This document shows, piece by piece, positions 1-64,000 of a DNA stretch of 64,000 nt. This DNA comes from Anadara kagoshimensis (lineage: Eukaryota; Mollusca; Bivalvia; Arcoida; Arcidae): assembly GCA_021292105.1 (NCBI GenBank), contig CM037861.1, positions 34,626,172 to 34,690,171 of the forward strand, given 5' to 3'. The position numbers were made by a program, and so were the translations under genes. Each line of letters begins with the position of its first letter. Within the stretch, counting starts at the first letter, position 1. The notes under the pieces are model-generated. The model was not told the origin of the DNA, searched no databases, and saw only the letters and a list, made by a program, of their open reading frames with translations.

Positions 1-496
1 TCTGTTCTTTTGTTAAATTGTGGATGGAAATGGTTGTCATTGAAAACGCATCAGCTCTAGACAAACGGCTTTGTGTTGTTCATTCATCACAAACTCTCTA
101 GCACACAATCACTTTTATCTACCGAATCGCATGATCACATGAAAATAACCCATCAGATTTCATAGTATCAATCCGAAAAGGTCACATTGGTATCCAGACG
201 CTTCAAAGAAAATCTTGTTTTTCGACAAATAGCATCTCATATCTGCTAAGTTCCATTACAAAGGAAACATTACAGGAAAATGATTGCAATTCAGCCATGA
301 TTAATCCGGCATAACTATGGTATTGTATGTTTCTTCAGGCTGCACAAACAGGTCATGATATCAATTGTGGGCTGATTGACGACAGAGATATTTTTGTTTT
401 GATAGTGTATCGGGTGTATAAGCATGAATTCAATGCGATGGCGATGTACAGATTGAGTCATGAGATAGAACAGTTTTGAACATCAATGCAATTTGC
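1..496. other. Unassigned AT-rich sequence
   Basis: No open frame with protein-family character, no tRNA-like fold and no obvious repeat was seen. It leads directly into the 53-bp tandem array. Confidence 0.4.
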
Positions 497-869
497 CATG
501 GTCTTGGTTCGAGATGTCTTGAACTGCCAGTCATGTATGCTGTAAGTGTCATGCTCTTGGTTTGAGATGTCTTGAACTGCCAGGCATGAATGCTCTTAGT
601 GCCGTGGTTTTGGTTTAAGTAATCTTGAACTGCCGGGCATGTGTGCTCTTAGTGTCATGCTCTTGGTTTGAGATGTCTTGAACTGCCAGGAATGAATGCT
701 CTTAGTGCCGTGGTTTTGGTTTAAGTAATCTTGAACTGCCGGGCATGTGTGCTCTTAGTGTCATGCTCTTGGTTTGAGATGTCTTGAACTGCCAGGAATG
801 AATGGTCTTAGGGACATAGTTTTCGTTCTAGATGTCTTGAGCTGCCAGGCATACATGCTCTTAGTGGTT
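497..869. repeat. 53-bp minisatellite with alternating unit types
   Basis: Seven consecutive units of about 53 bp share the core TCTTGAACTGCCAGGCATG. Two unit types alternate: one has CTTGGTTTGAGATGTCTTGA, the other GGTTTTGGTTTAAGTAATC. The effective higher-order period in the middle of the array is therefore about 106 bp. The first and last units are more divergent, as expected for old array edges. Confidence 0.85.
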
Positions 870-1399
870 GTGATACACCATCCTATCTCTTTGGAAAAGG
901 AAACCTGTCAGCGTTTCAAACTCTTCTTCTCCTCATTTAGTGTATTAAGTTGATGTTCTTGGTTAACAAAGATCACAAATAACTTGGTGGGATCTGAACC
1001 ATTCTTTGTTGTTCTGTATGACCTGTCAGCAGGAAAAACTGTGTCATTTCCTCGCTACAGTTTCTTCATAAAGAACATCAAAGCCTAATAGTTATGACTT
1101 TGTTTCCGACATTATGTTCTGTTGCCTTCCCTTTAGTTAATGTTGTAAAAGGGGACAGACAGCAAAGATCCACCTCAAGAGTATAACGTGATAACCGACT
1201 TAGGATTGGAATTCAAAGACTAATTCTCATCACCGGTAATAGTTAAAGGAGACCCGGTACCAACAGGACTTTTTATGTCATGTTATGTCAATGTAAGGCT
1301 CAAATTCATAAGTGCAATACACACAAGGATATGTTTGCCTTAAAGAAATATGTCATGTAAATAATTTTGTAACTGTTTTACAGACAGAGAGTGTTACAA
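870..1399. other. Unassigned sequence
   Basis: Only short open frames are present, and no coding motif or repeat structure was recognised by eye. Confidence 0.35.
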
Positions 1400-1795
1400 G
1401 TTTCACACCGAATTAGGTTACCCATTGTTATTCCAGGATGAATAGTTATTTGACACATATGATCGGTCATTATAGAAATGATGGTATTTAATGTAAAACT
1501 AATGCCAGAACTGTGTTTCTCATGCCTAAATACCCCTACAAAGATATATTCCAACCTATTATAAATTTGCTTTTGTCCATCGGCCATCTTGAATTTATAG
1601 CTTATTGTGTGAGTTAGGTTATCGTATGTAAAAATTAACACCAGAAATGGGTTTCTCATACCTGAAAACATATAAAAGGATATACTACATGCTATTGGAA
1701 GATATTTTATATCGCAGCATGTACTTCAATCCGGCGTTTAGCGGCCATTTTGGATTTATGTATATTGTGCAAGTTGACCAAATTTGCCCAAAGGG
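1400..1795. repeat. Two degenerate repeat units of about 160 bp
   Basis: Paired segments repeat the order 'CGGCCAT..TTG.ATTTAT', 'TTATTGTG..AGTT' and 'TTTCTCAT.CCT', near 1500-1640 and 1650-1790. A 97-residue open frame across it on the minus strand has no recognisable domain. I read it as a diverged dispersed or tandem repeat, not a gene. Confidence 0.4.
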
Positions 1796-1896
1796 CAACT
1801 AAGCTAGTTGTGTTCAAGGACCCATAAGGAAAACAAAACATCAAAAAAACTTCATAGGAATGAACATTTCTAGGTTCATAAAATGCCTATTCGACT

Positions 1897-2185
1897 ATCA
1901 GTCAAAATAAAGGAAATTTACGTATTTCTGACAATGCATATACTATTAAAAGTATAATTAATATAAAGTCCCTGGTGTTACATTTTGTCTTTGGTGTATC
2001 TAAAAATTATCATCATACGTAAATACGTAATTATTTCTGTAGTTCGACGAATTATAACTAAAGGATAGGTCAGTTGCTATTGTTCAAAATATACATAGTT
2101 ATTGTTTGCTAATTTCTACTAGGTATAGGAACAATATACAAAATAAAAGTCCCTGGTGTTTCCGTATCCAGTCATTGGTGTAACC
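1897..2185 (-). mobile_element. Fragment of the 10611-14443 TIR element (inverted)
   Basis: Reverse-complement alignment to 11559-11847 is nearly continuous, including the two paired motifs GTCCCTGGTGTTAC and CATTGGTGTAACC. Homology stops at ATCAGTC on the outer side (1897). It stops immediately before the hAT terminus at 2187 on the inner side. The rest of this copy resumes at 4134-4239, so it is broken and partly lost. Confidence 0.85.
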
Positions 2186-2186
2186 G

Positions 2187-4133
2187 CAGTGGCGGATCCA
2201 GGATTCTATGTTAGGGGGGGCACACTTATTAACCTTAAATTAACCTTACATTACCCATGATTCTATGTTAGGGGGGGGGCACACTGACAAATTTTTAAAT
2301 TGTGTTTGGGGACAAAGGCTCTGTAAAGCAGTTCATATCCCGTGTTGTATACTAACTAGTGTGCTGAGGAAGGAGCAGGTGATGGTTGCGACATTGGCAA
2401 GTGGGATTTTTGGGGTCTTCAGATTTTAATTTTCAGATTCACTCAGAGGATTTAAGAAAATCATTTTTCTAGGGTGTTTTCTAGCATATGCATCCACGAT
2501 TTCATCTAGGTTAAGAGGTATATCTTTGTGAACAAATAAGAGAACTAAGGCATTGAACCTGTCCTCTCCCATGGTACTCCTTTCAGCACTTTTTACATAT
2601 TTCAAAGAAGAGTTTGATCGTTCTACTCCGCTTGTTGTAACTGAGTGTAAAAGTAGCAGATGCAGAATAACATTGATATTTGGGAACATTTTTGGAGTAA
2701 ACACACTGCTCTGTAGAGTATCGGTAATAGAACTTGGTTTCTTTTCTTCATTTCTCCATGTCTGATTCCAAAGTTTGATTTCTTTGGAAAAATTGTCAGG
2801 TGAAGGCATGTCAGACTGGAATAATTCTAAGATAGATTCAGTAGTTTGTTGATCTAGATTGACTAGATTGCTGGGAAGGAGATTTAAAGTTTTTACTGCT
2901 TTATGTGTGAGGTCATTAAACCTCAAGGATAGTTGCTGATTTAATGAATCTACAAAAGGAAGATATATATTTAGGCGATAATATTCAGATGGAGAGTTTG
3001 CAGAAATATTGGACCTTTGGGTTTGACGACCACATATTCTAGGAATTGAAATTGTTGTGTTTGCTTTGTTTGCCATTACGACACAGGTTTCAAAAAGGGA
3101 CTCGAACTCCCTTGTATTATTTCTTGCCTCACTTATAACATTACGTACATGAGAAACCATTCCATATCCCTGAATGACATCAAGAGAGGTACCTTGAAGC
3201 TGAACACTTAAACCTCTGATATATCCAAAGAAGTGGATGACCGTGTTAAATGCCACTATGAAAACCGAGTCAGTAATTTTCTTCATAAGACCATACGCTT
3301 CACCAGATGTCTTCGTGTCCCAATCAGTCTCTCTCATGGATATATTATCCAAACACTCCAGAATGCACTCGTACAGTTCGTGAAATTCTATGAGTGTTGT
3401 ATGTTTTTCAACCCAGCGTGTCTGACAGAACAACTTTATTTTCTTTTTCTTCTTCGCATTATCTTGATGCAACATATTCCACGAGTCAATTACGGCTTCT
3501 AGTCGTCTGCTCCGCTTTGGGGAGTATTTAAAGAATATGCCGATCTGTTTAATAGTGTCTAGCATAAGATGGACTTCTTTGACATTACAAGCTTTGCAAA
3601 GAGCCAAGTTAAGATCATGACTGCAACAGTAGAAGTAAGAAGCCTTGGGTGACAACTGAATAAATCTCGCAGCACAACCAGAATGCTTGCCTGCCATGTT
3701 ACCAGCCCCATCCATTGTTTGTGATCGACAATTTTGTATGTCAAGGCCTAACTTGGTGAGACACTCAACAACATTATTGCAAATAGCTTCTCCAGTTATC
3801 TTCTCACAAGAGACAAATTCCAACAATCTCTCTATTGGTTTGTTGTTTTGAGTATAACGGACAACTAATCCGAGCTGTTCCCAATTACTGCTGTCCGTTA
3901 CTTCATCACACTGATATCCATAAAATGGACCACATGGTTGAGACTTTATTTCGTCAACTATTAGAGACTGAATATATTCTTTTATACAAAGCAGTAGCTC
4001 ATTCTGAGCAGTCTTAGAAGTATAGCGAGCATTCTTTGCGCATGTTTTTAGATGGTTTTCAATAGTTTTGTCACCAGCATTAACTCGCAAATCTAAAAGT
4101 GCTTTAAAATTGCCTTGATTAAAACTAGATGAT
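2187..4133 (-). mobile_element. 5'-truncated hAT DNA transposon
   Basis: One terminus is visible at 2187: CAGTGGCGGATCCAGGAT followed by a G-run, the usual look of hAT termini. The transposase reads from the far side toward this terminus, so 2187 is its 3' end. No matching terminus is found on the 5' side; the sequence switches at about 4134 into the inverted copy of the other TIR element. A duplicated segment (ATTCTATGTTAGGGGGG plus CACACT) lies just inside the terminus at 2202-2225 and about 2261-2286. The element has lost its 5' end and N-terminal zinc-finger region. Confidence 0.8.
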
Positions 4134-4150
4134 GTTCCGAACCTGTGCAA
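2426..4150 (-). pseudogene. hAT-family transposase, N-terminally truncated (DUF4371 plus hAT dimerisation domain)
   Basis: The product would cut and paste hAT elements through an RNase H-like DDE core. In the 574-residue open frame, the first acidic motif CDEVTD lies at about residue 82 and the second, MDGAGNMAGKHSG, near 147. The YCCSHDLNLALC block near 175 and the C-terminal dimerisation motif GVERSNSSLKYVKSAERSTM (Glu about 510) are also present. This order matches the DUF4371 / ZMYM1-like / THAP12-like hAT group. The usual N-terminal TTF- or BED-type zinc finger is absent. The first codon of the open frame is TTG, an in-frame stop lies just upstream, and the first few codons come from flanking DNA of another element, so there is no native start. 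The catalytic core is otherwise open to its stop. I call it a truncated transposase relic; domestication is an unproven alternative. Confidence 0.88.
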
Positions 4151-4239
4151 ACTATTTTAGCCTTTAAATTGATAAAATTTAAAACATATCTGTATATTTT
4201 TGTGCTGGTGACATGAATTTCAACATTTTTTGAGAATGA
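4134..4239 (-). mobile_element. Terminal fragment of the 10611-14443 TIR element (inverted)
   Basis: This is about 106 bp of reverse-complement match to 10611-10720, including TTTTTTGAGAATGA from the TIR. It ends within a few bases of the first 46-bp satellite unit, so the satellite abuts the element terminus. Confidence 0.85.
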
Positions 4240-7200
4240 GGGTTGACTATCATTACTGCGCTCCAGTCTCACATGTGCATATAGAGGTTTGACTATCATT
4301 ACTGCGCTCTAGTCTCACATGTGCATATAGAGGTTTGACTGTCATTACTACACTCCAGTCTTACGTGTACATATAGAGGTTTGACTGTCAGTACTACACT
4401 CCAGTCTTACGTGTACATATAGAGGTTTGACTGTCATTACTACACTCCAGTCTCACGTGTGTATATAGAGGTTTGACTGTCATTACTACACTCCAGTCTC
4501 ACGTGTGTATATAGAGGTTTGACTGTCATTACTCCACTCTAGTCTCACGGTTTGACTGTCATTACTACACTCCAGTCTCACATGTGTATATAGAGGTTTG
4601 ACTGTCATTACTACACTCCAGTCTCACGTGTGTATATAGAGGTTTGACTGTCATTACTACACTCCAGTCTCACATGTGTATATAGAGGTTTGACTGTCAT
4701 TACTACACTCCAGTCTCACGTGTGTATATAGAGGTTTGACTGTCATTACTACACTCCAGTCTCACGTGTGTATATAGGGGTTTGACTGTCATTACTACAC
4801 TCCAGTCTCACCTGTGTATATAGAGGTTTGTCATTACTGCGCTCCAGTCTCACGTGTACATATAGAGGTTTGACTGTCAGTACTACACTCCAGTCTCACG
4901 TGTACATATAGAGGTTTGACTGCCATAACTACACTCCAGACTCACCTGTGTATATAGAGGTTTGTCATTACTGCGCTCCAGTCTCACGTGTACATATAGA
5001 GGTTTGACTGTCAGTACTACACTCCAGTCTGACGTGTACATATAGAGGTTTGACTATCATTACTACACTCCAGTCTCACGTGCGTATATAGAGGTTTGGC
5101 TGTCATTACAACACTCCAGTCTTACGTATGTATATAGAGGTTTGACTGTCATTACTACACTCCAGTCTTACGTATGTATATAGAGGTTTGACTGTCATTA
5201 CTACACTCCAGTCTCACGTGTGTATATAGAGGTTTGACTGTCATTACTCCACTCTAGTCTCACGGTTTGACTGTCATTACTACACTCCAGTCTCACCTGT
5301 GTATATAGAGGTTTGTCATTACTGCGCTCCAGTCTCACGTGTACATATAGAGGTTTGACTGTCAGTACTACACTCCAGTCTCACGTGTACATATAGAGGT
5401 TTGACTGCCATAACTACACTCCAGACTCACCTGTGTATATAGAGGTTTGTCATTACTGCGCTCCAGTCTCACGTGTACATATAGAGGTTTGACTGTCAGT
5501 ACTACACTCCAGTCTGACGTGTACATATAGAGGTTTGACTATCATTACTACACTCCAGTCTCACGTGCGTATATAGAGGTTTGGCTGTCATTACAACACT
5601 CCAGTCTTACGTATGTATATAGAGGTTTGGCTGTCATTACAACACTCCAGACTTACGTATGTATATAGAGGTTTGACTGTCATTACTACACTCCAGTCTT
5701 ACGTATGTATATAGAGGTTTGGCTGTCATTACAACACTCCAGTCTTACGTATGTATATAGAGGTTTGACTGTCATTACTACACTCCAGTCTTACGTATGT
5801 ATAGAGGTTTGACTGTCATTACTACACTCCAGTCTTACGTTTGTATAGAGGTTTGACTGTCATTACTACACTCCAGTCTTACGTGCGTATATAGAGGTTT
5901 GACTGCCAGTACTACACCCTAGTCTCACATGTGTATATAGAGGTGTGACTGTCATTACTACACTTCAGTCTCACATGTGTATATAGAGGTTTGACTGTCA
6001 GGACTACACTCCAGTCTTACGTGTGTATATAGAGGTTTGACTGTCAGTACTACACTCCAGTCTGACGTGTACATATAGAGGTTTGACTATCATTACTACA
6101 CTCCAGTCTCACGTGCGTATATAGAGGTTTGGCTGTCATTACAACACTCCAGTCTTACGTATGTATATAGAGGTTTGACTGTCATTACTACACTCCAGTC
6201 TTACGTATGTATATAGAGGTTTGGCTGTCATTACAACACTCCAGTCTTACGTATGTATATAGAGGTTTGACTGTCATTACTACACTCCAGACTTACGTAT
6301 GTATATAGAGGTTTGACTGTCATTACTACACTCCAGTCTTACGTATGTATATAGAGGTTTGGCTGTCATTACAACACTCCAGTCTTACGTATGTATATAG
6401 AGGTTTGACTGTCATTACTACACTCCAGACTTACGTATATATATAGAGGTTTGACTGTCATTACTACACTCCAGTCTTACGTATGTATATAGAGGTTTGA
6501 CTGTCATTACTACACTCCAGTCTTACGTTTGTATAGAGGTTTGACTGTCATTACTACACTCCAGTCTTACGTGCGTATATAGAGGTTTGACTGCCAGTAC
6601 TACACCCTAGTCTCACATGTGTATATAGAGGTGTGACTGTCATTACTACACTTCAGTCTCACATGTGTATATAGAGGTTTGACTGTCAGTACTACACTCC
6701 AGACTTACGTGTGTATAAAGAGGTTTGACTGTCATTACTACACTCCAGTCTCACGTGTACATATAGAGGTTTGACTGTCAGTACTACACTCCAGTCTTAC
6801 GTGTGTATAAAGAGGTTTGACTGTCATTACTACACTCCAGTCTTACGTGCGTATATAGAGGTTTGACTGCCAGTACTACACCCTAGTCTCACATGTGTAT
6901 ATAGAGGTTTGACTGTCATTACTACACCCTAGTCTCACATGTGAAAATAGAGGTTTGACTGTCATTACTACACTTCAGTCTCACGTGCGTATATAGAGGT
7001 TTGACTGCCAGTACTACACCCTAGTCTCACATGTGTATATAGAGGTTTGACTGCCAGTACTACACCCTAGTCTCACATGTGTATATAGAGGTTTGACTGT
7101 CATTACTACACTCCAGTCTCACATGTGTATATAGAGGTTTGACTGTCATTACTACACTCCAGTCTTACGTGCGTATATAGAGGTTTGACTGCCAGTACTA

Positions 7201-10200
7201 CACCCTAGTCTCACATGTGTATATAGAGGTTTGACTGCCAGTACTACACCCTAGTCTCACATGTGTATATAGAGGTTTGACTGCCAGTACTACACCCTAG
7301 TCTCACATGTGTATATAGAGGTTTGACTGTCATTACTACACTCCAGTCTCACATGTGTATATAGAGGTTTGACTGTCATTACTACACTCCAGTCTCACGT
7401 GTGTATATAGAGGTTTGACTGTCATTACTACACTCCAGTCTCACGTGTGTATATAGGGGTTTGACTGTCATTACTACACTCCAGTCGCACGTGTGTATAT
7501 AGAGGTTTGACTGTCATTACTACACTCCAGTCGCACGTGTGTATATAGAGGTTTGACTGTCATTACTACACTCCAGTCTCACGTGTGTATATAGAGGTTT
7601 GACTGTCATTACTACACTCCAGTCTCACGTGTGTATATAGAGGTTTGACTGTCATTACTACACTCCAGTCGCACGTGTGTATATAGAGGTTTGACTGTCA
7701 TTACTACACTCCAGTCTCACGTGTGTATATAGAGGTTTGACTGTCATTATTACAGTCCAGTTTCACCGTTTGACTGTCATTACTACACTCCAGTCTCACG
7801 TGTGATTATAGAGGTTTGACTGTCCTTACTCCACTCTAGTCTCACGGTTTGACTGTCATTACTACACTCCAGTCTCACGTGTGTATATAGAGGTTTGACT
7901 GTCATTATTACAGTCCAGTTTCACCGTTTGACTGTCATTACTACACTCCAGTCTCACGTGTGATTTTAGAGGTTTGACTGTCCTTACTCCACTCTAGTCT
8001 CACGGTTTGACTGTCATTACTACACTCCAGTCTCACCTGTGTATATAGAGGTTTGACTGTCATTACTACACTCCAGTCTCACGTGTGTATAAAGAGTAAC
8101 TACACTCTAGTCTCGCATGTGTATATAGAGGTTTGACTGTCATTACTACACCCTAGTCTCACATGTGTATATAGAGGTTTGACTGTCATTACTACACGCC
8201 AGTCTCACGTGTGTATATAGAGGTTTGACTGTCATTACTACACCCTAGTCTCACGTGTGTATATAGAGGTTTGACTGTCATTACTACACGCCAGTCTCAC
8301 GTGTGTATATAGAGGTTTTACTGTCAGTACTACACCCTAGCCTCACATGTGTATATAGATGTTTGATTGTCATTACTACACTTCAGTCTCACATGTGTAT
8401 ATAGAGGTTTGACTGTCATTTCTACACCCCAGTCTAACATGTGTATATAGAGGTTTGACTGTCAGTACTACACTCTATTCTCACGTGTACATATAGAATT
8501 TTGACTGTCATTACTACACTCCAGTATCACGTGTGTATATAGAGGTTTGACTGTCATTACTACACTCCAGTCTCACGTGTGTATATAGAGGTTTGACTGT
8601 CATTACTACACTCCAGTCTCACGTGTGTATATAGAGGTTTGACTGTCATTACTACACTCCAGTCTCACGTGTGTATATAGAGGTTTGACTGTCAGTACTA
8701 CACTCCAGTCTCACGTGTGTATATAGAGGTTTGACTGTCATTACTACACTCCAGTCTCACGTGTGTATATAGAGGTTTGACTGTCATTACTACACTCCAG
8801 TCTCACGTGTGTATATAGAGGTTTGACTGTCATTACTACACTCCAGTCTCACGTGTGTATATAGAGGTTTGACTGTCATTACTACACTCCAGTCTCACGT
8901 GTGTATATAGAGGTTTGACTGTCATTACTACACTCCAGTCTCACGTGTGTATATAGAGGTTTGACTGTCATTACTCCACTCTAGTCTCACGGTTTGACTG
9001 TCATTACTACACTCCAGTCTCACGTGTGTATATAGAGGTTTGACTGTCATTACTACACTCCAGTCTCACGTGTGTATATAGAGGTTTGACTGTCATTACT
9101 ACACTCCAGTCTCACATGTGTATATAGAGGTTTGACTGCCATAACTACACTCCAGACTCACCTGTGTATATAGAGGTTTGTCATTACTGCGCTCCAGTCT
9201 CACGTGTACATATAGAGGTTTGACTATCATTACTACACTCCAGTGTCACGTGTGTATATAGAGATTTGACTGTCATTACTACACTCTAGTCTCACGGTTT
9301 GACTGTCGTTATTACACTCCAGTCTCACGGTTTGACTGTCATTACTACACCAGTCTCATGGTTTGACTGTCATTACTACACTCCAGTCTCACGTGTGTAT
9401 ATAGTGTAACTGCATTCCAGTCTCACGTGTGTATATAGAGGTTTGACTGTCATTACTACACCATTCTCACGTGTGTATATAGAGTAACTACACTCTAGTC
9501 TCACATGTGTATATAGAGGTTTGACTGTCGTTATTACATTCGAGTCTCACATGTGTATATAGAGGTTTGACTGTCAGTACTACACTCCAGTCTCACGTGT
9601 GTATATAGAGGTTTGATTGTCATAACAACACTCTAGTCTCACATGTGTATATAGAGGTTTGACTGCCATAACTACACTCCAGACTCACCTGTGTATATAG
9701 AGGTTTGTCATTACTGCGCTCCAGTCTCACGTGTACATATAGAGGTTTGAATGTCATTACTACACTCCAGTGTCACGTGTGTATATAGAGATTTGACTGT
9801 CATTACTACACTCTAGTCTCACGGTTTGACTGTCGTTATTACACTCCAGTCTCACGGTTTGACTGTCATTACTACACCACAGTCTCATGGTTTGACTGTC
9901 ATTACTACACTCCAGTCTCACGTGTGTATATAGTGTAACTGCATTCCAGTCTCACGTGTGTATATAGAGGTTTGACTGTCATTACTACACCATTCTCACG
10001 TGTGTATATAGAGTAACTACACTCTAGTCTCACATGTGTATATAGAGGTTTGACTGTCGTTATTACACTCGAGTCTCACATGTGTATATAGAGGTTTGAC
10101 TGTCGTTATTACACTCCAGTCTCACGGTTTGACTGTCACTACTAAACTCCAGTCTCACATGTGTATATAGAGGTTTGACTGTCGTTATTACACTCCAGTC

Positions 10201-10315
10201 TCACGGTTTGACTGTCACTACTAAACTCCAGTCTCACATGTGCATATAGAGGTTTGACTGTCGTTATTACACTCCAGTCCCACATGTGCATATAGAGGTT
10301 TTACTGTCATTACTA
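4240..10315. repeat. 46-bp satellite array of about 6.1 kb
   Basis: Roughly 130 tandem units of about 46 bp are each built from GAGGTTTGACTGTCATTACT, ACACTCCAGTCTCACGTGTG and TATATA. Shorter units lacking the TATATA segment recur. Variants include GTACATATA, GTGCGTATATA, TTACGTATG and CTGCCAGTACTACACCCTAG. Unit variants occur in repeated blocks, which indicates higher-order structure. One example is an approximately 527-bp block, starting near 9134 and again near 9661. Most units carry CACGTG or CACATG next to a TATATA stretch. No protein-coding content is supported. Confidence 0.95.
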
Positions 10316-10610
10316 CAGCTGTATTGTTCTGATATATGCATGCCGTAGAGTATCTAGTATTGTTATCAATAAGAACTTTTAACGTTCCTTGATTTTAATG
10401 ATCTCTTTAATATAGTGTAACCAGAGAAAACCACGACAAATTGTTCCATGGGAATGCGGATGGGCATGTAGCATTATATAAGTCATATCGTAGATCACTT
10501 TCCTCAAATTTTGTTATTGCTATCTAATACCTTTATAACATATGTCAAAGTATTTTGGTTATACAAGTGTATTTTACTAATTTGTTCGAGATCGCATTCC
10601 AAATGCATAT
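10316..10610. other. Unique spacer between satellite and TIR element
   Basis: About 295 bp of AT-rich sequence without satellite units, open frames or inverted repeats separates the array from the right-hand element. On the left side the array touches the element directly, so the flanks are asymmetric. Confidence 0.5.
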
Positions 10611-12509
10611 ATGGGTCATTCTCAAAAAATGTAGAAATTCATGTCACCAACAATAAACATGCAGATATGTTTTAAATTTTATCAATTTAAAGGCTAAAAT
10701 AGTTTGTACAGGTTCGGAACTGTAAAATGTTCTTAAAATATTTGATAAATAGTTATACTTTATAAAATTATGTAATCATTTGAGGTGTGATTCTGTTACT
10801 TTGTTACTGTCTTTCTACACAAGTTTTTTGTTTGTCATCAAAATACTTTATTTAATTGTTGATTTATAAATCAAATTTGGGTTTTGGCCATAAGATAATC
10901 ACGTATACTGACTAAATATGACGAATTATTCAGTTTAATATGTCAACGAATGATATTTTTCTTGGATAAATAGTGTGTACAATGCTGCACAGTCCTTGGT
11001 GTTACCAAACACTAAAAGTGCATATATACGAGTTACTGATCTTTGCATATAAAAGATGGTATATGCTCCCTAGTCTGCAGACATCATGTATTCAGCATCT
11101 GGACAAAAATCAAACATCAGTAAAAACATAATTAGTAAAAATTGATAAAGATTAGTTTACATTTAACAGTAGATTTATTTTAAGTCTGTAGTGTTACCGT
11201 TGTGTATACAATACCAAGAAAGAAATAAGAAAAACACCTTTCTAAAGTTTTGGCAACGTTCAAAGTTCAGATGTAGCATGTGTTTATGCTGAAGGAGGTA
11301 TTATTTTTTAAACTATGCGTTAATATCTGAAAATATGTCCATTGTGTAACTGTCCTTGGTATTACTGTAGAAATTGGTTATTCCAGAGACAAATTTAGTG
11401 TTACCACAGACATTAAAACTAATTAAGTGGATTTTTTTTTGTAATTTTGTCAAAAATATTGAAAACAAATGTTTAAAAGACATTGGCACACCTTTAGTTG
11501 TACAATTATGGTGAAAGAAAATATTAGATGACCGGTTATCATACTGTTATTCTATTTTGGTTACACCAATGACTGAATACGGTAACACCAGGGACTTTTA
11601 TTTTGTATATTGTTCCTATACCTAGTAGAAATTAGCAAACAATAACTATGTATATTTTGAGCAATAGCAACTGACCAATCCTTTAGTTATAATTCGTCGA
11701 ACTACAGAAATAATTATCTATTTACGTATGATGAGAATTTTTAGATACACCAAAGACAAAAATGTAACACCAGGGACTTTATATTAATTATACTTTTAAT
11801 ACTATATGCACTGTCAGAAATACGTAAATTTCCTTTATTTTGACTGATCTTTTGAATGTAAATAAGGTTCTTGGATTGGTCTTTTGCTGTAAAAGTAATA
11901 AATGATTTGTATATTCCTGAATTTTGAAATGTTAGTTACACCAGTGACACAATTAGTAACACCATGGACTACTGGTATATATTTTGAATTGTTTTATGTA
12001 ATACATACAATCTGAGTTATATCACGGTGGCTATCACATATACCAGATTCATATATATATATGGGTCTTCGCTTACCATGAAAATTGATTTTGCGGTATG
12101 TTATCAGAGATATCATATTGAAAATGAAGTAACACCAGAGACAAACAAGTAAAGCCACCGAGTTGTTCACAGACAAGATATAATAAGAAAGAGAAAGAAT
12201 GTCATAGATTTACGACAGAGTAAAACAGATCCTTAGGGTGGACCTAAAAAGCGAAAACAAATAAAACCACAGTAAGTACGCAGACAGTAGGACAACCAGT
12301 AGATATTCAGACAGACACGTCGTTGCGAAGGGGCATTCAATATTTAAGACAGATGCACTAAAAATAGGCCTACTACAGAATTTGATACAAAATTAGGAGA
12401 ATTTGTACAGACCGATGACTCCACAACAGATGCGATGAAATATGTGGCTACACGAGACCAAAGGACATATTTAGACAGATTAAACAATAGTTGAACAGAC
12501 TGACCTTTT

Positions 12510-13080
12510 AGTAGACTCTATGTCAGATATAGCAGGCGACACTATAATAGACTTGGTGACAGATAAAGCTGCAGATAAACAGATAGATTACCCTTTAGCA
12601 CAACTCAGATATAGTTCCAGATAGACAGACAGACAGATAACCCTATAGCAGACCCAGTGACAGATATAGTTACAGATAGACAGACAGTTGACCCTATAGC
12701 AGACTCAGTGTCAGATGTAGCTACAGATACACAGACAGATGACCCTATAGCAAAGTCAGTGACATATATCGCTACAGATAGACAGGCAGATGACCATATA
12801 AAACTGAGTGACAGATATAGTCACGGATAAACAACATATTTCTCTATAACAAACTCAGTGACAGATATAGCTACCGGTACAGATATATTTTCCCTATAGC
12901 AGACTCAGTGACAGATATAACTACAGATAGACAGATTTTCCTATATAAGACTCATTGACAGATATAGCTACTGCGAAACAGACAGATGAAAGCAGACTCA
13001 TTGGCAGATATAGATACTGAGAAACATAGATGACCCTAAAGCAGACCCATTGACAGATATAGCTACCGAGAAGCAGACAT
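12510..13080. repeat. Degenerate tandem repeat of about 50 bp
   Basis: About ten diverged units carry CAGTGACAGATATAG, CTACAGATAGACAGA and GACCCTATAGCAGACT in that order. It sits in the centre of the 10611-14443 TIR element. Divergence is much higher than in the neighbouring satellite, so it looks older. Confidence 0.75.
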
Positions 13081-13371
13081 AACCCAACAGCAGGTTTGAT
13101 GATGGATATAGGTGCTGATACTTTCGTTAAAATCCTACTGGGATTGTTGATGTTTGCTACATTTTGAAATTTCACAGTCAAGATTCTTTCAAATAATACC
13201 GAGGCGGTCAGTTTCTGGGGGAAACCAGAGTGCCTGGAGAAAACCATTGACATCCGGCATGAGAACTGACAAATTTGATCACACTATGGTCAGTCCGAGT
13301 TGGATTCAAACCTGTGAGATATGAAGCACTGTGATCTGTGAGCGTGCACTTTCAGTGTACTTTGGTAGATC

Positions 13372-13488
13372 TGTCATATTCCACTTTTTTAATTTAATCA
13401 TAAAATACACTCAAAAAGTGGTATATGACAGTATCATATACCACTTTTTGAATGTATTTTATGATTAAAAAAGTGGTATATGACAGAC
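13372..13488. repeat. Foldback palindrome of about 115 bp
   Basis: Two arms of about 55 bp are inverted copies: CACTTTTTTAA and CAAAAAGTGGTATATGA on the left match CATATACCACTTTTTGAA and TTAAAAAAGTGG on the right. The left arm has about 5 extra bases, and there is almost no loop. It could form a long hairpin or be a small foldback MITE inserted in the TIR element. Confidence 0.8.
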
Positions 13489-14443
13489 CAACTGTCTTTG
13501 GTGTTGTCTGTGGTGTTACCAATATATAAAATGACACCAAATGGTACAAATTTAACAAGGAAATATTATATTTCAATCGTTTATTTATTTATTTTAATTT
13601 ACTAGGTAAATCGCGAGTTTTAAGATAAAATAAAAGATCATCAAATCAAAATACTACAATATTGTCCCTGGTGTTACAAAGGTGTCTCTGGTGTTAACAA
13701 AACAATTGGTAAACATTGAATAATCTTGAGGAATGTAAATTTTTCTATTCAAATATCTGTTCAAACTCCATTTTTGAGAGATAGAATATAATGTAAGATG
13801 TATTGTCTTACTTTTGTTCCCCAACACGCATTGAAATTTCAGTATTTTAAATGGCTGTCTTTGGTGTTATTCTTTTTGTCTTTGGTATAACTTCTAAATG
13901 TCTGTGGTGTTGCCATGGTCTATTGATTCATTAATTTGCACAATGTAAATAAATTTTGTTAACTTATAATTAATTATAAATTACGTATTAAGTACTTTTC
14001 CATGAACCAGTAAAGAACGCGTGCCACAAAAAAGGCAGTAACTTATTATAAAATTCCGTTCTTGCATTTTTTTTAGTTTATCATTTCGAGATTTTAAGAT
14101 TGTTATTTAAGTGTTAAAATGAAAAATACAGTCTCAAATTTTAAATGATATGTCAGCTAGTTTATTATTCATGTATAGAAATAGGTTTTATATTTAAAAT
14201 CTACTTAAATATAGATATTTTCAAAAACATAAATGATGGTTACTCCAGAGGACATTATAAAGCACAATTTCAAATTCAATTTGATATTCTGTCAAAAAGA
14301 ACCAATGTCTTGTGTGCATATTTCTCAGAATGAAATTTTATGTTTCAAATATTGATTTCCAACCAATGAAATGACGGGATTCAATTATTTTTTTATCGTT
14401 ATTTTGGTTTGTGGAATTTCTACATTTTTTGAGAATGACCCAT

Positions 14444-14612
14444 AAACACTTCACCTTTGAGTCGCCGGGGTACCACATGGTCAATACCTACAGAATAATA
14501 TTGGACGTTTACGTCACAAATTCTTTGAATAACGTCGCTTTTACGGTTTAACGTCAACTAAAATCATTATACTAGTACATTAAAAACAAACATACTTATC
14601 CATGTCCAAATC

Positions 14613-14643
<31 letters not shown>

Positions 14644-14690
14644 TAATAGTTTACAATATGAAAATCCAAATCCTTGTCGCGCGGAAAAAG
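14444..14690. other. Spacer with a (TA)n microsatellite
   Basis: The stretch is AT-rich and non-coding. A run of about 13 TA dinucleotides lies at about 14617-14643. No other structure was seen. Confidence 0.6.
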
Positions 14691-15330
14691 AGTTTTCCTT
14701 GTCATGCGACATGACGAAGAGCTGCCCTTGTCACATGCAGCGGAGCAATTAATCTTATCATGCGGCATGACGAAGAGCTGTCCTTTTCACATGCAGCGGA
14801 GGAATTAATCTTATCATGCAGCATGACGAAGAACTGTCCTTTTCACATGCAGCGGAGGAATTAATCTTATCATGCGACATGACGAAGAGCTGTCTTTGTC
14901 ACGCGGAACGGGAGGAGTTTATCTTATCACGTGGCATGAGGAAGGGATGTCTTTGTCACGCTGAACGGGAGGAATTTATCTTGTCCTGTGGCACGCGGAA
15001 CAAAAGGAGTTGATCTTATCATGTCGCATGACGAACAGCTGTCTTTGTAACGCGGAACGAAAGGAGTTGATCTTATGTGGCATGACAAAGAGCTGTCTTT
15101 GTCACGCTGAACGGGAGGAGTTGATCTTGTCACGTGGCATGGGGAAGAGCTGTCTTTGCCACGCTGAAAGGGCTGCCCTGTTCACGCGGCATGGGGAAAA
15201 AGAGATGTCCTTGTCACACAGCATAGGGAGGGGTTGTCGATGTCACGTGCCATGTGGAAGAGATTTTCTTTGTCGCGTGCCATATAATGGGTTCCAAGAG
15301 CTGTCCGTGTCACATTGAACAGGAGTTGTC
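14690..15330. repeat. 56-57-bp minisatellite
   Basis: About eleven diverged units carry GAAGAGCTGTC, TTTGTCACGC and GATCTTATCATG.GGCATGAC. Because 57 is a multiple of three, both strands contain repetitive open frames (for example a CLCHAEREELIL repeat on plus). Irregular 56-bp units and indels interrupt them, so I do not call a gene. The SINE at 15340 is inserted at the end of this array. Confidence 0.85.
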
Positions 15331-15339
15331 TGTCATGTG
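15331..15339. repeat. Left target-site duplication of the SINE
   Basis: TGTCATGTG is repeated exactly at 15685-15693, flanking the SINE body. Confidence 0.8.
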
Positions 15340-15684
15340 CCACTGCGGTAGCTCAGTTGGTAGAGTGCTCGCTCCGTAAGTGGGAGGTCGTGGGTTCGAT
15401 CCCCGGCCGGGTCTGACTCAAGACTTGAAAGTGGGTAGTGACTGTTCTTTCGCCAAGCACTCGGCATTACGAAATGAAAGTCACGGTTCTTTCGGATGGA
15501 AACTTAAAATAAATGAGGTCCCGTGTCACGGTGGGCTTGGCACGCTAAAGAACCCTGCTGTATAACGCCATCAGCGAAACGCACAGGCAAAATTTCTGCA
15601 CCTTCGCCTATAGCTGGCGTCATCTCGATATAAGTAAAATATTCTTGACTGGGACGTTAAACACCATTACTCAACTCAACTCTT
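15340..15684 (+). mobile_element. tRNA-derived SINE, apparently full length
   Basis: The head is tRNA-like, with an A box TAGCTCAGTTGG at 15349-15360 and a B box GGTTCGATCCC at 15393-15403. A conserved central part (CCGTGTCACGGTGGGC, then AAAGAACCCTG) follows. The 3' tail contains ATATTCTTGACTGGGACG and TTAAACACC. RNA polymerase III would transcribe it and a LINE would mobilise it. A 9-bp duplication TGTCATGTG brackets it. The domain layout resembles mollusc V-SINE/RUDI-like families; that family name is from memory and untested. Related partial copies lie at 17250-17632 and 44658-44735. Confidence 0.85.
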
Positions 15685-15693
15685 TGTCATGTG
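15685..15693. repeat. Right target-site duplication of the SINE
   Basis: TGTCATGTG matches the copy at 15331-15339. Beyond it the 57-bp repeat sequence appears to resume briefly. Confidence 0.8.
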
Positions 15694-15816
15694 GTAATGG
15701 GTTTGATGATCCATAATTATTTCACTTTCTTGTAAACAGTCAAAGTAAATGGTTGACTGATAACCTTTGTTTATTTGCCAAGTTTTAAGAAATGATAAAA
15801 GATAGATTTAAAACTT

Positions 15817-15822
15817 TTTATT
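15817..15822 (-). terminator. Poly(A) signal of the membrane-protein gene
   Basis: AATAAA on the minus strand, about 65 nt after the TAA stop of the last coding exon. It gives a short 3' UTR. Confidence 0.55.
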
Positions 15823-15885
15823 TACAATAAAAATAAACAATGCACTAAAACAAAAAGAACACGCATACAATTAATGGACGAATTT

Positions 15886-16073
15886 TTACGGTAGGGCGAT
15901 TGTAAGAGGACTGGTTTCCTCTTCGTCCTCTCCTCGTTGAGCAGGTCTGTGTTCTTGTAAATATAATTGATGGGCATGGCCTGGTTTCATATTGATGTGA
16001 GATTCAACAACTTCTGGTTGTGCATGGATCTTTTTCTTGTTTAACGATCCGTTAGAGCTCATCAATCCATTAC
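15886..16073 (-). CDS. Membrane-protein gene, exon 5 (last)
   Basis: The acceptor is TTTATATTTTCATAG. It encodes the C-terminal 61 residues and the TAA stop. The split Arg codon (C|GT) joins it to exon 4. Confidence 0.85.
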
Positions 16074-16889
16074 CTATGAAAATATAAACAAACACATCAG
16101 CAATAGTGACTGCCATGTTTGTGGTATTATGATATAAAGGTATCTGTTAGATATCATACTATATGATTGATGACACGACAGGCCATGATTCCATCGACTA
16201 CGCTTAACTGAATTTCGTTTTTACTGAATTTCTTTTCCAAACACTTCTTTTATAGGGTCTGTATAATGTAATGGTGTAAAAATGGAAGCAATTTGCGAAA
16301 TTGAAATTAAATAAATATATCCTTAAAAGTAAAATGAAATTTGAATTTAACTTGAAAGTTTATTATTTCAGTGAATGGCTAAGTTTTTTTCGATATTAAT
16401 GTCAGGTCAAAATTTTTATTTACACCTACTAAATCACTTACGGTTGTTTTTGGATTTAATAAGTAAAATGTTGTTGCTCAAAATGTTACTTTGTCTAGCT
16501 AAGTAATTCGTTAAGACGGAAACGTCCATTGTACGGCGTTTGATGTACATATTAGTGATCAGTAAAATAAACAAGTCATTTCTACGTTTATGCCATATGG
16601 ACAATTTTAGTATAGTTTCAATTAACGTGCGAAAAGGTTTAGGTTTAGTTGTTTCTAGTTTTTGTTGAGCAATTAAGCAGAAAATTTGGTTACGGTTGAG
16701 ACACGGAAATCACGCGTGTCCAGGATCGCTTGGGTCGATGAGGTAAGGCCGTCCATCCTCGCCGACGATGTCACAGGGTGGAACCGAATAAATGTGTGGT
16801 TAAATGCGACCTGGACTTGTCTTTTTATTATCTTAAATGCAGAAAGATGAGCTAAATTTCCTAGTCAAGAGTTCGAACTCATTAACTCT

Positions 16890-16933
<44 letters not shown>

Positions 16934-19900
16934 AAAATAAGAATCAGAACAACCTTTTGACATTTCATAGAACGGATAGTTCAATAAATAAAACATGTGC
17001 TTGAGCAAACTACATGATTCAGATTATTTCTACTCGTAATTTAAACATTTTCTACTTACGGTTATTGCTGTCTGTTGATGAAACAGCTGATGCCAGTCCG
17101 CTGTCATTATCCTGGTCTTTTCTAGCCAAGTGTCTAAATATAAATATGCTTGAATATTAATAGTTTGTTGTTGACATATATTGTATTGGCAATGACCAAA
17201 ATATATAACCAGGTACACTTCATATCAAACAGGGGTTCTTCAGAAGAGACCTTAAAAATCGACGCCCCGTGTCAAAGCAGACATGGCACCTCTAAATGTT
17301 ACGATTTATTGTCTTCAAAAAAGATTTCTGTTTTAAACAACCTATGTAAATTTATGAGTATCATTAAGGAGAGAGTGCGTCCTCCTGGTTAATTTATATG
17401 TACATTACACACGTATGTTTATGTTTATTACCTATGTTATTATGTATTATTTGTTCTCTGTGTTGTAAATGTACACTTTATGAGAATAAAGAGCTTGAAC
17501 TTAAGAACCCTCCCTGCACATTGCCCTAAGCGCACTGCAAATGTGAAAAATTGTCACTTCACCTATGGCTTGTGATGTCTAGATATAAGTCAAATATTGT
17601 TGACGAGGATGTTTAAAACTTTATTCAATCAATCAATCGATCAATTAATCAATCAATCGATCAATCAATCAATCAATCATATCAAAAGGATACAGTAAAA
17701 GTGCACAAACAGTTGGTGGATAGATACATGTACAGTTGGTGGATAGATACATGTACAGTTGGTGGATAGATACATGTACAGTTGGTGGATAGATATATGT
17801 ACAGTTGGTGGATAGATACATGTACAGTTGGTGGATAGATACATGTACAGTTTGTGGATAGATACATGTACAGTTGGTGGATAGATACATGTACAGTTTG
17901 TGGATAGATACATGTACAGTTTGTGGATAGATACATGTACAGTTGGTGGATAGATACATGTACAGTTGGTGGATAGATATATGTACAGTTGGTGGATAGA
18001 TACATGTACAGTTGGTGGATAGATACATGTACAGTTGGTGGATAGATACATGTACAGTTGGTGGATAGATACATGTACAGTTGGTGGATAGATACATGTA
18101 CAGTTGGTGGATAGATACATGTACAGTTGGTGGATAGATACATGTACAGTTGGTGGATAGATACATGTACAGTTGGTGGATAGATACATGTACAGTTGGT
18201 GGATAGATACATGTACAGTTGGTGGATAGATACATGTACAGTTGGTGGATAGATACATGTACAGTTGGTGGATAGATACATGTACAGTGGTGGATAGATA
18301 CATGTACAGTTGGTGGATAGATACATGTACAGTTGGTGGATAGATACATGTACAGTTGGTGGATAGATACATGTACAGTTGGTGGATAGATACATGTACA
18401 GTTGGTGGATAGATACATGTACAGTTGGTGGATAGATACATGTACAGTTGGTGGATAGATACATGTACAGTTGGTGGATAGATACATGTACAGTTGGTGG
18501 ATAGATATATGTACAGTTGGTGGATAGATACATGTACAGTTGGTGGATAGATATATGTACAGTTGGTGGATAGATACATGTACAGTTGGTGGATAGATAC
18601 ATGTACAGTTGGTGGATAGATACATGTACAGTTGGTGGATAGATACATGTACAGTTGGTGGATAGATACATGTACAGTTGGTGGATAGATACATGTACAG
18701 TTGGTGGATAGATACATGTACAGTTGGTGGATAGATACATGTACAGTTGGTGGATAGATACATGTACAGTTGGTGGATAGATACATGTACAGTTGGTGGA
18801 TAGATACATGTACAGTTGGTGGATAGATACATGTACAGTTGGTGGATAGATATATGTACAGTTGGTGGATAGATACATGTACAGTTGGTGGATAGATACA
18901 TGTACAGTTGGTGGATAGATATATGTACAGTTGGTGGATAGATACATGTACAGTTGGTGGATAGATATATGTACAGTTGGTGGATAGATATATGTACAGT
19001 TGGTGGATAGATACATGTACAGTTGGTGGATAGATATATGTACAGTTGGTGGATAGATACATGTACAGTTGGTGGATAGATACATGTACAGTTGGTGGAT
19101 AGATATATGTACAGTTGGTGGATAGATACATGTACAGTTGGTGGATAGCATGTACAGTTGGTGGATAGATACATGTACAGTTGGTGGATAGATACATGTA
19201 CAGTTGGTGGATAGATATATGTACAGTTGGTGGATAGATACATGTACAGTTGGTGGATAGATACATGTACAGTTGGTGGATAGATACATGTACAGTTGGT
19301 GGATAGATACATGTACAGTTGGTGGATAGATACATGTACAGTTGGTGGATAGATACATGTACAGTTGGTGGATAGATACATGTACAGTTGGTGGATAGAT
19401 ATATGTACAGTTGGTGGATAGATACATGTACAGTTGGTGGATAGATACATGTACAGTTGGTGGATAGATATATGTACAGTTGGTGGATAGATACATGTAC
19501 AGTTGGTGGATAGATATATGTACAGTTGGTGGATAGATACATGTACAGTTGGTGGATAGATACATGTACAGTTGGTGGATAGATACATGTACAGTTGGTG
19601 GATAGATATATGTACAGTTGGTGGATAGATACATGTACAGTTGGTGGATAGATACATGTACAGTTGGTGGATAGATATATGTACAGTTGGTGGATAGATA
19701 CATGTACAGTTGGTGGATAGATACATGTACAGTTGGTGGATAGATACATGTACAGTTGGTGGATAGATATATGTACAGTTGGTGGATAGATATATGTACA
19801 GTTGGTGGATAGATACATGTACAGTTGGTGGATAGATACATGTACAGTTGGTGGATAGATACATGTACAGTTGGTGGATAGATATATGTACAGTTGGTGG

Positions 19901-22422
19901 ATAGATACATGTACAGTTGGTGGATAGATACATGTACAGTTGGTGGATAGATATATGTACAGTTGGTGGATAGATACATGTACAGTTGGTGGATAGATAC
20001 ATGTACAGTTGGTGGATAGATACATGTACAGTTGGTGGATAGATATATGTACAGTTGGTGGATAGATATATGTACAGTTGGTGGATAGATACATGTACAG
20101 TTGGTGGATAGATACATGTACAGTTGGTGGATAGATACATGTACAGTTGGTGGATAGATATATGTACAGTTGGTGGATAGATACATGTACAGTTGGTGGA
20201 TAGATACATGTACAGTTGGTGGATAGATATATGTACAGTTGGTGGATAGATACATGTACAGTTGGTGGATAGATACATGTACAGTTGGTGGATAGATACA
20301 TGTACAGTTGGTGGATAGATACATGTACAGTTGGTGGATAGATATATGTACAGTTGGTGGATAGATATATGTACAGTTGGTGGATAGATACATGTACAGT
20401 TGGTGGATAGATACATGTACAGTTGGTGGATAGATACATGTACAGTTGGTGGATAGATATATGTACAGTTGGTGGATAGATACATGTACAGTTGGTGGAT
20501 AGATACATGTACAGTTGGTGGATAGATATATGTACAGTTGGTGGATAGATACATGTACAGTTGGTGGATAGATACATGTACAGTTGGGTTTGTAATTGAA
20601 GCATTTAGTACATATATCATGTAAATCATTAGGTTAATTAGTTTTTTTTATCAAAACGCCGATAATTGCATGACGGATTCTATTCAATTCAATCTTTTGT
20701 TAAAATACTTCACAATATTAAAAGCAACTCCATACAGAAAAATGGCAGACCATAAAACATCACATACAGAAAATCCCCATGTTAAAAATAAATCCTTACG
20801 TAATACATTAACATTTAATAAAGCAGGGCCTAATGTAAAATGTACCTATCAGTGGGACGTTTAAGCCATTAATGTAATTTTATCTGTTATATGTATTATA
20901 AAATTATAATGTTTTTTTATAACACGAATTGCATAAATAATGCATTAGGTAAGGGTGAATTTTAACATGGGGATTTTCTGTTCTAAAAATAGAACATTGA
21001 AATGAACAAACGTATTACAACAAACGTATTACATCTCAACTAACAAAGCCAGACTTTCGAGATTCTTTCTTCATCTTAAATATCGTCCTTGATATTATAA
21101 GTTATACAGTGTTTTAGTAGGTTTCACAGCCCCACATACCCCGTCAAAGATGTATGTATCCTGAGCCGCAGGCTGTGTAACCTACCAAAACTGTATAACG
21201 TTTTTGTCACCCTTCAAAGTGGTACTAGTGATCTTTTTAACTCCCATTTCGTATTTTGTACGTTGTCGCCATGTTTGTTTACCGTACCTAGACGTCCGCG
21301 TAAATTCTTTCCTGTCGTGTGCTTTTATGTAACCCGGCAGATTTCTGAACATAGTACGATGTACCCCGGCAAGTTAACCAATCGCTATGCGAGAAATTTC
21401 TTTGAAGGGTGACAAAAGTAAATAAACCTACTTGGTGTGATTGGGTAGGGTAAAACATACCACTCTACTTCATTATTTTTTGTTTTATTTTGCAAGTTTT
21501 AACAGAAAGTATCGATTGTACATATTTATGCTTATGTACTTACGTCAGATCCAGTTCCTGTTGTTTACAAGTCCGATTAATCTGACGACGTCTGCAGAGA
21601 AAGAACACTAGTACGCATAATAATAATATACCTAATGCGCATGCGACAGCGAGTATTGCTATTATGGCTTTATATACATTTTCTTTATCAGCTGCATCTT
21701 CTGAAATAGAAAAAACCGATAGGTATTACATAATTTTTGTTCATATACATATTTTGGACTTAATAAAACACAAGATTGGGCATAATCCAACATGTTCTGG
21801 TTTTCCAGTGATGTCGTTTAACTACTTACATACCCTAAGAGTTTTCTTTCTTTCTTTCTTTTTTTTTTTACTTATTTGTTTGTTTATTTATGAATTGTTT
21901 CTGTTCTTGATTTTATTTAAGGAATGATAATTATAAATGTGTACAATATATCATACCTGGTCCCAAAGTGGATGTCTGTGCTTGGATAACGATTTGTTGA
22001 CCCTGATAGATACGTTTCTGAACTGAAAACAAATATAGGAATCATGATCACTTATGAATATGTGATTAACAAAGAAAGTCTGTATATATAGACAGACGCT
22101 TGTGGATTATATATAAAATTAATACTTTATATTATTATTTATATTATTATACAGTGATATATTGGTTCTATTATCGGTAACTTATTATAATAAGGGCACT
22201 TCTGGTATTGCCAATACTACTTTCAATACAATGGTCTACCACTGACAGACATGCCCGGTGACAATCATGTAGACGTTAATCATCCCAGCTCTTATACATA
22301 TATTTAGTGTAACGTTAATTTTATTCAGAAAATTTAAAAACAAAAATGTAATACGACATTTCTACTACTACTTCTACATTGTGTATTACTAAGGATATGC
22401 TTTAAATATATTCAATAATAAT

Positions 22423-22481
<59 letters not shown>

Positions 22482-22775
22482 GCTTTAATGTTTGTTGATA
22501 AGGAATACACTACTTTCTACTAATAATAAATCATAGATCTACTACATAAGATAATATTGTTTAATTTAATATCTATACTTACGTATACAACATACGTCGT
22601 TTATACCTCGTCCACTGCAATAGTCTACATTACAACTCTCTATCTTCCCGTCAATACATGTGTAGTTTGGAAGTGAATAACGATTGATTTCACCATCTCG
22701 CCAACAAGGAAGGACATAACTACCATTATTCAAACTGGTAAGAAACCTATCTAAAAACTTTACTGCAGACTCCAT
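15886..22775 (-). CDS. Five-exon single-pass membrane protein with Cys-rich N-terminus, 225 aa, family unknown
   Basis: Joining 22775-22583, 22022-21957, 21700-21544, 17133-17060 and 16073-15886 gives a continuous 225-residue frame. Every junction has GT-AG sites and matching phases. Residues 1-86 have six Cys (24, 40, 48, 53, 62, 63) and N-glycosylation sites NGS (17) and NYT (37), suggesting an extracellular part. Residues 98-122 are a strong transmembrane helix (AIIAILAVACALGILLL...) followed by CRRRQINR, a stop-transfer signal. The tail is polar, Ser/Glu-rich and ends SPLTIALP. Likely role: a small surface receptor or adaptor (inference). The short Cys cluster plus one helix is only loosely reminiscent of Shisa-type proteins. 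No clear signal peptide follows the ATG, although an in-frame stop lies 18 nt upstream; an additional upstream exon with a signal peptide is possible. Intron 3 contains the 23-bp minisatellite. Confidence 0.8.
16074..17059 (-). other. Intron 4 of the membrane-protein gene
   Basis: AT-rich intron sequence. A (TG)n microsatellite of about 40 bp lies at 16893-16932. Nothing else was recognised. Confidence 0.7.
17060..17133 (-). CDS. Membrane-protein gene, exon 4
   Basis: A 74-bp exon with acceptor TATATTTAG and donor GTAAGT. It encodes HLARKDQDNDSGLASAVSST, a Ser/Asp-rich cytoplasmic segment. Confidence 0.8.
17250..17632 (+). mobile_element. SINE copy split by a LINE 3' fragment
   Basis: The central SINE part (CCCGTGTCA...TGGCAC.CTAAA) is at 17250-17296. 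The 3' part (AAGAACCCT, then CCTATGGCTTGTGATGTCTA and ATATTGTTGACG) is at 17503-17632. Both align in order to the full copy at 15340. About 206 bp of unrelated sequence separates them. The tail runs into (AATC)n repeats to about 17680. Confidence 0.65.
17297..17502 (+). mobile_element. Likely LINE 3'-end fragment inside the SINE
   Basis: A short frame encoding LLSSKKISVLNNLCKFM ends at a stop at 17392 and resembles the C-terminus of animal LINE ORF2 proteins. About 90 bp later comes AATAAAGAGCTTGAACTT, typical of LINE 3' tails. It lies exactly in the gap of the SINE at 17250-17632. The LINE clade cannot be assigned from so little. Confidence 0.5.
17620..17682. repeat. (AATC)n microsatellite
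   Basis: AATC/ATCG tetranucleotides follow the SINE tail and precede the 23-bp array. Confidence 0.8.
17706..20586. repeat. 23-bp minisatellite, about 125 units, in intron 3
   Basis: The unit is GTTGGTGGATAGATACATGT plus ACA. Units are nearly identical except for one dimorphic site, ATACATG versus ATATATG, whose pattern recurs in blocks. Three units near 17850-17935 carry GTTTGTGG, and two have small deletions (about 18289 and 19147). The minus-strand reading has no stop in any frame, so three overlapping frames of 900-990 codons (YLSTNCTCIYPPTVHVSIHQ repeats) arise automatically. It lies between exons 3 and 4 of the membrane-protein gene and would be in its pre-mRNA. Confidence 0.97.
21101..21432. 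repeat. Foldback cluster in intron 3
   Basis: There are two nested inverted repeats. Arms at 21101-21131 and 21170-21200 share GTTATACAG, TAGGTT and ACAGCC. Arms at about 21199-21218 and 21402-21421 share TTTTGTCACCCTTCAAAG. Outer AGTAGGT/ACCTACT pairs also fit. It looks like a MITE or two overlapping MITEs. Confidence 0.6.
21544..21700 (-). CDS. Membrane-protein gene, exon 3 (transmembrane helix)
   Basis: The acceptor is TTCTATTTCAG and the donor GTAAGT. It encodes the hydrophobic helix and the basic stop-transfer CRRRQINR. Confidence 0.85.
21957..22022 (-). CDS. Membrane-protein gene, exon 2
   Basis: A 66-bp exon after a TTTGTTTTCAG acceptor, with donor GTATGA. It encodes QKRIYQGQQIVIQAQTSTLG, the juxtamembrane stretch. 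Its phases fit both neighbours. Confidence 0.8.
22425..22482. repeat. (AAT)n microsatellite in intron 1
   Basis: About 18 uninterrupted AAT trinucleotides. Confidence 0.9.
22583..22775 (-). CDS. Membrane-protein gene, coding exon 1
   Basis: It encodes the Cys-rich N-terminal part (MESAVKFLDRF...). The ATG is at 22775. The donor reads C|GTAAGT and the exon ends one base into a codon. Confidence 0.75.
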
Positions 22776-23330
22776 TGATATAATCGTACTCTATAAGTGA
22801 CTGATCGTCTGTACGACTACATGTAGGCCTTACGCCCAATGTGCAGTCTTTAGAAAGTGACTGATGTAATATGTTATTTATATATACTGTATGCAGTTAC
22901 TAAAAATAGTAAAGGGGATTTCCTTACTAATTCTAAATATAGTGCCATCTAACTACCGTATGAAAATTAGTCACGAGTAACTTTGTTGCTACAAGACAAC
23001 GATCCAGTTTTAAAAAGGGGGTTTTCTTAAGGGAGTAGGACTTAATTAAGGGGTTTTCTCACTTAAGAAAAAGGCGAATATTTGTTTAATCAGTAAATTT
23101 ACAAAGTAAATTTCCTGACTAAGTAAATTCCCTGACTACCAGCACCATTAAATAGAGTGTAAAATGTCACCGAGACTACGTATCAAATACACTTTATGAC
23201 CTCGAGAAAGTCTGTATTCGTCATGGGAACCATAGCCATGGTATCATCCATTATTCTTATCAAATGCTTTATAAGTACAATGAGGTACAGTATTTCCACA
23301 CAAAGACTGCCATAAACTAACATGGGTATC
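22776..23330. other. 5' flank of the membrane-protein gene
   Basis: It contains no coding sequence that I recognise. It may hold the 5' UTR and promoter or an upstream exon of the minus-strand gene. No TATA or initiator motif can be singled out in this AT-rich stretch. Confidence 0.35.
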
Positions 23331-26300
23331 ACAAAAAAGGGGCCCATGGGCCTTAACGCTCACCTGAGGCTAAGTTCATATCTCATGCAGAGGTTCAATG
23401 GTCAATAACATTTATTAAAGAGAACTCCTAATTTTTAGCAGTAAGGCAGAATTAAATGCAAGGATTTTTGCAAATTAATCATACCTTGTCCCGAGATTGC
23501 TACATATATGTATAATATATATAATATTTAGTCTAGCTACAACACATTATTTATAAACAGCTGAAAAAGTAAAAACAAAAGTATGAAACTATGACCTTCA
23601 TCTATATATCAAAATGATTGTTAGGCCATTACCTACAATATTCGAATATACATGCCTATACAAAAAGTTAATAGTTTTCGAGATATTTAACCATTTCAGT
23701 ATCCTTTACCATCTGTAGCCTTGACCTTTGAACCCATTACCTTAATTCTATATATCAAAATGATCGTTAAATCAATTCCTACAATATTGTAATATACATG
23801 TTTATACAAAAAGTTTATAGTTTTCGAGATAATTAACCATTTCAGTATCCTTTCGCATCTGTGACCTTGACCTTCGAATCCATGACCTTAATCTATATAT
23901 CAAAATCATCGTTAAATCAATTCCTACAATATTGTATTATACATGTTTATACAAAAAGCCTATAGTTTTTGAGATAATTAACCATTTTAGTATTCTTTCA
24001 CATCTGTGACATTGACCTTTGAACCCATGACATAAATCTATATATCAAAATGATCGTTAAATCAAAACCTACAATATTCTAATATACATGTCTATACAAA
24101 AAAGTTTATAGTTTTTGAGATAATTAAACATTTCGGTATTCTTTTGCATCTGTGATCTTGACCTTTCGACCCATGACATTAATCTATATATCAAAATTGT
24201 TAAATCAAAACCTACCATATTCTAATATACATGTCTATACAAAAAGTTAATATTTTTCGAGATAATTAACCATTTTGGTATTGATTTGCATCTGTGACCT
24301 TGACCTTTGAACCCGTGACCTTAATCTATATATAAAAATGATCGTTAAATCAATTCCTACAATATTGTAATATACATGTCTATACAAAAAGCTTATAGTT
24401 TTTGAGACAATTAACCATTTCAGTATTCTTTCGCATCTGTGACCTTGACCTTTGAATGCATGACATCAATCTATATATCAAAATGATCGTTAAATCAAAA
24501 CCTCCAATTTTCTAATATACATGTCTATATAAAAAGTTTATAGTTTTTGAGATAATTAACCATTGCAGTATTCTTTCCCATCTGTGAACTTGACCTTTGA
24601 ACCCATGACATTAATCTATATATCAAAATGATCATTAAATTAAAACCTACAATATTCTAATATATATGTCTATACAAAAGTTGATAGTTTTTGAGATAAT
24701 TAACCATTTCGGTATTCTTTTGCATCTGTGACCTTGACCTTTGAACCCATGACATTAATCTATATATCAAAATGATCGTTAAATCAATTCCTTCAATATT
24801 CTAATATACATGTCTATACAAAAAGTTAATAGTTTTCTAGATAATTAACCATTTCGGTATTCTTTCGCATCTGTCACTTTGACCTTTGAACCCATGACCT
24901 TTATCTATACAGTATAACCTGCTATAGAGTCCACCTCTATATAAAGTCCACCTGTCTATAGCAACCGGTCTGAAGTATCCCCAATGGATTTTACTATATA
25001 ATGACCCTGTGTATAAAGTCCACCTGTCTAATGTGAATAGAGTCCACCCTTTTTAGTCCCAATTGACTTCTCAACCTGTCTATTAAGTCCACTATTTCAA
25101 TCAACTTTTTTAAAAGTTATTTTTCATATTTTAATTTTATTCTAATTTCATGTAATTTTTTAACCAAGTTATTATTATATTCTTAATGCTTGAAGATTAG
25201 AAATATATAATTATTATAAATCTTTTATCATTGTATAAGTTTTACAAATTTTTGTTGCAAAGAGTATAGATGAGTTATAATAAGTAAAAATTTGAGGGAA
25301 AAAATGTGAAGTCCTTATACTCATGTCAATGACTGAAGCCATTAGATCAGCAGTTAGAAACAGTCTTTGTTATTTAGGACAGTATGTTTTCTATACCTAT
25401 TGTTTTAATTAGTGACACCCTGCTTCCTAAGAAAACAAAGACATTAGTCAGGTGTATACTGATAGATAAACTTATAATTACCATGTAATCAGTTGTACTC
25501 TCCATTAAAGTTATAATGCACTTTTCAAATATCTTCTATAATTAATAATAAATCTTTTTTTTAATATCATAAAATAATTTTAATAAAATTAAACAAAAGG
25601 GTATTTTCCTATTTTAATAGGCATTGTAGGTATTATTTCCATTTATTTGTATACCAGTATCAACAATACACATTATCTTGTTCTTAAAGTGACCCTCTAT
25701 ATAAAGTGCACCTGTCTATTAAGTCCACTTTTGCTCAGTCCCCTGGGTGGTCTTTATACACAGGTTATAGTGTATATCAAAATGATCGTTAAATCAATTC
25801 CTTCAATATTGTAACATACATGTCTATACAAAAAGGTTATAGTTTTCGAAATAATTAACCATTTCAGTCTTGTTTTGCATCTGTGACCTTGACCTTTGAA
25901 CCCATGGCCTTTATTAATATATCAAAATGACCATTGTGCCATTACCTACAATATTCTAATATGTATGCCCATACAAAAGTTAATAGTTTTGCAGATAATC
26001 AACTATAACGATAATAGTTGTGCATCCTTGACCTTGACCTTTGAACTCATGACCTTGATCTATGTATCAAAATGATCGTCATGTCAATACCTACAATTAA
26101 CTGAAAATCCCATGCCATTATCACCTGAAATGTTTAAAAAATAGCATTTTTTATCAAAGGTCAAAAACAGGGACATGACCTTGACCTTTGACCTTGATAT
26201 CTTTTGGAAGAAAATAGCAAGACAAGATCAACAGTGAAAAGTCCATGCAATTATCTTCAGCCGTTATTGAGTTATAACAATAAATGTCTCATTTTCAAAA

Positions 26301-26691
26301 TTACATAATTTTACGCAAAAAACGCGTAACCTATTTTTCGTTCAATTATCATGAAAAAAACACAATTTTAATGTTCCTAGGCATGCTGAATCTAAATATC
26401 TAATCAAAATTTGCCTGCACCTTTTGCTTTCAGAGAAGAAGATTTTTTTGTCTTTTTGCTATTTTTAGTAACGGTGGCCATCTTGTTGGGTGTGGCCAAA
26501 CCCCGAACACAATTTTGAAAGGCTGTTACCCAGGCATGATAATCGCCAAGTTTCATCAAATTTGGCCCAGTAGTTTTGGAGGAGAAGATTAAAATGTAAA
26601 GTTTACACATGACGGACGACGCACGACGGACGACGGACGGTGATAGATTGCAATAGCTCATCTGAGCCTTTGGCTCAGGTGAGCTAAAAAA
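23331..26691. mobile_element. Tandem-repeat-bearing element, copy 1 (145-bp core)
   Basis: The head is GGGGCCCATGGGCCTTAACG then CTCACCTGA. About a dozen 145-bp core units carry TGACCTTGACCTTTGAAC, CATGACCTTAATC, TATACAAAAAG and GATAATTAACCATT. The tail is a hairpin ending CTCAGGTGAGCTAAAA. A TIR element is inserted at 24910-25772. Head and tail share GCTCACCTGA in inverted orientation. The architecture (fixed ends, tandem core, no protein) resembles bivalve pearl/HINE-type non-autonomous elements, possibly Helitron-like because of the 3' hairpin followed by CTAA. That classification is inference. Confidence 0.8.
24910..25772. mobile_element. TIR element nested in copy 1, TA target site
   Basis: The termini are CAGTATAACCTG and the inverted CACTATAACCTG. 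TA is duplicated on both sides (24908-24909 and 25773-25774). Removing the element restores a normal 145-bp core unit, which proves insertion. AGTCCACCTGTCTAT-like motifs recur near both ends. The TA target and CAGT terminus suggest a Tc1/mariner-pogo group MITE. No transposase frame is present. Confidence 0.85.
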
Positions 26692-27063
26692 ACCAACAAA
26701 AACAAATTGACAATATAACCATAGAAAAACGTACAAGTCAATACGGTGTCAGGGGATGCATGGGGCAGATGTCAACTCTGGCAACCAAATTATCAAGACA
26801 AAGACCATAATAAAAGCAGTCAAACAAATCCAAGAAAAAAACAGAACGTAAGTTTGATGGTAGAAAATTGAAGCAACTAGAATAGAAAGAAGAACTAAGA
26901 TTAGATCTGAAGAACATGTGCTATGTATTATAATAATAAGCTGTGATGTCATAAAAGGGCATACCGGTATAAAGCCACAGCGAATATGGTTGCTGGAGGA
27001 AACATGAGGCAAAATATTGAGGAAAATTAAATGAAAAATTAGTCTGGGAGCAGCTTGCAAAAC
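26692..27063. other. Unassigned sequence between elements
   Basis: Short open frames only, with no recognisable protein. Confidence 0.35.
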
Positions 27064-27569
27064 CCAAAAATGTAGTCCGCACAATGTTTCTTTGTTGATA
27101 ATATAAGTTTAGGATGTGCTTAATCATAATCCGAGTGATGCCACCTTGGCACAAGTGGGGAAACTGAAAAACCCAAGATGGCGGCCAATATGGCTGACAA
27201 AACTATAATATCTCGTATATATAGTTATAATAGCCACATAAAGTTAATTAAAGAGTCATTTTATAGTTTTAGTGGTCAACAAAGTTGTTTTTGGTATTTA
27301 TATTCACACAGAATGGATATTTGAGCCAGGTTTGACATATTGTAAATAATGTATTGTCGAAATCGGGACTTTCCACAAAAACGTTCTTCTTAATGACTTA
27401 CATAATTTATACATTTTATGATGGTTGAAAAATCTATCAAAATAGATAAATTTCATCTATCTGAAATATCTGATTGTACATAATCCGGTTAAGAATTGAC
27501 AAGTGATGAATCAAGTAAGCGAATATTGGATACCATTCATGCAGACTTTAGAGAGAAAACGTGTAAATA

Positions 27570-27842
27570 ATGCACATTATGAATTGTCATCTGAAACGCA
27601 TTGAAGCAGGGAATAATTCCATTGAACCTAACCAACAAAGTATAGGTGACGGTCAGACATATAGACAGTTTAATGTTCGTGTACATTGTCTGTTCTGTGG
27701 AGAGGAAGGTATCATGGATTCAGATTCTACTCATCTAAGTCTATGGTTGTACTATGTCAAAATGCTGATCATAAAGGGGGATAAACATATACAGGACAAT
27801 ATTTTAGAGGCATGTGAAATGAATAGAAGTGGAAGAAGATGA
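27570..27842 (+). pseudogene. Remnant of a repetitive CxxC-containing protein
   Basis: A 90-codon frame contains HCLFCGEEG followed by a helical region. CLFCG-type motifs occur in a large repetitive family of mollusc proteins of unknown function that is often linked to mobile elements. The frame is short and broken relative to that family. Identification is from memory and weak. Confidence 0.35.
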
Positions 27843-29374
27843 TATACCTACAGAGGTTGCTGCTTAGAATATGTTATCACAGTATGTAAAGATATCAAAG
27901 AAAGAGGGCATAGAGATAGTTATATCGGCCCTTTATCCAGCTCTACACTACTACTATAACTGTTATCTAATTTGTCAGACAAACTTTCTTACACTATCCC
28001 TAGCTTGCTTATTGGTAAATAAGTCACTAGCATTCTGATTAATCGACCAACTCCCTGCAGATAATTACAAGGGAAAAGCACAACATTTAGGGTTTACTAT
28101 GACTTCGGAGTAACATGTTTATAACTGTGGTTTCATTAATTTAGTATGATGAATTAAACTGGTTTAATTTGTCTGCTGCAGTAACCGCAAGGAAACTACA
28201 ACAGCTATAACTGGTTCTGGTGGTAGACTGATACAGGCTGTTGCAGATAACCTTGATGCTAACATTTCATCACAAATTGGGCTTAAATCTACACATCCTT
28301 TTGCACTTCTTCTTACCCAACAACGAATTTCCTTATATTTCCCAGCAATCTGGCAAATCGGTAATAATGAAGAAAACTAAAACTGTCTCTTTAGATCCAA
28401 CTTACCCTCTGCCCCCAACACTGACATTATGACTTGACCTTTGACTTATGCACATAAATTTGGTATGTGTCACATTGTCTCTTGTTGGTTTACATTTATG
28501 CCAAGTTCGATAAAAAGATATGGGGCGGCCACGATATTAGGACAGAAAACCAGACGGACAGACAGACAGGGCAAATTCTATATACCCATGTAAACTTCTT
28601 CCGCGGGGGGGGGGGGGGGGGGGTATAATAAAGAGGATATGGAAGCCCCAACAGTCTTAGATGTAAAAGTAAAACATTATCGTGGTACTATAAGCTAAAT
28701 ATGACTCTAGGTGAAAGAAAACAGATAATGTTGCCTCTGAAGGTATTTGAGAACATGCAACCACGGTGCAAAGGGCGTGTGAATTAGATTTTGAATTCTT
28801 AAGTATTGCATGTGTGGCAAAACTCCAGGATTCGGCTCCTGTTATTGACATGGTTCCACTAGATGACTGCTATGTGTGAAAGTAGATGTTAATGAATGCA
28901 GACAAACTTTTATTGTTTTACAGCTGAACAACAGTTATACAGACTACAGGGTGTAGCTAGCTTAATTAACATGAGGTGCTAACCCTTTAGTAGCATCTGG
29001 CCTCACTTCCCTGATGAAAGTTCACTTTTTTAATTTTAATTAGCCAGTTTCCAATATGATTTGGACATTGATTGGAATGCTCATTTTTTATTATATAAAG
29101 TTTAGATTGAATGTCATATGAGTACAGCTAGATTTGTTCCCAAAAATTGTGCTTAGATTAGGGGTTAGTATGGATATGCTGATGAGTTTTGTTGAATGCG
29201 TAGGTGTGGTAAAGGCGAACTCTAGTTTAGAAGTGCTACTAAAAGTTACATTTTGAGGGGTCGCCTCTTTGCAAAAACATTCCACAGAATGTAAAAGCAT
29301 AAGGCAGTGTGTGTGAAATTGTAGTGGATGTTACAGACTATAGTAACTTGATTGAAGACATTAGTGATGAAGGC

Positions 29375-29590
29375 AGGTCAAAGCAGGACAGTTAAGCTGT
29401 GGCTGTATTGTCAGAGGACAGGTCAACGCATGGCGTTAAAACTGGCTGTACCGCCTGAGGGCAGGTCAAAGCATGACAGTAAAGCTGTGGCTGTATTGTC
29501 AGAGGACAGGTCAAAGCATGACGTTAAAGCTATGGCTGCAAGTCTGTGGGCAGGTCAAAGCAGGACGGTAAAACTGTGGTTGTACTGTTT
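29375..29590. repeat. 45-bp tandem repeat, about 5 units
   Basis: Units begin AGGTCAAAGCA and continue GTAAAGCTGTGGCTGTA, then CAGAGGAC or a variant. They are about 80-90% alike by eye. Confidence 0.8.
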
Positions 29591-30317
29591 TACCAAACCA
29601 GTGCTGATTATGGTGTTATTCAATCAATCATAGAGGGAAGTTGAATGGGCGTTGCACCTTAATTGAAGAAAACTTTGAGAAAAAGCATATTATATTACTT
29701 CTCTTGCTTTGCACTCTTAGAAATGGCAAACTAAGACCATTTTCGCTAGAAGAGCTTCTATAATTATCATATTACTGATTTTTATAGTGAAGCATTAATG
29801 TTAAACTATCATTGATATACTGCAAAAACACAATAGCAAATGGAAAACCCTTAAACATGAACAGATATAAAAAGAAAACGATACTGGTAGCTATCTTGTT
29901 CGCCATCTTGTATATCTTGAATTCCCCAAGGCTGCCAAGGTGGCATCATGCAGTTTCTGATTAGGGACATGTTGCAGAACAACTTTATGTAAAAACATTT
30001 TGTGCGGACTATTTTTTAGGTTATGTGAAAAAATAGTATTTGTCATCTGGACTATATAGAACAGTCAGCAGAAGGGCAATCTCCATTATTCCACAAGAGA
30101 AAACTACTAGCATCCCAAAGTTTTCATGTGAATATAGGAGTATGTCAAAAGTTGTCTACAAATCATCTTTGTCATTACTTTAGACTATAATATAATCATC
30201 ATAACAAAGAAAGCGATAAATGGAAAACAATGGACACTAAAATCCCACCTATATGATGTAGGCGTCGCCAATATCTGTCTACTAACCCACACATTAAATC
30301 AAACGAAGGTAAACCTA

Positions 30318-30612
30318 ATCACAAATGAACAAATTATAGGATTAAGACCATAGAGAAGCCAAATATCACATCAGATTCTTTCTCTTATTGTCAGTTTCAG
30401 AGAAGATTTTTGCACCTCTAGATCACCTTGACCTAGTTTTCATAACCATGGCAACATCACAAACAAATCCGAATTGCACTGGCCCATAGATGCTTTTGAT
30501 CAAGTTTCCTTATAATCTCTCCAGTAATTTCAGAGATGATGAAAATAGGTGTTAATGGCACACACTCCGCTATGCTTTAAACATGCATGACCGTCGGTCA
30601 AGTGAGCTTAAA
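30318..30612. mobile_element. Solo tail of the tandem-repeat element family
   Basis: The order of conserved blocks matches the tails at 37820-38138 and 52310-52664: AATGAACAAA, CAAATATCACATCAGATT, GATTTTTGCACC and CACCTTGACCTAG. It ends with a diverged hairpin, GACCGTCGGTCAAGTGAGCT. No core repeats precede it. Confidence 0.65.
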
Positions 30613-31489
30613 TCTAACTACTAGTACTCTCAAATGGGTAGGATTACCAGTAGTGTTGGTGCCATTGATTATACACAAGTGGAATAGGTGCGACAACACG
30701 ATAATACAGCAGAGATAATTTTATAAATGTCCAAGCAGTATGCAATGATAATTGAAAATTTACTGAAATTGTAGCCCTTTGGGAGGATCAAGGCAAGGTG
30801 TAACTTAATAAATTTTTTGATGTTATTTCAAACAGTGTGTGCTTGAAATGGCCATTACAATGGGATTGTATTAAGATACTTATTTATACAAATGCCTGTA
30901 GGACATTTTTTCAATTGGAAGATATTTTCTTTCTAGACATACTTCTTCTAATTATCACATAAATAAGTTTCCCTTAAGTAAGACCATAAATGTGTGTGCA
31001 AGGTTAGAACTCCACGGGGTCTTGAGTTACATTTCAAATTTAACCCCACTCTACTCACACTTGAGACATATTCTCCCAAGAAACACTTGCAGGGGAGTTT
31101 GAGTGATGTCTTACGGCTATATTATATAATTTGGCCTTGCTTCCACAGTTCCCAAATGGAAGTTCAAGTGTTTAACCTAATTTGTCAACTTTTTATCCTG
31201 CTTGGATTGTGGTTTGGAGATGGATTGGTACATTTGTTTTTTGATTTGGTAAATCTGTCTACAAAAGAATAAAAACATGAATACTTGCAATGTGATGAAA
31301 ATAGACTTTTTAATTGGTGCAAACATTATTAAACACTTCTAATTAACAAAAATTACAAAATGTCTCATTGTTTTTTTACATGATATTATGCAATGTCTCT
31401 GAATAGTATATACATTTATATATATAAAACCAAAAACCATACAATGAAATGTATTCATCTTAAATTAATCGTATTGCAATATACCATAT
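30613..31489. other. Unassigned AT-rich sequence
   Basis: One 92-codon open frame (30994-31272) has no recognisable domain or homologue. I see no repeats. Confidence 0.35.
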
Positions 31490-31775
31490 ACAAGGAAGAA
31501 GTAAATTCGTGAATTGGTATCCCCACCAGTAGGTTCTTTTTATGATTTGCACTTACGTTCAAAGGACAACAACTCCCAGGAAAATAAGCAAACCAACTCG
31601 GTTAACAATATGCGCATCTCCTATCAATGTAAATGATTTGCACAAAGTTTCATGAAAATGTGCTTAATAGTTTGGAGAATTTGCACAGACAAGAATTTAG
31701 GATTGACGAAAGGAAGGATGAATGAAACTCAAATTTAATATCCTCTCTTTCTTGGAAAGGGGGGGGGGGGGGGGA
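31490..31775 (+). mobile_element. Dispersed repeat ending in a G-run, copy 1
   Basis: Collinear similarity to 55688-55995 runs through AGTAGGTTCTTTT, GATTTGCACTTA, CAACTCCCAGGA and CTCAAATTTAATA. This copy ends in about 16 consecutive G; the other ends in GAGTGGGG. Confidence 0.65.
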
Positions 31776-31929
31776 TAAAAATGTCAATTATATTAAATCT
31801 ATGAATTCAATGTTTTGGGCACTCTCATGTTGTTTGTACCAACTAAATTTTAAATGTTAAAGGTGGGTTAAAAATGTTTTATCATATTTAATGCATCTGG
31901 AAAAAAAGTTATTGCTGTGGGTGTTAAGT

Positions 31930-32105
31930 TGTTTTTTCCATCATTCCTGAGGGTGTTAGGAGTTTGGTTTTTTCGTCACCAAGGGTGTTCAGGTGTTTGT
32001 TCTTTTCATCACTAAAGCTGTTCAGGTGTTTGTTTTTTCATCACTGAGGGTGTTCAGGTGTTTGTTTTTTCATGACTGAGGGCGTTCAGGTGTTTGCTTT
32101 TCATG
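31930..32105. repeat. Tandem repeat of about 32 bp, 5 units
   Basis: Units read roughly CAGGTGTTTGTTTTTTCATC then ACTGAGGGTGTT. Confidence 0.8.
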
Positions 32106-32186
32106 CATTTCAGACAGTTGTACAGTACATAATGTCAATAAGAAAGCCGTTCTTGCTCATCTGGTCATAGGAATACCAACTGAAAC

Positions 32187-34716
32187 CAGAGCTCAGTGTG
32201 GCTGAGCCTGTATCGCTCACCTGACTAAAATGCTTTAAAGCAAATTTGTATTCCAGTGATGAAAAAATGCACTGTTTATATCAGACAGATGGCTAAGGAA
32301 ATCACTGTAGAACTATATGTACCATTCACAGTTTTTTCAATCTGATTAAAATCACATCTCTCACTTGCTCCCCTTTTGATATAGGCGCGGAGTGGGAGAT
32401 CTGAGGAAACACCGTTTAGGGGCATATGTGAATGAGTCATTATTGTCCAATGAAATTTCAGCTTCCGAGATTTTGAAAGTGTTTTGCCTTTATGTAAATG
32501 AAACGGGCAATTTGAAATGTCAATCTAAGTAAAGGACCTTCCATACATCATTCCATAAAGTTTGGTTCAATTTGCTTCAGTAGCTTAGAGGAGATAGCAA
32601 ATATGTGCTATTCCCATAGGGTTAAACTATGTTCTGTGCTGGCAGCCATCTTTTTTGGCGGATCAAAAAAAATGTCCACAATCTAAGTAAAGAACCATCC
32701 ATACATCATTCCTGTAAAGTTTGATTCAATTTGCTTTAGTAGCTTCAAAGAAAATAGCAAATATATGCTTTTCCCATAGGGTCCAATGTGAAACAATGTT
32801 CTCCACTGGCAGCCATGTTTTATGACAGATCAGAAAAATTTTGGCAATCTATGTAAAGGACCTTCTATACATCATTCCTGTAAAGTTTGGTTCAATTTGC
32901 TTCAGTTATTTCTGAGGACATAGTCAAAAATGCATTTTTCCCATAAAGTCCAATGTTAAACTATCTTTTGCGCTGACAGCCATGTTTTTTGGCAGATCAG
33001 AAAAATTTTGGCAATCTATGTAAAGGACCTTTTATACATCATTCCTGTAAAGTTTGGTTCAATTTGCTTCACTAGCTTCAGAGGAGATAGCATATATATG
33101 CTTTTCCCATAGGGTCCAATGTGAAACTACGTTCTCCGCTGGCAGCCATGTTTTTTGGCGGATCAGAAAATTTTGGCAATCTATGTAAAGGACCTTCTAT
33201 ACATAATTCCTGTAAAGTTTGGTTCAATTTGCTTCAGTCATTTCTGAGGACATAGTCAAAAATGCGTTTTTCCTATAGGGTCCAATGTTAAACTATCTTC
33301 TGCCCTGGCCGCCATGTTTTTCAGCGGATCAGAAAATTTTGGCAATCTAAGTAAAGGACCTTCTATACATCATTCCTGTAAAGTTTGGTTCAATTTGCTT
33401 CAGTCATTTCTGAGGACATAGTCAAAAATGCGTTTTTCCCATAGGGTCCAATGTTAAACTACCTTTTGCGCTGGCAGCCATGTTTTTTGGCCAATCAGGA
33501 AAATTTTGGCAATCTATGTAAAGGACCTTCTATACATCATTCCTGTAAAAGTTGGTTCAATTTGCTTCCCAAGCTTCAGAGGAAATAGCATATATATGCT
33601 TTTCCCATAGGGTCCAATGTTAAACTATCTTCTGCGCTGGCGGCCATGTTTTTTGGTGGATCAGAAAAATTTTGGCAATCTAAGTAAAGGACCTTCTATA
33701 CATCATTTCTGTAAAGTTTGGTTAAATTCACTTCAGTCATTTCTGAGGAGTTAGCCAAAATGCGTTTTTCCCATAGGGTCCCATGTTAAACTACCTTTTG
33801 CACTGGCAGCCATGTTTTTTGGCCAATCAGAAAAATTTTGGCAATCTATATAAAGGATCTCCAATACATCATTCCTCTAAAGTTTGGTTAAGTTTGCTTC
33901 AATAGTTTCAGAGGAGATAGCCAAAATGTGTTTTTCCCATAGCGTCTAATGTTAAACTATGTTCCCCGCTGGCAGCCATATTTTTAGGCGGATCAGAAAA
34001 ATTTTGGCAATCTTTGCAAAAGACCTTCCATACATTATTCCTGTAAAGTTTAATTGAATTTGCTTCAGTTGTTTCAGAGGAGATAGCCAAAATGTGCGTT
34101 TTCCCATAGAGCCCAATGTTAAACTTTGTTTGGCCCTGGCGGCCATTTTTTTTTTGGCGGATCAGAAAAGTTTGGGCAATCTTAGTAAATGACCTTGCAT
34201 ACATTATTCCTGTAAAGTTTGGTTCAAATTGGCTCAGCGGTTTCAAAGAAGATAGCAAATATATGCTTTTCCCATAGGGTCCAATGTTAAACTATCTTCT
34301 GCACTGGCGGCCATGTTTTTTGACGGATCAGAAAAATTTTGGCAATCTAAGTAAAGGACCTTCCTTACACCATTCCTGTAAAGTTTGGTTAAATTTGCTT
34401 CAGTCATTTCTGAGGAAATAGTCAAAAATGCATTTTTCCCATAGGGTCCAATGTTAAACTATCTTCTGCGCTGGCAGCCATGTTTTTTGGTGGATCAAAA
34501 AAATTTTGGCAATCTAAGTAAAGGACCTTCCATACATCATTCCTGTAAAGTTTGGTTAAAATTGGTTCAGGGGTTTCAGAGGAGATAGCCAAAATGTGAA
34601 AAGTTTACAGACGGACTGACGGACTGACGGACTGACAGACTGACGGACGGACTGACGGACGACGGACGCCGAGTGATAGCAAAAGCTCACATGGCCTTTA
34701 GGCCAGGTGAGCTAAA
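32187..34716. mobile_element. Tandem-repeat-bearing element, copy 2 (166-bp core)
   Basis: The head is TATCGCTCACCTGACTAAA. Twelve core units of about 166 bp carry CAGCCATGTTTTTTGG, GATCAGAAAAATTTTGGC, AGTAAAGGACCTTCTATAC and CCCATAGGGTCCAATGT. The tail contains GACGGACTGAC repeats and ends with the hairpin CACATGGCCTTTAGGCCAGG then TGAGCTAAA. The ends match the 145-bp-core elements, but the core is unrelated. Minus-strand frames of 60-116 codons arise from the repeats and are not genes. Confidence 0.8.
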
Positions 34717-35449
34717 AAGCTAACAATTTGTGGTCTGTAAATAAACAGAAAAACTTGGTGAAATCCACTTAATACCTGTTTTTTTTAAAAAAAAGTTACA
34801 AAAACTGATATCCATGAACACAGCTTCCAATATTACATGTAATTAATATTGGCAAAAACCTGACAATAACTAAAACACCTATGTCATGATCTTTTTCGGT
34901 CGTTAAAATCTTGGGCCACTGTGACCCAGTGATCTACTTTTGATTGCTATTGTAAGTTTAAGGCCGTGACTTATTTTAAAAACCATCTAAATAAATATTA
35001 AATCCGAAAACCCTATGTTATGATCATTTGGTATAGTCAAGGCATAGCAATTTAAAGCTTATTTGATAAATTAGTTTATGACCTTTTTATCTTAAATTCA
35101 TGTTGAAAACCATTTCTACAAAACAAATATTACAATCTGCATTATAATACCTTCAGGTAGAACAACAAAAACTGCATTATATTCAAACATTACTGTTACT
35201 TGTCACACCATACCAAATATAACACGAGTTGAATTTTTTTGCATTTTCTACATAATTTACATATTTGGCAAGAAAAGGGGCATAACTCTGTCAAATATGG
35301 TTGATTGATTGTATAATTTGCAGGTTCCTTCAGAACTGTAGGCACTGAAGCATCTTACCGAGTTTGATAAACATAGGACCATAACTGTTTGACCAATATA
35401 TAAAACAAGTCGACAAATGGATAGATGACGGCACCATTCCATACTTTAA
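34717..35449. other. Unassigned sequence between elements
   Basis: AT-rich, no recognisable gene. Two short minus-strand frames lack any domain character. Confidence 0.35.
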
Positions 35450-38138
35450 CAAGAGGCCCATTGGGCCTAATACGCTCACCTGATAAATAATAGCTCGATT
35501 GTCAAATGTCAAAATATGTCATAATAGTAACAATTTAAGGCGAAACTGTGAAAACAACAGTATAAAAGTAAAAATACTAGGCCATTTTGGATTTTTTTTG
35601 GTATTTGTGACCTTGACCCTTGAACATATGGCCTGTTATTATATCAAAATCATTATGATGAAAACACCTAATAGTCTAATATACATGCCTATATAAAGAG
35701 TTTATAGTTTTAGAGAAAATTAACATTTTCAATATTGTTTTGCATCTGTGACCTTGACCTTTGAACCCATGACCTTTTTCTATACAGCAAAATGACCGTT
35801 GTATCAATATACCTACAACATTCTAATATACATGCCTATACAAAAAGTTAATAGTTTTAGAGATAATTAACCATTTTAGTATTATTTCGCATCTGTATTG
35901 CAGTATTATTTCCCATCTGTGACCTTGACCTTTGAACCCATGACCTTAATCTCTATATCAAAATGATCGTTACATTAATACTAACAATATTCTAATATAC
36001 ATGTCTATACAAAAAGTTAATAGTTTTCTAGATAATTAACCATTTTTGTATTGTTTTGCATCTGTGACCTTGATCTTTGAACCCATGACCTTTTTCTATA
36101 CATCAAAATGATCTTTGTATCAATGCCTACAACATTCTTATATACATGCTTATACAAAAAGCTAATAGTTTTCAAGATATTTCATCATTTCAGTATTATT
36201 TCACATATGTGACCTTGACCTTTGAACCCATGACCTTAATCTGTATATCAAAATGATCATTACATTAATACTAACAATATTCTAATATACAGTTGACTCT
36301 CGTTATCTTGAACTCGACGGGGAAATGCAAAAAGTTCGACTTATCCGGAGTTCGAGATAACCAATGTTAAAAACGGCAACAAAAGGGAAGTAACTCGTAC
36401 ACGCCTACCAGAAGTCGCTTCCGGTTTTATCTTGTCAAACAGTATATTGCCGTTTTCTCCTATATGGTATGTATTCAATTATGCATTTTGTTTTATAAGA
36501 TTTTCTTTAATTACTCAAATCAGTCAATAACTGATTGCGCTATTGTTATTAGCCGACAAATAGTGGAGTCCGCTTTGGTCTCCATACCAGTTTCGCTTTG
36601 TGTACTTTAATCACCCAAAGCTTCCGGTTGTATTGAGTAATGTTCTCATCACACGCTTTTCGGCAGCCAAGTTCAGCTTTGCAGTAATTATAACACCTGC
36701 CAATCTCCTTCATGGTTTAATTGCTTATGCAAGGGATAATAATTAAGAGCTTAAGGAAATTGGGAGGTCAGTGCAATGTTGTCATTTTAAAATCAACACG
36801 AGGCCGACAGTCAAATATTTTATTTATGTCGGAATGTGTTTTTTCTGTAGGCGTTGACAAATTTGATCTTCCAAAAGTTTTGTTCGAGTTAACAAATTTA
36901 ATTTTTCTAAATTTTTTGATCAAGTTTGACATTTAATTTTCCTAATTTTTTGTTCGAGTTAACGAGTGTATTCTCCTAGGATTTTCATTGAAGGGGACGA
37001 AAATACTGTTCGACACATCCGATAATTCGAGATATCCGAGTTCGAGATAACCGGAGTGATTTTGGTTTAATAAAGAACAACTCTGTTCGGAGTTTTTAAA
37101 AAAGTTCGAGATATCCGGTAGTTTGAGATATCCGAGTTCGAGATAACGAGATTCAACTGTACATGTCTATACAAAAAGTTTTTGTTTTGGAGATAATTAA
37201 CCATTTTGGTATTGTTTCGCATCTGTGACCTTGACCTTTGGACTCATGACCTTTTTCTACACATCAAAATAATCTTTGTATCAATACCTACAACATTCTA
37301 ATATACATGCCTATACAAAGAGTTTATAGTTTTAGAGATAATTAACCATTTCAGTATTATTTTGCATCTGTGACCTTGACCTTTGAACCCATGACCTTAA
37401 TCTATATATCAAAATGATCGTTACATCAATACTAACAATATTCTAATATACTGTCTATACAAAAAGTTTATAGTTTTCTAGATAATTAACCATTTTGGTA
37501 TTGTTTTGCATCTGTGACCTTGACCTTTGAACCCATGACCTTTTTCTATACATCAAAATGATCGATGTATCAATTTCTACAACATTCTAATATACATCTC
37601 TATATAAAAGTTTATAGTTTTCGAGATAATAATTAAAATCAGAGGTTAAAAAAATAGGTCATGACTTTCACAATTGACCTTGACCCCATTTTGAAGATAA
37701 TAACAAGAATGTCAAAACTTAAAACCCATCTCATTAGATGGTCAAATAGCCAAGTTATAACAATTTTACGATTTTTTCAAATTAAAAATGCGTAACCTAT
37801 TTTTGTCCAAATTTCACAAAATGAACAAACTATAGTCTTAAGACCCTAGACAGCCAAATATCACATAAGATTTTTTCTCCAATCATTGATTTCGGAGAGA
37901 AGATTTTTTCAGATTTTTGCACCCCTAGGTCACCGTGACCTAGTTATGGTAGCCATGCCAACGCCACAAATCTGAATTGCACCGGCCCATGTATACTTCT
38001 TACCAAGTTTCATTAAAATCTGTCTTGTAGTTTCAGAACAGATGTCGAAAATAGGTGTTAACGATGCACACACGCACACACATACACACGCTGTGCTATG
38101 CCATAAGCTCACATGACCTTTCAGTCAGGTGAGCTAAA
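35450..38138. mobile_element. Tandem-repeat-bearing element, copy 3 (145-bp core)
   Basis: The head is CAAGAGGCCCATTGGGCCTA then ATACGCTCACCTGA. There are about eight 145-bp core units, with one TIR element inserted at 36290-37159. The tail has a CACACGCACACAC stretch and a hairpin ending CAGTCAGGTGAGCTAAA. The next element starts only about 12 bp later. Confidence 0.85.
36290..37159. mobile_element. 870-bp TIR element nested in copy 3, TA target site
   Basis: The termini are CAGTTGACTCTCGTTATCTT and the inverted CAGTTGAATCTCGTTATCTC. TA is duplicated at 36288-36289 and 37160-37161, and the surrounding core unit is restored by excision. The subterminal GTTCGAGATAACC / AGTTCGAGATATCCG motifs recur. 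TIR style and TA target match pogo/Tigger-type MITEs. No transposase is present. Confidence 0.9.
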
Positions 38139-38149
38139 TATTAAACAAA

Positions 38150-40725
38150 CAAGAGGCCCATGGGCGTTATACGCTCACCTGATAACTAATGGCTAGCTGA
38201 TAGATTTAAAGTAAATGTAAATACTAAACCCCAATGAGTTTTTTCTTTACATCAAAAGGATCATTGTATCAATACCTACAACATTCTTATATACATGCCT
38301 ATGCAAAACGTTTATAGTTTTCAAGATAATTAACAATTTCAGTATTGTTTTACATGTGACCTTGACCTTTGAACCCATGACCTTTTTCTATACATCAAAA
38401 TGACCGTTGTATCAATATCTACAACATTCTCATATAAATGCCTATACAAAAAGTTTATAGTTTTCGAGATAATTAACCATTTCGGTATTGATTCGCATCT
38501 GTGACCTTGACCTTTGAACCCATGACCTTTTTTCTATACATCAAAATGATCGTTGTACCATCCTACAACATTCTAATATATATGCCTATACAGAAAGTTT
38601 ATAGTTTTCGAGATAATTAACCACTTCAGTATTGATTCGCATCTGTGACCTTGACCTTTGAACCCATGACCTTTTTCTATACATCAAAATGATCGTTGTA
38701 TCAATACCTACAACATTCTAATATAAATGCCTATACAAAAAGTTTATAGTTTTCGAGATAATTAACCATTTCGGTGTTGTTTTGCATCTGTGACCTTGAC
38801 CTTTGAACCATGACCTTTTTCTATACATCAAAATGATTGTTGTATCAATACCTACAACATTCTAATATACATGACTATACAAAAGTTTATAGTTTTCGAG
38901 AAAATAATTATAATCAGAGGTAAAAAAAATTAGGTCACGACCTTCACAATTGACCTTGACCTCATTTTGAAGATACTAACAAGAAGGTGTCAAAACTGAA
39001 AACCCCATGTCATTATCTAGTCAAGTAGTCAAGTTATAACAATTTGAAGCTATTTTACGATTTTTTCAAAATTAAACGCAAAAAACGCGTACCGTAATCC
39101 TTCTATGTATTCGGACGAATTTTAATAATTTCATTTTCAAGTGTCCGGGAACTTAGAGGAAATATGAAAATTATACACTTGGAAAAATGGGGGTGTCCGA
39201 ATATTTAGAGTTGTCCGATATTTAGGAGCCGATAATATGTCTCGCTGCCCTCCCGGTAATGCAAGACACTATCAACGACGATACGCACATGGATATCATC
39301 TATAATATCAATTTTCAAATAAAGTTCCTGTTGAAATTACCTTTAGTGTTGTTTATTTCACAAAAAGTCGTTTTTTGAAGTGTTTGTTGACCAATAATCA
39401 TGATCCAATGTGTAATACACATCGAAGGACGCCATTTTTTGTAAGCAAATCGCGTGATTTTTGTCAGTAGTTTCCACCGTTTGAGGTTCACCGTTACCCC
39501 ACTTCGTCTTCTGTCACTGTCTACGGTCAAAATTTTTATAATTAATAATGGTCAAGAATATTTTTTAGTCAAGAAATTCCACATTTTGTACAATTAAGAA
39601 CCAGGACATGTTTGAATGGGGTTCGCCGTGATCAATATAGCTTTTGTTTAAAAATCTATGTTATCACTCACAGAACACAATAGTTTACAAATACATTGTT
39701 TTAACTCACGTTTCAAACAATTTTAATCTTAGGAAACAATAAATACATCGTAATGTCCATCTTCCCGTTTTTAGACAAATGAAAGTATCAGAGGATCGGG
39801 AATTCCCATAGTTGACATGCACTGAATCAGAAGGGATTCCACAAGTTTCTCATCCAATGAAATTCATTGATAACGTCACTTCCTGAAAAAATGTCTTTGA
39901 TGTTGGATTTGTGTGCCGACAGAACTTCTGGTCTCGTACGATGTTTCTTACCCACGATTTTAATTTCAATCAACTTTCACTTTCAAAGAATATTAAAACA
40001 CTTAATACAGGTATGGCTATATTCAGCTTACATTAAAAACGTAAATACATCGTAAAATACTTGTCCTCAAAGTTACAATCATGACTCCATCACGCAAATA
40101 CACAACGCAACAAACACATAAAAATAACAAATTCTAATGTAAATTAACAACAAAACAACAACATTTCTTCGTGTTTTTATTCAATATTAAGTATAAGCAA
40201 TATGTATTGCTTGTTACCGGGTGAATTCCAACAAAATCGCGTCCGGATTTAGAGGCAAAAAAATACCGTCCGAAATTAGAGGAAATTTGAAAATTATTAA
40301 AATTTCAAAATTGGGGTGTCCGAAAACATAGAGGGTCCGAATATATAGAAGGATTACGGTAACCCATTTTTCGACCGAATTTCACAAAATGAACAAACTA
40401 TAGGCTTAAGACCCTAGAGAAGCCAAATATCACATCAGATTTTTTCTCCAAACAAAACTTTCGGAGAAGAAGATTTTTTAGGATTTTTGCACCCCTAGGT
40501 CACCTTGACCCAGTTATGGTAGCCATTACAACGCCACGAACAAATCTAAATTGCACCGACCTAGACATGCTTCTGACCAAGTCTCGTTGAAATCTGCCAA
40601 GTACTTTCAGAGGAGAAGTCGAAAATGTGTGTTAACGACGCACGCACGCACACACGCACGCACGCACATACACACGCTGCACCATACCATAAGCTCACAT
40701 GACCTGTGGTCAGGTGAGCAAAAAA
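38150..40725. mobile_element. Tandem-repeat-bearing element, copy 4 (145-bp core)
   Basis: The head is CAAGAGGCCCATGGGCGTTA then TACGCTCACCTGA. It has about four core units, a tail with ACGC-rich microsatellite sequence, and the final hairpin GACCTGTGGTCAGGTGAGC. A third TIR element interrupts its tail at 39092-40359. Confidence 0.85.
39092..40359. mobile_element. 1.27-kb TIR element nested in copy 4, TA target site
   Basis: The termini are CCGTAATCCTTCTATGTATT and the inverted CCGTAATCCTTCTATATATT. TA is duplicated at 39090-39091 and 40360-40361. The interrupted host sequence (AACGCG...TAACC) is continuous in the other copies. TTAGAGGAAAT and GGGGTGTCCGAA motifs recur near both ends. It is non-autonomous. 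Confidence 0.9.
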
Positions 40726-40727
40726 TT

Positions 40728-41055
40728 ATGCAACAACCTATTTTTAATAAAATTTCCTGAAACGATCAAAATATAGATTGGTGTACCCATAAATCTAAAT
40801 ATCACAACAAATTTTGCTTCCAATCATCAGTTTCAGAGAAGAAAATTTTTCCAGCTGTTTGAGTTATTGGCCAAATTCTTGTTATTATTACAATCCAACA
40901 ATTACACTTGGATAGCTCCATCCAAAATATGTTCAGACCCAAGTTTCATAAAAATCAACCAGTGGTTTTAGACAAATGTTAAAGGAAAAGACAATGTGTT
41001 GATATATAGGCACACCCAAGCTACACTATGCCATAACCTCACAAGGGCTTGGTGA
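40728..41055. mobile_element. Old solo tail of the tandem-repeat element family
   Basis: A diverged tail contains TAAATATCACAACAAATTTT and ATCAGTTTCAGAGAAGAAAA, and ends CACAAGGGCTTGGTGAGCCAAA, the degraded end hairpin. Confidence 0.5.
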
Positions 41056-42032
41056 GCCAAACACACAACACGATTATATAAGATAAATACAAAAAATAAA
41101 ACACTTAGAATTATTCCTATGTCTAGCATACAGAAACATCATATCATTTCAAGATATAACAACTTAAACTAAAATTTCATACACGTTCAAAATAAAGCTC
41201 TGCATTATTAAGCACTTTGTCATGTTATATAAAATCACCATATACTGAGACAAGAGTGTAACTTCAGGCACTAAAACAATATCATGATAGGTTTGTAGAA
41301 TTATGCATCACCACTAACATTAATTTACATAAACTTTTTACAGTATAAATACTGTCACTATCACTACAGTGAAATCAATCTTATTGTTATATATTTGCAA
41401 TATGACTGTATCTCTCTTCGTTGAAACATGCAGAAGCAACTGTATTGCAATTCCCATTGAAAGATAGTTGGGGTCATGACCTTTGATGCATATGAAAACA
41501 AAACTTTTTTATCATTTTAGAGCAAATAATTACTACCATACTCAATCTGTTACTAATCCACAACTTGATTTTTCATTATCGTCCAATACAACTGCGATGT
41601 TAACTAATTCAATTTTTAATAATAAAATGTATAAACTAGAAAACAAAGTTAACAATTCTAAGAATTAAAATCTAAAACGTATTGAAAATTTCTGAATTTT
41701 GAAGACAAAAGATGACTTCATGTCCCCAACAGGATTACGATATGTGATTGTCTTTTGATTATGATGTCACTAAAGGTCAAATGGTCATGTGAGCAGGTAT
41801 GGAAGAAATAGTGTCAAGAGTTGAAACAAAAATGGATACAAAATATTTATTTATAGGAAATTGTAAATATAAGAAATGACATTATGCTCATGGTTTTTCC
41901 AGAGGTAATGCAAGAAAGTGTGTGTCTGTCAAATTTCATGAGCAGAATGTCATGTCTTAAGTAAATACTTGTACATCAAACTGATATTTTGTTTGAATAC
42001 TAGTGTGGCGACACCTTTAGGGGTTTCGCGGG
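41056..42032. other. Intergenic, unassigned
   Basis: No coding sequence or repeat was recognised. Confidence 0.35.
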
Positions 42033-42637
42033 AAAGAATGGAACAATCTAGAGGATTTCTATTAGTAGAGCTCATCCACAGAACTTGCCACTCAAAAGTT
42101 TAACACAGACCTAACGGATAAGTGCCAAACCTACCAATAATTTGGTAAAGAATTGGTTACTTTATTATGGGTACGAATTCAACACGGTACGTTAAATTTA
42201 TTTTGGATGATAGGGTCGACTTTAAACAGCTATTGTGGATTTTATGTGCAAGATAGAAAAAATATAAAAATACCGTCTTTTCCGTCAGATCTTAAACTTT
42301 TTTCGGTCAATGGACGACTTTTTCGTACAATGAACGGTTATTGAACAGGAGTGTGTTAAAACATAATTGTTTTCTGAAAAGTCCATTTTTTGCATGTTTC
42401 ACCCCAAAATTAAGTATGATCCGAAGTTTTCCAAAATTCTAATCAAGTTTAATAGCTAGATCGCATTAGACTCCATAAACTCAGAGAGTTTGAGCAAAAT
42501 CCTTAATTATTTTCTCAACTTCCTCAAAAGTGCTGTAATACGCTGCTAAAAATGAGAAAGTTGTCGCCTTTATCATTTCACATCCAGAGGATGTTCCGAT
42601 GAATTCGTCACTAATTCTCTAGATTGTTCCATTCTTT
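42033..42637. mobile_element. 605-bp TIR element (MITE)
   Basis: AAAGAATGGAACAATCTAGA (plus G) at the left end is found inverted at 42617-42637. The interior has no transposase. No clear target-site duplication is seen, so family and exact limits are open. Confidence 0.65.
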
Positions 42638-43549
42638 ATAACCACTGGTAGTATTGTATTGGATACATAATCACTTGCAGCTTCTAAAGCCATCTCGTTA
42701 AAGTACATCTATGAGAAGAAAAGTAGTGAAAACAGTTTTAATTTATATAAGAGTCAATATGTATAACATCTCCTTTATATAGAAGTTTTAATACTTTGTG
42801 TATTATTACTTGGTTGTATAAATTAAAAGTGAAACAACAAAATATAATTAAACTTGTTTCTCTCCAACTATCAATTAGCAAGTATTTATTATCTGTTCTT
42901 ATTATTAATCAAAATAAAGATCAGAAAAACAATGTAAAACATCTTAACCATAGTATGGTTGTTATCAAATATATCTACATATCACCTCGTAATTCTAGAT
43001 TCCGACAATTACCAGGCAGTTCTATGAACACATTTGTCTAAAGTAAGGCATAATTCACAGACTGACGATTGATATCAACAAAACAGAGAAATTCCTTCAG
43101 CAATCATCAGTTTTATTGTTATTAAAATTCACATTTATTTAAGCTAAACTTTGTAAAAATATCTAAATATAAATGTCATAAAAATATTTGTATGTTCAAT
43201 TTATTTTTTAAAAATATGATTAATCAATGTTCAATTATGGAATCTAAAATGTTATATAAAAATCCACAATGTATGCATCGATGCCAGCAGTGAGATATAT
43301 TACAAACCTTTTGACAGATTAAACAAATCATTAATGAGCTGTATGTACCTGCAGGGTATCTTAAATGATAAATAAAAATTACAAAATGTTATTAATTCTT
43401 GAAAAAATATAATAAACCAAACAAAGATTCCCTGAGATTTCAAAGAATAAGCAAATAAGTTACCAAAGTTGTCTTGGTAAACAACGTTTTTCTGGAAATC
43501 TGGGATCTACGTTTATATTTTCATAAACAAGAGGAATGACAATTCCTGA
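42638..43549. other. Intergenic, unassigned AT-rich sequence
   Basis: An 81-codon plus frame (42796-43041) has no recognisable feature. Nothing else was seen. Confidence 0.35.
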
Positions 43550-44565
43550 CAACATAGCATGTATCATGGTGTATCTGGGAATCCAACTGACAAACATTAA
43601 CATGTATCATATGGTTATCGGGAATCCAACTGACAAACATTAGCGTGTATCATATGGTATATCAGGGAATCCAACTGACAACATTAGCATGTTCATATGG
43701 TGTATCTGGGAATCCAACTGACAAACATTAGCATGTATCATATGGTATATCTGGGAATCCAACTGACAAACATTAGCATGTATCATATGGTGTATCTGGG
43801 AATCCAACTGACAACATTAGCATGTATCATATGGTATATCTGGGAATCCAACTGACAAACATTAGCAAGTATCATATGGTGTACTGGAAATCCAACTGAC
43901 AACATTAGCTGTATCATATGGTATATCTGGGAATCCAACTGACAACATTAGCGTGTATCATATGGTATATCTGGGAATCCAACTGACAAACATTAGCATG
44001 TATCATATGGTGTATCTGGGAATCCAACTGACAAACATTAGCATGTATCATATGGTATATCAGGGAATCCAACTGACAAACATTAGCATGTATCATATGG
44101 GTATCTGGGAATCCAACTGACAAACATTAGCATGTATCATATGGTATATCTGGGATCCAACTGACAAACATTAGCGTGTTCATAGGTATATCTGGAATCC
44201 AACTGACAAACATTAGCATGTATCATATGGTGTATCTGGGAATCCAACTGACAAACATTAGCATGTATCATATGGTATATCAGGGAATCCAACTGACAAA
44301 CATTAGCATGTATCATATGGTGTATCTGGGAATCCAACTGACAAACATTAGCATGTATCATATGGTATATCGGGAATCCAACTGACAAACATTAGCAAGT
44401 ATCATATGGTGTATCTGAAATCCAACTGACAAAAACATAGCATGTATCATATGGTATATCTGGGAATCCAACTGACAAACATTAGCATGTATCATATGGT
44501 ATATCTCGGAATCCAACTGACAAATTTAGCATGTATCATATGGTATATCTGGGAATCCAATGTAC
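43550..44565. repeat. 45-bp minisatellite, about 22 units
   Basis: Units carry AATCCAACTGACAAACATTA, GCATGTATCATATGGTGTAT and CTGGG. Many units have 1-2 bp deletions, which interrupt the repetitive open frames on both strands. Confidence 0.95.
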
Positions 44566-44657
44566 TTTACTATTACATATGGAATTTAATTATAGCTGAT
44601 GGAAGATTAGTTTTGGGCGTGAACCTTGACCTTATTATCAGATGTTCAAAACATGTA

Positions 44658-44735
44658 TTGAGTTGAGTTGAGTAATGGTGTTTAACATTTCAGTCAAGAA
44701 TATTTAACTTATATTGAGACATCACAAGCTATAGG
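44658..44735 (-). mobile_element. SINE 3' tail fragment
   Basis: The reverse complement of the last 75-80 bp of the SINE at 15340 is recognisable: GAGTTGAGTTGAGTAATGG, GTTTAAC, AGTCAAGAATAT, ACTTATAT and GCTATAG occur in order. Confidence 0.75.
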
Positions 44736-44739
44736 TTAT

Positions 44740-45449
44740 AAGTACAGTTCAATTTTAGCTATGGCAAGTTACTTTTTGTAGATGGTCCCCAAATTTCAAT
44801 ATAAGAGATTCGTGAAAATATCATCTTCCAAAACCTGGATTTCACAAGCAGATTCATATCTGAGTTCTACATCTACAAATGGCCTGTAAGATATATATGC
44901 AGATCACTGAATTTTAAATGTGGTCACAATATTACCATTTACAAAAAAATTGTAATTATTTCATCAGTTCAGAAAAGAAAACTGAAAATTACCCTATAAA
45001 TAGACAAACATCATCTTAATTATCATTTTGAATTTGTAAATAACACAGTTTTAATATTAAATACTGATGGCATTTAAAACAATAGATATCTATGCCCATC
45101 ACCAATATAGACAATGTGTATCCCTAAAGCATGAATGAAAAATAACCCTGATACCTCTTTAATTTGAGAGTCCATCAACTATTCTACATTCTACCCTTTG
45201 TGTAGGGAAACTAGTACTTCATTTTATAGTAATAAATTTCCCTTGAACATCAAAACTCTGTAACTATCATTGAGTGACAAGTCCATCTTGAGATATCTAT
45301 GTAATAGAATCTATTCCATACAAACTTGCATTGGCATACTGTATATTTTTTAAAAACAAAGCCAGCAATGAAATGGGAGACTACTGGTAGATATTAATGA
45401 GTCAGATATCAAATGTGTAATATATGTGTTGTTAAATGAACCCCATTTT
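44740..45449. other. 3' flank of the carrier gene, unassigned
   Basis: No repeat or coding sequence was recognised. Confidence 0.35.
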
Positions 45450-45455
45450 TTTATT
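45450..45455 (-). terminator. Candidate poly(A) signal of the carrier gene
   Basis: AATAAA on the minus strand, about 100 nt beyond the stop codon of the terminal exon. Confidence 0.45.
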
Positions 45456-45552
45456 TAATCAATTGTTGACATGTCTTAATTAAGTTCAATTAACAAATTA
45501 AGTATTTCATTAAATGATATCCATTAATTCTTTATCCTATGTGGTATAGACT

Positions 45553-45624
45553 TCAAAATGTGGAAGCTCCAGCTAAACGTCTGACCTGTTCATATGACAG
45601 CCAAAATGTTAGTGACCAAGGTGC
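45553..45624 (-). CDS. SLC25A27: Carrier gene, terminal exon
   Basis: Acceptor TTTCTAG, then 23 codons ([20 protein letters not shown]...) and TGA. It starts in phase 0, matching the phase-0 ends of both alternative exons. It encodes the sixth transmembrane helix and C-terminus. Confidence 0.85.
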   Translation of the reverse strand, partial: APWSLTFWLSYEQVRRLAGASTF

Positions 45625-48600
45625 CTAGAAACAAAACAAAATCAATTATGATACATATACATGGACGTTATGACACTGTTTTTACTCGAATAGTCACAGG
45701 AATTACCAATATGAAAGGTTATACCATAGATCGGGAATTTTTCGTACATGTTTGTCTCTCCTAAACTCATTGGTGAATCATCAAGGTTTGTCTACCTTGG
45801 ACTCATTGGTGTCATCCTCAGTTGTCTCCCCCTGACTCATTGGTGTCATCATCAATTTTGACTTCCCTAATGTCTTGGTTCTCACCAAGTTGGTTTCCCT
45901 GAAGCCATTAGTGTCATCAAGTTTGTTTCCTCTGAACTCATTGGTGACATCATTATGTTTGTCTCCCCTGAACTCATTGGTGTCATCATCAAGTTTGTCT
46001 CCCCCTAAACTCATTGGTGTCATCATGTTGGTTTTCCCCTGAAGTCATTTGTCATCATGTTGGTTTCCCTGAAGTCATTTGTGTCATCATTAAGTTTGTC
46101 TCCCTGATGTCATTAGTGACATCATCAAGTTTGTCTCTCCTGAAGTCATTGGTGACATCAAGCTTGTCTCTCCTGAAGTCATTGGTGACATCATCAAGCT
46201 TTTCTCTTTTGATGTCATTGGTTCATCATTATTTTTTTAATTTTGAATTAAGTGGTTAGAGGTAATTGTCTTCTACTAACTCAAGTACTATTATTATCTA
46301 CTAAAATACAACATTTAAAGTAAGTCCTACAGATGGTTTTTTTTGTTCCTTTTATAAAATATATAGACATAAAATTGATAAAATATGAATAACAAATTAC
46401 TTACCTTGAAAGTCTAGAGATAAGAACTAAATGAGCATTGTTTTAACCTCTTAATACCTCCTAATGGCTACATCAATAATAATTTTTTATAGTTTATGTC
46501 AATTAAAAAAACATATACAGAATTTTTTTTACTCTTCAAAAGTAAAAATATTTTTGTGGTTGAGAAAATAGTAAATGGAAACAAATACTAGACGAGTATG
46601 TTAATAAAAACAATTTCTAAATTTTGATAATCAGAAAGATTTATACGTTACTCTTTTTTTAAATATGTCATAAAGTTATAAACATAGCACTGTCGTGCTG
46701 TTGTACAGCGTAGTTGGGAAAATTGTGTTGTGGCAAGACAGAATATAAGCGAAATTCGGGGTGGGTGTCGATATCTATGCATAGTCCGATGGATGGTTTT
46801 TTTTTGGAAAAACATGTACCAAACCATGTATTGCTGAATTAAATGGTAGAAAATAATAATTTCATAAATATATGAAAAAGACAATCGGTAATTAAAATTT
46901 AAAAAAGTTGTACCCGATCGTTTTGTCATTTCGGATAGAGAGAAAGTAGAGTTTGCAGATCCTACCGTCGCTATGAGGGGGTACATTCTAGCGGTTGTAT
47001 GTAACTGATCATTTGCTGTTAATCTGGGTTTTAATTAACTGCTGATTATCACTCACAATATTCCCGTTTCATTTTAATGGTGAAGTACAGTTGTTTTACC
47101 AGTTCCAAATTTTTACTACCGAATAATCTAAAATTTCAATCCCGTTCAATTAAAGGAATCGCAAAATAACTTTCTCAATTTGCTTCTACTTGAATGTATG
47201 GGCATTAATTGTTTAAATAATATAAACTTTAACCGCTTCCTAATGTATGTGCAGGACAGGTCGACAGATTGTTGGTGACCTAGTTTAACGATGTAAACAA
47301 ACAAATCGTGATCACGGAAATGCTTTTTTCAAGAAAACATACTACCACGTGTTTTTGAGGACAGGTGTTTTGGAATCAGTAAACATTTGTATTATTACAC
47401 CACATAAACTTTATTTCCTCTGCTTGTGGATGACGTCTGCAGCAGCGCTTATATGAAACCCTGTTCGGAACTGGTAAAAAGACTATTTAAAATTTGCACA
47501 CAACAACTGTACGAATTATCTCCCTTTCACGAAAGTAAAATCTAATCGATAAACAGTTTTAAAATATGACACAATTGCCTCAACATCAAAATACGTTATC
47601 ATAACCTTCAAAATAAATTTAAATTTCCGTAGATTTCACGAAGAATTAATTCAACAACCTGCCGTTGCTGTTCATTCATAAAAAGTTATGATTTTACATC
47701 GTAGGACGCCAACTTCTCGAACTACTTTTTATTGTAAACATGAGATCAGTTCGCCAAATTGCAGTGCATATGTAACCAAATGCTTTACCCGTCTCAGAAT
47801 ACATATCTCACGATAAAACAGATATATTTCTTTCACGCTCATTTACCAGGCGCACTATTTCCAGGTGTACTCATATCTTATAATTTCATAGCAAAGAAGC
47901 TCGATATCTTGGAAGAAAGCAATAGCAACGTACACGCATTCACTATCGTGAACGCTGTACAAAAATGGAAGGAAAGTATAATGGGCAGTTATTAAGAATT
48001 AGTCCATAGTACAATACACTAGTTATCATCAGCAACTAGATGAAATATAAGTAAGAGCAATAGATGTTAAATGATATGGAGAAGATATACAGGTCTAACC
48101 GGATAGTTAGGAGTCCTATTATATAACCTTTGTAAAACAGCAGTTTTGACGGTCTTAGTACTTGATGGTTTGTTAACTTATATTTGTAAAAAAAAACTAT
48201 TTTTATGTACTACATAGACTGTTTTTCAAATGGAATAATTAAGGTTCAATTTTAATTTAAGTAAACTTCATCTTCATAAATAGAAAATACTGAGAAGGAC
48301 TATAAAATCTTAAGTTTCATGTGATTACCAAGCACTTTGGAAGGAAAACTTGCAATTTTATCAGTTACAATTAATTATGTATTGAACAAACTAAAATATT
48401 TAGAAATAGGGTAAAAATGTATTTTTTGAGTGTATTTAACAATTTTTTATTTTTCCTATAACGTCCATTTCGTAATGAACAAGAGGCCCATGGGCCTTAT
48501 ACGCTCACCTGATAACTAATGGCTAGCTGATAGATTTAAAGAAAACATAAATACTAAACCCCAATGACTTTTTTCTTTACATCAAAATGATCATTGTATC

Positions 48601-51600
48601 AATACCTACAACATTCTAATTTACATGCCTATACAAAACATTTATAGTTTTCAAGATAATTAACCATTTCAGTATTGTTTTGCATCTGTGACCTTGACCT
48701 TTAAACCCATGACCTTTTTCTAAATATCAAAATGATTGTTGTATCAACCTACAACATTCTAATTTACATGCCTATACAAAAAGTTCACAGTTTTCGAGAT
48801 AATTAACTATTCCGGTATTTTTTTTGTTTCACATCTGTGACCTTGACCTTTGAACCCATGACCTTTTTCTATACATCAAAATGGTTGTTGTATCAATACC
48901 TACAACATTCTAATATACATGACTATACAAAAAGTTTATAGTTTTCAAGATAATTAACTATTTCGGTATTGTTTCGCATCTGTAACCTTGACCTTTGAAC
49001 CAATGACCTTTTTCTATACATCAAAATGATCATTGTATCAATACCTAAAACATTCTAATGTACATGACTATACAAAAAGTTCTTAGTTTTCAAGATAATT
49101 AACTATTTCGGTATTGTTTCACATCTGTGACCTTGACCTTTGAACCAATGACCTTTTTCTATACATCAAAATGATCATTGTATCAATACCTACAACATTC
49201 TAATATACTGCCTATACAAAAAGTTTATAGTTTTCGAGATAATGAACCATTTCGGTATTGATTCGCATCTGTGACCTTGACCTTTGAACCCATGACCTTT
49301 TTCTATACATCAAAATGATCGTTGTATCGATACCTACAACATTCTAATTTACATTAGCAGTTTTGACGGTCTTAGTACTTGATGGTTTGTTAACTTATAT
49401 TTGTAAAAAAAAACTATTTTTATGTACTACATAGACTGTTTTTCAAATGGAATAATTAAGGTTCAATTTTAATTTAAGTAAACTTCATCTTCATAAATAG
49501 AAAATACTGAGAAGGACTATAAAATCTTAAGTTTCATGTGATTACCAAGCACTTTGGAAGGAAAACTTGCAATTTTATCAGTTACAATTAATTATGTATT
49601 GAACAAACTAAATATTTAGAAATAGGGTAAAAATGTATTTTTGGTGAGTGTATTTAACAATTTTTTATTTTTCCTATAACGTCCATTTCGTAATGAACAA
49701 GAGGCCCATGGGCCTTATACGCTCACCTGATAACTAATGGCTAGCTGATAGATTTAAAGAAAACATAAATACTAAACCCCAATGACTTTTTTCTTTACAT
49801 CAAAATGATCATTGTATCAATACCTACAACATTCTAATTTACATGCCTATACAAAACATTTATAGTTTTCAAGATAATTAACCATTTCAGTATTGTTTGC
49901 ATCTGTGACCTTGACCTTTAAACCCATGACCTTTTTCTAAATATCAAAATGATTGTTGTATCAATACCTACAACATTCTAATTTACATGCCTATACAAAA
50001 AGTTCACAGTTTTCGAGATAATTAACTATTCCGGTATTTTTTTTGTTTCACATCTGTGACCTTGACCTTTGAACCCATGACCTTTTTCTATACATCAAAA
50101 TGGTTGTTGTATCAATACCTACAACATTCTTATATACATGACTATACAAAAAGTTTATAGTTTTCAAGATAATTAACTATTTCGGTATTGTTTCGCATCT
50201 GTAACCTTGACCTTTGAACCAATGACCTTTTTCTATACATCAAAATGATCATTGTATCAATACCTAAAACATTCTAATGTACATGACTATACAAAAAGAT
50301 CTTAGTTTTCAAGATAATTAACTATTTCGGTATTGTTTCACATCTGTGACCTTGACCTTTGAACCAATGACCTTTTTCTATACATCAAAATGATCATTGT
50401 ATCAATACCTACAACATTCTAATATACGTGCCTATACAAAAAGTTTATAGTTTTCGAGATAATGAACCATTTCGGTATTGATTCGCATCTGTGACCTTGA
50501 CCTTTGAACCCATGACCTTTTTCTATACATCAAAATGATCGTTGTATCGATACCTACAACATTCTAATTTACATTAGCAGTTTTGACGGTCTTAGTACTT
50601 GATGGTTTGTTAACTTATATTTGTAAAAAAAAACTATTTTTATGTACTACATAGACTGTTTTTCAAATGGAATAATTAAGGTTCAATTTTAATTTAAGTA
50701 AACTTCATCTTCATAAATAGAAAATACTGAGAAGGACTATAAAATCTTAAGTTTCATGTGATTACCAAGCACTTTGGAAGGAAAACTTGCAATTTTATCA
50801 GTTACAATTAATTATGTATTGAACAAACTAAAATATTTAGAAATAGGGTAAAAATGTATTTTTGGTGAGTGTATTTAACAATTTTTTATTTTTCCTATAA
50901 CGTCCATTTCGTAATGAACAAGAGGCCCATGGGCCTTATACGCTCACCTGATAACTAATGGCTAGCTGATAGATTTAAAGAAAACATAAATACTAAACCC
51001 CAATGACTTTTTTCTTTACATCAAAATGATCATTGTATCAATACCTACAACATTCTAATTTACATGCCTATACAAAACATTTATAGTTTTCAAGATAATT
51101 AACCATTTCAGTATTGTTTTGCATCTGTGACCTTGACCTTTAAACCCATGACCTTTTTCTAAATATCAAAATGATTGTTGTATCAATACCTACAACATTC
51201 TAATTTACATGCCTATACAAAAAGTTCACAGTTTTCGAGATAATTAACTATTTCGGTACTGTTTCACATCTATGACCTTGACCTTTGAACCCATGACCTT
51301 TTTCTTTACATCAAAATGATCGTTGTATCAATACCTACAACATTCTAATAAACGTGCCTATACAAAAAGTTTATAGTTTTCAAGATAATTAACCATTTCG
51401 GTATTGTTTTGCATCTGTGACCTTGACCTTTGAACCCATGACCTTTTTCTATACATCAAAATGATCATTGTATCAATACCTACAACATTTTAATATACAT
51501 GCCTATACAAAAAGTTTATAGTTTTCGAGATAATGAACCATTTCGGTATTGATTCGCATCTGTGACCTTGACCTTTTTCTATACATCAAAATGATCGTTG

Positions 51601-54600
51601 TATCAATACCTACAACATTCTAATTTACATGCTATACAAAAAGTTCACAGTTTTCGAGATAATTAACTATTCCGGTATTTTTTTTGTTTCACATCTGTGA
51701 CCTTGACCTTTGAACCCATGACCTTTTTCTATACATCAAAATGGTTGTTGTATCAATACCTACAACATTCTAATATACATGACTATACAAAAAATTCATA
51801 GTTTTTGAGATAATTAACCATTTCGGAGTTGTTTCGCATCTGTGACCTTGACCTTTGAACCCATGACCTTTTTCTATACATCAAAATGATTGTTTTTATC
51901 AATACCTACAACATTCTAATATACATGCCTATACAAAAAATTCATAGTTTTCGAGATAATTAACCATTTCGGTGTTGTTTCGTATCTGTGACCTTGACCT
52001 TGGAACCCATGACCTTTTTCTATACATCAAAATGATCGTTGTATCAATACCTACAACATTCTAATATACATGACTATACAAAAAGTTTATAGTTTTCGAG
52101 ATAATAATTATAATCAGAGGTAAAAAAAATTAGGTCACGACCTTCACAATTGACCTTGACCTCATTTTGAAGATACTAAAAAGAAGGTGTCAAAACTGAA
52201 AACCCCATGTCATTATCTGGTCAAATAGTAAAGTAATAACAATTTGAAGCTATTTTATGATTTTTTTCAAAATTAAACGCAAAAACGCGTAACCTATTTT
52301 TTGTCCGAATTTCACAAAATGAACAAACTATAGGCTTAAGACCCTAGAAAAGCCAAATATCACATCAGATTTTTTTTCCAGTGAATACTTTCGGAGAAGA
52401 AGATTTTTTAAGATTTTTGCACCCCTAGGTCACCTTGACCTAGTTATGGTAGCCATGGCAACGCTACGAACAAATCTGAATTGCACTGACCCAGACATGC
52501 TTCTGACCAAGTCTCGTTGAAATCTGCTGAGTACTTTCAGAGGAGAAGTCGAAAATGTGTGTTAACGACGCACGCACGCACACACGCACGCACGCACGCA
52601 CGCACATACACAAGCTGCACCATACCATAAGCTCACATGACCTTTGGTCAGGTGAGCTAAAAATGGTTTATAATATTATTTGACGTAGAGAAAGAATTTC
52701 ATTCATGTTTTGGAACATCTCAGTGTCTGAAATAATTTTTTTTACCAAAAGACATCAGTATAAAGGGATAACTGTGTCTTTTGCAATTTCATTGCGTCAA
52801 ATTTACATGGGTTTAATCTAGTGGTATGTCACATTTAGATAACTATTGAACAAATCATTGATAAAACATGTCAAAATTTGTTATACCTAACAATTTTGTG
52901 CTAACTATGAACCACTTAATGGGGGTGGGGGGGGGGGGGGGCTGGGGGGGGGGGTGGGTTGTGGGTGAGGGGGGGGGGGGGTGAGGGGGCTCCCAACTTT
53001 CAGGGTTAGACCTGTAAATGTTATTGAACAAACAGCTCTTCATAGGCGTGCAATATAGGCCAGGACATATTTTCAAAGTTTCACTGTGGTGTTTAAGAAA
53101 CACTTTTAGAGTTTGCCAATAATGTCCTCCTGCCCTGCATATCTCAAAATGTCAAACATTGATATTGATGACTTTTAATAGAAATTCTTTATATTTTTAA
53201 CACTTATGATGTACTTAAACATAACAGAAACACATTTTTGTTAAATAGCTTATACTATTTACAAAGATACCTACTTTACAAAAGGCCAGAAAAGAATTAT
53301 GAAATTTTGATATATTGTATATGGGCCTTGACAACCTGTTAAAATTTCAGGATATTTTTCCTAACTTTTGAAACTATGAATAGCCACCTGGTGGCCATTT
53401 TCATGGCATAAACTATCAATCTATATCCATTGGGGCTACCAAATTAAATTTAATATTTTTCAATGTGTTATTATACATGTATATTGAATATAAACATCAA
53501 CAAATATAGGTAAACAACATCGACCTGTCTGCTTGACCTTTAATTTGAATATTTATCATGAACCAGTGCATTTATGTATAGGAAACACTCGTTTATTTCA
53601 TCTACATAATGAAAACACTAATCAAGTGCCTTGTGTATACACTAGTTTCATAATTACCTGCTAATCTTAACATTACCCATGTATAGGGTGGACCCTCCTA
53701 TATGAATATTCCTAATGAAAGGTCAAACAGACAGATCAATGTTGTTTGCCTATACGTGTTTATAACAACATCAGGAAATACTGATACTAGTTTTGTTATT
53801 AGTGTTTTCTTTTAATGACAAGAAGCTGTTAAAAGTTTTTGCTACTTCAGATGATTGTGACCTTGAATTTAGGTAAGGGTCAATGAGCTATGGAACTTGT
53901 TAAGCATTTCAGGCCCGGATTCCCTATAAATTAGTTTAAGACTTTTAGACCTTTTGCTTGATGACAAGATGCTTAAAGGGTTTACTATTTAATTTCACTG
54001 TGACCTTGAATGATGGACATTCATTAAGCTTACCTTCATCATTTACTCAGGTAAGCTACAACGGCAAAGTCAAATTACAGACCTTGTCAATGAAAAATTT
54101 CAATTATGGGAAGTAATGAATGACAGATATAAGCAGAACAATCAATTAATTTCTTTTTAGTTCTCAGGAATTCTAAATTTAATATATTTCAGGCCAGTTT
54201 TAGCCCCACCCCAGGTGTCCATATGTCTAAATAGGCTTATATGGGAAATCAACTTTGAAAACTTTTTAATCTCAATCTGTAGATTCTAAAGAATCAATAA
54301 TTGTCAAGCCCTTTACAAGTTTGTACAAATGGTGGTTCCTGGTCTATGTTTGGCCACACCCAACAGGTTTATATGGCTATGTATAGGCTTATATGGGAAA
54401 TCAACACTGAAAACTTTTTTCTGTAAATCTGTATGTTCTAAAGCTTTCATGTTTGGCATTTAACATCAGCTGGAGCCCCTTTAGTTTATACAAATGGTGG
54501 CCCCCAGGTCATTTTGGCCCCATGCCAAGTCATGTGGTCAGAGACTTTTATCATTTGTGAAAACTGTAAGGGTAGGCATTCCTCCAATTTGATATATAGA

Positions 54601-56830
54601 AAGTAGGTATAGGGATATTAAATACATGTTATGAGTTATGATATGAATTACATATTATACCAGTTTTAATTTTACAGCACTAGACGGCCGTTTCGGAATA
54701 CAATTCCTCATCAGTAGTGCTTTGACCAAAATTATGAAACCAAAATTATTTTGAAGATGTTGAATAGCTACCCAGAGGACCAAAATATATTTTACCAAAT
54801 TAAGCTAAATTAGCTAACCTACAGCTAAATATAATACATTAACAGTATACTGTCATTAGCTAAAGGTCAATGGAAAGTTTATCTACTGTTTCTACAAATT
54901 CTATAAAAAGAGCACAACCAAAATAAAGCAATTCTATATCTTATCACAAACGATAGTAGCAAACATAGAAAAAACAAGCATTCTTAAAAGTACTCTGTGG
55001 CAAAACATAGTTCCCTACTCACTAAAAATTATTTGGACCACAATACAGTAAAACCTGATTTATCGCCAAACTTGTAAATTGTCAAAGAATCTTCTGGATT
55101 TGTTTTCCTTACATATAAAAGCCCCAATTTAAATGCCAAATTTGCCACATTTGCCTGATAACAAATGGTCATTTTTCTGTTTTTATAACCTCTATAATAC
55201 ATGTATTGACAATACTCAGAAAAGATGTTCAGGTTAGTAATATCTGAAATGCCAATCCTAATATGATAAAACTGACCCCCTTGTTTAAACCAATTGAGCA
55301 ATACATATCACAACCACTGTGATAAAAATTTTACTTCCTCTAGTGGTGACAACAAGATGTTTATTGCCAGATCAAGAGTCATTAGGTCATTCTTTGCTTT
55401 ATTTCCGTAATGATAATCTTGAGTATAGTGACCCATCTCCAATTCCGATTTTGACTTATCCTACTTTGACCACAGAATACGTGTATCAAATTCCGGTTTT
55501 CGTCTCCCTCAGTTTAATGCAAAACTTGTTACAAATGGATAAATAATGGCAGTTTAACAAGGTTTTACTGATGAATGAAAATTTCAATCATAGATAATAG
55601 GGATTTATATAAGAATAGTTTAAAACTAAAACAAGCAAGATAAAAATATGTACATTTGAAAGAAACACAGGACCATAACAAGCAAATTCAGTAAATTTGG
55701 ATTCTCTGCCAGCAGGTTCTTTTCTTGTGATTTGCACTTATGCACAAAGGGCAATAACTCCCAGGAGAATAAGCATACCAACTAAGGTTAATGTTATGAA
55801 CATCTCCCGTCAATTTTGATGCTTTGCATAACTAATTTAAAGAAATGAATGACTTATTTGTTTAAGTATATAGAAAGTATAGCGCTTCATTGTTATGGAG
55901 AATTAGAGCAGACAAAATTTTCAACAAACATAAAGAAAGATGAATGGACAGACAGGTGGACAGACGGGAACTCAAATTTAATAGAGTGGGGAATAATAAA
56001 AGTGTAATCATAAATTCAAGATGATGTGTGATACTGGGGTGTGCTACTGGGGTGTGCTACTGGGGTGTGATACTGGGGTGTGCTACTGGGGTGTGATATT
56101 GATTTGTAGTTTGCATTTGTATAACTTATTCAATAACTTAATATTTTAGTACAAATATATGAAATAATGTGGAAAAGTAATTTGTTTGATTGAAAAGGAC
56201 AGGTTAATTGCAAACAAAAAAGTAAATAACATAAAAAAAAACAAAAAAAGTCACATAGCTGACCAAAAATGATACAGTTTTGGCGGTCACAAACATCAAA
56301 CAAAATGCAAGGATTAATTTTTTCAAGATCAATTAGAAAATATTTAAATCATGAGTGATGAAACTGTGATCTTCAAACATATCAATTTAATAGGTCCTGA
56401 GAGATATGTCTAGATTACTTCTATAGTTAATATTGTGTTAAAAATGAAGGTCAAAACAGACATTTTATGGTCAGCTATGTCACCATACATATATACAAAT
56501 GTAGCATGGTGTTAGTAAAGTGCTAAGGTCATAAACAACTGCCCTTAAACTTACCATTCTGCTCCATATTGGAACAAATCCCTTATACAAAGCCATAAAT
56601 CCTTCTTTATTTACTGTTTGAACTAAACAATCTACTGATCCTTTATAAAATAATCCCCTGCAAATTATAAACAGAAGAAAAAAATATATACTGATTATTA
56701 TATAGCGTAATGTGCATAAAAACTAACCAGTCTCATCCAGCAAGGTGTATATCCCTTGAACAAAGCCATTGTCCCTTCTGTCTTCACAGTTTTAACAAAA
56801 CAATCTATAGTTCCTGTGTAATACTTAGGT
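45553..56830 (-). CDS. SLC25A27: Mitochondrial carrier, UCP4-like (SLC25A27), 3' part with alternative exons
   Basis: This is an inner-membrane solute or proton carrier of the SLC25 family. Three coding exons are visible: 56830-56728 (A), 56657-56555 (B) and 45624-45553 (last). A and B are homologous. Each encodes the matrix helix of the third carrier repeat with the family motif EGxxxx[YF]KG and the start of transmembrane helix 6 (PxWxR). The last exon gives [16 protein letters not shown] and the C-terminus. The run ALYKGF.P.W.RMAPWSL.FWL.YE..R is the UCP4 signature as I remember it; other UCP5/UCP-like carriers are less close. A or B joins the last exon in frame, but A plus B does not. Upstream exons, about four-fifths of the protein, are not seen and probably lie beyond the window. 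The last intron is about 11 kb and full of mobile elements. Confidence 0.82.
45775..46245. repeat. 36-bp minisatellite, about 12 units
   Basis: Units carry CTCATTGGTGTCATCATCAA then GTTTGTCTCCCCTGAA, with length variation. Repetitive frames of 81 codons on both strands come from the 3n unit length. It lies in the last intron of the carrier gene. Confidence 0.9.
46246..48138. other. Last-intron sequence, unassigned
   Basis: About 1.9 kb without recognised repeats. A 112-codon minus frame (46648-46986) and a 78-codon plus frame (47759-47995) have no recognisable domain. Base composition is less AT-rich around 46900-47500. Confidence 0.35.
48480..49352. mobile_element. Tandem-repeat element, triplication copy 1 (no tail)
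   Basis: The head is CAAGAGGCCCATGGGCCTTA then TACGCTCACCTGA, followed by about six 145-bp core units. It is cut off at the triplication junction. Confidence 0.9.
49698..50572. mobile_element. Tandem-repeat element, triplication copy 2 (no tail)
   Basis: Nearly identical to the preceding copy, including the unusual TATTTTTTTTGTTTCACATC unit variant. It is cut at the same point. Confidence 0.9.
50919..52664. mobile_element. Tandem-repeat element, third copy, complete
   Basis: Head, about eight core units, then the tail with CACGCACGCACACACGCACG and the hairpin ACATGACCTTTGGTCAGGTG followed by AGCTAAAA. This is probably the parent of the two shorter copies. Confidence 0.9.
52665..52919. other. 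Last-intron sequence, unassigned
   Basis: No recognised feature. Confidence 0.35.
52920..52988. repeat. G-rich tract
   Basis: About 69 bases of almost uninterrupted G on the plus strand, with single T, C or A breaks, so four or more G-runs could form a G-quadruplex. On the minus strand, the same sense as the carrier transcript, it is C-rich and gives a false proline-rich frame. Confidence 0.9.
52989..54160. other. Last-intron sequence with weak old repeats
   Basis: Two diverged segments near 53815-53900 and 53940-54020 share GACAAGA.GCT.AAA and TGTGACCTTGAAT, and the second ends at a hairpin-like ACTCAGGTAAGCTA. They look like worn copies of the GCTCACCTGA-ended superfamily. No gene was seen. 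Confidence 0.4.
54160..54560. repeat. Two to three diverged repeat units of about 170 bp
   Basis: AGGCTTATATGGGAAATCAA, ACAAATGGTGG and TTTGGCC recur in order. It is probably another tandem-core dispersed element. Confidence 0.55.
54676..54722. repeat. Short foldback, AGCACTA / TAGTGCT
   Basis: About 46 bp with inverted ends AGCACTA and TAGTGCT around GACGGCCGTTTCGGAATA. It may be the terminus of a dispersed element; this cannot be decided from one copy. Confidence 0.4.
55046..55570. mobile_element. 525-bp TIR element (MITE)
   Basis: The perfect 11-bp ends CAGTAAAACCT and AGGTTTTACTG resemble the CAGTATAACCTG ends of the 24910 element. TA precedes the left end, but the right flank is AT, so the target-site evidence is imperfect. 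Short frames inside have no transposase character. Confidence 0.55.
55688..55995 (+). mobile_element. Dispersed repeat, copy 2
   Basis: Collinear with 31490-31775: AGCAGGTTCTTTT, GATTTGCACTTA, AACTCCCAGGAGAATAAGCA, then GGACAGAC repeats and CTCAAATTTAATAGAG. Confidence 0.65.
56030..56098. repeat. 13-bp tandem repeat, 5 units
   Basis: TACTGGGGTGTGC alternates with TACTGGGGTGTGA. Confidence 0.9.
56099..56554. other. Last-intron sequence upstream of the branch to exon B
   Basis: AT-rich, with no recognised feature. Confidence 0.35.
56555..56657 (-). CDS. SLC25A27: Carrier gene, alternative exon B
   Basis: 103 bp with acceptor ATAATTTGCAG and donor GTAAGT. It encodes [19 protein letters not shown] then [15 protein letters not shown]. 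One leading base completes the preceding codon, and it ends on a codon boundary. This version is closest to the known UCP4 sequence. Confidence 0.85.
56658..56727 (-). other. 70-nt intron between alternative exons A and B
   Basis: It runs from donor GTTAGT to acceptor TTTGCAG, with a pyrimidine-rich stretch (TTTTTTTCTTCTG) before the acceptor. It is very short compared with the other introns. Confidence 0.75.
56728..56830 (-). CDS. SLC25A27: Carrier gene, alternative exon A
   Basis: 103 bp with acceptor TTTACTTTCAG and donor GTTAGT. It encodes [19 protein letters not shown] then [15 protein letters not shown]. It is about 50% identical (17 of 34) to exon B, with the same length and phases. 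Its frame is intact and the carrier motif is kept, which argues for function and not decay. Confidence 0.8.
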
Positions 56831-57155
56831 CTGAAAGTAAATTATACCATTATCAATTGATTTTGAGGTATTACCATAATGAACTTGGCATTATAAACAG
56901 AAGATGCCTGATCTGCTCATACATGATTGTATACATGATATTCAGACGTGACATATATACAAGACAATTTGCTGTCAACAATGGACAATTATTATAGGTT
57001 TTACTTTTACAGTAGTTTTATGAGACAAGACATATAAAAGGCACCAGATATTGTATAAGAAGAAAAACATTTGCGGGGGAAAAAATATTCACAATTTTCA
57101 CAGTGACTCTTGTACCACAAAAACATCATCTCAGTTCTCATACACTTTTCCTACA

Positions 57156-58345
57156 CAGGGTTTTCCTGGACGCAAGTTTCCCGCAAGTTTTCTTAATGCA
57201 CCCCCAGAAATATTTCTGTGCATCCCATGGGACGCAAAAATTATATCCCCACGGGGCTATAAATATTTTTTCAGTCTGACCAGATCTATACAGGGCTCTA
57301 CATTAACTTTTTTTCAAACTTGTCCCATTAGACAAGTAGAAGAAAATGTTGGTTGTCCATCGGCAAAACGGACTTGTCTGAAAGTTCACAACTAAATTCA
57401 GTACTACATTTACTGAACGACTTAAAGCTCAAACCTAAAGTAATTTAGTCCTCATGTTAATGATATTTGTTTGATAAATCTGTTCACAGTTGTATATATC
57501 AATTGGCTTGGCCAAATTTCTGGAACAAGCGAACTTGTTTTTCGTAAGTTGTTGTAGAAATCTTTTTTCCTCCTCAGATATTTTTTTTTTTTAAGAGGAC
57601 CACATGAAAACCCAAATTTGGACAGATCCATTGCCTCTCTGTTGTCACGTGTAAACAATCTACATAAATTGAATGCTTCAAGGTTGTTAAAGCAAAAATA
57701 TCAATCTTAAGCGTAGAGGAGAGATTATAAACTCATTCCAAAGTATTTGACATACAAATTTCAGTCGATAATATAGTCGCTTACACTGTTAAATATTCAC
57801 TTTAGAAACGTGACCAACGATATTAAAGGGCAGTGGAAAATATTACTTGTCCCATTGGACATCACTGTCCAGTTGGCTTGTCCGCCAGCACTTTTCAGTC
57901 GTCCCGGCAATCGGGCTAATGTTAATGTTGAACCCTGCTATATCGGCATTAAAGTTTGAATGCTATTTATTGTTGACAAAAGCTTGTTTGATTCGGATTG
58001 TCCTACCTTCATTTTAGAAAAGCGCAAAAAATGAAGCATTTTTGTGACCTTGTATCATTGTTATTAACCACATGACATCGCAGTAGAAATCTTCCTTCTT
58101 TGACAATCCTGTAATTAATAATCCTGCGATCATGATAGTGGTATGAAACTGAAAAGCCAATTTCTTGCGAGTCTTTCAGATGAGAATAAAATCCAAGGCT
58201 CCGGTTTAAAACAAACAATTAGATCTAACACACAAAACTGTAATGTCTGAAAATGACGGATATAAATGGGATTCCCAAATCTTGGCTAAGGACCCCTGCA
58301 AAATTCTCTAAGGACTCCCAATAAAGGATGTAAGGGAAAACCCTG
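57156..58345. mobile_element. 1.19-kb TIR element, CAGGG ends
   Basis: The termini are CAGGGTTTTCC and GGAAAACCCTG. The flanks CCTACA on both sides suggest a 6-bp target duplication. CAGGG ends with a 5-6-bp duplication fit hAT5/hAT6-type non-autonomous elements (from memory). A second element is inserted inside at 57291-57937. Confidence 0.65.
57291..57937. mobile_element. 647-bp TIR element nested in the 57156 element
   Basis: The ends CAGGGCTCTACATTAAC and the inverted CAGGGTTCAACATTAAC match. CTATA is repeated at 57286-57290 and 57938-57942, a 5-bp target duplication. It contains paired TTGTCCCATTAGACAAG / CTTGTCCCATTGGACA motifs. There is no transposase. Confidence 0.75.
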
Positions 58346-58964
58346 CCTACAATTGGAACCATGAAATTTTTTTTTACTGCAAAATAGTTTAGAAGATCAA
58401 AACTGCAAAGTTTCCTCTGCTAATGTTTCTTCTTATACAGTATTGGTTAAGGTTCTACAATTTTGATACCACGCACTTTAAAGACTCAACAGATCACTTC
58501 AGCCACTTTCAATACTGGAATTCTGTTAGAAATTTCCAATCAATTTATTTTTACCTCAGGATACTATTCAAGTGTAAATATAAATCTTAAAACTTAGTAG
58601 TTGTCTTTACAATGTAGACAAATGGTAGAATAGGACAATTCATTATAGACTTGTGGATTAGTCAAATGAGAGTTTAAATTATTCCATCCCATTTTTTAAC
58701 AAAAAACTTGTATTTATTCAAAGATAACACACATCTAAATTTTTCATTCAGTGACAAACAGATTATCTATGAGTAGTTGTGTTTCAAAACACTATTTAAA
58801 AATGAATTGCTTCTTCTAAGACACTGAGTAGGTCTGTGACAATCCATAGCTTTTTTATTTGATTATGGCTACTTCTGTTTGAACACACAATGAGTTATCA
58901 AGGTCATTGCCAGCTATAACCAAAGAGTGCTAAATCTATAGAAATGTTCTATTTCACACTTACA
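58346..58964. other. Unassigned sequence upstream of the carrier exons
   Basis: No carrier exon was recognised here. AT-rich, with short frames only. Confidence 0.4.
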
Positions 58965-60305
58965 GCATATACATGTATTTACAGACCAGAAGTAACAGGT
59001 GTTTGTTTCTTAAGTCTCTGTATTTACATACCAGAAGCTATAGATGTTTGTTTCTCAAGTCTATGTATTTACAGACCAGAAGTAACAGGTGTTTGTTTCT
59101 CAAGTCTCTGTATTTACATACCAAAAGCTATAGATGTTTGTTTCTCAAGTCTCTGTATTTACATACCAGAAGTTATAGATGTTTGTTTCTCAAGTCTCTG
59201 TATTTACAGAACAGAAGTTACAGGTGTTTGTTTCTCAAGTCTATGTATTTACAGACCAGAAGTAACAAGTGTTTGTTTCTCAAGTCTCTGTATTTACATA
59301 CCAAAAGCTATAGATGTTTGTTTCTCAAGTCTCTGTATTTACATACCAAAAGCTATAGATGTTTGTTTCTCAAGTCTCTGTATTTACATACCAAAAGCTA
59401 TAGATGTTTGTTTCTCAAGTCTCTGTATTTACATACCAGAAGTTATAGATGTTTGTTTCTCAAGTCTATGTATTTACATACCAGAAGTTATAGATGTTTG
59501 TTTCTCAAGTCTCTGTATTTACATACCAAAAGCTATAGATGTTTGTTTCTCAAGTCTCTGTATTTACATACCAGAAGTTATAGATGTTTGTTTCTCAACT
59601 CTATGTATTTACATACCAGAAGTTATAGATGTTTGTTTCTCAAGTCTATGTATTTACATACCAGAAGCTATAGATGTTTGTTTCTCAAGTCTATGTATTT
59701 ACATACCAGAAGTTATAGATGTTTGTTTCTCAAGTCTCTGTATTTACATACCAAAAGCTATAGGTGTTTGTTTCTCAAGTCTCTGTATTTACAGACCAGA
59801 AGTTACAGGTGTTTGTTTCTCTAGTCTCTGTATTTACAGACCAGAAGTTTTAGATGTTTGTTTCTCTAGTCTCTGTATTTACAGACCAGAAGTTATAGAT
59901 GTTTGTTTCTTAAGTCTCTGTATTTACATACCAAAAGCTATAGGTGTTTGTTTCTCAAGTCTCTGTATTTACAGACCAGAAGTTTTAGATGTTTGTTTCT
60001 CTAGTCTCTGTATTTACATACCAAAAGTTACAGGTGTTTGTTTCTCAAATCTCTGTATTTACAGACCAGAAGTTTTAGATGTTTGTTTCTCTAGTCTCTG
60101 TATTTACAGACCAGAAGTTATAGATGTTTGTTTCTCAAGTCTCTGTATTTACATACCAAAAGCTATAGATGTTTGTTTCTCAAATCTCTGTATTTACATA
60201 CCAGACATTATAGATGTTTGTTTCTCAAGTCTCTGTATTTACAGAACAGAAGTTATAGATGTTTGTTTCTCCAGTCTCTGTATTTACAGACCAAAAGATA
60301 CAAAT
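58965..60305. repeat. 45-bp minisatellite, about 30 units
   Basis: Units carry TGTATTTACATACCAGAAGC, TATAGATGTTTGTTTCTCAA and GTCTC. Units differ at a few fixed positions (ACAGACC or ACATACC; GCTATAG, GTTATAG, GTAACAG or GTTTTAG). The 3n length and absence of stops give an open frame from ATG 58944 (CIYIPEAIDVCFSSL repeats). Confidence 0.95.
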
Positions 60306-63300
60306 ATTTGTCTACCAATACCTCATATAATGATGCTCTGTCTAACCGACATCATGATACTGTGTCTAACAATACCTGACATCATGATGCTGTGTCTAAC
60401 AATACCCCACATCATGATGCTGTGTCTAACAATACCGGACATCATGATACTGTGTCTAACAATACCTCATATCATGATACTGTGTCTAACAATACTGGAC
60501 ATCATGAAGCTATGTCTAACAATACCTGACATCATGATACTGTGTCTAACAATACCTGACATCATGATGCTGTGTCTAACAATACCTGACATCATGATGC
60601 TTTGTCTAACAACACCTGGCATCATGATACTGTGTCTAACAATACCTGACATCATGATGCTGTGTCTAACAATACCTGACATCATGATGCTGTGTCTAAC
60701 TATACCTGACATCATGATACTGTGTCTAACATTACCTCACATCATGATGCTGTGTCTAACAATACCTGACATCATGATGTTGTGTCTAACAATACCTCAC
60801 ATCATAATACTGTGTCTAACAATACCGGACATCATGATGCTGTGTCTAACAATATCTGACATCATGATACTGTGTCTAACAATACCTGATATCATGATAC
60901 TGTGTCTAACAATACCTCACATCATGATGCTGTGTCTAACAATACCTGACATCATGATGCTGTGTCTAACAATATCTGACATCATGATGCTGTGTCTAAC
61001 AATACCGGACATCATGATGCTGTGTCTAACAATATCTGACATCATGATACTTTGTCTAACAATACCTGATATCATGATACTGTGTCTAACAATACCTGAC
61101 ATCATGATGCTGTGTCTAACAATACCTGACATCATGATGCTGTGTCTAACAATATCTGACATCATGATACTGTGTCTAACAATACCTCACATCATGATGC
61201 TGTGTCTAACAATACCTGACATCATGATGCTGTGTCTAACAATATCTGACATCATGATGCTGTGTCTAACAATACCGGACATCATGATGCTGTGTCTAAC
61301 AATATCTGACATCATGATACTGTGTCTAACAATACCTCACATCATGATGCTGTGTCTAACAATACCTGACATCATGATGCTGTGTCTAACAATATCTGAC
61401 ATCATGATGCTGTGTCTAACAATACCGGACATCATGATGCTGTGTCTAACAATATCTGACATCATGATACTGTGTCTAACAATACCTGACATCATGATGC
61501 TGTGTCTAACAATACCCCACATCATGATACTGTGTCTAACAATACCTGATATCATGATACTGTGTCTAACAATACCTGACATCATGATGCTGTGTCTAAC
61601 AATACCTGACATCATGATGCTGTGTCTAACAATACCTGATATCATGATACAGTGTCTAACAACACCTGACATCATGATGCTGTGTCTAACAATACCTGAC
61701 ATCATGATGCTGTGTCTAACAATATCTGACATCATGATACTGTGTCTAACAATACCTCACATCATGATGCTGTGTCTAACAATACCTGACATCATGATGC
61801 TGTGTCTAACAATATCTGACATCATGATGCTGTGTCTAACAATACCGGACATCATGATGCTGTGTCTAACAATATCTGACATCATGATACTGTGTCTAAC
61901 AATACCTCACATCATGATGCTGTGTCTAACAATATCTGACATCATGATGCTGTGTCTAACAATACCGGACATCATGATGCTGTGTCTAACAATATCTGAC
62001 ATCATGATACTGTGTCTAACAATACCTGACATCATGATGCTGTGTCTAACAATACCCCACATCTTGATACTGTGTCTAACAATACCTGATATCATGATAC
62101 TGTGTCTAACAATACCTGACATCATGATGCTGTGTCTAACAATACCTGACATCATGATGCTGTGTCTAACAATACCTGATATCATGATACAGTGTCTAAC
62201 AACACCTGACATCATGATGCTGTGTCTAACAATACCTCAAATCATGATGCTGTGTCTAACAATACCTGACATCATGATGCTGTGTGTAACAATACCTCAA
62301 ATCATGATGCTGTGTCTAATAATACCTGACATCATGATGCTGTGTGTAACAATACCTGACATCATGATACTGTGTCTAATAATACCTGACATCATGATGC
62401 TGTGTGTAACAATACCTGACATCATGATGCTGTGTCTAATAATACCTGACATCATGATGCTGTGTCTAACAATACCTCAAATCATGATGCTGTGTCTAAC
62501 AACACCTGACATCATGATGCTGTGTGTAACAATACCTCAAATCATGATGCTGTGTCTAACAACACATGACATCATGATGCTGTGTCTAACAATACCTCAA
62601 ATCATGATGCTGTGTCTAATAATACCTGACATCATGATGCTGTGTGTAACAATACCTCACATCATGATGCTGTGTCTAACAATACCTGACATCATGATAC
62701 TGTGTCTAACAATACCTGACATCATGATGCTGTTTGGACCAATACCTCACATTAGATCCTGTGTCTAACAATACCTGACATCATGATGCTGTGTGTAACA
62801 ATACCTGACATCATGATGCTTTGTCTAACAACACCTGACATCATGATACTGTGTCTAACAATACCTGACATCATGATGCTGTGTCTAACAATACCTGACA
62901 TCATGATGCTGTGTCTAACAATACCTGACATCATGATACTGTGTCTAACAATACCTGACATCATGATGCTGTGTCTAACAATACCCCACATCATAATGCT
63001 GTGTTTAACAATACCTGACATCATGATACTGTGTCTAACAATACCCGACATCATGATGCTGTGTGTAACAATACCTCACATCATGATGCTGTGTCTAACA
63101 ATACCTGACATCATAATGCTGTGTCTAACAATACCTGACATCATGATACTGTGTCTAACAATACCTGACATCATGATGCTGTGTGTAACAATACCTCACA
63201 TCATGATGCTGTGTCTAACAATACCTGACATCATAATGCTGTGTCTAACAATACCTGACATCATGATACTGTGTCTAACAATATCTGACATCATGATGCT

Positions 63301-64000
63301 GAATGTAACAATACCTCACATCATGATGCTGTGTCTAACAATACCTGACATCATAATGCTGTGTCTAACAATACCTCACATCATGATGCTGTGTCTAACA
63401 ACACCTGACATCATGATACTGTGTCTAACAATACCTCACATCATGATACAGTGTCTAACAATACCTGATATCATGATACTGTGTCTAACAATACCTCACA
63501 TCATGATACTGTGTCTAACAATACCTCACATCATGATGCTGTTTGGACCAATACCTCACATCATGATGCTGTGTCTAACAATACCTCACATCATGATACT
63601 GTGTCTAACAATACCTTACATCATGATACTTTGTCTAACAATACCTCACATCATGATACTGAATCTAACAATACCTCACATCATGATGCTGTTTCGACCA
63701 ATACCTCACATCATGATGCTGTGTCTAACAATACCTCACATCATGATACTGTGTCTAACAATACCTGACATCATGATGCTGTGTCTAACAATACCCCACA
63801 TCATGATGCTGTGTCTAACAATACCTGACATCATGATACTTTGTCTAACAATACCTGACATCATGATACTTTGTCTAACAATACCTGACATCATGATGCT
63901 GTGTCTAACAATACCTGACATCATGATGCTGTGTCTAACAATACCTGACATCATGATGCTGTGTCTAACAATACCTGACATCATGATGCTGTTTCGACCT
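60306..64000. repeat. 30-bp minisatellite, about 123 units, runs off the window
   Basis: The unit is CTGTGTCTAACAATACCTGA then CATCATGATG. Variants (CCTCAC, ATCTGAC, ACCGGAC, CCCCAC, GTGTGTAAC, ATGATAC) recur in blocks: 61441-61680 is repeated almost exactly at 61981-62220 (540 bp apart). Both strands are open in the 3n frame (LCLTIPDIMM on plus, MMSGIVRHSI on minus). A 28-bp-type irregularity near 62750 shifts the plus frame and ends the long open frame at 62768. Confidence 0.97.

Follow-up and report, generated by a model that had tools for sequence, protein, structure and literature searches.

Carriers of the SLC25 superfamily have three repeats, six helices and PX[DE]XX[KR] motifs, which are located on H1, H3 and H5. 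Gene structures with tandem exons that exclude each other are known, as in SLC25A3, coq-2 and OGDH, and the exons 3A and 3B of SLC25A3 lie in the N-terminal third. This pair in the mitochondrial phosphate carrier is described as mutually exclusive, located within the folded domain and switching in expression (Hatje et al. 2017, PMC5740500). For coq-2, the exons 6a and 6e are reported as mutually exclusive in helminths, annelids and molluscs, with RNA-seq in molluscs (PMC7434440). In OGDH, exclusivity is reported to be enforced by branch points that lie 25–41 nt from the donor, less than the threshold of about 50 nt that has been proposed (PMC7969005). The AOX of the oyster Crassostrea virginica, an inner-membrane protein, is reported to have a duplicated exon 10; the copies are 63.5% similar in DNA and are shifted by air exposure (PMC5589949).

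The window, a stretch of 64,000 nucleotides of Anadara kagoshimensis (contig CM037861.1), contains on its minus strand two neighbouring exons, A and B, and a last coding exon (Table 1). A tandem-duplicated penultimate coding exon of a UCP4-like SLC25 carrier, used in true mutually exclusive fashion, is the probable explanation of this arrangement. The gene shares with SLC25A3 the superfamily of mitochondrial carriers and, putatively, the mutual exclusion of two exons, but the carrier is a different one and its third repeat holds the swap, at contact point III. The likeness to coq-2 is that of a mitochondrial protein with one exon of the general form and one divergent exon, the reported coq-2 change being near the substrate; unlike here, coq-2 is a quinone synthesis enzyme, and its exons are reported to have been tested by deletion in C. 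elegans (PMC7434440). The intervening intron is short, as between exons 4a and 4b of OGDH, whereas branch points are reported as mapped in human OGDH (PMC7969005) and the present intron offers adenine positions as candidates. AOX shares the duplicated exon, but its copies are described as terminal exons with an alternative acceptor (PMC5589949), in contrast to the internal, probably mutually exclusive UCP4-like pair.

Table 1. Features of the UCP4-like gene in the window, in the order of transcription.
Feature	Position	Strand	Remarks
Exon A	56728..56830	-	103 bp; first in transcription; 34 codons, end CWMRL
A-B intron	56658..56727	-	70 nt, GT-AG
Exon B	56555..56657	-	103 bp; 34 codons, end IWSRM
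Exon B-to-last-exon intron	45625..56554	-	10,930 bp; tandem repeat arrays including 36-bp and 145-bp units
Terminal coding exon with stop	45553..45624	-	Entered in phase 0; compatible with A as well as B; 23 residues
AATAAA, likely polyadenylation signal	45450..45455	-	

Exons A and B have identical phases, with one nucleotide of a split codon followed by 34 codons and an end at a codon boundary. Each is preceded by AG and followed by GT. The two share 17 of 34 residues and 67 of 103 bases, and both contain the motifs EGxxxx[YF]KG and PxWxR. Exon A, the copy less like human UCP4, has no stop and no indel, and its AG/GT borders are intact. The original prediction of two adjacent 103-bp exons with about 50% protein identity, equal entry and exit phases and both motifs retained was thus borne out in all these points. 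The last exon opens with a full GCA codon and has TGA at its end, 98 bp before the AATAAA. The first two bases of the split codon shared by A and B fall outside the window; by inspection, AGA/AGG or CGA/CGG would make it an arginine with A as with B. An exon upstream of A is expected because this 5′ split codon is open and the N-terminal part of the protein is missing. Hatje et al. (2017) ask, among other things, for adjacent internal coding exons that are similar in length and sequence and have a common reading frame, and the pair shows all of these features, with 103 and 103 bp at a distance of 70 bp.

The similarity of the two exons was compared with all 127,798 34-codon positions in the six frames of the window. 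With B as query, exon A scored 105 (z 11.5) and the runner-up 29; with A as query, exon B scored 105 and the runner-up 24. The z values of the A/B similarity were 11.2 and 11.5. No third copy of the exon stood out among these positions. AG-N103-GT stretches occurred 495 times on both strands, 32 of them open in the phase of A and B. Among these 32, A scored 105 against B and the next stretch −2. The top score in 100,000 shuffles of A against B was 31, versus 105 for the real A. In the 70-nt flanks, ungapped identity was 27/70 on each side, compared with 67/103 in the exons. Uncollapsed haplotypes or an assembly duplicate were ruled out because the copies are just 65% identical in DNA and the flanks match at 27/70 positions.

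The gene was assigned by a search of the window with a provisional human UCP4 sequence at E < 1. Residues 266–300 of this query matched exon B at 56659–56555 with 69% identity over 35 residues; the first residue of the match was read from the AG of the intron and the first base of the exon. Its residues 270–300 matched exon A at 56820–56728 (42% identical), and its residues 302–323 matched the last exon at 45621–45556 (55% identical). At E < 1, the query had no match in the window for the roughly 265 residues that precede exon A. This part of the protein should be located past the right edge of the window, behind a 3.7-kb array of 30-bp repeats. Pfam Mito_carr (PF00153, cut-off 22.3 bits) recognised each exon alone, A with 28.9 and B with 26.4 bits. 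Joined to the last exon, with arginine assumed for the split codon, the scores were 46.3 bits for A and 43.8 bits for B. The match spanned positions 44–92 (A) and 47–92 (B) of the 96 profile positions, so that the PF00153 repeat that serves as criterion for SLC25 was present in both products. In phmmer, A with the last exon hit UCP1 (1.8e-14) and B with the last exon hit UCP2 (5.3e-11), both E-values being for the whole chain.

Identities were also counted against human UCP sequences that were mostly provisional. By this count, exon B shared 23 of 34 residues with UCP4, 17 with UCP5, 12 with UCP2 and 11 with UCP1. Exon A had 16 identities to UCP5, 13 each to UCP4 and UCP1 and 10 to UCP2, and its BLOSUM scores against UCP4 (84) and UCP5 (82) were about equal. 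For the 17 residues compared in the last exon, these sequences gave 9 identities to UCP4, 8 to UCP5, 5 to UCP2 and 4 to UCP1. The gene is likely an SLC25 carrier with UCP4 as the most likely identity, judged from 58 residues. A scan of prokaryote genome contigs with B plus the last exon matched 100 stretches, none of which was confirmed. Scans of viral contigs with B or A plus the last exon yielded no relative; in the scan with A plus the last exon, two stretches fitted a pattern and neither was confirmed.

The position of the swap in the protein was derived from an alignment with UCP1 (chain 8g8w, residues 248–298), in which an inferred construct offset of three puts the arginine at R277. By this alignment, the exon corresponds to UCP1 residues 245–278 and ends one residue past R277. 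We take this stretch to be h56, the third of the matrix helices, followed by the core half of H6 on the matrix side, as far as the hinge; the constant last exon presumably forms the gate half of helix 6. In UCP1, R84, R183 and R277 are described as contact points of the substrate site and as core/gate hinges, L278 and W281 as hydrophobic cavity residues, and K38 and K138 as residues of the matrix network (PMC10413660). The R277 position is conserved in A and B. The neighbouring positions differ between A and B: Leu and Met, respectively, at 278, Met and Ser at 276, Cys and Ile at 274, and Thr and Val at 272. The W281 position is in the shared last exon. The positions of K38 and K138 are outside the A/B exon. 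The original placement of the swap near the matrix salt-bridge network was imprecise, as the residues of that network are not in the exon. It is reasonable to infer that the two isoforms would differ in gating or in their contact with the substrate.

The frame sets a limit on the use of the two exons. Four joins can be made, and the A-only and B-only joins are the only two that keep the frame to the normal stop. With neither exon, translation would end once four complete codons of the last exon have been read. With both, exon B has a stop at its nt 13, which is 88 nt ahead of the junction of B and the last exon, and decay of this transcript is expected. Joint inclusion would be non-functional, as in the definition of Hatje et al. 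(2017), since 103 is not a multiple of 3. Equal length, same phases and the broken frame with both or neither exon make mutually exclusive use well supported at the level of predicted transcripts. The same early stop would also suit a poison exon: inclusion of A together with B would then tune the carrier level by decay and yield no second protein. This reading is highly improbable, for a poison exon has no need to keep an intact, family-like carrier segment of 34 residues, and the A-B join requires the removal of a 70-nt intron with adenines at most 43 nt from the donor, except for those within 10 nt of the acceptor. Introns as short as 70 nt are spliced in some invertebrates. In the A-B intron, nt 44 to 59 are a pyrimidine-rich stretch without adenine. 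The fullest matches to the branch-site consensus are A11 and A60, and the branch point is uncertain because neither is at the usual branch distance. A60 is a full match 10 nt from the acceptor; if usable, it would be separated from the donor by 59 nt and thus exceed the steric limit of about 50 nt, a mammalian value that may not apply to this organism. Steric blocking by the short intron is possible. Known mechanisms of exclusivity include a donor–branch-point distance below 50, reported for 57 clusters (9%), and a length not divisible by three, with frame-breaking lengths in 377 clusters (60%) (Hatje et al. 2017, PMC5740500). Incompatibility of U12 and U2 introns was ruled out by inspection, with GT-AG borders and ordinary donors. 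Competing RNA pairing of a docking site with selectors, in place of frame and steric hindrance, is quite improbable as the cause of exclusivity. An inverted repeat downstream of B and the pairing of the 300 nt upstream of A with the 300 nt downstream of B, as strong in just 9 of 200 shuffles, speak for it. However, pairing of the upstream region with the intron was at chance (133/200 shuffles at or below the observed energy) and that of the intron with the downstream region was weak (19/200), while the shuffles did not preserve dinucleotides and three region pairs were tried. No convincing competing pairing was found across these three pairs with 200 shuffles each.

A further reading is that B alone is spliced and that A, a leftover of the tandem duplication of the exon, is used very rarely or never. 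The splice sites of A are the weaker ones: approximate matrices placed its donor at the 94.8th and its acceptor at the 78.1th percentile among the GTs and AGs of the minus strand, and those of B at the 99.6th and 99.1th. The lower identity of A to the provisional human UCP4 sequence (13/34 versus 23/34 for B) also fits a relic. The A/B differences by codon position were 9, 11 and 15 of 34, and the third-position excess was not significant (15/35, p 0.155), so the codon pattern alone is no proof of constraint. A relic is nevertheless unlikely in view of the absence of any stop, indel or AG/GT loss in A, its higher Pfam score than B and its score with a carrier profile. This profile was built from 15 segments of five solved carriers and gave 56.1 for A, 39.3 for B and 37.7 for the provisional human UCP4 sequence; because the segments had been collected by searches with A and B, the profile is mildly biased, whereas the Pfam result is free of this bias. 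Neutral drift was simulated from B with 35 differences in 102 bases, the observed divergence, or with 17 differences. At 35 differences, the mean carrier score was −14.8, 18.1% of the copies were without stop and 1.3% were without stop and had at least 17 identical residues. At 17 differences, 36.7% were without stop. None of 20,000 copies reached the score of A at either setting, and exon A therefore looks maintained. The values of dN (0.38) and dS (0.89) between A and B (NG86) also speak for the exclusive pair.

With a maintained exon A, the mutually exclusive pair remains the preferred reading, and the gene can probably make two carriers by the choice of A or B. Two carriers would arise from one pre-mRNA, with 17 of 34 residues exchanged in h56 and in the half of helix 6 on the matrix side. 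Exclusivity would be enforced by the frame and nonsense-mediated decay, perhaps aided by steric hindrance in the 70-nt intron. Exon B, which is UCP4-like and has the stronger splice sites, is likely the default, and A would be the regulated form. The swap may tune substrate contact or transport kinetics rather than abolish transport, because the exon ends one residue past R277 of contact point III, the core/gate hinge. Two isoforms that differ within 34 residues beside this contact point would be a ready-made experiment on that half helix.

The UCP4 substrate is reported to differ by species: Drosophila UCP4A, by homology of the same subfamily as the carrier described here, transports aspartate unidirectionally, and a link of worm UCP4 to succinate is suggested (PMC8834685). 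In bivalves, succinate is reported to accumulate in the hypoxic gills of Lucinoma capensis, which is called typical of marine bivalves, and aspartate to be depleted in hypoxic Mytilus edulis (PMC12717985). A link of the exon choice to these hypoxic changes in succinate and aspartate is speculation. It is rather doubtful that the exon choice acts as a physiological switch, driven for instance by the supply of oxygen, between two UCP4 carriers with different substrate or coupling; if present, an oxygen-linked switch in UCP4 would parallel that of coq-2. Exon A has a cysteine three residues ahead of the hinge arginine, possibly a redox-sensitive site. If regulated, the pair would add a carrier to the mollusc mitochondrial proteins with reported duplicated-exon splicing, coq-2 and AOX.

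No report of duplicated exons in UCP4 was found in the titles and abstract openings among the matches listed, a scope outside of which most subscription papers lie. The word 'exon' is absent from the main text of the Drosophila UCP4A paper (PMC8834685) and is never used in one UCP review (PMC3432969); 'mutually exclusive' is never used in another (PMC7504413). SLC25 goes unmentioned in the main text of a survey on tandem exon events in humans (PMC9741552). Predicted isoforms in the annotation of public sequence databases, which are outside the scope of the literature, may already show the UCP4 pair.

The window is rich in repeats. The inverted repeat beside the exon pair has arms at 56464–56483 (minus strand) and 56250–56269, with 20 bp, 90% complementarity and 194 nt between the arms. 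It starts 71 nt beyond the exon B donor, is MITE-like in its resemblance to the ends of short MITEs, and is not certainly part of the system. Its 15-base core had no other match in the window at up to 2 mismatches. Upstream of exon A, 58974–63992 consists of adjoining minisatellites, a 45-bp unit repeated 29.7 times and a 30-bp unit repeated 123 times. A plus-strand frame across them (58920–62765) is without stop for 1282 codons and probably fortuitous. Separate arrays of a tandem repeat with a unit of roughly 145 bp are located at 23584–24909, 35743–36291, 37160–37630, 38240–38905 and 48561–52105, and some of these arrays sit within the intron separating exon B from the last exon. Further arrays are a 46-bp unit repeated 131 times at 4238–10126 and a 23-bp unit repeated 125 times at 17709–20587, the latter with three open minus-strand frames of 975 to 992 codons. 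The domain scan of open frames covered 10 of the 133 frames of at least 60 codons. A minus-strand frame of 576 codons at 2429–4156 matched DUF4371 with 47.8 bits (cut-off 32.1) and, below threshold, the hAT dimerisation domain with 13.6 (cut-off 21.4). From these two matches, this frame is perhaps a gene or remnant of a hAT-type transposase.
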